This document shows, piece by piece, positions 1 through 64,000 of a stretch of 64,000 bases of DNA. Every line of letters begins with the position of its first letter. The first letter of the stretch is position 1. Below the pieces are notes generated by a model. It was not told where the DNA came from. It saw nothing but the letters and a program-made list of their open reading frames with translations, and did not search any database. Origin of the DNA: Carex sylvatica (Eukaryota > Streptophyta > Magnoliopsida > Poales > Cyperaceae); the NCBI GenBank assembly GCA_964058845.1, contig CAXKVR010000001.1, positions 62,001 to 126,000 of the forward strand, read 5' to 3'. Made by a program: the position numbers and the translations under genes.

Positions 1-1040
1 TAATGCCAAAGCAGTTCACATACAATCTGTCCATAACTGCTCTAGTAAGGGACTGTTATTTTTATGCATAAGAGTTCTAGAGTCTAGACCTTTCTGTTAC
101 TTTTACTGTTACATGGAAGTCTATTATAATTAATTTGATAATTTTCCTTTTCTGTATTTATGCATTTATAATTGTTGTTGTATGTTCTGTGTACAGTTTC
201 TGTCGCTGTTGTAAGAGGCACATCTTTGCAAAAGGATGATCCAAAAGCTGACCTGACATGGTACATACCATGAGATGGATTGCACATCTTTGCATTCAGA
301 TTACTACATATCCATGAGATGCAACCGTTTACATTTTGTTTATTCATTTGCCTTTTTCTTTTTTCTTTTTCCTGTTAGAATTTTGTTCAGAATAAGCAAT
401 AGCTTTTTGGAAAAATCATTGATTTTGGAAATGCTTTTGTGGCATATGCTGCTTTAACATTAGGAGCTGATTAAATTGTGATGTATGAAGTTTTAGTTAT
501 TCTTACTATTTTTTAGGTTACTAAATCCAACAGTGTATGTGTGCAGATGTGACTTCTGATTAAAATGGCTTACCAGTTCGTTATTATCTGATGTGGCTTA
601 CCAGTACATAAATTATAAATACCAGGATGTGTTTTAGTGGTTGACTTAAATATTCACACCTCAATATTAGAAGTACAAAACGAGCTGATTTTGTTGACTA
701 ACTTAGGTCATAGTGTAAAATAGGGGCAATTTTGTCTCTTGTATGGTCCTGGTCAGATTGTATGTTGTTCTTCTGGAGACTTTCATCTTTCGGGGTCGTT
801 ACAGGTCAGGTTGGGTTCAGATTGTGTATCATTTCTGCCATGAAAGCGTTGCAGAAATAAATCTCTTTTTGTAATATCAGAATGGATCGATTTTTCAGTT
901 ACGGTTACTGTATAGCTTAGGTGCATGTCTGATCTGGTCATGGTATAAAATATAAAAATCCAAATTTCGGACGTTCATGGATTGCCTCTGAATGAATTGT
1001 TTGTTGTTAATGTTTCAAATTATGATGAGATTCTCTAAAA
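1..1040. other. AT-rich sequence, no gene recognised
   Basis: I see only short open frames (under 90 codons) with no recognisable motif and no repeat structure. It may be the distal non-coding part of a host gene or plain intergenic DNA. The sequence does not decide between these. Confidence 0.5.
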
Positions 1041-1268
1041 ATTGGGTTCAAACGTTCAAAATATACATGCCTTTGAAATATAATACAATAAATTGGGTTT
1101 GAGTCGGGTTTTGGGTTTGAGTCAAGTTCGGACTGAGCCTAAAGAGTCTAATGGACCGAGTCGAGTTGGACTTTACTCTTCAAAATTGAGCTGAGCCGAG
1201 TCGGATTTTAATGAAAGAATGAATGGACCGGGCCGAGTTTTGGGCGAGTTCCCGCTCATTAGCACCTC
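1041..1268 (-). mobile_element. hAT-like terminal fragment
   Basis: Read on the minus strand it begins TAGAGGTGCTAATGAGCGG and continues with repeated GACTCGG/GAGTCGG-type segments. This is the composition of the other hAT-like miniature elements here (18578, 28948, 30205, 63105). Only one end is visible. The satellite starts directly at its outer edge, so its target duplication cannot be tested. Confidence 0.45.
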
Positions 1269-4200
1269 TAGTTACAACTACCATCTTCTCTTGCCATCTG
1301 TAGACATTACTAGAGTGTTTCAAAGACCTCCAATTGAAGTGTTGTATTAGGGTTGCAACTACCATCTTCTCTTATCATATGGAGACACCACTATAATGTT
1401 TCAAACACCTTCAATTGGAGTGTTGTATTAGGGTAACAACCACTGTCTTTTCTTATAATCGGAGAACACTTCTAAAGAGCTGCAAAGACTTTTAATTGAA
1501 GTGTTGTATTAGGGCTACAATTACTATCTTATGTTTCCATCTAGAGACACACTAGAGTGTTGCAAATACCTTCAATTTAAGTGTTGTATTAAGGTTGCAG
1601 CTACCCTCTTCACTTGCTATATGGAGACACTACTAGAGTGCTACAAAGACCTTCAATTGGAGTGTTGTATTAGTGTTGCAACTATCCTCTTCTCTTATCA
1701 TATGGAGACACTACTATAATGCTACAAAGAATTTCAATTAGAGTGTTGCATTGGGGGTTACCACCACCCACTTCTCTTGCTATATGGAGACACTACAAGT
1801 GACAGTACTAGAGTGCTCCAAACACCTTCAATTAGAGTGTTGTATTTGGATTGTAAATGCCTTATAATCTTGCTATAGAGGGTCACTATAAGAGTGCTAC
1901 AAACACCTTTAATTGGAGTATTGTATTATGGTTGCAAATGCCCTATTATCATGTCATATGGAGACACTACTAGAGTGCTCCAAACACCTTCAATTGGAGT
2001 GTTATAATAGAGTTGTAAATGTCCTATTATGTTGCTATATAGAGTCACTACTAGAGTGCTCCAAACACCTTCAATTGGAGTATGGTATTAGGATTGTAAT
2101 TGCCTTATTACCTTACTATATAGAATCACTACAAGAGTGCTCAAAATAATTTCAATTGGAGTGTTGTTTTAGGATTGTAAATGCCATATTACCTTGTCAT
2201 CCAGAGACACTACTAAAGTGCTCCAAACACTTTCAATTGGAGTGTTGTATTGTAAGTGCCCTATTATCTTTCCATCCGGAGATATTACTAGAGTGCTCCA
2301 AACATCTTCAATTGGACTGTTGTATTTGGGTTGTAAATGCCATATTATCTTGGCATATAGAGTCACTACTATAGTGCTCCAAACATGTTCTACTAGAGTG
2401 TTGTATTAGGATTGTAAATGCCATATTATCTTGCCATCTGGAGACAATACTAGAGTGCTTGCAACACCTTCAATTGGAGTATTTTATTAGGGCTGTAAAT
2501 GTCCTATTATCTTGTCACGTGGAGACACTACAAAACTGCTCCAAATACCTTTAATTAGAGTGTAGTATTAGGGATGTAAATGCCATATTATCTTGTCATC
2601 TGGAGACAGTACTAAAGTGCTCCAAACACCTTCAATTAGAGTGTTGTATTTGGTTTGTAAATGCCCTATAATATTGCTATATAGAGTCACTACAAGAGTG
2701 CTCCAAAAACTTTTCAATTAGAGTGTTGTTTTAGGGTTGTAAATGCCCTATTATCTTGCCATCTAGAGACACCACTAGAGTGCTCCAAATTCCTTCAATT
2801 GGAGTGTTGTATTAGGGTTGTAAATGTCCAATTATCTTGCCATCTTGAGACATTAATGGAGTGCTCCAAACACCTTTAATTGGAGTGTTGTATTAGGGTG
2901 GTAAATGTCCTATTATCTAGCCATATAGAGATACTATTAGAGTGCTCCAAACACCATCAATTGGATTGTTTCATTAGGGTTGTAATTTCCCTATTACCTT
3001 GCTATGTAGAATCACTACTAGAGTGCTCCAAAAATCTTCAATTGGAGTGTTGTTTTAGAGTTGCAAAATGTCATATTATCTTACCATCTGGAGACATTAC
3101 TAGAGTACTCCAAACACCTTCAATTGGAGTGTTGTATTACGGTTGTAAATGCCCTATTATCTTGCTATATAAAGTCACTACTAGAGTGCTACAAACATCT
3201 TCAATTAGAGTGTTGTATTAGGGTTATAAATGCTCTATTATCTTGCCATCTAGTGACAGTACTAGAGTGCTGCAAACACCTTCAATTAGAGTGTTTGATT
3301 AGGGTTGTTAACGTCCTACTATCTTACCATATGGAGACAACACTAGCTTGCCCCAAATGCGTTCAATTGGAGTGTTTTATTAGCGTTGTAAATACTCTAC
3401 TATCTTGTCATACGGACACAGTTTAGAGTGCTCCAAACATCTTCAATTGGAGTAATGTATTAGGGTTGTAAATGCTCTATTATCTTGTCATATGGAGACA
3501 CTACTTGAGTGCTCCAAACACCTTCAATTGGAGTAATGTATTAGGGTTGTAAATGCTCTATTATCTTGTCATATGGAGACACTACTTGAGTGCTCCAAAC
3601 ACCATCAATTAGAGTGCTGGATTAGGGTTGTAAATACCCTATTTTCTTGCCATATAGAGACACTACTAGAGTGCTCCAAACACTTTCAATTGGAGCATTG
3701 CATTAGAGTTGTAAATGTCCTATTATCATGCCATCTAGAGACACTACTTGAGCGCTCCAAACACCTTCAATTGGAGTGTTATATTAGGATTGTAAATGCT
3801 ATATTATCTAGCTATATAAAGTCACTACTGGAGTGCTACAAACATCTTCAATTGGGGTGTTGTATTAGGGTTATAAATGCTCTATTACCTTGCCTTTTAG
3901 TGACAGTACTAGAGTGCTCCAAACACCTTCAATTAGAGTGTCTCATTAGGGTTGTTAACGCCCTACTATCTTACCATATGGAGACAACACTAGCTTGCCC
4001 CAAATACCTTCAATTGGAGTGTTCTATTAGCGTTGTAAATGCTCTACTATCTTGTCATACGGAGACAGTACTAGAGTGCTCCAAACACCTTCAATTAGAG
4101 TGTTTTATTAGGGTTGTAAATACCCTATTATCTTGTCACATTGAGACACTATTGGAGTGCTCCAAACACCTTCAATTGGAGTAATGTATTTGGGTTGTAA

Positions 4201-4926
4201 ATGCTCTATTATCTTGTCTTATGGAGACACTAGTGCTCCAAACACCATCAATTAGAGTGCTGGATTAGGGTTGTAAATGTCCTATTTTCTTGCCATATAG
4301 AGACACTACTAGAGTGCTCCAAACACCTTCAATTGGAGCGTTGCATTAGGGTTGTTAATGCCCTATTATCATGCCATCTAGAGACAGTACTAGAGTGCTC
4401 CAAACAGCTTTAATTGGAATGTTGTATTATGGTTGTAAATGCTCTATTATCTTGCTATATAAAGTCACTATTAGAGTGCTACAAACATCTTCAATTAGAG
4501 TGTTGTATTAGGGTTATAAATGCTCTACTATCTTGCCATCTAGTGACAGTACTAGAGTGCTCCAAACACCTTCAATTAGAGTGTTTCATTAGGGTTGTTA
4601 ACACCCAACTATCTTACCATATGGAGATAACACTAGCTTGCCCCAAATACATTCAATTGGAGTGTTCTATTAGCGTTGTAAATGCTCTACTATCTTGTCA
4701 TACGGAGACAGTACTAGAGTGCTCCAAACACCTTCAATTAGAGTACTTTATTAGGGTTTTAAATACCCTATTATCTTGTCATATGGAGACACTACTGGAG
4801 TGCTCCAAACACCTTCAATTGGAGTATTGTATTAGGGTTGTAAATGCTCTATTATCTTGTCATATGGAGACACTACTTGAGTTCTCCAAACACCATCAAT
4901 TAGAGTGCTGGATTAGGGTTGTAAAT
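1269..4926 (+). repeat. 81-bp satellite array, block 1
   Basis: Tandem monomers of 81 bp, seen as a 27-residue period when translated. The monomer contains CTCCAAACACCTTCAATTGG, so each unit holds a CTCCAA/TTGGAG inverted repeat, followed by GTGTTGTATTAGGGTTG and a GAGACACTACTAGAG segment. Units at 1269-1900 are the most diverged and irregular, as expected at an array edge. From about 3100 a higher-order period of roughly 645 bp (eight monomers) appears. The consensus has no stop in one plus-strand frame, so long open frames such as 3573-4184 and 4414-4947 arise. I treat these as by-products of a monomer length divisible by three. Confidence 0.95.
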
Positions 4927-6847
4927 TGTTGCACCAAAAATGTATAAAGTTTCAGTACAGCAAACTGTATCTTTTAACCTTAAATACACTTTCAGTTCAG
5001 ATTGCAAGTATACAATCCTACCGTATAGTATATTATCGGGTATCGATCCATAAGGAATATGGACAATTACTAGGTTTAGACTTTATTAATTAATTTCAGA
5101 AAAGAAGTAAGTGCAATAAAGTAGAATAGGGGGTTTGTTTAAGTATTCCTAAAGGTTGGGTTCAATACCCGAAAAAGAGGAATTATAAACAATAAAAGTA
5201 AAAAAGGAAAGTAAAATAGAATCTTGTTGCTTTCAAGAATTGGGAAGATCTAGGGGTATTTGGTTTACAATTTCTTGTTAATTCTATCTATTCGGTATTG
5301 TTTAAATTCATATATGATTTAATGAGGTTTCTAACCTAATATGTCATTAAGGGTCACTTTTGTGAATTAATAACGTGCCTAAGTAATTCGGACTTCACAG
5401 TTACGTCCTTCATCCTAGCTACGTAGACCATAAGCTCTTGTTAGTCTCTCATCTCCTTAAATATTGGTACTTCACAGTTACATCCTTCAAACCAATATCC
5501 GATTTAATTTGAGATGTCCTAATAAGGGTATGACTTCACAGTTACGTCCTTCACCAAGTCCCTAACCCTAATTTCTGTAGTTCTGGTTTGATTTCGCAGT
5601 TGGTTAGACCTTAATTAAAATCTAAGGTATTTGTATTCATAATTGGTACTCTCATCTCGTCCTAACTTCTTTGGTTCTTTCGAATCCAAAGCGAAACTAC
5701 ATCGATTTTAAGTACTAATTATGTAGTTAACACAAAATTATAAATCTCAGAAATTAGCATCAAATTCCATAAAACATTCATAATAAAAATAAATAACCGA
5801 ATAAGATACAATTAAACAAGTTCATGCATTGACCTAAACCCCTAGAGAGAAAACTAGCCTCTCATGGAGATGCAAGTATTCAACAAAGAATTTATTACAA
5901 AAGATTGGCTAAAATAAAGAGAAATTAAATAGAGAAATAGATTACACCATTCTCTAGATGAAGAACCCTTATTCTTACCTTCTTCTTGAAATCTTCTTCT
6001 TCTTCCTCCTTGAATTGCTTCCTTGATTGCAGAATTTTACGCTAAGTATTGGTGGAGATGAGATTTTGAGAGATGAGATTGATCTTTGCGAAGAGATCTC
6101 CCTCCAAAGAGAGATGCCCCTCCGAAGAGAGATCCTTGAATGGAAAAGAACCCCCTCCTTTATAGCAAAAGACTATGCCCAATCAAGAGGCATAGTTGTG
6201 GGGTGAGTGGAGTTAGTGGGTGCTATTTTTGGATTGTTTTCCAAGCTGCCTTGTCCAAGTTTAGTTGTCAAAAAGTATCTATGGCTCGCTAAAAATAGAA
6301 ACCGTGTTGAAAACGTGTATTTTTGGCTATCTGCGGGTCCACTGCATCCGCACTAACTCCAAGTTTCCTTTTTTAGATTCTCAGGTTGTAGATCTTCTCG
6401 TTGGCTTTCCAAAAAGTGTTCATATGCCAAAAATGAAGTTACGAGTCAAAAGTTGTGGCCGTTTTAAGTTCAGACTCTATTTTTGGCTCTGCTATAGTGC
6501 ATCCGCACTGGACTCGGTTTTTTCCTGTGTGACCAGAGTGCGGCTGCATCGATATCCGTGCATATGCACGGATTTTGATGAATAGCTTATTATACCTTTT
6601 TAAAATTGGCGCACATCCAGAAATCCATCTAAGTACTTAGTGCGTCCGTATCAAAAACTGTGCATCCGCACTGGGCATTTTTCTTCGTTTTTCTTCATTT
6701 TTCTTCGTTTCCTGCAAACTAAAACCAAACAAATGCAGCAACTTGATTTTAGGTGTATTCTATACTCTTTATATTCAAAATACAAGATATTTGGTATTAT
6801 TTCATGATGAAAACTAGATCGAATATGTATATAATTTATGCTTATCA
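4927..6847 (-). mobile_element. Solo LTR, Athila-like
   Basis: A 1921-bp insertion in the satellite, bounded by TGTTGCACC and GCTTATCA and flanked by a perfect 5-bp target duplication TAAAT (4922-4926, 6848-6852). No internal coding region is present, so it is a solo LTR. On the minus strand it starts TGATAAGC and ends with a CTGAAACTTT block followed by GGTGCAACA, matching the end of the complete Athila LTR at 46243. It is closely related to the LTR inside the Athila gag (47964-50061). It contains isolated GTGCATCCGCAC palindromes (6497, 6660). Open frames 6265-6585 and 6651-6878 are part of it and are not genes. Confidence 0.9.
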
Positions 6848-7845
6848 TAAATGCCCTATTTTCTTGCCATATAGACACTACTAGAGTGCTCCAAACACCT
6901 TCAATTGGAGCCTTGCATTAGGGTTGTTAATGCCCTATTATCATTCCATTTAGAGACACTACTAGAGTGCTCCAAACACCTTTAATTTGAGTGTTGTATT
7001 GTAGTTGTAAATGCTCTATTATCTTGCTATATAAAGTCACTATTAGAGTGTTGTATTAGGGTTATAAATGCTTTATTATCTTGCCATCTAGTGACAGTAC
7101 TAGAGTGCTCCAAACACCTTCAATTAGAGTGTTTGATTAGGGTTGTTAACGCCCTACTATCTTACCATATGGAGATAACACTAGCTTGCCGCAAATACCT
7201 TCAATTGGAGTGTTCTATTAGCGTTGTAAATGCTCTACTATCTTGTCATACGGAGAAAGTACTACAGTGCTCCAAACACCTTCAATTTGAGTGTTTTATT
7301 AGGGTTGTAAATGTCCTATTATTTTGTCATATGGAGACGCTACTAGAGTTCTCCAAACACCATCAATTAGAGTGCTGGATTAGGGTTGTAAATGCCCTAT
7401 TTTCTTGCCATATAGAGACACTAGTAGAGTACTCCAAACAACTTCAATTGAAGCGCTGCATTAGGGTTGTTAATGCCCTATTATCATGCCATCTAGAGAC
7501 AGTACTAGAGTGCTCCAAACACCTTCAATTGGAGTGTTGTATTAGGGTTGTAAATGCTCTATTATCTTTCCATATGGAGACAACACTAGAGTGCTCCAAA
7601 CACTTTCAATTGGAGTGTTGTATTAGCGTTGTAAATGCTCTATTATCTTGTCATATGGCGACACTACTAGAGTGCACCAAACACCTTCAGATGGAGTGTT
7701 TTATTAGGGTTGTAAATATCGTATTATCTTGTCATATGGATACACTATTAGAGTGCTCCAAATACCTTCAATTGGAGTGTTGTATTAGGGTTGTAAATGT
7801 TCTATTATTTTGTCATATGGAGACGCTACTAGAGTTCTCCAAACA
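6848..7845 (+). repeat. 81-bp satellite array, block 2
   Basis: This continues block 1 after the solo LTR. The diagnostic variant AAAGTCAC occurs at 3171, 3818, 4461 and 7033. After subtracting the LTR and its duplicated target, the last interval is about 646 bp, the same as the first two. The LTR therefore entered an already formed higher-order array. The open frame 7091-7924 runs through these monomers and into the next LTR. Confidence 0.95.
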
Positions 7846-8050
7846 TGTTACGTTAAGAAATCTTAACAATAAAATTTTGAATGATTTAAAAGTAAAAATA
7901 TCGAAAATCTTACTGACGAAATAGGAATTTAAATTTAAAATAATGTTTCCCTAGATAAGCAAGTCCAATGTTGACTTTAAAATACGTTCTGAGTTCGCTA
8001 AAAATCAAAATGGCATCGAAAACATGGAATTTTGATTGTCTACAGGTTCA

Positions 8051-8530
8051 GTGCGTCCGCACTGGTGGTGAGTGCGGATGGCTGATCCGCACTGGCTTCT
8101 ATTTTCCTTACTAGTTTTCTGAATTTCTTATAGTGTGTCAGCACTGGTGGTGAGTGCGGATGGCTGATCCGCACTGACTCTAGTTTCCTTTTTCTTGTTA
8201 AATTCTGAATTTATAAGAGTGCGTCTGCACTGAATATGAGTGCATCCACACTCATGAAATTTCTGTATTGATTTGAATTTCCTGAAATCTGCCAAGTACT
8301 AAGTGCAGATGAGTTGACTTGCACTGGATTTAAATGCGGACGCATTAGCGTCGGAGATTTTTCTGAGAAGCACCATTTTGCTGATAATTTTGACTAAGTA
8401 TTGAGTGCGTTTGCACTGGATATTAGTGCGTCCACACTCATGAATTTTCTGTATTTTTCTGAGGTCCTAATATCCGTATAAGTGCTGAGTGCGGGTGACT
8501 GACTCGCACTAGAAGTGAGTGCGTCCGCAC
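8051..8530. repeat. GTGCG-type palindrome cluster, 21-bp spacing
   Basis: GTGCGTCCGCAC-like palindromes start at 8051, 8133, 8219, 8405 and 8519. Partners GTGCGG or GTGCRTCC start exactly 21 bp after the first four (8072, 8154, 8240, 8426). Some partners are longer palindromes with arms GTGCGGAT and ATCCGCAC. The function is unknown. Confidence 0.8.
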
Positions 8531-9081
8531 CAAACGGGTTATTTAATAAAATTCCAAAATTTCTGTTTTCTTTCTCTCTTTCCCTTCGTCCCTTCCCCAT
8601 TGCTTTCGTGTGTTCTGCCAAAAGAAAGAAGAAAGGAGAGAAATCCTCCCTTCTCCCTTGAAAATCCATCAAACAAAGTGCCAAATTGAAGAAAGAAGCA
8701 AGAAATTGGTTGAATATCTCCATCTAGCTCTCCCTTGGTAATTCCTTTCTCTTCCCCTCTCTTCTGAAAATTCGAAATTCCCACCATTGTTAAGATTTTT
8801 GCTTAAACCCGAAAATTGTGTATAGATTGCAAGTAATCTATCTCCATTGAGCTTATTTGTTGTTAATTTGGTGATTCTTTTCTCGATTTCATCTCAAATT
8901 CGAAATTCTATTTTAGGGTTGGTATCATATCCAAAATTGAGGAAGAACCGTGAATTGTTTAGTCTAATCCAACAAAATAGAAGTGTAATTGGTAAGTCCC
9001 TCTCTCTACCTTTGAAATCTAAAATTTATTTCAATTTTTAATCAATTTAGGGTTTAAGTGATCGGAAAATTGAATTGATAT

Positions 9082-9232
9082 CTCTAAAATCTTTTAGAGG
9101 ACCAACCACCAAATTAGCACGAGAATAAATTGATTAAATGAGTATAGTTGAAGAAAATTGATTAAATGAGATATCAACTATACTCATTTAAATTGATTCT
9201 TGTGCTAATTTGGTCCCCTAAAATCTCTTAGG
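9082..9232. repeat. Long inverted repeat inside solo LTR
   Basis: The left arm contains ACCAAATTAGCACGAGAA-like sequence and GAGTATAGTTGA. The right arm contains TCAACTATACTC and TTGTGCTAATTTGGT. Arms are about 60 bp with a loop of about 22 bp. It may be a small foldback element captured by the LTR or a structured RNA segment. Confidence 0.75.
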
Positions 9233-9579
9233 TTCTTTTATAGATTTTCATGCGACTGAGTCGGGAGAGGCACGCGAGTAGTAAGCCTCCGGTATATGTT
9301 ACCATTACCTCAATAGTTGTTTTGTTATTTGACTAGAAATGTATATATTGATTTTGTTGTATAACTCTCTATGTCATACCTGATGGTTGGTATCCGTATG
9401 AGATACCTTTGATATGTTATACTTTTACTAGTCTCGTGTACTTGGATCATTATATACAAACTTGTTTTAAATTATTTTGTTGTGTTGTGATGTGTATAAT
9501 TTATATTGCCTTGTAAGCACACATGGAGTTGTATGATTATGGCGGGGGCCCTGTCACGACCTGGCCGCGGGTTGTGACA

Positions 9580-12500
9580 AAACACCTTCAATTGGAGCGT
9601 TGTATTAGAATTGTAGATTCCCTATTATCTTGCCATATGGAGACACAACTAAAGTGCTCCAAACACCTTCAATTGGAGTGTTGTATTAGGGTTGTAAATG
9701 ACCTATTATCATGTCATAGGGAGACACTACTAGAGTGCTCCAAACTTTTTCAATTGGAGTGGTGTATTAGGATTGTAAATGTCCTATTATCTTGCCATCT
9801 AGAGACACTACTAGAGTGCTACAAACTCCTTCAATTGGAGTGTTGTAATACGGTTGTTACTGGCTTATTATCTTATCATAAGGAGACACTACTAGAGTGC
9901 TCCAAACTCTTTCAAATGGAGGGTTGTATTAGGACTGTAAATGCCCTATTATCTTGCGATCTGGAGATACTACAAGAGTGATCCAAACAACTTCAATTGG
10001 AGTGTTGTATTAGGGTTGTAAATGCCACATTATCTTTCCATCTGTAGACACTTCTAGAGTGTTCCAAACACTTTCAATTGGAGTATTTTATTTGGGTTGT
10101 AAATATTATCTTGTCATCTCGAGACGTTAATAGAGTGCTCCAAACACCTTTAATTGGAGTGTTGTATTTGGATTATAAATGACTTATTATCTTCTTATAT
10201 AGAGTCACTACTAAAGTGCTCCAAACAACTTTAATTGGAGTGTTGTATTAGGGTTGTAGATGCCCGATTATCTTGCCATCTAGAGACTCTAATAGAGTGC
10301 TACAAACACTTTCAATTAGAGTATTGTTTTAGGATAGTAAATGCCCTATTATATTGTCATATAGAGACACTACTAGAGTGCTCCAAACACCTTCAATTGA
10401 AGTGTTGCTTTAGGATTGTAAATGTCCTATTATCTTGCCATCTAGAGATATTACTAGAGCGCATCAAACACATTCAATTGTAGTGGTGTATTAGGGTTGT
10501 AAATGTCCTATTATCTTGTCATATGGATACACTACTAGAGTGTTCCAAACACGTTCAATTGGAGTGTTGTATTAGGGTGGTAAATGTCATATTATGTTGC
10601 TATATAGAGTTATTGTTAGGGTGCCCCAAACACCATCAATTGGAGTGTGGTCTTCGGGTTGTAAATGCCATATTGTCTAGCTATATAGAGTCACTACTAG
10701 ACTGCTCCAAACAAGTTCAATTGCAGTGTTGTTTTAGGATAGTAGATGCCCTATTATATTGTCATATGGAGACACTACTAGAGTGCTCCAAACACCTTCA
10801 ATTAGAGTGTTGTATTTGGGTTGTAAATACCATATTATCTTCCCATCTAGAGACAATACTAGAGTGCTACAAACTCCTTCAATTGGAGTTTTGTAATACG
10901 GTTGTTAATGGCTTATTATCTTGCCATAGGGAGACACTACTAGAGTGCTCCAAACCTTTTCAATTGGAGTGTTGTATTAGGATGGTGCATTCCCTATTAT
11001 CTTGCCATCTGGAGACACTAATCGTGTGGACCACAAATCTTCAATTGGAGTGTTGTATTAGGGTTGTAAATGCCATATTATCATGTCATAGGGAGACACT
11101 ATTACAGTGCTCCAAACTCTTTCAATTGGATTGGTGTATTAGGATTGTAAATGCCCTATTATCTTATCATCGAGAGACACTACTAGAGTGCTACAAACTC
11201 CTTCAATTGGAGTCTGGTATTATGGCTGTAAATGCCAAATTATCATGCTATATAGAATCACTACTAGTGTGCTCCAAACTCCTTCAATTGGAGCATTGCT
11301 TTAGGGTTGTAAATGCCCAATTATCTTGCCATCTGGAGACATTACTAGAGTGCACCAAATACATTCAATTGTAGTAGTGTATTAGGGTGGTAAATGCCTT
11401 ATTATCATGTCATATGGAGACACAACTAGAGTGTTCCAATCACCATCAATTGGTGTATTTTATTAGGGTGGTAAATGTTTGCCATATAGAGTTACTGTTA
11501 GAGTGCTCCAAACACCTTCAATTGGAGTGTTGTACTAGGGTTGTAAAGGCCCCATTATCTTGCCATCTGGAGACAATATCAGAGTGCTCCAAACACCTTC
11601 AATTACATTGTTGTATTTGGGTTGTAAATATCCTATTCTCTTATCATATGGAGACACTACTAGAGTGTTCCAAAACATTCAGTTGGAGTGTTGTGTTAGC
11701 GTTGTAAATGCTCAATAATCTTGTCATATGGAGACACTACTAGATTACTCCAAACACCATCAATAGGAGTGTTGTTTTAGGATAGTAAATGCCCTATTAT
11801 ATTGTCATATGGAGACACTACTAGAGTGCTACAAACACCTTCAATTAGAGTATTATATTTGGGTTGTATATACCATATTAGTTTGCCATCTAGAGATAGA
11901 GTGATATAAACTCCTTCAATTGGAGTGTTGTAATACGGTTGTTAATGTCTTATTATTTTGTCATAGGGAGAGACTACTAGTGTGCTCTAAACTCTTTCAA
12001 TTGGAGTGTTGTATTAGGATCGTGAATAACCTATTATCTTGCCATCTGGAGACACTAATCATGTGCTCCATAGATCTTCAATTGGAGTGTTGTATAAGAT
12101 TGTAAATGCCCTATTATCTTGCCATCTAGAGACACTACAAGAGTGATCTAAACTCCTTCAATTGGAGTGTTGTATTAGGGTTGTAAATGCCCCATTATCT
12201 TGCTATCTGGAGACACTTCTAGAGTGTTCCAAACTCCTTCAATTGGAGTGTTGTAATACGATTGTTAATGGCTTATTATCTTATCATAGGGAAACACTAC
12301 TAGAGTGCTGCATACTCTTTCAATTGGATGGTTGTATTAGGATTGTAAATGCCCTATTATCTTGCCATCTGGAGACACTACAAGTGTGATCCAAACTTCA
12401 ATTGGAGTGTTGTATTAGGGTTGTAAATGCCACATTATCTTTCCATCTGGAGACACTTCTAGAATGTTCCAAACACTTTCAATTGGAGTGTTTTATTTGG

Positions 12501-15500
12501 GTTGTAAATATCCTATTATCTTGTCATCTGGAGACGTTAATAGAGTGCTCCAAACACCTTTAATGGAGTTTTGTATTTGGGTTGTAAATGACTTATTATC
12601 TTGTTATATAGAATCACTACTAGAGTGCTCCAAACAACTTCAATTGGAGTGTTGTATTAGTGTTGTAGATGCCCTATTATCTTTCCATATGGAGACTCTA
12701 CTAGAGTGCTACATACACATTCAATTAGAGTGTTGTTTTAAGAGAGTAAATGCCCTATTATATTGTTATATGGAGACACTACTAAGGTGCTCCAAACACC
12801 TTGAATTGGAGTATTGTACTAGGGTTGTAAATTCCCTATTATCTTGCTATCTGGGGACACAACTAGTGTGCTCCAAACACCTTAAATTGGAGTGTTGTAT
12901 TAGGGTTGTAAATACCTTATTATCTTGCCATTTGGAGATACTACTGGAGTGCTCCAAACACCTTCAATTGGGGTGTTGTATTAGCGTTGTATATCTGCTA
13001 TTATGTTGCTATATAGAGTCACTAATAGAGTACTACAAACTCCTTCAATTGGAATGTGGTATGGTTGTAAATGTCAAATTATCTTGCTATATAGAATCAC
13101 TACTAGTGTGCTCCAAACTCCTTCAATTGGAGCATTGCTTTAGGTTTGTAAATGCTCAATTATATTGCCATCTGGAGACATTACTAGAGTGCACCAAATA
13201 CATTCAATTGTAGTAGTGTATTAGGGTGGTAAATGCCTTATTATCATGTCATATGGAGACACAACTAGAGTGTTCCAATCACCTTCAATTGGTGTATTTT
13301 ATTAGGGTGGTAAATGTTTGCCATATAGAGTTACTGTTAGAGTGCTCCAAACACCATCAATTAGAGTGTGGTATTCGATTTCTAAATGCCCTATTGTCTT
13401 GCTATATAGAGTCACTACTAGAGTGCTCCAAACACCTTCAATTCGAGTGTTGTTTTTGGATAGTAAATGCCGTATTATATTGTCATATGGAGACACTACT
13501 AGAGTGCTTCAAACACCTTCAATTAGATTATTTGGGTTGTAAGTACCATATTATCTTTCCATCCAGAGACACTACTAGAGTGCTACACACTCCTTCAATT
13601 GGAGTGTTGTAATACGTTTGTTAATGGCTTATTATCTTGTCATAGGGATACACTACTACAGTGCTCCAAACTCGTTCAATTGGGGTGTTGTATTAGGATT
13701 GTAAATAATACCCTATTATCTTGTCATCTGGAGACACTACAATAGTGATCCAAACACCGTCAATTGGAGTGTTGTATTAGAGTTGTAAATGCCCTCTTAT
13801 CTTGCCGTCTAGAGACACTTCTAGAGTGTTACAAACACCTTCAATTGGAGTGTTTTATTAGGGTTGTAAATACTCTATTATCTTGCCATCTGGAGACACT
13901 ACAAGTGTGATGCAAACACCCTCAATTGGAGTGTTGTATTAGGGTTGTAAATGACCCATTATATTGCTATCTGGAGACACTTCTAGAGTGTTCCAAACAC
14001 CTTCGATTGGAGTGTTTTATTAGGGTTGTAACTACCCTATTATCTTGTCATCTAGAGACGTTAATATAGTGCTCCAAACAAATTCAATTGGAATGTTGTA
14101 TTAGGGTTGTAGATGCCCTATTATCTTACCACCTGGAAACTCTAATAGAGTGCTACAAACACATTCAATTGAAGTGTTTTATTACGGTTATAAATGCCAT
14201 ATTATATTGTCATATGGAGACACTACTAGAGTGCTTCAAACACCTTCAATTGGAGTGTTATATTAGAGTTGTAAATACGTTATTATCTTGCCATTTGGAG
14301 ATACTACTAGAGTGTTTCAAAGACATACAATTGGAGTGTTGTATTAGGGTTGTAAATGTCCTGTTATGTTGCTATATAGAGTTACTGTTAGAGTGCTCCA
14401 AACACCATCAATTGGAGTGTGGTATTTGGGTTGCAAATGCCCTATTGTCTTGCTATATAGAGTCATTACTAGAGTGGTCCAAACACCTTCAATTCGAGTG
14501 TTGTTTTTGAATTGTAAATAGCCTATTATATTGTCATATGGAGACACTACTAGAGTGCTCCAAACACCTTCAATTAGATTGTTCTATTTGGGTTGTAAGT
14601 ACCATATTATCTTGTCATCTAGAGACACTACTAGAGTGCTACAAACTCCTTCAATTGGAGTGTTGTAATACGGTTGTTAATGGCTTATTATCTTGTCATA
14701 TAGATACACTACTAGAGTGCTCCAAACTCGTTCAATTGGAGTGTTGTATTAGGATTGTAAATAATACCCTATTATCTTGTCATCTGGAGACACTACTAGA
14801 GTGCTCCAAACTCCTTCAATTGGAGTGTTGTATTAGATTGTAAACGCCTTATTATCTTGCCATCTGGCGACACTACTAGAGTGCTACATCTTCAAATGGA
14901 GAGTTGTATTAGATTGTAAATACCCTATTATCTTGCCATCTGGAGAGACTACAAGTGTGATCCAAACACTCTCATTTGGAGTGTTGTATTAGGATTGTAA
15001 ATGTCCCATTATATTGCTATCTGGAGGCACTTCTAGAGTGTTCCAAACACCTTCAATTGGAGTGTTGTATTAGGGTTGTAGATGCCCTATTATCATGTCA
15101 TCTGGAAACACTAATAGAATGCTACAAACACCTTCAATTGAGGTGTTTTATTCGGGTTATAAATGCTCTATTATATTGTCATATGGAGACACTATTAGAG
15201 TGCTCCAAACACCTTCAATTGGAGTGTTGGAAATGACATATTATCTTATCATCTGGAGACAACAATAGAGTGCTCCAAACACCTTCCATTGGAGTGTTAT
15301 ATTAGGGTTGTAAATACCCTATTATCTTGCAATCTGGAGATACTACTAGTGTGCTCCAAAGACCTTCCATTGGAGTGTTGTATTAGGGTTGCAATGCCTT
15401 ATTATCTGGTCATAGGGAAACACTACTAGAGTACTCCAAACTCCTTCAATTGGGGTGTTGTATTATGGTTGTAAATACCCTATTATCTTATCATAGGGAG

Positions 15501-17645
15501 ACACTACTAGATTGCTCCAAACACCATCAATTGGAGTGTGGTATTCGAGTTGTAAATGCCCTATTTTCTTGATATATAGAGTCACTACAAGAGTGCTCCA
15601 AACACCTTCAATTGGAGTGTTGTTTTAGGAGAGTAAATGCCATATTATATTGTCATATGGAGACACTACTAGAGTGCCACACACACCTTCAATTTGAGTA
15701 TTGTATTTGGGTTGTAAATACCATATTATCTTGCCATCTAGAGACACTACAAGAGTGCTACAAACTCCAACAATTGGAGTGTTGTAATACGGTTGTTAAT
15801 GGCTCATTATTTTGCCGTATGGAGACACTTCTAGAGTGTTCCAAACACCTTCAATTGGAGTGTTTTATTAGGGTTGTAAATAACCTATAATCTTGCCATC
15901 TGGATACGTTAATGGAGTGCTCGAAACATCTTCAATTGGAGTGTTGTATTTGGGTTATAAATGACTTAATATCTTGTTATATATGGTCACTACTAGAGTG
16001 CTGCAAACAACTTCAATTGGAGTGTTGTATTAGGGTTGTAGATGCCCTATAATCTTGCCATCTGCAGACTCTACTAGAGTGCTACAAACACATTCAATTG
16101 GAGTGTTGTTTTAGGATAGTAAATGCCCTATTATATTGTCATATGGAGACACTACTAGAGTTCTCCAAACACCTTCAATTGGAGTGTTGTACTAGGGTTG
16201 TAAATGCCCTATTATGTTGCCATTTGGAGATCTCACAACTAGAGTGCTCCAAACACTTTCAATTGGAGTGTTGTATTAGGGTCGTAAATACCCTATTATC
16301 TTGGCATCTGGAGATAGTACTAGAGTGCTCCAAAGACCTTCAATTGGAGTGTTGTATTAGCGTTGTAAATATGCTATTAAGTTGCTATATAGAGTCTCTA
16401 CTAGAGTGCAACAAACACCTTCAATTAGAGTGCTATTAGAGTGCAACAAACTCCTTCAATTGGGGTGTTGTAATACGGTTGTTAATGGCTTATTATCCTG
16501 TCATAGGGATACACTACTAGGGTGTTCTAAACTCTTTCAATTGGAGTGTTGTAGTTGGATTGTAAATGCCCTATTATCTTTCCATCAGCAGACACTACAA
16601 GAGTGATCCAAACACCTTCAATTGGAGAGTTATATTAGGGTTGTAAATGCCCCATTATTTTTCCATCTGGAGACACGTTTAGAGTGTTCCAAATACCTTC
16701 AATTGGAGTGTTTTATTAGGGTTGTATATACCCTATTATCTTGCCATCTGGAGACGTTAATAAAGTGCTCCAAACACCTTCAATTGGAGGGTTGTATTTG
16801 GGATGTAAATGACTAATTATCTTGTTATATAGAGTCAATACTAGAGTGCTACAAACACCTTCAATTGGAGTGTTGTTTTAGGATAGTAAATATGCAATTA
16901 AGTTGCCATATAGAGTCACTACTAGAGTGCAACAAACACCTTCAATTGGAGTGTGGTATTATTGTTGTAAATGCACTATTATCTTGCTATATAGAATCAC
17001 TACTAGAGTGCTCCAAACAACTTTAATTAGAGTGTTGTATTAAGGCTGTAAATGCCCTATTTTCTTGTCATCTAGGGACACTACTCAAGTGCACCAAACA
17101 ACTTCAATTAGAGTGTTGTATTTGGGTTGTAAATACCATATTATCTTGCCATCTGGAGACACTACTAGAGTGCTACAAACTCCTTCAATTGGAGTGTTGC
17201 AATACGGTTGTTAATGGCTAATTATCTTGTCATAGGGAGACACAACTAGCTCCAAACTCTTTCAATTGGAGTGTTGTAGTAGGATTGTAAATGCCCTAGT
17301 ATCTTTCTATCTGGAGACACTACAAGAGTGATCCAAACACCTTCAATTGAAGTGTTGTATTAGGGTTGTAAATGCCAAATTATTTTCCCATATGGAGACA
17401 CGTTTAGAGTGTTCCAAACACCTTCAATTGGAGTGTTTTATTAGGGTTGTAAACACCCTATTATCTTTCCATATGGAGATGTTAATAGAGTGCTCCAATC
17501 ACCTTCAATTGGAGGGTTGTATTTGGGATGTATTTGACTTATTATCTTGTTATATAGAGTCGCTCCTAGAGTGCTACAAACACATTCAATTGGAGTGTTG
17601 TTTTAGGATAGTAAATGCCCTATTATCTTGCCATCTGGAGACACA
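9580..17645 (+). repeat. 81-bp satellite array, block 3
   Basis: The longest uninterrupted stretch, about 100 monomers of the same 81-bp family. Monomers have diverged by substitutions and short indels. A deleted monomer lacking the CCTATTATC segment recurs at about 11475 and 13314 with matching neighbours, 1839 bp apart, which marks a larger internal duplication. The longest open frames are 10523-11374 (283 codons) and 12464-13213 (249 codons). The array stops abruptly at GAGACACACCAATAG, where unrelated sequence begins. Confidence 0.95.
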
Positions 17646-18577
17646 CCAATAGAGAATTACATGAATTACATGAAGAGAGAAAGGATAAGGAGGAAAAAAA
17701 AAGAGAGAAGAAGAAGAAAGCAGAAATAAAGAAAGAAAGAAAAAATGAAAAAAAAAAAGGTAGGAAAAGGTGTTTAACACTAAGATCTACAGGTGGCCAT
17801 AATATATTAGTCATGTATCCTTAATTGCTTTAGCTAGTCGACGTGTATCCTTAATTGCTTTAGCTTTTAATAGTAGGTCTGACATAATCAAACATATAGG
17901 GCTGCAAACATGGTTCTGAAAATCGGAATCGGATAGTTGACCCTTGACGCGGAATCGGAGGAATTGGTCGGAATCGGCTGAGTCAACTCGGAAACTCAAA
18001 TTTTTACTAAAACACTTGTTTTGTATAATAAAAATAGGAAACAAATATAAAAAATTATTAGTTCAAAAATGATGTCAAGGTCATCTACTAATAAAATAAA
18101 ATATGAACATTTAAAGTATAAAAATCACAAAAATAAAAAACGTAAAAAAATAATTACGAGTTCATCACAGGTCACATCTTATGTTCTTCACGTTAGATTT
18201 TAGCTTGTATATTAAGTTCACTTTTTAGAGAAAATAATTCAATAATTAATATGATATAAACATTCAATATCAGCCGATTAAAAACATTCACTACATATTT
18301 TCTGTTATTATTATTATTATATTATTATTAATAATAATAATAATAATATTATTATTATCATTATTATTATTTTGCCAAATATGGTAGTTAATGTGGCAAG
18401 TCGTAATATGTTCCGTATTTTTTTAATTCATATAAAAAATAATACCTAAAAATTAATAATTGAAGAGAGTACAATAAAATTTGGTGTTCTAATAGCACAG
18501 ATAATTAATTGAAGAGAAATTTTCTAGCATAATATTTCAAAACTTGTCTAATTGAGCAAGTTTGGGCCTCTATTAAT
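17646..18577. other. Array flank: purine-rich tract and AT-rich DNA
   Basis: A G/A-rich tract lies at about 17675-17770, followed by a short direct repeat (CTTAATTGCTTTAGCT-like, 17820-17865). At about 17900 there is a GGGCTGCAAAC segment with repeated CGGAATCGG that resembles a decayed hAT end. The small open frames over the purine tract are low-complexity artefacts. No gene is recognised. Confidence 0.6.
18300..18371. repeat. ATT/AAT microsatellite
   Basis: Runs of TTA/ATT that switch to AAT and back, so the tract is partly self-complementary. Confidence 0.9.
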
Positions 18578-18657
18578 TAGGGGTGACAAAAAAGCTCATA
18601 TCTTGTGGATCGATCGTGACTCGTTTCTGGCTCACTCGCTAACAACTCGTTCGTTAG
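18578..18657 (+). mobile_element. Truncated hAT-like end
   Basis: It begins TAGGGGTGACAAAAAAGCTC and runs through CGTTCGTTAGTGGA, matching the reverse complement of the right end of the hAT element at 30205-30654. It breaks off where the LTR fragment begins, so the rest was lost or displaced. Confidence 0.6.
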
Positions 18658-19905
18658 TGGATATCTGTTGTCATATCTGACGAGATCTTGATTGATTCAG
18701 CTGATATCTGTTGCCATATCTGACGAGATCTTGATTGATTCACCTTCCATCCTTGGTTTCTTGCTCCCCAAGTCACAAATAGCCATAAATAAGGGTGAGG
18801 CAATAGGAGGAAATGATATCTTCCTTTTGAGCTATCTTCCCTTTGGGGAAACCATCTCTGAGAGGCCATGATTCTTCTCCACTTTATTTCGAGGGCTTGG
18901 AAAGATGAGGCTTGGCTTGGAGCTTGATTACTTGGAGTTTTATCATTTCTTTCTTCTTTCTATTTATTTTGTTTTCTCTTTAATTATGTTAGTTTAGTTT
19001 CTTTTATTTCTATGGTTAAGATGTAATCGAATGTTTTGTTTTGCATCTAGTTATTAGAATTTTGTGTTGAAATTTGTGTTTGCTTGATTGTGTTTGATTT
19101 TAATTGCTTAGTTTGAATTATTTGATTTTTATTGGTTTTACCATTAGATGCATGATCATATCTAGAAGGTACTGTGTCCATTACCATATCTCAACCAAAC
19201 TAAGTACATGAGGTAGGATTGGTGATCCGAAAGGTGAAACCAACTAGTAGCCGAAAGGTGAACATTTTCTCTTATCGACGGATAAGAAGTTATCTTTAGT
19301 ATACCAAACAAGTAATTAGGTAACTCAAACCAATATACGAAAGTTGAAGTTTAGAGCCCAAAGAGGGTAGATATTGCAATTCCATACCAAGTTAATAAAC
19401 CAACATACGACAGTTGTGCTTTAGAAACATTAGGTCTGGTAAGTTAAACCCTACACAAAGAAACCACGCAAAAAAACAGTAACTGATGCATTAACTCGAA
19501 GTCCACACGACCCATGTACGACCAGTACACGACCCGTGTAGGAAACTACACGGTCTGTGTCAAGGACTGAGAGGCAGAACTGAGAGGCAGAACTGAGATA
19601 AGTCTGAAACTCTAGAAACGCCTTTTATTATTGATTTAAACCAAATTTATTTAATTCCTTTCATTTAATTACTGTCATTGAACTGATTAGGAACTTAAAT
19701 ACCAAAAACCAAAATTTTCTCACTTCTAGTATTTAATTGATTTAAGTAGAGTCCGATTTAGATTTGAACTGTCCCTGTGATCGATACCCGACAATATACT
19801 ACTCCATAGGACTTTGCACTTGCAGTCTGAACCGAAAGTGTATTAAAGGTTAAAAAGTACAGTTTGTTGTACTGAAACTTTGTACCATACACTTTTGTGT
19901 GAACA
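18658..19905 (+). mobile_element. Athila-like LTR, 5' end disrupted
   Basis: The right part matches the reverse complement of the solo LTR 25121-26610, including the CGATACCCGACAATATACT segment, a CTGAAACTTT block and the terminus TGTGTGAACA at 19905. The left end lacks a clean TG terminus. It abuts a hAT fragment, and a 43-bp segment (GATATCTGTTG...) is duplicated at 18660 and 18703. The right flank is satellite DNA in reverse orientation, so the left flank was rearranged. Palindromes of the CACGACCCGTG type lie at about 19510-19560. Confidence 0.75.
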
Positions 19906-20345
19906 TCACTTACCATCCTAATACATCACTCCAATTAAAGGTGTTTGGAGCACTCTAGTAGTGTCTCCATATGACAATATAATAGGGCATTTACTATCCT
20001 AAAATAATACTCCAATTGAAGGTGTTTGTAGCACTCTAGTTGTGACTCTATATAACAAGATAATAAGTCATTTACATCCCAAATTCAACACTCCAATTGA
20101 ATGTTTTTGGGGCATTCTATTAACGTCTCCAGATGGAAAGATAATAGGGTATTTACAACCCTAGTAAAACACTCTAATTAAAGGTGTTTGGAACACTCTA
20201 GACGTGTATCCAGATGGCTAGATAATGGGGCATTGAGTTGCAGCTACTTTAGAAGCTACTTTAGGAGTTATATTAAAGGTGTTTACAACTCAATGCCCCA
20301 TTATCTAGAGTGTTCCAACTCTAATTAAAGGTGTTTGCAACTCAA
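19906..20345 (-). repeat. Inverted satellite relics
   Basis: Several decayed 81-bp monomers in opposite orientation (ACTCCAATTGAAGGTGTTTG, GTGTCTCCATATG). At about 20220-20340 copies of a GGGGCATTGAGTTG segment face each other and form an inverted repeat. This shows rearrangement of array material after or during amplification. Confidence 0.85.
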
Positions 20346-21184
20346 TGCTTAGGAATGTAACTCTAGCTACCTGATGATTGATGTTAACTTCATCCATGAG
20401 ATGATCTCACTTTTTCAATAATTCCGTGTATCTCAAAACACCTTTCCTAATTAAACAAATTGATTGGCTATCACTATCATCACTTTAGTCACTATCAAAC
20501 TTTCTATACTGATTCAACACAATTACATATACAGTAGTACTAATCTGATTTCATAAATGATAACGATGAAGAGAAGGCGCGCAAGTACCTAAATAGTTTA
20601 ATGACTCAACCAATGAAGCTCAAATTAAAATTGTTATTAAGCATGATCATTTTGCACTTCTTTAGACATTCCCTTTGTGTAATTACCTGGCTAGTGCTTG
20701 TGATGACAGTCATGACACAATAATGCATTTTCCAACTTTCTCAGTGATGGACTGATGGGAAAATCTAATCCCGAATTAAGATAGATTTGGACGAAGTAAA
20801 ATGTTAAATCACTTACAATTAAGCAGAACATATCCAAATGAGTACTTCAATTTGAAGATACCTCTCCTTCTGCAGAATACCTAGTAAAAATGGGCACATT
20901 TCTGTGCATAGTACAAATACTTTATTAGCTGCAGTAGGTGTTGGATGAATTAGTGCTGGAAAGAGAATTTTCTTGGATCTCTTGTTTGATTTATTAAACG
21001 AGCTTGAATCTGTAGGATTACTCTAGCTATATACCAACAAAGTACGCTAACAACACTTCGATTGATGGATTCTTGATCATGATTTAAAAAAATAATAATA
21101 TTATAATAATATTAAGATTATGATTAATCATATCAGTTAATGTTGTAAACTTGTTGAACGTACCCATTGGAGTTCGAAAATTTC
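20346..21184. other. AT-rich intergenic DNA
   Basis: No open frame, RNA gene or repeat that I recognise. Confidence 0.5.
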
Positions 21185-21199
21185 TACTCACATATATTT

Positions 21200-21347
21200 T
21201 TTTTGAGTAAAAGTTGGAGGTCTAGCCACCCAGCTATTTAATACCTTTGTAATACAACAAATAATTTCTCCTATCTGAATTTCGAACCCATTATCTCTCT
21301 AATAGAGACCATGTGCCTTTGCCACTAGACCAAAGACTAGTTCTTAG
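21200..21347 (-). mobile_element. tRNA-derived SINE
   Basis: On the minus strand it has a box A-like TAGTGGCAAAGGC and a box B-like GGTTCGAAATTC with tRNA-like spacing, and ends in an A-rich tail. It is flanked by a 15-bp direct repeat TACTCACATATATTT (21185-21199 and 21348-21362), typical of LINE-assisted insertion. The promoter-like boxes derive from a tRNA ancestor. It is not a functional tRNA gene because the acceptor and anticodon arms do not fold as one. Confidence 0.85.
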
Positions 21348-21764
21348 TACTCACATATATTTGAATTCTGATAATTTGAAATACGAGAGATCAAATATTC
21401 TTTGATTTTATTCTCAAAATTCAAGCATGTGTATGATTCTACAGTTTTATGCATGCACTGCTTCTTCCAATTCTGGATTTTAGCTAGGGTTGGTACATTT
21501 ACAAGAATGATAGCTGCGAATATATGATGATCATCACAGTTTGTTACGATATATATATATAGGGTTGTTTGATAATAGAAGTGTATTATTTATATTGAAA
21601 GAATAACTAATGACGAAATGGTTGCATCAATAAGATAATTAACTTCATAAGTAAGATTATATCAATTAAATGTTATTAGAACTAAGAAGAGAGTTATATT
21701 AATTGATTCGTCCAACTGTCAAACATATATCGAGTTCCGTTAATTGTGAACTATATATTCTCCA

Positions 21765-21950
21765 GAAGTATAACATTTTATGGATTACAAACACAGCTAA
21801 AAGTTCATTGATTACTTCAACAAGTATGACAACAAAAATGAGCAAGAACTTTTACTTAACAAGACAAACAAATAAGGTACCTAAAAGGATTACTTCACAA
21901 CATATTCAACTTGAACACATACACACACACTTGAAAGTTTGTGCGTGCCC
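21765..21950. repeat. Duplicated host segment, left part (copy 1)
   Basis: Shares long blocks with 63805-63960, for example GTATGACAACAAAAATGAGC and ACAAGACAAACAAA. Both occur in the same orientation, so this marks the start of a duplicated unit downstream of the membrane-protein ORF. Confidence 0.8.
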
Positions 21951-22111
21951 ACTTCAATATTCGTGCAGATCAAGTGCGCACGAATAAAAAACTAAATGAC
22001 ATGTCGTTTTCTTACTACCCTCTAATTAAACAAACTCATATCCAAAAAGAAAACATCAAATTATCAAACCATCAAGGAAACGTTAATTAATACGAGTTCC
22101 ATGTCACATGC

Positions 22112-22537
22112 TCAACCTCTCTGTAAGTAACAACGAGCTAGTAGCATCAGTGCTTGTGCGAGTGAGACAACATAGAAAAAAATTAAAGGCAAGTAACGAG
22201 TCGTTTGATACGCATGTATGGCAGATATGTCAAAAGCATGAGAGTAGAAGAGGTGCAGCGCGGAGAGAACACCAGTAGTCATGGCAGAACCGAGTTGGAA
22301 AAAGTAGAAGGGTGCTGATTGTTGCATGTTATGTCCGTGACTGTGGCAAACGATCCGAATCAACCCAAAGAGCCAGCAACATGTTATAAACACAAAATCT
22401 CGACACAGAAGCGAGTTGTGGTCACCTAGTAATAGTGTCGCCCACTCATACTCAACCTTCTCTAGCCATGATTGCAGCCATGTAATGCAGCCATGCAGAA
22501 GTACTGCGTTCGCCCTCTCAAATCTTACCTCTGCCAT
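22112..22537 (-). CDS. Hypothetical small membrane protein (141 aa)
   Basis: I do not recognise the family. The frame could extend 20 codons upstream, but I chose the ATG at 22535-22537 (MAEVRF). This ATG and the bases around it are also kept in the broken second copy (61204-61206). Hydrophobic stretches lie at about residues 47-64, 76-98 and 115-138, suggesting three membrane spans. There is a His-rich patch between the first two (HSHGHN, residues 65-70) and no clear signal peptide. The N-terminal part carries WLQSWLEKVEYEW. A second copy, interrupted by the CACTA element, shows most of the same residues, so the ORF predates the duplication. It may be a real host gene, a terminal exon of a longer one, or a conserved pseudogene. 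No intron signals were resolved. Confidence 0.5.
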   Translation of the reverse strand: MAEVRFERANAVLLHGCITWLQSWLEKVEYEWATLLLGDHNSLLCRDFVFITCCWLFGLIRIVCHSHGHNMQQSAPFYFFQLGSAMTTGVLSALHLFYSHAFDISAIHAYQTTRYLPLIFFYVVSLAQALMLLARCYLQRG

Positions 22538-22597
22538 GCTGTATAATGAACAAGTACATAGATATAAGGGAGAGTTCTTATAATCAATGTCATACAT

Positions 22598-23215
22598 GAA
22601 CCTGGACCATGTATAATGTCAATATTAATTATACATGATTTTTGAATGTATGAATACACATAATGAGTTATTTAGTTAATGTTGTTGCATGCATCCTCAA
22701 TTTCTTACATTTTTGTAATACTTTATAATCTCTCTTTTGACAATTTGAGCAAATTAAACACTAGTTTTATTTAATTAATATGCTTGATTTTAGTTAGTAT
22801 AATGACTTCTAAATATAAATTATATAGTTAAGGCAATTATATATGTGAATGTAAATGAGTTAGTAATTTTAATTTGTAGATATGGATGCATGGTATCAGT
22901 TTTGAAACGGGAGGCATTGAATTATCTCTGTGTGCATGTTAAATATTGAAGATAGATCATCTAAAAATTACTACTGCTTTCCGTCACGAAACTTTTTATT
23001 AATAAGAAGAATAAATATATACATAAATTTCAAAAATTAACAAAAAAATTGTGGATATATATATACCCGAACCAGAAGATAGGCGCGGCGAGGTAAAATA
23101 AGTGGCTTCTTTCTAAGCTGAGTAGTTAGAGAATGGGAAAAGCTCAATCCTTTATATAGAAAAAAAAAAAACAGTGAAGTTATAAAAAAAATAAAAAAAA
23201 TAAAACAGAGCCACT
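22598..23215. other. AT-rich upstream region of the membrane-protein ORF
   Basis: Contains A/T-rich tracts (about 23155-23205) and a TTTATATAGA box at about 23150. No gene is recognised. It could hold promoter elements for the minus-strand ORF, but nothing in the sequence shows this directly. Confidence 0.4.
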
Positions 23216-23279
23216 ATTGGATATAATACAATATTCTTTGATTGGATATACGCGTCAGCACGTGCTCGTACCGACTTTA

Positions 23280-23450
23280 CTCCAAAGTGAGCTGCAATAT
23301 GAGGTCCAGTGTGGCAATTCATCTGTGTGTGTTCACGTACCGAGTTTATTTATGACTCCAAACTCCAAAGTCCAAAGTGAGCTGCAACATGATGTCCACT
23401 GTCCTTTATTCATCTGTAATCATATTCTGGGATTAAAATTGTTAGAAATA
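23280..23450 (+). repeat. Segment present in inverted orientation at 61380-61545
   Basis: Contains AAAGTGAGCTGCAA twice and GATGTCCACTGTCC. The second host copy has the same blocks as reverse complement at 61430-61540, so one of the two copies underwent a local inversion. Confidence 0.8.
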
Positions 23451-23472
23451 ATGAACCGTTGAATTTTATCAG

Positions 23473-23880
23473 AGCAACCTGCTTTTATAATTCTTCTAAA
23501 TCTTCTCGGAGCATGCATAATGGAATTTGATCTTTATAGTTTGTCCAACCTGCTTTTATAATTCTTTTTAATTAAACCTTCTCGGAGCATAATGGAACTT
23601 GATCTTTATAGTTTGTCCAACCTGCTTTAATTTTATAATTCTTTCAAACCTTAATTCTCGGAGCATAATGGAAACTTGATCTTGATAGTTTGTCCAACCT
23701 GCTTTTATAAATATTAATTCTTTCAAACCTTCTTGGAGCATAATGGAATAACTTGATCTTGATAGCATGTCCAACTGCATGCTTTTATAATTATTCTAAA
23801 TCTTCTCAGAGCTTGCATGATGGAACTTGATCTTTAAAGTTTGTCCAACCTGCTTTTATAATCCTACTAAGAACGGAAGG
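23473..23880. repeat. Minisatellite, about six units of roughly 70 bp
   Basis: Each unit holds TTGATCTTTATAGTTTGTCC, CCAACCTGCTTTTATAATTC and a CTCGGAGCATAATGG segment, with indels between units. The minus-strand frame 23568-23780 is a by-product of this repeat. Confidence 0.9.
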
Positions 23881-24429
23881 TAAGCTTATCTAAAAATCGC
23901 TAAGCCGCGCACCCCTATCATTTTCATATTTTTTTTTTTATCAAGTATATAAATTGAACCAATTTTATTTTACTTTATATGTGTTAGCCCCTATATGATA
24001 ATACAAAAATAAATAAATAAAGGGTTTGAATGTAAGATGGTAATTTTTTTTTTCATTTTCTGATTTGTACAATAGAAAAAAAAAAGCTAAAAAAGAAAAG
24101 AAACCGTACCTATTACATTATTGTTTCAATAAGAATTTTGGAGAGGTCACCTAACCATTTGGGAGATGCTATTCTAAGGGCAAGAAATTGAATATTGAGA
24201 GCCGAGAGAAATTTTTAAAATTTAATACTCAATTTACCCTTCTTCTTTATATCATTAATACTCTCTTTTTTAATTCTATTTGTGATTAACTACATTAAAG
24301 CATGCATTTAAGTGGTCATGGTTGACTATTTTATATTTTGAGCAGTCGTAAAGAAATATCATTATGTATTTAGACGCTTAGGAAGTGTATATTTCTGACT
24401 CGATATACATAATGTTGCACTTTCGATTG

Positions 24430-24640
24430 GAAATAAATCTGCTACGATCCGAATTGGATGAACAATACTCTAAAATCCCTGCCTTTTCAAATCTAACTGT
24501 TAATTTATTTTGAGATGTGTGCACAGAAAAATTAGCTGTTTGGAGATACGTGCATAGAAAAAGTTGAACGGTTAGATTTGAAAAAGCAGGGATTTCAGAG
24601 TACTGTTCATCCAATTCGAATCGCAGCAGATTTCATTCCC
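24430..24640. repeat. Inverted repeat (foldback)
   Basis: The left arm contains AAATCTGCTACGATCCGAAT and AAATCCCTGCCTTTTCAAAT. The right arm contains the complements, ending ATCGCAGCAGATTT. Arms are about 65 bp with a central loop. It is probably a small foldback element nested in the Mutator-like element. Confidence 0.85.
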
Positions 24641-25451
24641 TTTCGATTACATCAATGCAACAAGCCAGATAATTAATTAAAAGTTACAACTCATTTTTTT
24701 TACACTTTAAATTATACAAAATAAACATAATTGTATTATTTTTATGTAATAAGGAAACATTTATCAACTAAAAATCAATAACATTTATTTAATAAAAGGT
24801 CGAAATATATTAATCAAAGGTATAAATTAATTACCACTTGTCCTTGATTTTTTAAAATCTTTATTTGTTTTAAAATAATAATTTATTAAATTTTTATATA
24901 TGTGAATGTCTCTAATGCGAACAAAAAAATTATAGAAAAGAGCAAAAAAAAATATATGATGTAAGTATTAAAGTATAGATATAACTCTCGCGGCACTACG
25001 AGCATGGCCTAAATTCAATCATTGAAGCAAAACTGCTAAAATCCTATAGTATCTCAGAATAACAAATTACAAATGCAAAAGAAAAAAAAATTGCTAGTGC
25101 AAATTTGACCGTATACATTTTGTTCACACAAAAGCATATGGTACAAAGTTTCAGTACAGCAAGCTGTGCCTTTTAATCTTTAATACACCTTCGGTTCAGA
25201 CTGCAAGTGCACAGTCCTATCGAGTAGTATATCGTCGGGTATCGATCACAGGGACGGTACAAATCTAAACCGGACTCTACTTAAATCAGTTAAAAACTAG
25301 AAGTGAGAAATGGTTGGTTTTTGGTATTTAATTCCTAATCAGTTCAATAACAGTAATTAAATGAAAGACAGTAAATAAACTTAGTTTAAATCAATAATAA
25401 AAGGAGTTTCCAGGGTTTCAGACTTATCTCAGTTCTGCCTCTCAGTCCCTG

Positions 25452-25528
25452 ACACGGACCGTGTAGTTTCCTACACGGGTCGTATCAGCTTATACGAGTC
25501 GTGTACTGTCGTACACGGGTCGTGTGGA
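25452..25528. repeat. Array of four CACGGGTCGTG-type palindromes
   Basis: Central CG positions at 25455-25456, 25476, 25495 and 25516 give spacings of 21, 19 and 21 bp. The units are variants of ACACGGGTCGTGT. Confidence 0.85.
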
Positions 25529-26305
25529 CTTCGAGTTAATGCACCAGTCACTGTTTCTTTACATGGTTCCTTTGTGTAGGGTTCAACTGACCAGACCTAA
25601 TGTTTCTAAACCTCAACTGTCGTATGTTGGTTTGTTAACTTGGTATGAAATCTACAATATCTGCCCTCTTTGGGCTCTAAACCTCAATTGTCGTATATTG
25701 GTTCGAGTTACCAAGTTACTTGTTTGGAATACCAAAGGTAACCTCTTATCTGTCGATAAGAGAAAATGTTCACCTTTCGGCTACTAGTTGGTTTCCCCTA
25801 TCGGATCACTAATCCTACCTCATGTACTTAGTCTGGTTGAAAGATCAAATTGGACACAGTACCTTATAGATGTGGCCTCATCTAGTGGTCAAACCAAACA
25901 ATAATCAAGCAATTCAAACTAAGCAATTAAAATCAATCACAATCAACCAAACACAAATTTCAACGTAAAAATCCAATAACTAGATGCAAAAAAAAATATT
26001 CGATTATATCTTAATCCTATAAACTAATAAAACTACTCAAACATAGTACTAAAACAGATAACAAAGATAAAAGAATAAGAATTCATTCTAAAACCCGACG
26101 TACAAAGAAGATCCACAACAAAAACTCGCGTCTTTTGCTTCTCAACTTCGTCTCCAAGCAATAGCCGTCAATCTCTAACCCTAGAATTGTCTCTCTGCTC
26201 CAGAATGCCTTTCTGGTGCAAGAAATCCCGTCTTTATAGCCTAGGCCGACTTTCCTTCCATCAGATTTCTTTCCATAACTCTAGATCTCTTTTCGGATTT
26301 ATCTG

Positions 26306-26432
26306 ATACGACCCGTGTAACATCCTGTACGGGTCGTGTGCTTGTGTCTCTTCTGAGGTCGAGTCAGCAGTCGTGTCTGTGGTCGAGTCGAGGTTGGTAC
26401 GACCCGCACAAGATAGTACACGGGTCGTGTAA
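26306..26432. repeat. Two pairs of CGACCCGTG/CGGGTCGTG palindromes
   Basis: The first pair has CG dinucleotides at 26309 and 26330. The second pair has them at 26400 and 26421. Both pairs are spaced exactly 21 bp. Degenerate half-sites (GTCGAGTCAG, GTCGTGTC) fill the gap between pairs. Confidence 0.85.
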
Positions 26433-27344
26433 ATATTTCTCAAATTTCAGATTCTCCTCGATTTCATCTCATTCCTGCAAAATAAGAACAAACTTACAGC
26501 AGTACCACATTCTATGGATATTTTAATGAAATACGACCGATTAAATGATTCTAGACACATGTTTTGGTACAAAATATAGGTCGAAAAGTAGATATGTTTG
26601 TGGGATATCACATTTCTAGGCCAATCTACTTAGAATTTTTGTTTAGAAAAATTGTGGGGTCTACACGACAAATCTCTATCATTGTTTCTTGTCGAGGGAT
26701 TTCCATATGAACCCTGTGAGAGATTTCATGCGATATCTATAATATTATGCTTATGATTGCAAAATGCGTCCTGGTTCTTGTCAGAGAGGCTATCAACATC
26801 TATAGTTCTTGCTTAAATTTATCTTACTTTTATAAGGGTTATCTTTCGGAGTAAATCCTCTTTGTATTTCATATCTGATAACGATGTGAAGGATTAAGAT
26901 TTACCATCGTAATATTCATATATAACGATTTCGATTGAAGGAGAAAGTTGACATAAAAATCGATGATAGATTTAGAATTATATGAAAAGGATGTGCAGTT
27001 TTTCTCTTGGAAGGAAATGATTAACTTTCTTTATTAACCTCTTTTATTAATTGAATCAGGTATAAGAGAGAAAGTTGAACGGAAAGGACAACACGGGCAT
27101 TTAGAGAAAAATATTTCTCTCAGCTCTCAATATTATATTTCTTGCCCTTAGAATAACACCTCCCTAACCATTTTAGAAGGTATTGTTTACCGAGAAAAAA
27201 AGAAATTATTGGAGACTAAAAAAAGAAAGTGATTGAAAGTTTTTTTTTGAAAGAGAACAAATCAAAATTATAAAGGTGAAATTTAAATTGATGTGAAGGA
27301 TTTTTCTTTTGTAATTGAGGTTTGTTTTTTGAGAAATGTTCTGG

Positions 27345-28360
27345 CCCCCCATGACATTATACTCGAGCGCGTCCCCCAACTAGTTTAACAGAAAAAATCT
27401 TTCAATTTTGTTTAACTTCCCTTTCAGTGCCCATAATCAAGCTTTTAAAGTTTTATTTATAACAGTTTAAAATGCTATTCACAAGCATTTAAACCTCCAT
27501 ATGCAAGCAATAAAATTTCAAATCTATGTAGTTTTAACTCCTAACTACTTTTGTTTTCAAGCCAATAAAGGAAAGATACTTTTTATCCACTCTTTTTTAA
27601 TTTAATTTTCTCTGATTATTTTCGTACATTTTTTCAACAATCCGTGATGAATTTTACGAATTTAAAAATATGAGCGTTTTCTACTCTATTTGCTCTTTCC
27701 AATGAGATCCATGAAGAACTATTTTTGAGTTATTTTGAAATTATTATTTTTTAAGTAAATTCCATGAGCATTTTGAATTTTTCAACTTTTAAACCTCAGT
27801 ATACAACCATTTAAATCTCTGGTGTCATCATTTAAACTACTATGTTCAACCGTTTAAACCTTTGATGTTGATCATGTAGTATGACACATTTAAAAATTTG
27901 TATACAATCGTTAAAAGTAGTTGTGTTAAACATTTAAATATGCTCATTCACTTTACTTTACAAAAAAAAAAATGACTAGAAAAAACTCAAAAGTATTTCT
28001 TCATGTATCTCATTTGAAAGAGAAAATCGAGTAAAAAATGTTTGTATTTTTAGATTGTCAAAATCTATCACATATTATCAGAAAAATTGACGAGAATGAT
28101 AAAAGGAAAAAAAACTGTGGGTGAAAAAAATCTTTCTTTTTTTTGGCTTGAATACAAAAGTAGTTGGAAGTTATAACTACATAGATTTAGAATTTAGTTG
28201 CTGCAGATAGAAGTTTAAATGCTTACGAGTAGCACTTTAAAATTTTAGAAACAAAACTTTAAAAGATTGAATATGGACATTGAAAATAGAAGTTATAGAT
28301 TAAGTACTTGGGGGACTCGCTGGGGATTTATTTGGAGTACAATTATCAGGCTCCTTGTTT
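27345..28360. repeat. Large foldback element
   Basis: Arms of about 400 bp face each other. CAACTACTTTTG-like blocks near 27540 pair with CAAAAGTAGTTGG near 28150. GCGTCCCCCAACTAG near 27372 pairs with TACTTGGGGGACTC near 28302. The centre (27790-27950) has repeated TTTAAACC segments. It contains no coding region. Terminal duplications were not resolved, so the class (Mutator or foldback type) is uncertain. Confidence 0.7.
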
Positions 28361-28947
28361 GTTATTCATTGACTACTTACAAATTATTAAATTATTATTC
28401 ATTGTATCTTTTAGATGAAGGTTAATTTTAATATATTATTTTCATACTAAATTGTCTTTTAGATTTTTATTTTTGTAAAAAAAATTAAAATTATGATAAA
28501 AATGATTTGTTTAAGAAACTATAGAAGAGGTTATTTAAATTTTTGTATATAATTTGAATTCAGGTTATAACTTGTATATAATTTCAATGTTAGAGATTAT
28601 TTAAACTTGTATATATTATAGAAGTGAAAATAATATAAACTTATATGACAAATTGATGATTATTAAATTATATTACACTTGTCTTAAAATAAAGTTTGTA
28701 AACATTTAATTGCAATTTAACTGGTTCCAGCAAATGTAGTTCATCAAATTATCAAACCTTTCTTGTTCCCATTCTACGAAAATGATGGGTCATTAGTGAT
28801 GACGTTAGCTTGATGACGTAGCATCCTCAATTTTCTGTACACACTTCCCATGTAGTTATCCATGTAACGGTAACAGAGCGTAGTATTTTATAATTTCAGA
28901 GGCTTGGTAAGGTACCAAAACATGAAGAACAAATGAACAATAGAGAT

Positions 28948-29490
28948 TAGGGGTGTAAACGAGCTGGGTTTTAGCTCGGCTCGTTTATTTTAGCCCGAGT
29001 CTGGATCGAGTGAGCTGGACCAAGGTCACCTGAGCCAAAAACTCCTGGCTCGCTCGTGACAAGCCAGCTCAAACTAGCTCGCGAGCTGACGAACTGACTC
29101 GCTGGACTTTATTGAACTACTATTATACAAATTCAAAAATATAAAAATAAGAAAGCTCATTTAAAAAAATTAAGAAATCGTGCAGCAGGCACATCTTTTA
29201 GCAACTGAAGCCCATATTCTTTCTTTCCAGACCAAAAATATATCACTTTTGCATAATTACGCTTTTGAAAATGGAATTAGATTTAAAATTATACGGAGCT
29301 AAACCCTAAATCCACTATAGCTTGAGCCGAGCTGGCCCGGTCCGAGCTGACCCTTGGCTTAACTCGTTTATTTTGATCCGAGTATGAACCGAGCTGGCTC
29401 GTTAACAGCTCGGTCCACTACCGAGCGAGCTGTTAACGAGCGAGCTAGAGCCGAACCACAAACTAGCCACGAGCTTTTTTGACAGCCCTA
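28948..29490. mobile_element. hAT-like miniature element
   Basis: Starts TAGGGGTGTAAACGAGC and ends GACAGCCCTA, giving imperfect inverted ends. The interior is rich in GAGCTGGCTCG-type repeats. The paralogous site near 61709 (AATAGAGATAGAGCC) is empty, which sets the boundaries. The target duplication is not clean, so assignment to hAT rests on resemblance to the neighbouring elements. Confidence 0.65.
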
Positions 29491-30204
29491 TAAGAGCCAA
29501 AAGTATTATTAATATGGAGCTAAAAAAATACATATATATAGCATAAATTATTTTACACTATTTTATTCTCAAATACAAACATTTTTTAACTTTTTTTTTT
29601 ATAAACCATAATATCGAAATAGAAACCCATACATTGTCCATGAAAAATGATTCTTAAAAGAAAGGGAGAAATATGTATCAATAATTAAAGCTACTAGAGT
29701 ATATATCATCGCGTATAATTATTCGATTGAACTGTTAATTATATGATCTTTCACTGAATTATTTACTGTTTCATTAGAGGCGGATCTGTGATTTTAAAAT
29801 TCTTAATTATGTATATTAAAATTGAATTAAATTTTTGAACTTTTTAAACTTTTATATAGTCTAGTTCCTTCATAAAATAACAACTGTGTTTGAATTCTTT
29901 CTGACTACATTTATTTTGTCTTTTTTATATGTTATATTTTGTAGATTAGTCTCCCTATTTAATTTTTTTAGTTCTACCCGTGTTTCATCGTGCGTCTTTT
30001 ATGTCAATAAAGCTACTAGAGTATATAATTTAACATTTTGCATTGGATGGAAGTAAAGTTCTGAAACCCTTTTTGCATTGGAATAATACTCGCATCATAT
30101 GAAGATTTCTGGTATTATAAGCTGAAAGATTTTAATTAATTAGGTATAGAATACAAAAACATACTCAGTAATTCAGTGAATGAATTAGTGTACGAAAATC
30201 TAAA

Positions 30205-30654
30205 GTAGAGCTAGTAACGAGTCGGCTCAGTTCGAGCTAGACCAAGTTCATAGTTCATTCGTTTTAGCAACGAGCGAATCATGAGCGAGCCAAAAGCTTA
30301 GATGCATTAGATAATTTATTATAAAGTTAACTACCATAAATTAAATTTGTAACTAAATTCATATATATACTAAAATACTAAATCTCCAAATTCATACAAA
30401 TATAATTCACAAAATAAATTCATGCACACTAAATTCACGCAAATTCATATCAATTCATAAATTCATACTTGTACCGAGCTAGCTCGCCAGCTCGCGAGTG
30501 AGCTAGTCCCAAGCTCAAACTTGTTAATTTTGGATTGAGCTAGTAATGAACTGGTTCATTAATAGCTCAGTCCACTAACGAACAAGTTGTTAGCGAGCAA
30601 GTCAGATCCGAGTCACGATCGTTCCACGAGCTACGACCTTTTTTTGCCACCCCT
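30205..30654. mobile_element. hAT-type miniature element, 8-bp target duplication
   Basis: 450 bp flanked by a perfect 8-bp repeat AATCTAAA (30197-30204, 30655-30662). The right end read inward is AGGGGTGGCAAAAAAAGG. The corresponding site in copy 2 (about 62566) is empty. It has no coding capacity. Confidence 0.85.
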
Positions 30655-31081
30655 AATCTAAAAATTAACATTGTCGGTATCTCGGTTTATCAGGTTGAAA
30701 GCATCGCTAAAGATAAATCGGTGAGAAAACTGACTTTTGTCATGCTACACGGATAACAGCATTTCCGGCCCAATAATCCCCGTCCATTTAACCCAAAAGG
30801 GCCTGAGGCCCAATGTAGAGAAAGCCTGCCGTGAATTCTAAATTAAGGAATTCCAAACTGTTAATGTGATACTTGGTGTACCGAACTATTAAAAATAGAG
30901 AAAGAATTGCCAACAAAGAGCTAGTTTTTCAGTTTGTTTGTTCTACTGACCAGCTTGCTGACCTTCTAATCAAACCGTTGCCTGCACCATGTTACCTTTC
31001 ACTCATTCACAAGCTTACAGTGAGACCCTCACTTCCGCTTGGGGGGGTTGGGGTTGGGGGGTGGGGGGGGGGGTGTGTTAA

Positions 31082-32391
31082 TGTTGTAACTTGGGGGTCG
31101 GTTTAGGCACTCCTAAAACTGAAAATTAATGCAATTGAAAGTAAATAGATGAGTTTAGAGAAATTAACACTCGGAGTGATAACGGAGTTCGGCAAAATAA
31201 AGGCCTACGTCTCCGGGGCGTCGCAACCTCTTCTAAGTGAGCCTTTCTATTTACCCAATACGAAAGGTTTACAATTCGTGAACCGGCGAGCCCTTACAAC
31301 CAAGAGAAGTCACACGGCCAACAAGAGATGAGTGCCGGCGAGCCCTTACAACCAAGGGAAGTCACTCGAACAACTCGGGAAGGTGAGAACGAAGTCTCAA
31401 AGTAAAAATTTCCAAGAGAAATACTCAAAAGCTCACTCTAATCTAATCTAACTCAAGATTAGTGAAGTGGATTTGAGGTTGTTTGAGAGATATTGAAGTT
31501 TTAAGCTTCTACAACAATGGAGGAACCAAGCTCACAGAAAATAGGATTTTGCAGTTTAAAGAGGCGGCTAGGTTGCTTTGGGAAGAAATCCCAAAGCCCT
31601 ATTTATAGAAACAGCTCCAGAATGAGCAAATTGAGTTAAAACGTTACAACTTTTTAGCTCGATTTTAAATTTAGGTTTTCTTTTTCTGTGAAATCGTCCC
31701 AATCGTTACCAACGATTGTATAACGTTATGTAACGTTTTGCACTGACTCAAACTTGATCAAAAACAGAAATTTCCAAAGCACAGAATTAATTAAATCGTT
31801 ACAACGTTTATAAAAACGTTACAACGTTTATAAAAACATTACAATGTTTCATTTTGAATTCTGGTACAGCTGTGCTTACAGCTCTGACATGCTTTAAACG
31901 TTACAACGTTTTGTAAAACGTTGCAACGTTTAAGGGAGAATAGACAGATGTATTGAGCAGTTCTGAACTTCTCTAAAACGTTACAACGGTTGTAAAACGT
32001 TGTAACGTTTAAGGGAGAATAGACAGCTGTATTGAGCAGTTCTGAACTTCTCTAAAATGTTATAACGTTTCATAAAAACGTTACAACGTTTTATCTTGTT
32101 TTCTGAGTTTGATCAAACTATTCCTTCAGCGTTTCTGACAGGTCTAAAACGTTACCAACGTTTGTCCCCTGTTTAAACAAACTTAAATACACTTTACCAA
32201 GTCTAAGATTTTACAATTTATATTCTTGATAAGTGTTTTCATGATTTCTTCAATCCAAGTATTTCATATTGCAATTTCATTTGACTTGAACCTACATATC
32301 TTTCAAAACTAGAAGAAATCGTAAAATTCAATAATTGTATGTTTTTGCAAATTAGTCAAATAGACGAAAAAGATTATTGCTACAACCAACA
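31082..32391. mobile_element. Solo LTR inserted in the Copia LTR
   Basis: 1310 bp bounded by TGTTGTAACTTGG and CAACCAACA, with perfect 5-bp target duplication GTTAA (31077-31081, 32392-32396). The class is not recognised and there is no coding region. It contains a cluster of AACGTTACAACGTT palindromes at 31795-32170. Confidence 0.88.
31795..32170. repeat. AACGTT(R)CAACGTT palindrome cluster
   Basis: Multiple copies and variants of AAACGTTACAACGTTT (near 31797, 31819, 31907, 31977, 32075). Adjacent palindromes start about 19-20 bp apart. A long near-identical segment (GGGAGAATAGACAG...) around them is itself duplicated at about 31932 and 32011. Confidence 0.8.
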
Positions 32392-32617
32392 GTTAATAGG
32401 AGATAGTCAAGATAGTCAACAAGACAATCAAGAAAGTCAAGCATAGTTAGTTACAACCTATTACTGTTAGAGATAATAGGTAGTTAGCATTTGCTGTTAA
32501 GCTTCTGTAACAGATTGAAAAGACTTGAAGTCTATATATAGATGAAAAGACACTGTACATATTAATTCAAAATCAATAAAAGATTTACACTTTCTCAATT
32601 CTTTAGTTTCAATTATA

Positions 32618-32897
32618 GATACGCATGTATGGCAGATATGTCTAAAGCATGAGAGTAGAAGGGGTGCAGTGCGGAGAGAACACCAGTAGTCATGGCAGAA
32701 CCGAGTTGAAAAAAGTAGAAGAGTGCTGATTGTTGCATGTTATGTTCGTGACTGTGGCAAACGATCCGAACCAATCCAAAGAGCCAGCAACATGTTATGA
32801 ACACAAAATTCCGACGCAGAAGCGAGTTGTGGTCACCTAGTAGTAGTGTCGCCCACTCATACTCAACCTTCTCCAGCCAGGATTGCAGCCATGTAAT
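32618..32897 (-). pseudogene. Broken copy of membrane-protein ORF, C-terminal part
   Basis: Encodes the counterpart of residues 18-110 of the 22112-22537 protein with few substitutions (for example DHNSLLRRNFVF). The last 31 codons are lost where the Copia fragment joins at about 32618. The CACTA element separates this part from its start. The target triplet AAT is duplicated at 32895-32897. Confidence 0.9.
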
Positions 32898-32914
32898 CAC
32901 TAATGGAAAAACAT

Positions 32915-33150
32915 GAATCAGGATCGGCCTATCTGGATCGGCTATATAAAACAACCAATACTAATATCTATCTGGATCGATTCTTTGAACAAAACCGATC
33001 CTACTAGTTAATCAGATCGGTTGTTTATAAAAACTGATCCTGATAGTATCAGGATCGGTTGTTACTATTAGGATCGGTTTTTATAAACAACTGATCCTGA
33101 TAGTTCAACTATAGGATCAGTTGTTCTAAACAACTGATCCTGATAGTGCA
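32915..33150. promoter_or_regulatory. CACTA 5' subterminal repeats
   Basis: About ten direct and inverted copies of GGATCGGTT or close variants, often paired as CAGATCGGTTGTTT...ACTGATCCTGATAG. In En/Spm elements such repeats bind the element's regulatory protein. Here that role is inferred from position. A possible leader for the transposase gene follows. Confidence 0.8.
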
Positions 33151-34052
33151 TATGAAAAGTTAATTCAGTCCCATTTTTGTCAGAATCTCGTTTCTTTTCC
33201 TCTATCGCCTCTCTTAATTAGCGCAGCAGCTATTTCGCCCTACATTACTTCAGCTATCTCAGCTCTCTTTTCTGAGGTACATTTGATCATCTCTTTTCTC
33301 AAGTTTGCTATTACTAGTAGAGCACCATTTATTGGCTTTATGATTAATTCGGTTCAAACCCTAAATCCTAAATCCTATATATATACAAGAAGTGAGTTAT
33401 GATCCGGCCCGCTCAAAATCTAAACCATATAGCCTTGATTCAGCTCTTTTGTTAGTTTCACAAGCTTTTAATTATAAGTTTGAATACCTAACATCTTCTC
33501 ATTTCAAGTTTTTTTTTTATATGTGGAGACTTGGATGCACATGCATATATATATATGCATATATGCTACATATGAGTTATTCTTTATATGTGGAGATTTT
33601 CTTTATAAGTTTGAATATCTTTTCTTATTTCAAGATTTGCATGCACACGCTTTTGAGTTTGCTATATATATATGCTATATGATCAATTTTTTTTTATTTC
33701 AAGTTGTAGGATATATAACATGCATGTTATGTACATCTCTTAATTAGGTTCCGATCGATGGTTTAATTTTGTAGATTGACTATTATTAAGATATTTAGTG
33801 CAGCGATATATTTTCATCTCACTCGATCCGTCATCCAAAAAAAGTTGTAAGTACAACCTAGAACTCATGTTTAATTAATTTTGTGCATTAATGTGTTTTT
33901 TTTTGTAAGAGATGTATTTATATTAGCTAGGTATGTAGCTAGAGTACTGTCTTATGAGCCACAACTGCATTATTAATGCCTTTAGGTTATGATACCCGTT
34001 CAAAATTAATCCATTAGGGATTAATTTTGAATAGTTCCCGTTTTGGGACTGC

Positions 34053-34244
34053 TCTCTGAATACTTTGTCTCATTTAGGATGTGGTCACATGTTAGTCGTG
34101 TTTTAGCATTTAAGAAAATTTTGGCAGTATTTCCACTTAGTTTTCCGAATCTCAGGGAACTAAGGGAAAATGCTGTCAAAATTTTCTTAAATGCTAAAAC
34201 ACGACTAACATGTGGCTACTATTGAGACAAAGTATTCAGAGAGT
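34053..34244. repeat. Near-perfect hairpin upstream of the transposase start
   Basis: The left arm CTCTCTGAATACTTTGTCTC through ACATGTTAGTCGTGTTTTAG is matched by a right arm running to GAGACAAAGTATTCAGAGAG. Arms are about 90 bp with a short centre near 34150. It lies about 100 bp upstream of a TTGCAG acceptor at the ATG, so a leader transcript would contain the hairpin. It is probably a foldback miniature element; a source of small RNAs is possible. Confidence 0.85.
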
Positions 34245-34343
34245 GGGATAGGATGGTAACCCGGCCCCATGTAAGCCCTATTGTGAACAGAACTAAGCTC
34301 CCCAACCTTGTTCTTAATTAATTGTGTTTTATTATAATTGCAG

Positions 34344-37300
34344 ATGGGCCGCAGTTGGATGTACGAAGTATCACGTCTATCTGATGAATATATGACATGT
34401 GTCGAGAAATTTATCATAGTTGCTACAGATATGGTGAATAAGGGGAGTGCACTGATGTCGTGTCCTTGTCGTGATTGTAACAATGGTAAAAAATTCTCCA
34501 ACTCGAACCAAGTGAGGAGCCATTTAATCCGTCGTGGATTGAAGCAAGGATATAAGTGTTGGTTATGGCACGGTGAGAGTTTGCCAACCGACATAGGTAC
34601 TGGTACTGAGCATCAGAAATACCATACTGGTGGAAATGACGGGAATGATCTACGGGGATTGGAAACTGATATAGGCGCTCGTACTGAGGATCAGGAATAC
34701 CATACCGAAGAAAATGATGATATGGTAGTAGATAGATGTGATAATTTTGATCAAATGTTATGTTATTTAGAAGAGGATTTTGATAATGATAAGCAGTATT
34801 ATTTATTTGAGAATTTGTACGAAGATTCTAATAAGGAATTGTATCCTGGTTGTTCTAAATTTTCAAAATTGAAAGGTGTATTAAAATTGTATAACCTTAA
34901 AGCATCTAACGGTTGGAGTGATAGAAGTTTTACTGAGTTATTACAAACTTTAAAAGAAATACTTCCGGATGGAAACGAGATACCACCAAATATTTATGAA
35001 GCAAAGAAAATATTGTGCCAAGTGGATTTGGAAGTTCAAAGAATACATGCGTGTCCAAATGATTGTATATTATATCGATCCGAGTATAAATATCTTCACG
35101 AGTGTCCAAAATATGGTGCATCACGTTACAAACCAAAACAGTTAATCGGCGATAAAAGTGATGATTACAAACCGAATAAAGGGCCTCCGGCAAAAGCATT
35201 GTGGTACCTTCCCGTGAAACCGAGATTGAAACGTTTGTTCTCAAATGCTAAAGATGCGAAATTAGTGCGTTGGTATGCCGATAACCGAAAAAAAGACGGG
35301 AAATTACGGCACCCCGCTGATTCTCCTCAGTGGAGAAATATTGACAGAGAGTTTCCCAAATTTGGACGTGACCCTAGATATCTTAAGCTTGGACTGAGTG
35401 CAGATGGAATACATCCGCACAGTAGCATGAGCAGCAAGCATAGCAGTTGGACGGTTCTACTGTGCATTTATAATCTTCCACCATGGTTATGTATGAAACG
35501 TAAATACATCATGTTGACCTTGCTCATATCAGGACCCAAACAACCCGGGAACGACATAGATGTGTATCTAGCGCCATTGATCGATGATTTAAAATAATTA
35601 TGGCAACCAGGAGTGCAGATATTTGATGCATATAGCAAGGAGAAATTCACTTTACTGGCCATGATTTTCTGCACCATTAATAATTTTTCGGCTTATGGAA
35701 ATTTGTCAGGTTACAGTGTCAAAGGAGAGAAAACATGCCCTGTTTTTCTGAACGATACAGTCGATGTGTGGCTATCTAATTCCTCTAAAAATGTGTACAT
35801 GAGTCATCGTAGATTTCTTCCTGCCAACCATGCACACCGAAAGAGAAAGAAAGAATTCAATAGAAAGACCGAGAATACCAGAGTAAATTATTCGTTGACC
35901 GGTAAATCTGTTTATTCGCCAGTGAACGATATCAAAGTTCAATTTGGAAAATTTTAAAAACAGGTGGTGAGAAAGAAAGTGGCACCGAAAATTAGTTGGA
36001 AGAAGAGGTCAATATTCTGGGATTTATCATACTGGCAGCACTTAGATGTTCGACACTGTCTCGATGTGATGCATGTGGTTAAAAATATGTGTGATAGCCT
36101 AGTTGAAACATTATTGAATATTTCGGGAAAGACTAAGTATGGTATCAATGCTCGGAAAGACATGCAATTCCTGAACATACGGTCGGATCTACAACCAACA
36201 GAGAAGGAAAGAGAAAATAGAAAATTTTGTACGTATCTAAAACCTGCAATGCATACGCTGTCGAAAGTAGAGAAAAAAAGGTTATTGGAATGCCTTCATG
36301 GTGTCAAAGTTCCATCTGGATATTCTTCGAATATTAAAAATCTAGTTTCACTGGAAGATTTAAAATTGATAGGAATGAAGTCTCACGACTGTCATGTTTT
36401 AATGACACAACTTCTTCCTGTTGCAATTCGGGACATATTGCCAAAGTGTGTTAAACAGACCATCACGAAGCTTTATTTTTTCTTTAATGCCATATATTGC
36501 AAAGTAAGTGATCTTGATATGCTAGATGCTCTGCAGAAGGAGATTGTTGTCACTCTTTGTCATCTTGAAATGTATTTTCCGCCGTCTTTTTTTGATATCA
36601 TGGTTCATTTAATCGTTCACCTAATTAGAGAAATTAAGATGTGCGGACCTGTTTTCTTGCGGTACATGTATCTGTTCGAGAGATACATGAGATTGTTAAA
36701 TGCATATGTCAGGAATCGATATCGGCCTGAGGTAAGCATCGTAAAAGTTTATGCTGCCAAAAAGGTTATTGAGTTTTGTACTAATTATATGGATGATGTC
36801 AAAGCTATCGGCATCCCTAAATCTTGGCACGAGGGTCGACTTCACGGGGTAGGCACAATTGGTGTGAAATTATTCGAGCCCGATAGTACAACGATGTCAC
36901 TAGCACATTTCCATATTTTGCAACACCTCACTGACGTTCATCCTTTTTGGGACGAGCATATGACTCTCTTGCGGCAACAGAATCCTAAAAAATCCGACAA
37001 GTGGTTAATCGGCGAACACAATAAAAAGTTTGAAGGATAGTTTACACGTAGAGTCGTGGAAGCTCCGGAGGGAGAAAATATTACAAAAACTATCAAATTG
37101 TTGGCTTCTGGTCCAGTCCACATCATGAGGACCTTCCAAGGATATGACATCAACGGGTACACATTTTACACAAGAAATCAAGATTCAAAGAGTACCGTGC
37201 AAAACAGTGGAGTGACGTTAGTAGCCGTTTCGAGTGATTTGTCAGATCCTAAAGGTGCCGGACCATCGCATGCATCAATGTCATATTACGGGTTTATTGA

Positions 37301-37709
37301 AGAAATTTGAGAGGTAGATTATAGAAAGTTTAACATTTCGTTATTTATGTATAAATAGGTCGATAACCGTAGAGGGGTTAAAGTAGACGAAGATGGTTTT
37401 ATTCTAGTGGATTTCAGTAAGGCTGGATACAAGGATGATCCATTTATACTTGCAAGACAAGCCACACAAGTGTTCTACGTTACTGATCCGGCCGATCGTT
37501 CAAGACATTTTGTCCTCTCTGGTAAAAGACATATCATCGGGATTGATAATGTGGAAGACGAAGAAGTGTACGATTATTTTGATGAAATACCATCGTTTTC
37601 CACTGGCATGACATGTTTACCAACCGGTGAGGGTAACAAGATAAGTCACACGCGCAACAATCATAATGAAGGAGAATGGATTGAAGTTCCCACTGGCAAT
37701 AATCCCTAA
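34344..37709 (+). pseudogene. CACTA Tnp2-like transposase, five in-frame stops
   Basis: One continuous frame of 1122 codons is interrupted only by stops at 35595 (TAA), 35955 (TAA), 37038 (TAG), 37308 (TGA) and 37356 (TAG), with no frameshift. Domains in order: an N-terminal transposase-associated domain (WMYEVSRLSDEY to YKCWLWHGE, about residues 4-78); the Tnp2 catalytic region from about residue 250 (HECPKYGASRY, LGLSADGIHPHSS) to LDVRHCLDVMHVVKN at about 570; a DUF4218-type domain near 740 (LEMYFPPSFFDIMVHL); and a DUF4216-type C-terminus (GVKVDEDGFILVDFSKAGY). At 37308 and 37356, and probably 37038, relatives usually have tryptophan, so these fit G-to-A changes. I start at the ATG at 34344, directly after a TTGCAG acceptor. 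The family binds the element ends and cuts and joins DNA in the nucleus. This copy looks dead, although the frame is well kept. Confidence 0.92.
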
Positions 37710-37940
37710 ATTTTTATTGGTATGTCAAAATATAAAAATATAAAAAATATAATTTATTATTATTTAATATTGCTGACTTAAGAAGTTTTTCTTTTTTCAG
37801 GATAAATTGAAACACTAGACAATGAAAAGCATGCAAGTTATTCTTCAATGTTTCTTGTAGCTTATTTTTCTTTTCATGTTATATGTAAATTTATTAGCTT
37901 ATTTTTTAATTTTTAATGTTACTATTTAGTATAATTTATT

Positions 37941-38397
37941 AAAATAATTTCATAAAATAATTTTTAAGATGCAATTTCTAAGATAATATGTTTTCAGTGA
38001 TCTTATTAGAATTACTTCCTAAAAATTATTTATAAATTAGATAGAATATAAGCTACAAAAATATCATTTTAATTTTAATTTTTTAATTTAAAAAAAAATA
38101 AACATCCTGATTTTAATTTCTACAAAAGTTATTTACAAAAATTCATACACATACACATTCTGATATTAAAACAATTTCATAAAATAATTTTTAAGATGTA
38201 ATTTCTAAGATAATATGTTTTCAGTGATCTTATTAAAATTACTTCCAAAAAATTATTTATAAATTAGATAGAATATAAGCTACAAAAATATCATTTTAAT
38301 TTTAATTTTTTAATTTTTTCAAAATAAACATCCTGATTTTAATTTCTACAAAAGTTATTTACAAAAATTCATATACATACACATACACATACAAAAA
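37941..38397. repeat. 228-bp tandem duplication
   Basis: Two adjacent copies share CATAAAATAATTTTTAAGAT, AATATGTTTTCAGTGATCTT and CAAAAGTTATTTACAAAAAT. They are AT-rich and non-coding, between the two CACTA genes. Confidence 0.9.
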
Positions 38398-38417
38398 TAT
38401 AACCACACATATAAAAC

Positions 38418-39750
38418 TCTACACTATCTGGATCGATTCCTAGCTTCAAAACCGATCCAGATAGTTATCAGGATCGGTTCTTAGTCTAAGAACCGATCCA
38501 AATAGGTATCAGGATTAGTTCTTAGCTTAAGAACTGATCGAGATGGTGTATTTCTTAAAAATTTCTTATAAATTTTTTAAAAATAAATTACTTATTTCAA
38601 ATTATTTTACAAATTATTTTAATAAGAAATGTTAAACAAAATTACTTCCTAAAAATTATTCTGTCTTATAAATTATTTCTAAGAAAATGATTTTTTTTAT
38701 AAATTATCTTGTTAAATGTAAGCTACAAAAATTTGTTACATCAAATAAGTTTTTAAAAAGCAAGATATTTATTTAGTTTTGATATTTTCAAACCAATAAA
38801 AATAATAATATAGTTTATAAGAATTTATGATTAAAATAATTTACAAAAATTCATAAACATACACATTCTGATTTTAATATTTTAAAAAATCATACACATA
38901 CACTATCTGGATCGATTTCTAGCTTAAGAACCGATCCCAATGCCTTTCTGGATCAGTTCTTAAGAAAGAAACCGATCTTGATAGCTATATTACATATTAA
39001 TAATTATTTTAATAAATTAGTTTAGTAAGAAATCTTACAAAGAAACTTATAAATTATTTTAAATTGTAACATCAAATAATTTTTAAAAAGTAAGATACTT
39101 ATTTTAATAAGAAATCTTTACAAAATAATTTATAAATCAAAATCTGATAACTTATACATATAATATCATAACATATAAATTATTTATAAATTATATACAT
39201 TATTTGTAAATTATTTATAAATTTATTTTAAAAAATAACCTTCTAAATATCTGATAACTTATACATATAATATCATACACATAAACATCATATTTTTAAT
39301 TTTTTAAAATATCATGCAAATAACATATACATATAATATAATAGAAATAAAATGATATATCAGGATCAGTTTCTAACTTAAGAACCGATCTTGATATCTA
39401 TTTTCATTTTTAAAAAGCAAGATATTTATTTAGTTTTTATATTTTCAGACCAATAAAAATAATACAATTATTTATAAGAATTTATGATTAAAATAATTTC
39501 CAAAAATTCATAAACAAACACATTCTGATTTTAACATTCTGATTTTAATTTTTTTAAAAATTATACACATACAAAAATATAACAAACACACACACAGAAA
39601 ACACTATCTGGATCGGTTCCTAGCTAGGAAACCGATCCTGTTGTTTTATTCATTTAAAAAAAATTACAAAAGATATCTGGATCAGTTCTCATGCTAAGAA
39701 CCGATCCAGATAACTATCTAGATCGGTTTCTAGCTTAAGAACCGATGTAG
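38418..39750. promoter_or_regulatory. Internal clusters of CACTA terminal-type repeats
   Basis: Palindromes of the form GGATCGGTT...AACCGATCC with a TTAGCTTAAG-like centre lie at 38418-38550, 38905-38985, 39358-39400 and 39605-39750. The last cluster is followed by a CT-rich, leader-like stretch (39830-40000). The same repeats lie at both element ends. By position they could control the second gene. Confidence 0.75.
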
Positions 39751-40307
39751 TTAGTGGTAGGGTATACAAAATAGCTCCTCACTTAGCTGAAAATTCAAAT
39801 CCTCTCTCCTAGGCTCCATCGTGATCCTTCCTCTCCTCAAACCCCTCTCTCAAAGCTCTCACCTCTGTGACCTCTCCTCCTCCGCCGTGACCTCTTTCTC
39901 TCCTCCTCCTCCGCTGTGTCTCTTTCTCCTCTGTTAAGTTAAAACTCTCTCTTTCGCTCCTCCCTCTCCGTCAGCTCGTTGGCTCCGGCTTCCTCTCAAA
40001 TTCGGGTAAACTCATTTCTCTAAATTCAAATTATTAGAAATTGTTCAAAATTGTTAGAAATTGTTAGCAATTGTTTAGAAATTGTTAGAAATTGTTAGAA
40101 ATTATTTGAAATTCGAATTATTAGAAATTGTTAGAAATTTGGATTATTAGAAATTGTTAGAAATTGTTGCTTCTTGTTGCTAATTAGGTATTGCATGTAT
40201 GTTTAACTTAGGTTTTTGGTTTTGGGTTGTTGTAGTTTGATTGAATTATTGGTGTTCAACGATTGAATTGTTGGTATTCAATAGTTTCATTGATTGAAAT
40301 GCAAATG

Positions 40308-42878
40308 TGTCACACCCCGAAACCAGGGGGCGCGACAGTTACGCCGTGAATATATATTATCTATATACTCACGAGGCATGAACAATGAGATGATTCATAT
40401 TCATCCCAATTTTTACCCAAATAATTTAACCATTTCAGACACGCAGTTAATTGCAATCAGATAATTAAAACACATCCTACTTACAACACCTCCTACTTAC
40501 AACACCTCATACTTAACGAATTAAACATTTACACTACATAATTAAAATAAGTTTTACAAAGGTCTGGTTCAAAGGTTATACACAACAAAATATGATCTGA
40601 GTACTTAACTAGTACAAAACGATCATTAATTAAGGCATATCTATACCTCTCCTTTCTTCTCCTCGCCGCACGATCTCGAGATCCTATTCCTTGTTTCCTG
40701 AAAAACCCACGAAGGGGAAAAGGGGTGAGAAACTTATTCGCAGTTTCTCAGTGCAGAATTTAAATAGGGCTACTGGATTTGTAAGAAATCCATTATCAGA
40801 ATTAAATCGATTCATTAGTATACTATTCAGTTATTTATTCGCTAATCATGAAATGCAATTACTTTAAAAGGAAATTCAAGCGAACTTCTACTATTATCAC
40901 ATTTGGAGAAAATCAAAACGGAATTATTCAGGATGTTTGGACCTAAATGCAAACTCTCTAAGTCAGGTTGGAAAGATAGAAATCAGTTATCTATCTTTGT
41001 CGGCTTCACCGTTCTATTAGTTCTGGTTCATAATTAAACATGCATATCAATCAAAATTTCACGATTAGCAATAAAGTAATTCAATCAGAAACAAAGATTA
41101 TCAATACAGTAACAGTTTCACATCAATCACTATACCACAGTTCAGTATTCACAATAATATATGTAATAACAGTATCCCCTACCCAACTGGTACTGGGTTC
41201 AGTGGGGTCATTCCCCAAATGCGCATATGGTTCCTGAGGCAAAGTCTAGCGTCGACTTTAGACTTTGCAATAACTATGATATAATATAACAATATCAGTT
41301 CAGTACTGTGGTTTCATTCGCTTATCAGAATCAAAGGAACAATCAATCAGTAAAACCATACCAATATGCTAGGTCATCATCAATATAGCAATTTCAATAT
41401 AACATTTACTTAATTATGCAATAATGCCATGATGCATGCAATTAGAAATTCAACATGCCATTTATACGTAACTATTTAATTCTTGAAAATAAATTCCAAA
41501 ACAGATCCCGTGAACCCCCGCACCTGATCGTGTAAGATGCGTAGAGAATCAGCTATCACTAGATTCCGAACTTCCGACGATTCCGCCAAGTCGTGCTCGA
41601 TAGGGTCTATGCCTATGTTAACATAGCATAGGTGAATTAATAAATTAAATTCCTATGAACTAAGTAAATCTTATAAAATAAGTTTCTCAAATCAAATCCG
41701 ATATTTCTCATATGGCCGGCCCTATACTCAAAATTTCATCATTTTACATCTAGGCTCTTGCACTTAATTCATTTACACAATTTAGGGGTAATTTGCATAT
41801 CAAATCCTAAACTTTTAAAATCTCGCAAAATGGTCCCTGTCAGTTCAAGGGCTGGTATGCACACAAATTCAGCACCATACCAGTAGTATACTGGGCTGGT
41901 ACCAGCACAACAACACAACACAGCCAAGCAACAAGCCAGACCAGCAAAACAGAGAACAAGTACAAGTCAAGGCAACAAGTCAAAGGCAACAGAACCAGCA
42001 CAAATACACCACGGATTCAACACACACAATCGCAACATAGCCAAGCACAAGCAAGACCAGCGAAACAGAGAACAAGCACAGGTCAAGGTAACAAATCAGA
42101 GGCAAACAGAACCAGCAAAACACAACAAGGCAAGGCACAACAAGACAGAACCAACCCAAATCAGGGCCTTCGCCGAGAAAATCAACAACCCGAGCAAAGA
42201 CAATTAATCTAATCGAAACCCCACAAGACAACATCAACCAATTTAACGGGATAACTCGAATTCTTACCCGATTAGAGCTAGCACGGAAATGGAGAAAGCA
42301 AAACGATCGTCAGAAAATCGAGCACCAAAACAGCACAACAAGCACCCGAATAGCAACAACAAGCACAGCCAAAACGCGGCTAGGGTTTTCAACTTCCCAA
42401 CACTCAAGAACCAGAAAATGGCGAGAGAGAGAGAGATATCAAAGCCTCAACACATGAGAAAAAAGAGAATAAAGAGAGAGAGCACAAAAGGGAGAGAAGA
42501 GAGAACTCCTCTTTTTTTTTTTTTTTTCTTTTCTTTGGCGGAGCAACACAGAGAGAGGGGCGAACAGAGAGGAACGAACGGGAGAGAAAGAGAGAGAGTA
42601 AGTCATTTGGCCCCTTTTTGCTAATAAGTCCCTCCCTTTGTTTAATATTACGTAACAGGGAAAATTAATACCTCTAACCCCTCATATAAACATATATCTA
42701 CAACTTAGGTTATTCATTCTACAATTTCAAATCGGATATATTTATAATTCGATTCTTGACGCCTTAACTCAATCAGTCAGTATCAAAATATTTCCAAACA
42801 TTATATTTTTAACTTTTAAAACTATATTTAATCTAATCTTTTGAAATCTTATTATTTTAAAAGTTTCACTACGTTACA
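40308..42878 (+). mobile_element. Solo LTR, Ty3 chromovirus-like
   Basis: 2571 bp starting TGTCACACCCCGAAACCAGG and ending CTACGTTACA, with perfect target duplication AAATG (40303-40307, 42879-42883). It lies between the two CACTA genes. The start resembles the minus-strand start of the LTR at 7846-9579. A weak palindrome group (GCTGGTATGC, GCACCATACCAG, GCTGGTACCAGC) lies at 41852-41908. Open frames 41980-42237 and 42289-42624 are low-complexity parts of this LTR. Confidence 0.9.
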
Positions 42879-43047
42879 AAATGTGAATTTATAGCTTAGT
42901 ATATGCAAATCTGAATATTTAGTTGCAAATCTATATACAGATGTGAATTTGAAATGGCATATGCATGAGTAATGGGAATGGTTTCTTATATAATATAGGC
43001 ATAAATATGTTTAAATTGTAAGTTTCTTTTTTGAATGATAAGTAGAT

Positions 43048-44776
43048 ATGGAAGGTGATAGTGAGATAGCCTCGGCTAAGAAACGAGGAAGAGGGCCTAA
43101 CAAAATTAAGGAGAAGTTTAACGAGAAAGGCAAAAAGGTGGAACTTGACAAATTTTATAGGCCAGTTGTTACTCAAGATACGACGAGTTTTGCAACGAAA
43201 TTTGGGATATTGGTAAGAAGGAATGTTTCTCTAAGTTTCCAATGATGGAAAGATGTTTCAGATGAGAAAAAGAAAAAAATATGGGAAATACCTAAGGAAA
43301 ACAAATTTTGGTACTAATTTCACAAGATTTCATTTGATATTAACTAACTCTAAATTTTTTATTTCTATTTGTTTGTAAGGTGGACTATGGACCACCTACT
43401 TTATCTATAATTAATAGCTACTTATCACCGGAAGAGGTGCAAAAATATTATTATAAAAAAATAGCTACTTATCACCGGAAGTGGCGAACCAAAATGACTA
43501 AAGTGTGGCGCAAGGGTGAGATGCCCGATTTTGGTAAGCTCCAGATTGAAGAACAAGACTGGAAAGAATTTTGCAAGTACCGAGAGACGAAGAAATTTGA
43601 TGTATGATAGTTACTATGGACCACCTACTTTATCTATAATTAATTAAGAATTCAAATTTTTTTATAATTGAGGCCAATTGTTTCTTTGTTCAAATTGTAG
43701 GATACCAGCCAGACTGGAAATGCGAATCAGGCCCACAATGAGTATCCGCATTTCTTAGGATCCAGAGGTTATAATGGTGAGGGTTTTCAGAGTAGACTCA
43801 GAGATGCTATGCAGACGATTGCAAATGAGACAGCATCTAGTGATCCGTCTTCCCAAGGGTCAACTAGTACTGTATTGACACCAGAGGAGTTTGTTGATTT
43901 GTCGGTTGAGCATAGGCACGTCACATGGAAACTAGCAAGACAGAAGCTCTCAGACGAGACCAAGGAACGCTTTTATCCAGAAACATACTTACCTGTCATC
44001 AACAGAATTGTGAGTATTTAGATATTCTCATTCATTGAAACCTCAACTTTAATTTATTTTGTTATAACATTTATGTTGTCATTTCAGGAAGAACAAGAAG
44101 CGGTTTTTAAACAAGGCCAATTGTCCGTCGTACGATATGATGATGTTCTGGGAAAATCTGTGCCAAATCAGGAACATCCCGGGAGGGTGAGAGAAGTGGG
44201 AGGTCTGATTCCAATGACAACAACATTCAGTAAGAGCTCGATAAAGAGGAGACACACTACTACTTACTCGAGATCCGTAGAAGAATTTGATGCGAGAGTG
44301 GATCAAAGAGTGGAGGAGAGAGTAAGAGGAATGGAGGAGAGATTGCGGCAAGAAATGAAAGAAGAAATGAAAGCTGAGTTTGCAATGATGCTTCAGCAGA
44401 CAATGGGCCAACAAGAAAAGGCGTATAGCCCAACAGTCGTTCTGAGCAGCTGCCAATCAGTCAAACCATATGCAAATCTTTCCGAGTTTACTGAGGTAAT
44501 GCAAATTCAGATTTGAATTAGTAGGCCTATGCTTTAATTTTATACATATTTAGATTTTATTCGAGTAAATACATGTATTTGTACAGGAGGCAGAACTAAG
44601 CTGCATACTCCAGGCGAATGTAGGTGGGAATACTCTTGTAGTGGCCTTAGGGACAATTCATATTTCAGTTGTACAAGGTGGAATAATTCACGGTTTGCCT
44701 ATGCCGCCCGACCATGCAAGAGTAACGGTGGATGCTATTCGTAATGCAGACTTCATAGAACTCCCCTTACCTGTAC
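43048..44776 (+). pseudogene. CACTA second gene (TnpA/Ulp1-like), 5' exons
   Basis: Likely exons are 43048-43314, 43380-43601, 43701-44009, 44088-44495 and 44587 onward, each bounded by GT/AG signals. The first two read as a plant Ptta/En/Spm-type domain (RGRGPNKIKEKFN, KFGILVRRN, WRTKMTKVWRKGEMP). The third carries TPEEFVDLSVEHRHVTWK. The fourth is a charged coiled-coil-like stretch (EERVRGMEERLRQEMKEEMK). The fifth opens a conserved beta-rich domain (GLPMPPDHARVTVDAI, resembling DUF8039). A stop lies at 43243 in exon 1. Parts of exon 2 are duplicated locally: ATAGCTACTTATCACCGGAA twice, and its first 32 bases again in the next intron. The Athila element cuts exon 5 at 44776. Confidence 0.82.
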
Positions 44777-44945
44777 TGATATCTCCATATTATATCTAAT
44801 TTATGGCCCTAATTTACAATGAAACCTGTGCTTTAAAGCCTATGAATGTGGAATTTTTACTTATATTTCGATGAAATGTGGTACTGCTATGCTTTGTTTG
44901 GTATTTTGCAGGAAAAAAGGCGAAAAACTGGTTCTGACTACTTTT

Positions 44946-45081
44946 CATACGGCCCGTATGATATTCTGTACAGGCCGTACAAGAACTGCCCAACCACACA
45001 GAAGGATCCACAACAGAGGCACAAAGTCTCCAAGTCAAAGCCCAGGCATACGGTCCGTACGGGATCTCGTACGGGCCGTAC
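44946..45081. repeat. Two palindrome pairs in the 5' LTR
   Basis: TACGGCCCGTAT at 44948 pairs with TACAGGCCGTAC at 44969. TACGGTCCGTAC at 45049 pairs with TACGGGCCGTAC at 45070. Spacing is 21 bp in both. Confidence 0.9.
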
Positions 45082-45892
45082 AATGCTGATTCGGAAAATC
45101 CAGCTGGAATCTGAATTGAGCACGATTTGAGGAGCCGAAAAGGAAACCCTTCCAGGCGTGATCTGGGGCATTAAAGGAGATATTCCACAGCAGGAAAGGG
45201 AATTAATAGGCAATCAATCAATAACATTCGATCAGATTGATTCTATCATTCATTCTTACTAGGTTTTGAACAAGAGGAAAAGAAGAAGAGAAGGGAAGAA
45301 CGCGAGTTTTGAACGGATCTTCGGATTTTCCACTGTTTTATCATGAACTCTCTTATTTCTTGTTATTTGTGTTATCCTATGAACATGAGTAGCTAATTTA
45401 CTTAGTTTCTAGGGGTAAGATGTAGTTTCTAGTTTAGCTTTGCTTGTATGCTACTTGGATTTTGTGTTGAACGCTTTGTTTTTACTTTGTTATGTAGTAT
45501 TTTTATTGCTCTATTTGTGCTTGCTTGAATCTGATTAGTCATCCCGTTAGATGAATGCGCACATCTAAGTGTAGGAGCCAAGTCTATGAAATTCATTCCA
45601 ACCGAATAAAGTATATGAAGTAGGGTTAAACCAAGGAGTACCCGAAAGGCGAAACTTTCCTTGAGGCGAAAGTCCTTGGATACTTTTAATAAACTAACAA
45701 GTAACTTAGATAAATTAGGCCAAAATGCGAAAGTTGAGGTTTAACGCATCTAAGAGGGAAGTATTTGAGTCCGGTAATCGGGTATCAGGCCAAAATGCGA
45801 AAGTTGAGGTTAGGTATCTAGATCTGGTCAAAAGAAACCCTAAACACAGTATCAACACAGAAAACAGTAGCTGCAGCATTAACTTGAGGTCC

Positions 45893-45928
45893 CATACGGA
45901 CCGTACAGGAATCTGTACGGGCCGTATG
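45893..45928. repeat. Third palindrome pair in the 5' LTR
   Basis: TACGGACCGTAC at 45895 and TACGGGCCGTAT at 45916, 21 bp apart. Confidence 0.9.
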
Positions 45929-46249
45929 CCTTGAGACTGAACAGAAATGAAATCTGAACCCTGGAAACGCCCTTTTATCAATTGGAAACAACTTTAATTA
46001 CCTTTTATTGTCTTTTAATCAGTAGAATTGTTAGAACTAAAACCAAACCAATTTCTCTCACTTCTAGAATCTTAAGTGATTTTAGGATAAGTCTAGTATT
46101 TTTATTCCGTCCCTGTGGATCGATACCTGAGCATACTCAACGACAGGATAGTACACTTGCTATCTGAATTGACAGAGTATAACAAAGGTTTAAAAAGTAT
46201 AGCTTGCTATACTGAGACTTTTTGGCATATTCTCGTGCGATCAAGTTTT

Positions 46250-46267
46250 TGGCGCCGTTGCCGGGGA
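46250..46267 (+). other. Primer binding site, tRNA-Asp type
   Basis: TGGCGCCGTTGCCGGGGA lies six bases after the 5' LTR. It is complementary to the 3' end of plant tRNA-Asp, the primer used by Athila-type elements. Confidence 0.92.
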
Positions 46268-46453
46268 CGGCAACTAAAATTCTATACTTTTTCTTATTTT
46301 TGCTTGATTCTAGATTTTAATTTTAATTTTTCGTATTCCATCTTTGCAGGAACATACTGGAAGAGTCACTGCCCAAGAACCACTACCATCTCAGAAGCAA
46401 AGGGCAAACTTCCATCTCATTTGTTCCAGCGCCACCACATCTGTCACCTCTCC

Positions 46454-46486
46454 GTACGGCCCGTACAAGATTCATACGGCCCGTAC
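46454..46486. repeat. Palindrome pair before gag
   Basis: TACGGCCCGTAC at 46455 and again at 46475, 20 bp apart, about 40 bp upstream of the gag ATG at 46528. Confidence 0.9.
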
Positions 46487-47963
46487 AAACCGACAACAGA
46501 GGCCAGACAGATCCAGAACAAAGTGAAATGAATGACCACGGAGTTGAACAAGATCCACTCAACGATGGTACTGGACAAGGTCCGACCAACGAGGATCAAT
46601 ACTCTGATGACGAAGGAGCAAATTATGCGCCAAGGACGTTGCGAGAGTTCAATGTCCCAAGAGCTGGAGATGTTAGAGGAGCAATCCGATTGCCAAGGAT
46701 TGTCGGCAACCAACCCAACTTCAATCCGGGCGTTGTCAACATCGTGCAGCAAAACACATTCAATGGCATGGATCATGAGGATCCGCATGCCCATGTTCAA
46801 ACCTTCCTCGAATGCTGTGCCACCATTAAAATTAATGGCACAACAGCTGATTATATTAGACTTGCTTTATTTCCTTTCACTCTTAGGGATAAAGCCAAGA
46901 AATGGTTAGGGTCATTACCAAGGGATTCAATCACCACTTGGAGGGAATTGTCCAAACTGTTTTTGACCAGATTTTTCCCCCATAAAAGAACTGCCAAGGT
47001 TAGGACCCAACCTACCAGTTTTAGACAAAGGTCTGATGAACCACTGAATGAGGCCTGGGAAAGGTTTAGGGAATTGCAATACTCTTGCCCACATCATGGT
47101 ATTCCCGAATGGTTACTCATTCAATCTTTTTATGCTGGTTTAACTGATACCACTCGTACTTCTGTAGATGCAGTTGCAGGTGGAGCTCTCATGGATCGAG
47201 ACGCTACTGAGGCAATAACCTTAATCGACAATATGGCGACTAACCAACAGTGGTCCGGCCGAGAGGGTAATCGAGCAACTGGAGGAGGCCGACTTGAGGT
47301 CGATCAGATCACCGCTCTCACCGCCAAGTTGGACGCCATGCAGAAAGCTTTTGACAAGATGAGTGTCAAAGCACTTGGTAATCAGCAATCACAGTCTTGT
47401 GTTATGTGTGGAGACGAAGGGCACGAGTATGAGAATTGCCCGCTTGCGCAAATGGATGAAGGGCCCGAGCAAGTTAATTCTCTCAACAGTGAACCATCCT
47501 ACTTCCCAAAACCTCCTTTCAGCCGTACCTATTCCAAGGACCCGATTGAACAACAGAATTGGAGGTGGAAGCAGAACAATCCCACACAATTCAACAACAA
47601 CCCTTCTGGCAGCAACAACAACAACCGCAACTTCTACAACAATGCTGCATTCAATAACTCAAACAACCGACCACCATATTCTGGACCATCTAAGCCCTAT
47701 GTTGCCCCTGCAGTAGAAAACTTCATGCATGAACAAGGGAAGATGAATCAAATGCTTTTCGAACAGATGCAAACGATCAGTGCTCAATTGGCGAGTTTGG
47801 CCCAAAACAAACCTCAAGGTGGGAGCCAAACCGTACCACCACAACCTGGAATGCTACCAGGTCAACCAGAAATTAACCCCAGGGGAGAGGCCAAAGTGGT
47901 AACATTGCGAAGTGGGACACAGTACCAAGGACCAGCCATACCTGTCGAGCCAGTGATGGCGCG

Positions 47964-50061
47964 TGACGTTTACGCTAAAAAGTTTCAGTACAATGAGATG
48001 TACCTTTTAAACCTTAAATGTTTTTGAGTCTAATTGCAAGTGTACAATTATATCAAAGTAGTATTTGAGGTATCGATCCACAGAGAGTATGGAAAATACT
48101 TAGTTTTAAACCCTAAATAATTAATTTCAGTAAATAATAATAAAGTAAAGTGCAATAAAGTAAAGTAAATGGGGGGTTGTTTAAGTAATCCTAAAGTTTG
48201 GGTTCAATACCCGAAAGAGGAATTTTAAACAATTAAAGTAAATAAAAGTAAAAGAAAAGTAATCGGTTTGCTTTCAAGATTTAAAGATATAGGGGTCTTT
48301 GGTCTACAATCCCTTGCTAATTCTATCTATTCGGTATTTGCTTGAATTCATGTATGATTTGACGAGGTTTCTAACCTAATATGCTATTAAGGGTCACTTT
48401 CGTGAATTAATAACGTGTCTAGGTAATTCGGACTTCACGATTAGGTCCTTCACCCTAGCTACCTAGACCATAAGCTCTTGTTAGTCTCTCCTCTCCTCGA
48501 GTATTGGTACTTCTCAATAAAGTCCATGATACCAATATCCGACTTGATTTGAGATGTCCTAATTAGGGTTTGACTTCACGGTTAGGTCCTTCACCAAGTC
48601 CCTAATCTTAATTTCTATAGTTCCGGCTTAGATTAAATTGGTTAGAATCTTAATCTAAACCTAGGATATTTGCATTCATAATTGGTACTATCCTATATGA
48701 TCCTAGTCAATTTTAGTTCTTTTGAAACTAAAACGGAATACTACAATTCAAGTACTAACTATGTAATTAACACAAATTATAAAATCACAGAAATTAACAA
48801 TCAAATCCCATATAACAATCATAATAAAAGCAAATGACCAAATAAAATAGAATTAAACAAGTTCATGCATGATGACCTAAACCCCTAGAGAGAGAACTAC
48901 TCCCTCTTGGAGAGATCCATTACAAAAATTGGCAAAGTAAGAAGAAATGAAATAAAAGAAGCAATTACACCCTTTGACAGATCCAAGACCTCTATTTTGC
49001 CGAATCTTGCTTAGGAAGCCCTTCTTCTCCTTGCCTAAAAGCTTTCCTTACTCCAGAATTTATCGCTAAGTGTGTGTGTAAAGAGAGAATGATGGTGTGT
49101 TGGTTGATGTGAGATTGAATGATCCATGAATGGGAAAGGACTCTCCCTTTTATAGCCAAGGATTATGCCCGATTTAGAGGCTAGAAGGTGGGGTTAGTGG
49201 GTGCTCTGTTTAGCATTACTTCCCTGGCAAGTAAGTGTATTTCTGACAGTAAAAACGCGTCCATAAAGCGCCAAAAATAGAAAAACTGTCAAACCGGACA
49301 GTTATTGGCTTTCTACGGGTCCAGTGCGGATGGATGACCCGCACTGCGGGTGGCTTCACCCGCACTGCGGGTGGCTTCACCCGCACTGGGACAAGTTTCC
49401 TTATTTAACTTCTGCAAATTTCTCTGGCTGCGGATGGCACTGCGGATGGATGACCCGCACTGCGGGTGGATTCTGTGCATTTCTGAAGTTGCTGAAATCG
49501 ACCAAGTCCTCAATACGGCTGGGCTCATCCGCACTGCGTGTGGTTCACCCGCACTGGGAAGAATTTTTCATCATTTTTCATTTTTTATTTTCTCAAGTTG
49601 TAGATCTTCTCGTTGGCTTTCCGAAAAGTGGTTATATGTCCAAAACGGAGTTACGAGTCAAAAGTTGTGGCCGTTTTAAGTTCAGACTCCATTTTTGCAG
49701 TTCTGCTACAGTGCGTCCGCACTGGGCTCGGACTTTTTCTGTTCGACCAGTGTGCGGCTGCATCGATATCCGTGCATCCGCACGGATCTTGACGAATAGC
49801 TTATTATACCTTTTTAAAATTGGCGCGCGTCCAGAAATCCATCTAAGTACTCATTACGACCATATCGTAAACCGTGCGTCCGCATTAGGCATTTTTCTTC
49901 GTTTTTCTTCATTTTTCTTTGTTTCCTGCAAATTGAAACCAAACAAATGCAGTAACTTGATTCTAGGTGTATTCTATTCTCTTTATATTCAAAATACAAG
50001 ATAATTGGTGTTATTTCATAATAAAATCTAGATTAAATGTGTATATAATTTATGCTTATCA
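47964..50061 (-). mobile_element. Athila-like LTR inserted in gag
   Basis: About 2.1 kb with the same block order as the solo LTR 4927-6847 (AAAGTTTCAGTACA, GGTTCAATACCCGAAA, ATAAGCTCTTGTTAGTCTCT, TTATGCTTATCA). The minus-strand start TGATAAGC is clear at 50061. The other end is uncertain: TGACG at 47964, or after GCTAA at 47977. A clean 5-bp target duplication is not seen; GCTAA/GCTAG is the closest. There is no retroelement coding region. It holds a regular 20-21-bp palindrome array at 49324-49392. Confidence 0.8.
49324..49392. repeat. GTGCGG palindrome array
   Basis: Starts at 49325, 49345 and 49366, spacing 20 and 21 bp. Two units are identical TGCGGGTGG...CACCCGCAC palindromes 21 bp long. 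Further degenerate copies lie at about 49430-49465 and 49515-49560. Confidence 0.88.
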
Positions 50062-50074
50062 GCTAGAAGCCGAT

Positions 50075-50210
50075 CATACGGTCCGTACGAATCCCATACG
50101 GCCCGTACCAACACCCCCTGCGATTTCTGAACAGTCAAAGCCTGATCCGATTGAGGTTGTGACTGAGACAACAGACCATACGGTCCGTACAAATCCCGTA
50201 CGGCCCGTAC
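50075..50210. repeat. Two palindrome pairs at the gag-protease junction
   Basis: Pairs at 50075/50095 and 50177/50197, each CATACGGTCCGTAC followed 20 bp later by a TACGGCCCGTAC copy. The 20-bp offset places the two members of a pair in different reading frames. Confidence 0.92.
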
Positions 50211-50454
50211 CGAATGAAACTGATAAACAGAAAAAGAAGGTGACCGAGAAACCACCGCCCTACCGGTCACCAGTACCATTTCCACAGAGATTAGCCGAAA
50301 CCCGACTCAATGAACAGTTCTCAAACTTTCTTGGAGTTCTCAAGCAATTGCACATTACCATCCCATTCACCGAGGCTTTGACCCAAATGCCAACCTATGC
50401 TAAGTTTCTCAAAGATATCCTATCCAATAAACAAAGCTTGGGGGGCATGAGACG

Positions 50455-52362
50455 GTGAAATTGACCGAGCAGTGCAGTGCCATCCTGAGAAATGAACTTC
50501 CACCGAAATTGGGAGATCCGGGTAAATTTTCCATTCCATGCACAATTGGCAAAGCAACCATCCGACAAGCTTTATGTGATTTGGGGGCTAGTGTGAGTCT
50601 CATGCCACGAACTATCTTCGAACGAATGGGTGTAGGCGAGCTTAGACCTACACGGATGACTTTACAACTTGCGGATTCTTCGGTGAGACTACCACTTGGC
50701 ATAGTGGAGGATGTACCGGTTCGAGTCGGTAAGTTCTATGTGCCCGGTGATTTTGTTGTGATGGAAATGGAGGAAGACAAGGAGGTCCCTATCATTCTAG
50801 GACGGCCATTTCTGAGAACAGCAGGAGCGCTGATTGATGTGAAAAATGAGACTTTAACCTTGAACATTGGAGATGAGAAAGTTCACTTCCAAATCGACCG
50901 AGCAATGAAGTATCCCGCTCAACCCGAATCGTGTTATATGGTCGATGTGATTGATGAATTAGTTGAAGAGAAGTTAATGGAGCAAATCAACAACTCTCTA
51001 AGGTATCATTCTGATTTTTTATCTGATTTGCAGGCTGAAACAGGCGATCTTGAAACAATTTGCGCAGCAGACATGACATCTGTCTGTCTGGAAGACTCAC
51101 CGTACGGACCGTACACATATCATACGGACCGTACACCAGACGAATTTCAAACAGAGAAGCTGGAGATTGAGAAGGAACCAAAAAGCCAGTCTGAAGCTGA
51201 GGCATACGGTCCGCACGAAATCCATACGGCCCGTACAACAAGCCAGACAGCACAGACCACTCCCAAATTAAAACCTCTCCCAGCCACTCTCAGGTACGAA
51301 TTCCTTGACTCAGAAAAGACATATCCCGTCATTGTGAATGCAGGATTGACACCTGACCAAACCGCCAAGCTCATGGAGAAGTTGAGAACCCACAAAGGCG
51401 CGATTGGATATTCTATCAAGGACTTGAAGGGGATCGATCCAACCACTTGCACACACAGGATCTTGCTAGAAGATGACCACAAGCCTTCAGTTGAACACCA
51501 AAGACGGCTCAACCCGAATTTAAAAGAGGTAGTAAAAAAAGAAATTTTAAAACTTTATGAAGCAGGTATTATCTACCCGATTTCTGGCAGCAAATGGGTG
51601 AGTCCCGTCCATGTGGTTCCCAAGAAAGGAGGAGCAACAGTGGTGAAAAATGAGAAAGATGAGATGATTCAAACGCGCGTTGCAACCAGTTGGAGGATGT
51701 GCATAGACTATCGGAAGCTCAACGCGGCTACACGCAAGGATCACTTTCCCTTGCCATTTGTTGATCAACTCCTTGAGAGGCTTGCTAACCACTCATATTT
51801 TTGTTATCTTGATGGTTATTCAGGTTTCTTTCAGATTCCCATTCACCCGCAGGATCAAGAGAAGACCACATTCACATGCCCATACGGTACCTACGCATAC
51901 CGTAGGATGCCTTTCGGTCTTTGCAATGCACCTGCGACTTTTCAGAGAGCCATGATGGCTATTTTTTCTGATTTTATTGAGAAAGAAGTTGAAATTTTTA
52001 TGGATGATTTTTCTGTATACGGTACCTCTTTTGATGCTTGTTTGGCTAACTTGTGTAAGATTTTGCAGAGATGTGAAGAAGTCAATTTAGTCCTCAATTG
52101 GGAAAAATGTCATTTCATGGTCCAAGAAGGAATTGTCTTGGGGCATGTTATCACCTCTAGAGGAATCGAGGTTGATAAAGCAAAAATTGAGATAATCGAG
52201 AAACTCGAAATCCCAACAAATGTCAAGGGGGTTCGAAGTTTTCTTGGACATGCCGGTTTTTATCGCCGTTTCATAAAGGACTTCTCAAAAATTGCGAAAC
52301 CTTTGACCAATTTACTTATCAAAGATTCTGATTTTATTTTCACTGATGATTGTGTCCACTGA
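50455..52362 (+). pseudogene. Athila pol part 1: protease and reverse transcriptase
   Basis: The frame enters from upstream of 50455. The apparent start is not an ATG, and the true product would be part of a gag-pol polyprotein. The aspartic protease carries CDLGASVSLMP (about residues 41-51) and an IILGRPFLRTAG flap-side motif. A variable linker with two palindrome pairs follows (51101-51236). Reverse transcriptase begins near residue 365, with WRMCIDYRKLNAATRKDHFP, YAYRRMPFGLCNAPATFQRA and the catalytic FMDDF at about 515-519. The end is abnormal: a 16-bp tandem duplication at 52341-52372 shifts the frame and gives a stop at 52360, before RNase H. All visible catalytic residues are present, but the downstream domains are uncoupled. 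Confidence 0.93.
51101..51236. repeat. Two palindrome pairs between protease and reverse transcriptase
   Basis: Pairs at 51101/51121 and 51203/51223, spacing 20 bp. They are translated as YGPY/HTDRT and YGPH/HTART, that is, in different frames. Confidence 0.92.
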
Positions 52363-54301
52363 TGATTGTGTCAAGTCCTTTTGCAGTTTAAAGGAAGCTC
52401 TTATCTCTGCACCTATTTTACAACCGCCAGATTGGTCACTACCATTTGAGTTGATGTGCGATGCAAGCGACTATGCAGTCGGAGCAGTTCTGGGGCAATG
52501 GAAAGACAAAAAGCCGTGTGTTATTTACTATGCTAGCAAGGTGCTAGATCCGGCCCAAATGAACTACACCACAACCGAAAAGGAGCTCCTCGCCATCGTA
52601 TTTGCTCTCGATAAATTCAGATCATATTTGGTGGGCTCGAAGATAGTGGTCTACACAGATCATGCCGCACTAAGGTACCTTTTAAGTAAAAAAGATGCAA
52701 AACCAAGACTGATTAGATGGATTCTTCTTTTGCAGGAGTTCGATCTTGAGATAAGAGATACGAAAGGAGTCGAGAACTCTGTAGCGGACCATCTGTCACG
52801 TCTTCATTGGGAAGAAGATACCACAACTAAGCTCCCAATCAATGACTCATTCCCCGATGAACAACTCCTTGCAATCAGTTCTGATCTGGACGACATCCAT
52901 ACGGGCCGTACAGAAGTTCATACGGCCTGCACTATCCACCATACGGGCCGTACACAAATTCATACGGACCGTACAAGTACCAACCAGTCCAAACAGCAAA
53001 CTCCCTGGTATGCCGATATCGCGAATTACCTGGTCTCTGGAGTTTTGCCAGCCACAATGTCCCAACAACAGAAGAAGAAACTAAGGTCGGATTCCAAGTA
53101 CTACTTCTGGGACGAGCCCTACCTCTTCAAGGTTGGAGTTGATGGCGTATTCCGACGCTGTATTCCATTCGAGGAGATTGATTCTATTCTTGCACATTGC
53201 CACTCGTCCGCTTATGGAGGACACTCTTCATTCTCCAAGACCACTGCCAAGGTATTACAATCTGGTTTCTTTTGGCCTTCTCTTTTTAAAGATGCAAGAT
53301 CTTTTGTTATAGCTTGTGACAGGTGCCAAAGAACCGGAAACATGACGAGACGAAGTGAGATGCCCCTCAACTTTATTCTTGAGGTTGAGGTTTTTGATGT
53401 ATGGGGCATCGATTTCATGGGTCCATTCCCCTCTTCTCAAGGGAATGAGTATATTTTGGTGGCAGTCGACTATGTATCAAAGTGGGTTGAGGCAATGGCA
53501 TGCCGCAAAGCTGACTCGAATTCGGTAAGGAAGTTTTTCAATGAGATCATTTTCCCTCGTTTTGGGGTGCCTCGAGCTGTCATTAGTGACGGAGGCAAGC
53601 ATTTCATCAATCGACAATTCAAAAAACTCTTGAGCCGACATGGGGTGACTCACAAGGTATCAACTTCTTATCACCCTCAAACTAATGGCCAAGCTGAGAT
53701 TTCTAACAGGGAAATCAAGTCGATTCTAGAGAAAACAGTCGCAAGGACAAGGAAGGATTGGGCTTTCAAGCTGCATGATGCACTTTGGGCCTACCGCACC
53801 GCCTTCAAGACACCGATTGGCATGAGCCCTTACAAGCTGGTGTATGGAAAGCCGTGTCACCTTCCCGTTGAAATTGAGCACAAGGCATTTTGGGCCATAA
53901 GAGCGATCAACATGGACTTGCTTGCAGCTGGAGAAAAGCGTGTCCTCGACTTGCATGAGCTGGAGGAAATGAGGTTGCATGCGTATGAGAATGCGAAGTT
54001 TTACAAGGAAAAGACGAAGCGATTGCACGACCAACGCATTTCGCCTCGCCATTTCAAAGAGGGAGACCTTGTACTTTTGTTTAATGCTAGATTGAGAATT
54101 TTTCCAGGTAAACTCAAATCAAGATGGTCCGGCCCATTTCAAGTGGAGAAAGTGTACCCTTTCGGAGCAGTTGATATCTGGAGCAAAGAAAGCGGGACTT
54201 TCAAGGTAAATGGTCAGCGTCTCAAGCACTACGTTGCTGACCACTTGATGAATGAGCGGTGTGTTCAGTTTCTTTCTGACCCCGCTCCGATGGAAGCTTA
54301 A
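52363..54301 (+). pseudogene. Athila pol part 2: RNase H and integrase
   Basis: This continues pol in the shifted frame. RNase H has [33 protein letters not shown] and [13 protein letters not shown] linker with four palindromes at 21-bp spacing follows. Integrase has an HHCC zinc domain ([19 protein letters not shown]) and the D,D-35-E core: [17 protein letters not shown] and [10 protein letters not shown], with exactly 35 residues between the last two acids. A C-terminal domain with [14 protein letters not shown] and [16 protein letters not shown] ends at 54301. The catalytic residues are complete. Only the frame break upstream marks it as a pseudogene. Integrase would insert the cDNA into nuclear DNA. 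Confidence 0.93.
52898..52974. repeat. Four palindromes at exact 21-bp spacing inside pol
   Basis: CATACGG-type palindromes start at 52898, 52919, 52940 and 52961. The second is degenerate (CATACGGCCTGCAC). The 21-bp period keeps one frame and encodes a seven-residue period around HTGRT. Confidence 0.95.
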
Positions 54302-55077
54302 GTTGTGAGGTGGTCTAGCTAAAGACCTAAAACGAGCGCTTCTTGGGAGGCAACCCAAGCATTTTCATTTCTCTTATTATTACTTTAGTTTCTGAATATT
54401 TAGTTTGATATTAATTTAATTTGAATTTTTCATTTTGTAGTCTTGTTTAAATTCTGATCAGATAAGAGCAACAATCAATTTTGGGGATTGGTACGGCCCG
54501 TATGAAAACCATTCGGCGCAGAATCTCAAGGGGCGCGACCTTCTCCCTTCGCGTTCCTTCAACTTGAGTCCCTTCGACTGGACCCTCTTACCCTTTTAAA
54601 CCCCATTCCACCCCGATAGAACCTACCCCACACCACCAACTTTTGTCGTTTTCTTCCTACGGACCGAACACCACCCCGTACAACCAAAACCCTAGCCGCC
54701 GCCACTTCTCCTCCGCTGTTTTTCGCCTCTAGCCGCCCACCGACCGTCCACTCTCCACCCCTTTCTCTCCGCCTCTAGCGGATCGCTGCGCCCTAACCAG
54801 CCGCCGCTCTCACCTCTGCACCGCCACTTCTCTCCTCCACCGGTCACCATCTCTCGCAGCGCACCACTACCCTCGGCGCTGACACCTATTTCTACCAAGC
54901 CACCGACCCGTACAAAGTTTCAACAGCCGCCTCCGACCAAACCCTACCAGCCACCTCCTTTCCCTCTGAACACACACCAGCCCTACGGCCCGCACAAAAA
55001 CCATCCAGCCCGTAGCGCTACACCCGTCCGACCCGTACAAACCCTCATCCGGCCCGTACCAGTAACAACTGACAACC
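54302..55077. other. Spacer between pol and the downstream ORF
   Basis: Contains GTACGGCCCGTATG at 54491 and a run of decayed half-sites (CCGACCCGTAC near 54904, CTACGGCCCGCAC at 54983, CCGGCCCGTACC near 55049). It is C-rich and otherwise featureless. Minus-strand frames here are composition artefacts. Confidence 0.7.
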
Positions 55078-56412
55078 ATGTCTGGTGAGCGCCGTCAAAA
55101 GCGACGACAGGACCGCTCCCCCACACCACCCCGTCATCCCTCCCCGGAGCCCTATGACTCTGGCTCCGAACGAACCTCCTCTGGCGAATACACCGACCGC
55201 GCCGACCGCTTCGCGGCACGGTATTTTGACATGTCCACTCGTCGGATGTACGAGAATTTCATCTCTTTACAAAAAAGGGTATTCGAGAACACTGCCATGG
55301 TTCACTTCGACACACTCCACAGTTTTGGAGTGCAAGATGATTTCATCAGCCTCACCGCTCGAATTGGGTTTGGCCAGGAATTCTGGACCCTCCGCCATCC
55401 CGCCTACGAGATGGACACCAAAGAATTCCTCTCCTCTCTCGAGCTGAAGTTGGACAACCAAGATGTCCTCTTCATCAAATTTCGGCTATGTAATCAAACC
55501 CATCGCGTCTATCTCTCCTCTCTACGCGAATGGTTCAGTTTCAACAGTCAGCCCACTACCGACACCCTCAGTTTCCGAGAGGGATGGGATCGCGATACCT
55601 TCTGGGCCATGATCACCGGCTGCCCTCGATCAGCCAACGCCTCCTACCGCGCCCGCTACATCCCTCACCCCACTCTTCGGATCATCCAGCGTGCCCTTGC
55701 TTCTACCATATTCGCGCGCGGTGAGACTCAGAACCGCGCCAACACCATCGACCTCATGCTCATGGACACTATGCTCCGTTCCATCCCCGAGTATCCGGAC
55801 TTGGCCCTTCTCATGGTCCATCACTGGCTTGGGCAGCAAGCCAAGAACAGGCCGGGTGGGAAGATCAAAATTGGAGCCTATGTCGAGGTCATCAAGCAAC
55901 GCCTCGGATTGGGAGCGTATCCGGGTCGGGACATATGTCCTGGCCCTACTCTTCTGGATCCTGAGAGCTTTCGCCAGGCCCTTTTCCTCTCTATCTCCCG
56001 AGGACCCGCCGGTCACTCTGACTACTATGAGTGGCGCTTTGCCGATGGCTCCTCCCGCCGCCTACCATTTGGACCATCCATCTGCGTGGAGGATCCCTCC
56101 ACCTGGTTGGTCTCTGCGACCTCACATCCTGCCTCTGACATTCCCAGTACCTCTTCCCAGCCACCCACCTCTGCGTATTCCCGTCCTTGCCTAGCTGACC
56201 CCTCTCTTAGGGATCTCTATGCCCTCATGACTGACATCCGGGCCACTCAGCTGCAGCAGGACCGCGACATCACAGCCATCCACCAGCAGACAGCTACTCA
56301 CACCACTCGACTGGATGAGATTAATGGGTACATGGCTGACTATGCCGAGCGCCTTGGTGACATCGAGGACCAGTTTCGCGACTGGCGCTTCGACCCCTCC
56401 TCTGACTGTTGA
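55078..56412 (+). CDS. Athila post-pol ORF (env-position protein)
   Basis: An intact 444-residue frame from ATG 55078 lies in the position of the Athila envelope-like gene. The N-terminus is basic and Ser/Pro/Arg-rich (GERRQKRRQDRSPTPPRHPS). The core resembles the Athila ORF-1 family: RMYENFISLQKRVF, FGVQDDFISLTARIGFG, FLSSLELKLD, FIKFRL. A Ser/Pro-rich region follows at about residues 345-370, then a predicted coiled coil (about 385-435). I see no clear signal peptide or membrane span, so an envelope function is not supported by the sequence. Its GC content is higher than that of the surroundings. It is the only Athila ORF here without a visible break. Confidence 0.8.
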   Translation: MSGERRQKRRQDRSPTPPRHPSPEPYDSGSERTSSGEYTDRADRFAARYFDMSTRRMYENFISLQKRVFENTAMVHFDTLHSFGVQDDFISLTARIGFGQEFWTLRHPAYEMDTKEFLSSLELKLDNQDVLFIKFRLCNQTHRVYLSSLREWFSFNSQPTTDTLSFREGWDRDTFWAMITGCPRSANASYRARYIPHPTLRIIQRALASTIFARGETQNRANTIDLMLMDTMLRSIPEYPDLALLMVHHWLGQQAKNRPGGKIKIGAYVEVIKQRLGLGAYPGRDICPGPTLLDPESFRQALFLSISRGPAGHSDYYEWRFADGSSRRLPFGPSICVEDPSTWLVSATSHPASDIPSTSSQPPTSAYSRPCLADPSLRDLYALMTDIRATQLQQDRDITAIHQQTATHTTRLDEINGYMADYAERLGDIEDQFRDWRFDPSSDC

Positions 56413-57377
56413 TCAGGTTTTTCCTACCCCAGCTTATTTACTTTTCCATTACACGTCTTGAAGCATTGGGGGCAATGCTCAGACTAAGCTTGGGGGGGTG
56501 ACTCGTTATTTTCTTTGTTTTTGCATTTAGTTTGTTTTTGTGTTTGCATATTTTCTGTGTGAATTGCGTGAAATAGGGTCAATTTGAGAAATTTTGGTTG
56601 TGAAATGGTTGAATTTGAGAAATTGGAAATAACCACACATTTGGTTGAAAGAATTGTAAACGATAGTCTGTTTTGGGACTTTGTAGAATTGAATTGAATT
56701 GTGCCAAGAAAGCATTTGAAACCAGAATATGCCTTGTCAAAATAGAAAAATGGGATTTCAAAACAATAGAAAGATTTGGATATCCATTGGTATGAATGAA
56801 TATCATTGGATGTGTGTATTCATGATGTATACAAGGATAAAAGATAAAAATATTCTTGAAAAGAATGAAAAGATGGAGAATATAAGAGTACTGGCAATAA
56901 GCCATGATTTGGCGCCTTTGAGCTCGTCTCCCATACGGACCGTACCAAATTTTATACGGGCCGTACACCTAAAAAAAATGGTGCCTTTACATACATCAAC
57001 ACACTAAGTCCGTGACCTTTCTGACCTAAGCTTGTTCCAAGCTTGGGGGAATTCAAAGAAAAACGAATCACCACAAATGAGGGCATAAATTTGGTGAAAG
57101 AATGAACTATTGATGCGTTTGATTTCTTAGTTCTTACAAATAGCAATTCATTCTTGAAGATAGGGTTTGATCAATTGAATTGTGGGGTGAATCAAGTTGA
57201 CCAAAGGAAACCAAGTTATTGTCCAAAATAACTCTAATAGACTTCTAACGAACACAAGATCATGCACATTTTTCCTCTTAGTAGATTAACCTGCATTTAG
57301 GTAAGTCCAACAACCGAAACCACACCTAAGTTAGAATTTTTGCTTGAGGACAAGCAAAGTTCAAGCTTGGGGGAATT
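56413..57377 (+). other. 3' untranslated region with polypurine tracts
   Basis: The motif AAGCTTGGGGG occurs at 56486, 57039 and 57363. The last, AAGCTTGGGGGA, directly precedes the 3' LTR and is the likely polypurine primer. A palindrome pair lies at 56932-56966. There is no reliable coding region. Confidence 0.85.
56932..56966. repeat. Palindrome pair before the 3' LTR
   Basis: TACGGACCGTAC at 56934 and TACGGGCCGTAC at 56955, 21 bp apart. Confidence 0.9.
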
Positions 57378-58844
57378 TGATATCTCCATATTATATCTAA
57401 TTTATGGCCCTAATTTACAATGAAACCTGTGCTTTAAAGCCTATGAATGTGGAATTTTTACTTATATTTCGATGAAATGTGGTACTGCTATGCTTTGTTT
57501 GGTATTTTGCAGGAAAAAAGGCGAAAAACTGGTTCTGACTACTTTTCATACGGCCCGTATGATATTCTGTACAGGCCGTACAAGAACTGCCCAACCACAC
57601 AGAAGGATCCACAACAGAGGCACAAAGTCTCCCAGTCAAAGCCCAGGCATACGGTCCGTACGGGATCTCGTACGGGCCGTACAATGCTGATTCGGAAAAT
57701 CCAGCTGGAATCTGAATTGAGCACGATTTGAGGAGCCGAAAAGGAAACCCTTCCAGGCGTGATCTGGGGCATTAAAGGAGATATTCCACAGCAGGAAAGG
57801 GAATTAATAGGCAATCAATCAATAACATTCGATCAGATTGATTCTATCATTCATTCTTGCTAGGTTTTGAACAAGAGGAAAAGAAGAAGAGAAGGGAAGA
57901 ACGCGAGTTTTGAACGGATCTTCGGATTTTCCACTGTTTTATCATGAACTCTCTTATTTCTTGTTATTTGTGTTATCATATGAACATGAGTAGCTAATTT
58001 ACTTAGTTTCTAGGGGTAAGATGTAGTTTCTAGTTTAGCTTTGCTTGTATGCTACTTGGATTTTGTGTTGAACGCTTTATTTTTACTTTGTTATGTAGTA
58101 TTTTTATTGCTCTATTTGTGCTTGCTTGAATCTGATTAGTCATCCCGTTAGATGAATGCGCACATCTAAGTGTAGGAGCCAAGTCTATGAAATTCATTCC
58201 AACCGAATAAAGTATATGAAGTAGGGTTAAACCAAGGAGTACCCGAAAGGCGAAACTTTCCTTGAGGCGAAAGTCCTTGGACACTTTTAGTAAACTAACA
58301 AGTAACTTAGATAAATTAGGCCAAAATGCGAAAGTTGAGGTTTAACGCATCTAAGAGGGAAGTATTTGAGTCCGGTAATCGGGTATCAGGCCAAAATGCG
58401 AAAGTTGAGGTTAGGTATCTAGATCTGGTCAAAAGAAACCCTAAACACAGTATCAACACAGAAAACAGTAGCTGCAGCATTAACTTGAGGTCCCATACGG
58501 ACCGTACAGGAATCTGTACGGGCCGTATGCCTTGAGACTGAACAGAAATGAAATCTGAACCCTGGAAACGCCTTTTTATCAATTGGAAACAACTTTAATT
58601 ACCTTTTATTGTCTTTTAATCAGTAGAATTGTTAGAACTAAAACCAAACCAATTTCTCTCACTTCTAGAATCTTAAGTGATTTTAGGATAAGTCTAGTAT
58701 TTTTATTCCGTCCCTGTGGATCGATACCTGAGCATACTCAACGACAGGATAGTACACTTGCTATCTGAATTGACAGAGTATAACAAAGGTTTAAAAAGTA
58801 TAGCTTGCTATACTGAGACTTTTTGGCATATTCTCGTGCGATCA
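57378..58844 (+). repeat. Athila 3' LTR
   Basis: Same ends and length as the 5' LTR, with seven substitutions and no indels. The three palindrome pairs are conserved (57547, 57648 and 58494). Confidence 0.97.
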
Positions 58845-58849
58845 TGTAC

Positions 58850-60372
58850 CAAATGGCGAGCAGTTAACCCTTGCATCGGTCTTCGGCAGTTTCACTGCAT
58901 GGCCGATTTCCATGATATTGACAGGTTCATATGAGGTATATTATTATTAAGTTCTTATACTTCTTAATTTCTATCTATATGATAGAGTTATAGTTAATTT
59001 TGGATTTTATTTCAATTTATTACGAAATTTTGCAGGAACCACGCAAAGAGGTGCAAGTTCCTGGAGATCGGAACGCAACGAATCACATCAAGGCGTTTGA
59101 TCATATCAATTTTGAAAAGCTGGGATGAACATTCAAGCAGCTGCGTGATCGATTTTCAGAGCTAGATGGCACTCCATTCAAAATCAATCCGCCACTTGAT
59201 CTTTTCTGTTCAGCAGAGTCCATATACGTTTATGCAGATGATTATGCGACCTTGCTTACACCACGGGAGTGGCTCACTGGACCAGTCATTCAGATATGGA
59301 TGCTGTGAGTTTAATATTCGTAATAATTGCAGAATTCAGTACTTTAATTCAAATTTCACAAACTTGAGAACACATGTATGCCTTCTTTTTTTTAGGTATT
59401 AGCACAAATTCATCAAGGAGGAATTTCCCGATGAGAAGATTGGTTTCATGGACCTCCAGCGAAAGAATGTCATCTTGCTGCATGATGACTGAGGAGGTGT
59501 TCTTCAATACATAAGAAAAGCACTCCAAGAGAATCGGAACAAGAGATTGATCTTCATACCTTACCATCAGATGTTAGTATTATATATATATTATAATTTT
59601 ATTATATTTCTTTCAATTTATTTAAATTATATAATATGACATGCTACAAACCTAACATGCATAAATCATTGGATATTGACCGTGCTTATACCAAGAGAAT
59701 GTGCATTGTACGTGTACGATTCCGATAAGAAGAGCAAAAAAATACTAATGATCACTGCTGCAGTCGAGGAGTAAGTGACTTTCTTAATTTTACGTTTGTT
59801 TAGAATTCTAATAATTTTATTATTATATTATCATTTTAAATATCTCTCGTAAGTACTGATTATTCAATTTTTTCATATTTCAACAGTGCCTTCACCAGAA
59901 AAATGGGTACTTCTTTAACAGTTCATAACGATTGCAAGGTAATAGTTTCTATTGAGATATGATTATAGGGACCTAGATGCAAAAATTTGTGAATATCTAG
60001 ACATATAAACCATTGGTATGCTCATTAGCATACATTTTATTTTTTTCAAACTTGTTATATAGTGCCTACAACAACTAGCCGGCTGGAAATGTGCATATTA
60101 TGTCATGTTGCTCATGCAAGACATAATAAGCGAACACCTCGATTCTTTTCCAAACTTAAGGGTATATATGCATTTATATATTTTTCAAATAATGATGAAT
60201 TGTTGCTTCAAATATAATAAAATACAAAATTAATTGTGCATGCTCTTCTATCTTTTTAAAAATGCAGGATATTCCCGTTAAACATAATGTACAACGCTTG
60301 GGTGACTTTCGAAAAATGTGGGTTAAAATTTTTCTACATGAGGTTAGGCCGAGAAGAAATACAACATTGTAG
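58850..60372 (+). pseudogene. CACTA second gene, 3' exons with Ulp1-like protease
   Basis: This continues exon 5 after the Athila element (NGEQLTLASVFGSFTAWP), then exons at about 59035-59304, 59395-59572, 59650-59770, 59887-59938, 60063-60161 and 60268-60372. The last five form a C48 (Ulp1-type) cysteine protease: TPREWLTGPVIQIWM; catalytic His in NHWILTVLIP; Asp in LYVYDSDKK; Gln and Cys in QQLAGWKCAYYVM. All three triad residues are visible. Damage includes stops after FEKLG (59126) and after LLHDD (59490), and a missing acceptor before the His exon. In plant CACTA elements such proteases may act on SUMO-like conjugates; their role in transposition is not established. Confidence 0.82.
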
Positions 60373-60599
60373 GATGTGTGTAATTTTAATTTGCATGAAC
60401 ATGAATTTTTTGTAATAATTTAGGATGTGTATGATATTTAATTTAGGATGTGTATGTGATAGTTAATTTAGGATGTGTATGTGTATGAAACATAATTTTA
60501 GGATGTGTGACATTTCATTTCGAATTTGTGATAATTTAGCAAGTATTTTGGCCAGCAACATATGGAAGCTGGTCATTTAATAAAATATTTTTTTTGATT

Positions 60600-61135
60600 C
60601 AATTTGACTATCTGGATCTGTTCTTCAGATAAGAATCGATCCAGATAAGTATCTGGATCGGTTTATAGCTAGGAACTGATCCAGATAGTCAATAATCTGG
60701 ATCGCTTTTAAATAGAACCGATCATAATAGTAATTTTCTGAATTAAAAAAATTAAAAACTAATTAGAAATAACCATTCGGATCAGTTCTATTTAAAACCG
60801 ATCCAGATTATTGACTATCTAGATCGGTTCCTAGCTTAAGAATCGATCCTGATAGTTTGTAATCTGGATCAGTTTTAAATAGAACCGATCTTAATAGTTA
60901 TTTTTTGAATTTAAAAATTAAAAACTATTTAAAAGTAATATGGATCGGTTCTTTAATAGTGAACCGATCCAGATAACTGACTATCTGGATGAGTTGTTTA
61001 AACAACCGATCTTGATAGTCTCTATTTGAATCAGTTATTTAACCGATCCAGATTATTGTAGTATCTGTATCGCCTTCATCAGGATCGGTTGTATTCCGAT
61101 GCTAATATGCGTATATAACCGATCCTGATTCATTA
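60600..61135. promoter_or_regulatory. CACTA 3' subterminal repeats
   Basis: Dense direct and inverted GGATCGGTT/AACCGATCC copies, often with TAGCTTAAGAA centres or TTTAAATAGAA spacers, up to the terminal CACTAGTG. A match to the 5' cluster supports the element boundary. Confidence 0.88.
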
Positions 61136-61148
61136 TTTTCCACTAGTG

Positions 61149-61206
61149 AATGCAGCCATGCAGGAGTACTGCGTTCGCTCTCTCTTGCAAATCTTACATC
61201 TGCCAT
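61149..61206 (-). pseudogene. Broken copy of membrane-protein ORF, N-terminal part
   Basis: ATG at 61204-61206 followed by MADVRF, as in copy 1. A 4-bp insertion after codon 6 (TTTGCAAGAGAG versus TTTGAGAG) shifts the frame. The CACTA element cuts the gene at the position of residue 17/18. Both lesions inactivate it. Confidence 0.85.
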
Positions 61207-61379
61207 GCTGTATATAATGAACAAGTACATGAATGTCAGTGGGTGCATTTATTAATTAATTTGATGGCTGTAAGAGAGAGTTCTTATAATCTGAAATGTC
61301 ATATATTAAGTAGAATATCGGAAAGAGTTCTTATATATGAAGATCAAGTTGCTTTGTGCTCCGATCTTGAATTTTTTTA

Positions 61380-61545
61380 TGGTTTATTATTTATAACAAT
61401 CTTAATTCCAGAATATGCATGATTACAGTTGAATAAAGGACAGTGGACATCACGTAGCAGCTCACTTTGAAGTCATAAATAAACTAGGTACGTGAACATA
61501 CACAGATGAATTGTCACAGTGAATTTTTAATTGCCACTTTTATAA
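61380..61545 (-). repeat. Inverted copy of 23280-23450
   Basis: GGACAGTGGACATCA and GTAGCAGCTCACTTTG are complements of the copy 1 blocks. The neighbouring shared blocks keep the same orientation in both copies, so the inversion is local. Confidence 0.8.
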
Positions 61546-62016
61546 TTCATTACTGATACGTTAGCTTGATGACGTAGCATCCTCAATTTTCTGTACACAC
61601 TTCCCATGTAGTTATCCATGTAACGGTAACAGAGCGTAGTCTTTTACAATTTCACACACAGGCTTGGTAAGGCAGCAAAACATGAAGAACAAATGAACAA
61701 TAGAGATAGAGCCAAAAATATTATTAATATGGAGCAAAAAAGTGTACATATATAATATCCCATTATTTATTTTACCCTATTTTATTCCCAAATACAAACA
61801 TTTTTTAACTTTTTTTTTATAAACCATAATGTCGAAATGGAAACCCATAAATCGTCCATGAAAAATGATTTTTAAAATAAAGGGAGAAAAATGTATCAAT
61901 AAAGCTACTAGAGTATATATCATCGCCTAATTATTGGATTGAACTGTTAATTATATGATATTCCACTGAATTATTTATTGTTTCATTGCGTGTCTTTATG
62001 TCAATAAAGCTACTAG

Positions 62017-62348
62017 CATAGTCACATGATTCGCGAATTATTCACGAATTAAATCCAAATAATTTTTTTTTTTTTTTATGCTGAACCGAACGCTGAATTA
62101 TTCGGTTGACTGAATTTTGACAGAATTAAACCTAAATAATTCGCAAATTTTACAAACTTTTTCTGAATTTCCCGAACTATTCACGATTTTTTCCCATAAT
62201 ACTTTTTTTTTGTTTTTTGCTCTCTTGCTGAATTGAGATCTCTGGTCCGAATAATTCCGAATTGTTTCAGAATTATACCCGAATTATTTCCGAATCACGA
62301 ATTTTTCACCTCGTCGAACTGAATCCGAATAATTCATTTGTCACTATG
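62017..62348. mobile_element. hAT-type miniature element
   Basis: 332 bp flanked by a perfect 8-bp repeat GCTACTAG (62009-62016, 62349-62356). Inverted ends are CATAGTCACATG and CATAGTGACAAATG. The interior has many GAATTATTC/GAATAATTC palindromes. The paralogous site near 30010 is empty. Confidence 0.92.
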
Positions 62349-62587
62349 GCTACTAGAGTATATAATTTAACATTTTACATTGGATGGAAGTAAAGTTCTG
62401 AAACCCATTTTGCATTGGAATAATACTTGCATAATATGAAGATTCCTGGTATTATAAGCTGAAGGATTTTAATTAATTATGTATAGAATACAAAACCATA
62501 CTCAGTAATTCAGTGATCAAATGATGAGAAAACTAACCATTAGTATTTTGAATTAGTGTACCAAAAAATAAAGGTTAACATTGTCGG

Positions 62588-62786
62588 ATCCGTATCCTTC
62601 CAGGTACCTGACTTAACACAATTGAAAAGGACGATCCAAATTTAATTTCATCCGGTTCTTGTTCGGAATGACTGAGGGGTAGTATTATTTGAGCTTTGAG
62701 ATTCGTGTCAAGTTAAAAAGAACAATTTTGAACCATTGGATTCAATTGTACTCAGTCCAGTAACCTGAGTGAGAGGATGTGAATTC
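62588..62786. mobile_element. Mutator-type miniature element
   Basis: 199 bp flanked by a perfect 9-bp repeat CATTGTCGG (62579-62587, 62787-62795). The ends (ATCCGTATCCTTCC, and GAATTCACATCCTCTC read inward) are weakly inverted. The paralogous site near 30671 is empty. Confidence 0.82.
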
Positions 62787-63104
62787 CATTGTCGGTATCT
62801 CGTTTTATCAGGTTCAAAGCATTGCCGAAGACAAATCGGTAAGAAATCCGACTTTTGTCATGCTACGCAGATAACAGTATTTCCGGCCCAATAATCTCCA
62901 TCCATTTAACTCAACAGGGCCTGAGGCCCAATGTAGAGAAAGCCTGCCGTGAAATCTAAAATTAAGGAATTCCAAACTGTTATCGTGAGACAAATGGTGA
63001 GGTCTTTGACCAAGGATCCGGATTTTCGAGAATTCAATATCCCGCAAAATTTTCGAGAATTTGCAAGATGTAGGTTAATGTCAATGAGTTAATTTTGTTA
63101 CTAA

Positions 63105-63638
63105 TAGGGTTCTAAATGAGCTGAGTTCGAGCGAGTTATTTCCAACTCGTTCTCAGCTCATTTAGTAAGTGAACAAGTCAATTTGAGGTGGAATATCAAT
63201 AACAAGCTGTAAAGCCAACTCCAATTCAGCTCATTACCAATTCGAGTTGGCTCACAACTTATTTATAACACGTTTGATCAATCAATTTTTTTAGTTATAT
63301 TTATATACTAATAAGAGTTTATCTAAGCACAAATAATTTAAATGATTTAATAAGAGTTTATCTAAACACAAACAATTCAAACATAAATAATAAGGCAATT
63401 AACAAAATAAAAAATTCATACAACAACTTAGGAGTCATTCAGAAGGGTATGGAATTTATTATGACGAATTTGTATAACTCAAGTTGTTAATGAGTGAGTT
63501 GGAATATGCTCAAACTGAGCTCATTTATTATAATGAGTCAACCAACTCAAGTTGGAACTGACTCGAGTTATAAATGAGCGAGTTAAGGTGAGCAGTTAGC
63601 GTACGAGTTATGAGTTTGAGCAATTTTGTACAACCCTA
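63105..63638. mobile_element. hAT-type miniature element
   Basis: 534 bp starting TAGGGTTCTAAATGAGCT and ending TGTACAACCCTA. It is flanked by an 8-bp repeat with one mismatch (GTTACTAA 63097-63104, GTTACTAG 63639-63646). The interior is rich in GAGTTGG/AACTCG. No coding region. Confidence 0.88.
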
Positions 63639-63804
63639 GTTACTAGGTATAACGAACTATTAAATGTAGTATGATAATAAGTTAATAACCAACAGTAGTT
63701 GCACTTCTTAGAAGATGAATCATGGACTTCTAAACTTAGATTTAGCAATTTTAAAGAGTCTTAATTAATAGCTTTTTAAAAAAATCTAAATTATCGATAA
63801 TGGA

Positions 63805-63960
63805 AAAGTCCAACAAACACAGCTAAAAATTTACTGATAACTTCAAAAGGTATGACAACAAAAATGAGCAAGAACTATTCTTTAACAAGACAAACAAAAT
63901 AAGGTACATAAAAAGGATTACTACACAACATATTCTACTTCAACACACACACACACACCA
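63805..63960. repeat. Duplicated host segment, left part (next copy)
   Basis: Same blocks as 21765-21950, followed by a (CA)n run near 63941-63958. The membrane-protein ORF would be expected beyond the window end if the unit repeats again. Confidence 0.8.
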
Positions 63961-64000
63961 AAAGAACAAATTCTCACAAACACACAAATTGCACACAACA

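Follow-up and report, generated by a model that had tools for sequence, protein, structure and literature searches.

Why should a plant retrotransposon carry one short palindrome in pairs two helical turns apart, both in its LTRs and between the modules of its polyprotein? The question is raised by an element in the 64,000-nucleotide stretch of Carex sylvatica DNA analysed here (the window). The 11-mer TACGGNCCGTA occurs exactly 25 times in the window, always within 44948-58517 and never in the rest of it; when the element was simulated with a first-order Markov model, the mean was 0.01 copies and the maximum 1 over 200 runs. An earlier note on this DNA had described these palindromes, and all of the sites that it listed were found, with its coordinates falling 0-2 bases upstream of the exact start because the dyad itself is the 11-mer.

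Palindromes along an Athila-lineage element

The element spans 44777-58844 and is flanked by a 5-bp target duplication, TGTAC. The 5' LTR (44777-46243, forward strand, 1467 bp, TG...CA) differs from the 3' LTR (57378-58844, forward strand) at 7 of 1467 sites; besides the TG...CA termini, there is a purine tract at the 3' junction, and we presumptively assign the primer-binding (PBS) region to a tRNA. Between the LTRs, all on the forward strand, lie the gag frame (46327-48027, stop to stop; PF03732), a frame for protease and reverse transcriptase (RT) (50431-52362; PF13650, PF00078) and one for RNase H and integrase (52307-54301; PF17917, PF00665). In the window copy the gag frame is followed by about 2.1 kb of additional sequence (~47976-50061). 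The gene order gag, protease, RT, RNase H, integrase is that of Ty3/gypsy elements, and an ORF of the ATHILA ORF-1 family sits between pol and the 3' LTR (55066-56412; PF03078, E 2.6e-16, 60 bits with a cut-off of 20.2). On this sequence evidence, we assign the element to the Athila lineage of Ty3/gypsy, the PF03078 ORF bearing out the earlier note.

Each LTR has three dyad pairs spaced at 21 bp. In the 5' LTR these are 44948/44969 (44948-44979; second member with one mismatch), 45049/45070 (45049-45080) and 45895/45916 (45895-45926), and the 3' LTR carries them again at 57549/57570, 57650/57671 and 58496/58517. A leader pair, 46455/46475 (46455-46485, spacing 20), lies 3' of the PBS region, and another, 56934/56955 (56934-56965, spacing 21), lies 5' of the 3' LTR. 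Two linkers have two pairs each in a 20-82-20 arrangement within the open frame: gag-protease (50077/50097 and 50179/50199; 50077-50209) and protease-RT (51103/51123 and 51205/51225; 51103-51235; the third member, 51205, has one mismatch). The RNase H-integrase linker has four dyads at 21-bp intervals (52900, 52921, 52942 and 52963; 52900-52973), the second with two mismatches. Between pol and the last ORF, the decayed copies reported earlier are indeed present (54658, 54984, 55004, 55027 and 55048; 54658-55058), together with a lone exact dyad (54492-54502); six of ten other copies have an exact pair in this region. No dyad site occurs between RT and RNase H in the window element, so the proposal that pairs mark the module boundaries holds for most joints, not for all.

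Spacing, conservation and change of the arms

The spacing of the pairs is strict. In the 64-Mb host assembly, 401 TACGGNCCGTA pairs have 0-30 bases between the dyads (11-41 bp apart), and 400 of them have 9-10 bases, that is, a spacing of 20 or 21 bp, close to two helical turns as the earlier note had stated. The spacing stays constant despite dissimilar spacer sequences. By contrast, the control word TCGGNCCGA forms six pairs genome-wide, none at 20-22 bp. A motif-free scan of the analysed stretches gave a similar picture, with 161 of 181 single-centre palindrome pairs at 20-22 bp, versus one pair in block-shuffled sequence. Across 26 distances between neighbouring pairs, from arrays compiled by hand with mismatched sites included, the best-fit period is 10.1 bp (jitter p 0.001, or 0.0036 with homologous arrays removed).

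The earlier note had named two outcomes that would count against it, a genome-wide scan lacking a 20-21-bp peak and pairs conserved no better than their linkers across family copies, and neither came about. The arms vary less than the linkers: diversity is 0.020 in the arms, 0.054 in other nearby columns and 0.160 at the central base, with blast hits covering <80% of a region dropped from the alignments. At third codon positions the corresponding arm value is 0.017 versus 0.087 (permutation p 0.0005), and in CpG columns it is 0.016 versus 0.099 (p 5e-5). Internal arms are as conserved as those of the LTR (0.018-0.020) or more so in the gag-protease linker (0.008, with a shorter left flank; no gag-protease hit survived at an 85% coverage cut-off), in the protease-RT linker (0.013) and before the 3' LTR (0.009); diversity is higher than in the LTR at RNase H-integrase (0.032) and in the leader (0.042). 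Linker members 20 bp apart are read in different frames, as the peptides YGPY and HTDRT, and therefore the peptide is not the thing kept. The arms of TACGGNCCGTA are conserved as DNA, also inside the polyprotein frame, where conservation of a DNA word is thereby demonstrated, and the centre is free.

Related families keep the positions and the spacing and have altered arms (CACGR-N-YCGTG, TTGCGGNCCGCAA and GTGCGG half-sites). Over 2.6 kb, families A and B are 74% identical and have their sites in identical alignment columns, with a concerted change of TACGG to CACGG; in family C TTGCGGNCCGCAA occupies the same protease-RT linker. The same arm class is reused by an unrelated lineage: TTGCGGNCCGCAA arrays are also found in the LTRs of a chromovirus-type element, and of 48 TTGCGGNCCGCAA pairs genome-wide in all lineages, 43 are spaced at 22 bp, three at 21 and two at 40. 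Additional palindromes in copy L030 (ACTGTTTTTCGAAAAACAGT) lie in a stretch that does not resemble the remaining copies and were left out of account. Arrays of a further word, AAACGTTNNAACGTTT, were considered as belonging to a nearby CACTA transposase; this did not hold up as a general link, most listed array places being, by eye, without a listed tnp2 match nearby.

Possible roles for the arrays

We consider it probable that the arrays are operator sites for a dimeric, sequence-specific DNA-binding protein, with neighbouring sites on one face of the DNA; of the roles suggested earlier, this class of explanation has fared best. With its CCGTA half-sites and free central base, TACGGNCCGTA has the two-fold symmetry that would suit a homodimer. 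A spacing of two turns would place neighbours on the same DNA face and hence could permit cooperative binding, and, with arrays in the LTRs, in the leader and in most linkers between domains, the putative factor could coat the element, or draw it into loops, over its length. Binding might activate transcription or protect from silencing, by analogy with VANC on VANDAL transposons and with a proposal made for Sirevirus motifs. We infer the protein binding, the dimeric state and the activating or anti-silencing effect alike.

Alternatively, the two members could base-pair with one another in RNA (or in cruciform DNA), forming a hairpin for packaging, processing or dimerisation. Compared with shuffles, nine of ten tested window pairs fold better than most (z -2.1 to -5.7; the tenth has z -0.45), and the LTR pairs fold into extended stems, their spacer ends being mostly 2/3 complementary. 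Mutual folding is, however, automatic for palindromic direct repeats. The central bases are complementary in one of 100 intact pairs, which derive from only about ten distinct locations, against 24.6 expected (three of 102 with later loci added; overlapping loci L001-L008 were excluded from these and later pair counts, but an earlier histogram retains them), and this rarity argues against a mutual stem. Moreover, linker spacers for the most part do not lengthen the stem, the near-constant loop length contrasts with the freedom that a hairpin loop would have, and the helical period reaches the distances between pairs. A mutual stem as the selected structure, which the earlier note had allowed for, is thus quite unlikely in our judgement; an RNA role limited to the LTR pairs, which do form extended hairpins, is conceivable. 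It is also possible for pairs to be gained or lost with segments, since in L029, the only copy of family B whose gag-protease linker is intact, some 100 bp of additional sequence bring one pair more than family A has. This would fit a neutral or selfish repeat, spread through tolerant linkers by slippage or segmental duplication and having no function. We regard such an origin as highly improbable, given that the arms resist CpG decay and are conserved at third codon positions, and that the spacing is fixed between unlike spacers.

The remaining alternatives concern the source and reach of the factor. The GGNCC cores presumably resemble sites of TCP factors, and one word is common to unrelated lineages, as might be expected if the palindromes were only host transcription-factor sites, acting as LTR enhancers with the internal copies as by-products. 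Sirevirus palindromes, too, lie in LTRs, upstream of a TATA box, according to the accessible text of PMC2829016. We nonetheless find this explanation unlikely: arm variation in most internal linkers is as low as in the LTR, the RNase H-integrase linker and the leader being exceptions, and sister families of one host, having different words, would require several factors or one tolerant factor. We also lean, less firmly, against a factor encoded by the element, in which the PF03078 last ORF would, like VANC, bind the word of its own family. In the copies studied, the last ORF is 51-52% and 32-33% identical to that of family A, versus 89-90% and 82-84% for RT, and the words differ by family; its predicted structure (55078-56409) has a long C-terminal coiled coil (residues 377-437). 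Rapid divergence is, however, commonplace for such ORFs, and the model (pLDDT 73) gave no confident match to a DNA-binding fold, with no Foldseek match to the ATHILA ORF at E 0.001. In addition, the TTGCGG word is found in chromovirus-type LTRs too, and the 3.8-kb integrase-to-LTR piece of the chromovirus-type element has no second frame of at least 150 residues. The putative factor recognising the operator sites may come from the host or be shared in trans, given that one word is used by both Athila family C and the chromovirus-type element.

Known motifs and the meaning of a shared word

No named element of this kind was known to the earlier note. Nearest to it among known features is the palindromic repeated motif (RM) of Sirevirus (Ty1/copia) LTRs, a dyad with a CGG-CCG core in 12 of 13 elements; as the accessible text describes it (Bousios et al. 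2010, PMC2829016), RM has many copies per element and outer arms that differ from element to element, occurs in LTRs as well as upstream of the extra gene, and is lacking from the classic Ty1/copia elements of that comparison. TACGGNCCGTA matches this core, and the at least eight RM copies per element compare with 25 exact copies here. The claim of novelty therefore yields on the motif and stands on its setting: the hosts are Ty1/copia there, whereas the domain order here is Ty3/gypsy, and RM is described in the LTR, the linker domain and the ENV start, not in gag-pol, whereas the arrays here also occupy the leader and three polyprotein linkers. The accessible text of PMC2829016 gives no 20-22-bp pairing rule. 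One Sirevirus-type RM word, CGGTNNGACCG, the single one tried, has no pairs in the host genome, and the exact word pair was absent from IMG/VR viral contigs.

VANC proteins are the anti-silencing proteins of VANDAL transposons; encoded by the element, they bind its motif and take away methylation. In these transposons short motifs are repeated along one family, the word differs between sister families with synchronous change, and an unrelated element is affected via a shared word (PMC5735166, PMC10398659, in their accessible parts). These parallels come from a Mutator-like DNA transposon with a known binding protein, rather than from a retrotransposon with RT and LTRs and a putative factor; VANDAL motifs are mainly noncoding, and 'palindrom' is absent from the main text of PMC5735166 as accessible. 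In En/Spm, likewise, a protein encoded by the element, TNPA, binds a repeated motif specific to that element and can act in trans on other copies; compared by description, En/Spm is a DNA transposon with a 12-bp motif in En-1 and subterminal sites (PMC2613891, accessible text). Other Athila elements share the domain order, the extra ORF and the LTR structure. Among 30 homologous protease-RT linkers, inspected by eye as proteins, repeated peptides were seen in two Rhynchospora proteins and none in the named eudicots. A literature search, mostly short of full texts, turned up the Sirevirus papers and no such arrays for Ty3/gypsy elements, and the listed papers bearing any of six exact words look unrelated by title and start of abstract. 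What is new is the Ty3/gypsy setting, the sites in the polyprotein frame, the strict helical spacing and the concerted arm change between families.

To our knowledge, sequence-specific evasion of silencing by plant LTR retrotransposons is little understood; the worked cases compared here are DNA transposons. The arrays provide a compact set of putative operator sites, naturally varied in that the one genome has at least three palindrome words, and a spacing rule that can be mutated. That the layout is kept while the word changes between families suggests docking sites for a putative DNA-binding protein, and a response to one factor is predicted for family C of Athila and for certain chromovirus-type elements. 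We tentatively raise the possibility, to which we give less than even credence, of a shared retrotransposon operator code in the host genome: phased palindrome arrays, also in coding linkers, whose words are family-specific yet reused across unrelated lineages, and through which diversifying dimeric factors would keep elements active. If so, families would form trans-activation groups set by word, not by ancestry.

Dyad arrays in the window element

The window holds a copy of Athila family A with 5' and 3' LTRs (44777-46243 and 57378-58844) that are 99.5% identical (7 substitutions in 1467 sites). The LTRs end in TG...CA, the target duplication is TGTAC, and a purine tract precedes the 3' LTR. 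The Pfam order (gag, aspartic protease, RT, RNase H, integrase) is that of Ty3/gypsy, with an ATHILA ORF-1 protein match at 55066-56412. The polyprotein frame is broken in this copy; a 1949-residue open frame is present in others. Among 120 relatives of the pol frame listed, the highest identities with at least 90% query coverage belong to two Rhynchospora proteins (69% and 67%), which suggests a sedge as host. Between leader and gag-protease, the window copy is ~2.1 kb longer than other copies; 47976-48913 and 49576-50061 resemble window 4943-6847, and a 21-bp unit (ACCCGCACTGCGGGTGGCTTC, 2.5 copies) lies within the extra segment at 49337-49388. Elsewhere in the window are several blocks of a very long tandem repeat with an 81-bp unit (1289-17644; inverted occurrence near 19907-20234), two LTR-like copies of the related family B type (18951-19905 and 25121-26081) and CACTA-type transposase pieces (34338-37037; Transposase_21, Transpos_assoc, DUF4218).

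All 25 exact occurrences of the dyad word, TACGGNCCGTA, in the window lie inside the element; when two mismatches to the 12-mer are tolerated, 71 strand matches occur against 3.6 expected, a few of them outside it. When one mismatch is allowed, site counts are 31 in the window copy and 24-33 in ten others, bar one with 41, whose analysed stretch includes sites outside the element. Sites recur in the LTR, leader, gag-protease, protease-RT, RNase H-integrase, pol-ORF and pre-3' LTR regions; in two copies, C16 and C1, 3' LTR sites are absent from the stretches covered, and one of these also lacks the pre-3' LTR pair. In each of three four-site arrays (44948-45080, 50077-50209, 51103-51235), the last dyad starts 122 bp after the first (21-80-21 or 20-82-20); the inter-pair sequences are unlike by eye.

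For each region, 8-18 matching stretches were compared to gauge conservation of the arms. The 230 arm columns have a diversity of 0.020, against 0.054 for the 1528 other columns and 0.160 for the 23 central ones, so that the arms are conserved above their surroundings and the outcome that the earlier note had named as refuting, pairs no better conserved than flanking linkers, did not arise; p values are indicative, because the copies are related. The difference persists at third codon positions of three coding linkers (0.017 versus 0.087) and at CpG columns (0.016 versus 0.099); position-2 columns show no significant difference between arms and non-arms, and the leader pair taken alone shows none in diversity. 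The peptides encoded at dyad members differ (YGPY, HTDRT, IRPVP), because members 20 bp apart occupy different reading frames. Arm conservation acts at the DNA level.

Spacing and helical phasing

Genome-wide, 400 of 401 TACGGNCCGTA pairs with 0-30 bases between dyads are separated by 9-10 bases, which bears out the 20-21 bp spacing peak; the control word TCGGNCCGA gives six pairs, at 14, 16, 18, 32, 41 and 42 bp. Over compiled arrays, 43 adjacent distances fall at 19-22 bp (2, 12, 15 and 14, respectively). The 26 longer between-pair distances (32-91 bp) have a best period of 10.1 bp among 6-16 bp tried (R 0.55; jitter p 0.001, whole-range p 0.01; 0.0036 and 0.026 without homologous arrays). 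The LTR subset (n=12) agrees at 10.1; the coding subset (n=5), with a best period of 8.0, is too small for use. In a motif-free scan, 161 of 181 single-centre palindrome pairs lie at 20-22 bp, with one pair in block-shuffled sequence; this shows the rule rather than a genome share, because the stretches scanned were picked around these elements and include many related copies. A different palindrome, AAACGTTRYAACGTTT, has nine near copies at window 31794-32092 (19-21 bp within pairs, 60-62 between); of its 52 exact pairs in the genome, those listed are, with one exception, spaced 19-22 bp.

Words that differ between families

Family B (RT 88-90% identical) carries dyad words of two types, CACGGACCGTG and CACGACCCGTG. 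Its sites in two linkers, protease-RT and RNase H-integrase, align column for column with those of family A, within a region 74% identical overall; in B some arms, and also the fourth position of the RNase H-integrase array, are imperfect. In family C (RT 82-84%), the protease-RT linker carries TTGCGGNCCGCAA, and the word recurs in arrays farther downstream. Arm words change in concert between families. The 48 genome-wide pairs of TTGCGGNCCGCAA belong to more than one lineage and are spaced 22 bp (43), 21 bp (3) or 40 bp (2). CACGGNCCGTG has 49 pairs, with 41 at 40 bp, 5 at 20 and 3 at 21; those of its 40-bp pairs that are listed have an additional related site in between. More distant Athila copies (L031, L034, L035) have AGTGCGG and CCGCACT half-sites, by eye, in the protease-RT linker. 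At the protein level, this linker contains a repeated seven-residue peptide, CAVAPDP (equal to 21 bp), in a Rhynchospora breviuscula protein and a longer repeat in R. pubera. A further palindrome, of GATGCGAGTCGCATT type and paired at a spacing of 21 bp, lies upstream of a family A copy (L025:1716-1751).

The family C word also crosses lineages. On contig C360, around an RT with just 39% identity to the query, eight TTGCGGNCCGCAA sites (at most one mismatch) recur 8.2 kb apart with their arrangement kept; the frame there matches integrase, a Tf2-1 SH3 domain and, below the cut-off (21.7 against 25.1 bits), Chromo. A chromovirus-type LTR stretch of C360 (L038) is 70% alike to window 41165-41525. 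Another element, on C91 (RT 41%), has eight TTGCGGNCCGCAA-type sites (up to one mismatch) 3' of its integrase frame and five more ~7 kb upstream with similar spacing. A third, on C36 (RT 41%), lacks palindrome pairs spaced 19-22 bp, and the feature is therefore not general.

Possible hairpin, putative binder and known relatives

The earlier note had also suggested that the two members of a pair could form a mutual stem, which predicts complementary central bases. Complementarity is seen in 1 of 100 intact pairs, against 24.6 expected from base frequencies (3 of 102 with later loci), a depletion that as independent events is only suggestive, because about ten distinct locations underlie the pairs. 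The result does not support maintenance of a full stem. In the LTR, a hairpin role is possible, because spacer ends are mostly complementary and the pairs fold strongly (z -4.3 to -5.7). If a protein binds the arrays, an element-encoded factor is one candidate. PF03078 is matched by 16 of 16 alignment members (one also matches Transposase_32), and the ATHILA ORF model (pLDDT 73) has a coiled coil at 377-437, with low confidence at 1-43 and 347-375. Foldseek and a second look at this model gave no confident match, and these results speak neither for nor against DNA binding. A host or shared factor seems more likely as the putative binder, because a word is common to Athila family C and chromovirus-type LTRs.

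The earlier note knew of no named element with this design, but a relative exists: a CGG-CCG palindromic core is shared with the Sirevirus repeated motif, for example CGGACCGTCCG in HOPIE (PMC2829016). The Carex arrays differ from that motif in lying in another superfamily and in coding linkers too, in their rigid 20-22 bp rule and in their family-specific arms, and it is these features that, judged from sequence, appear to be new here.
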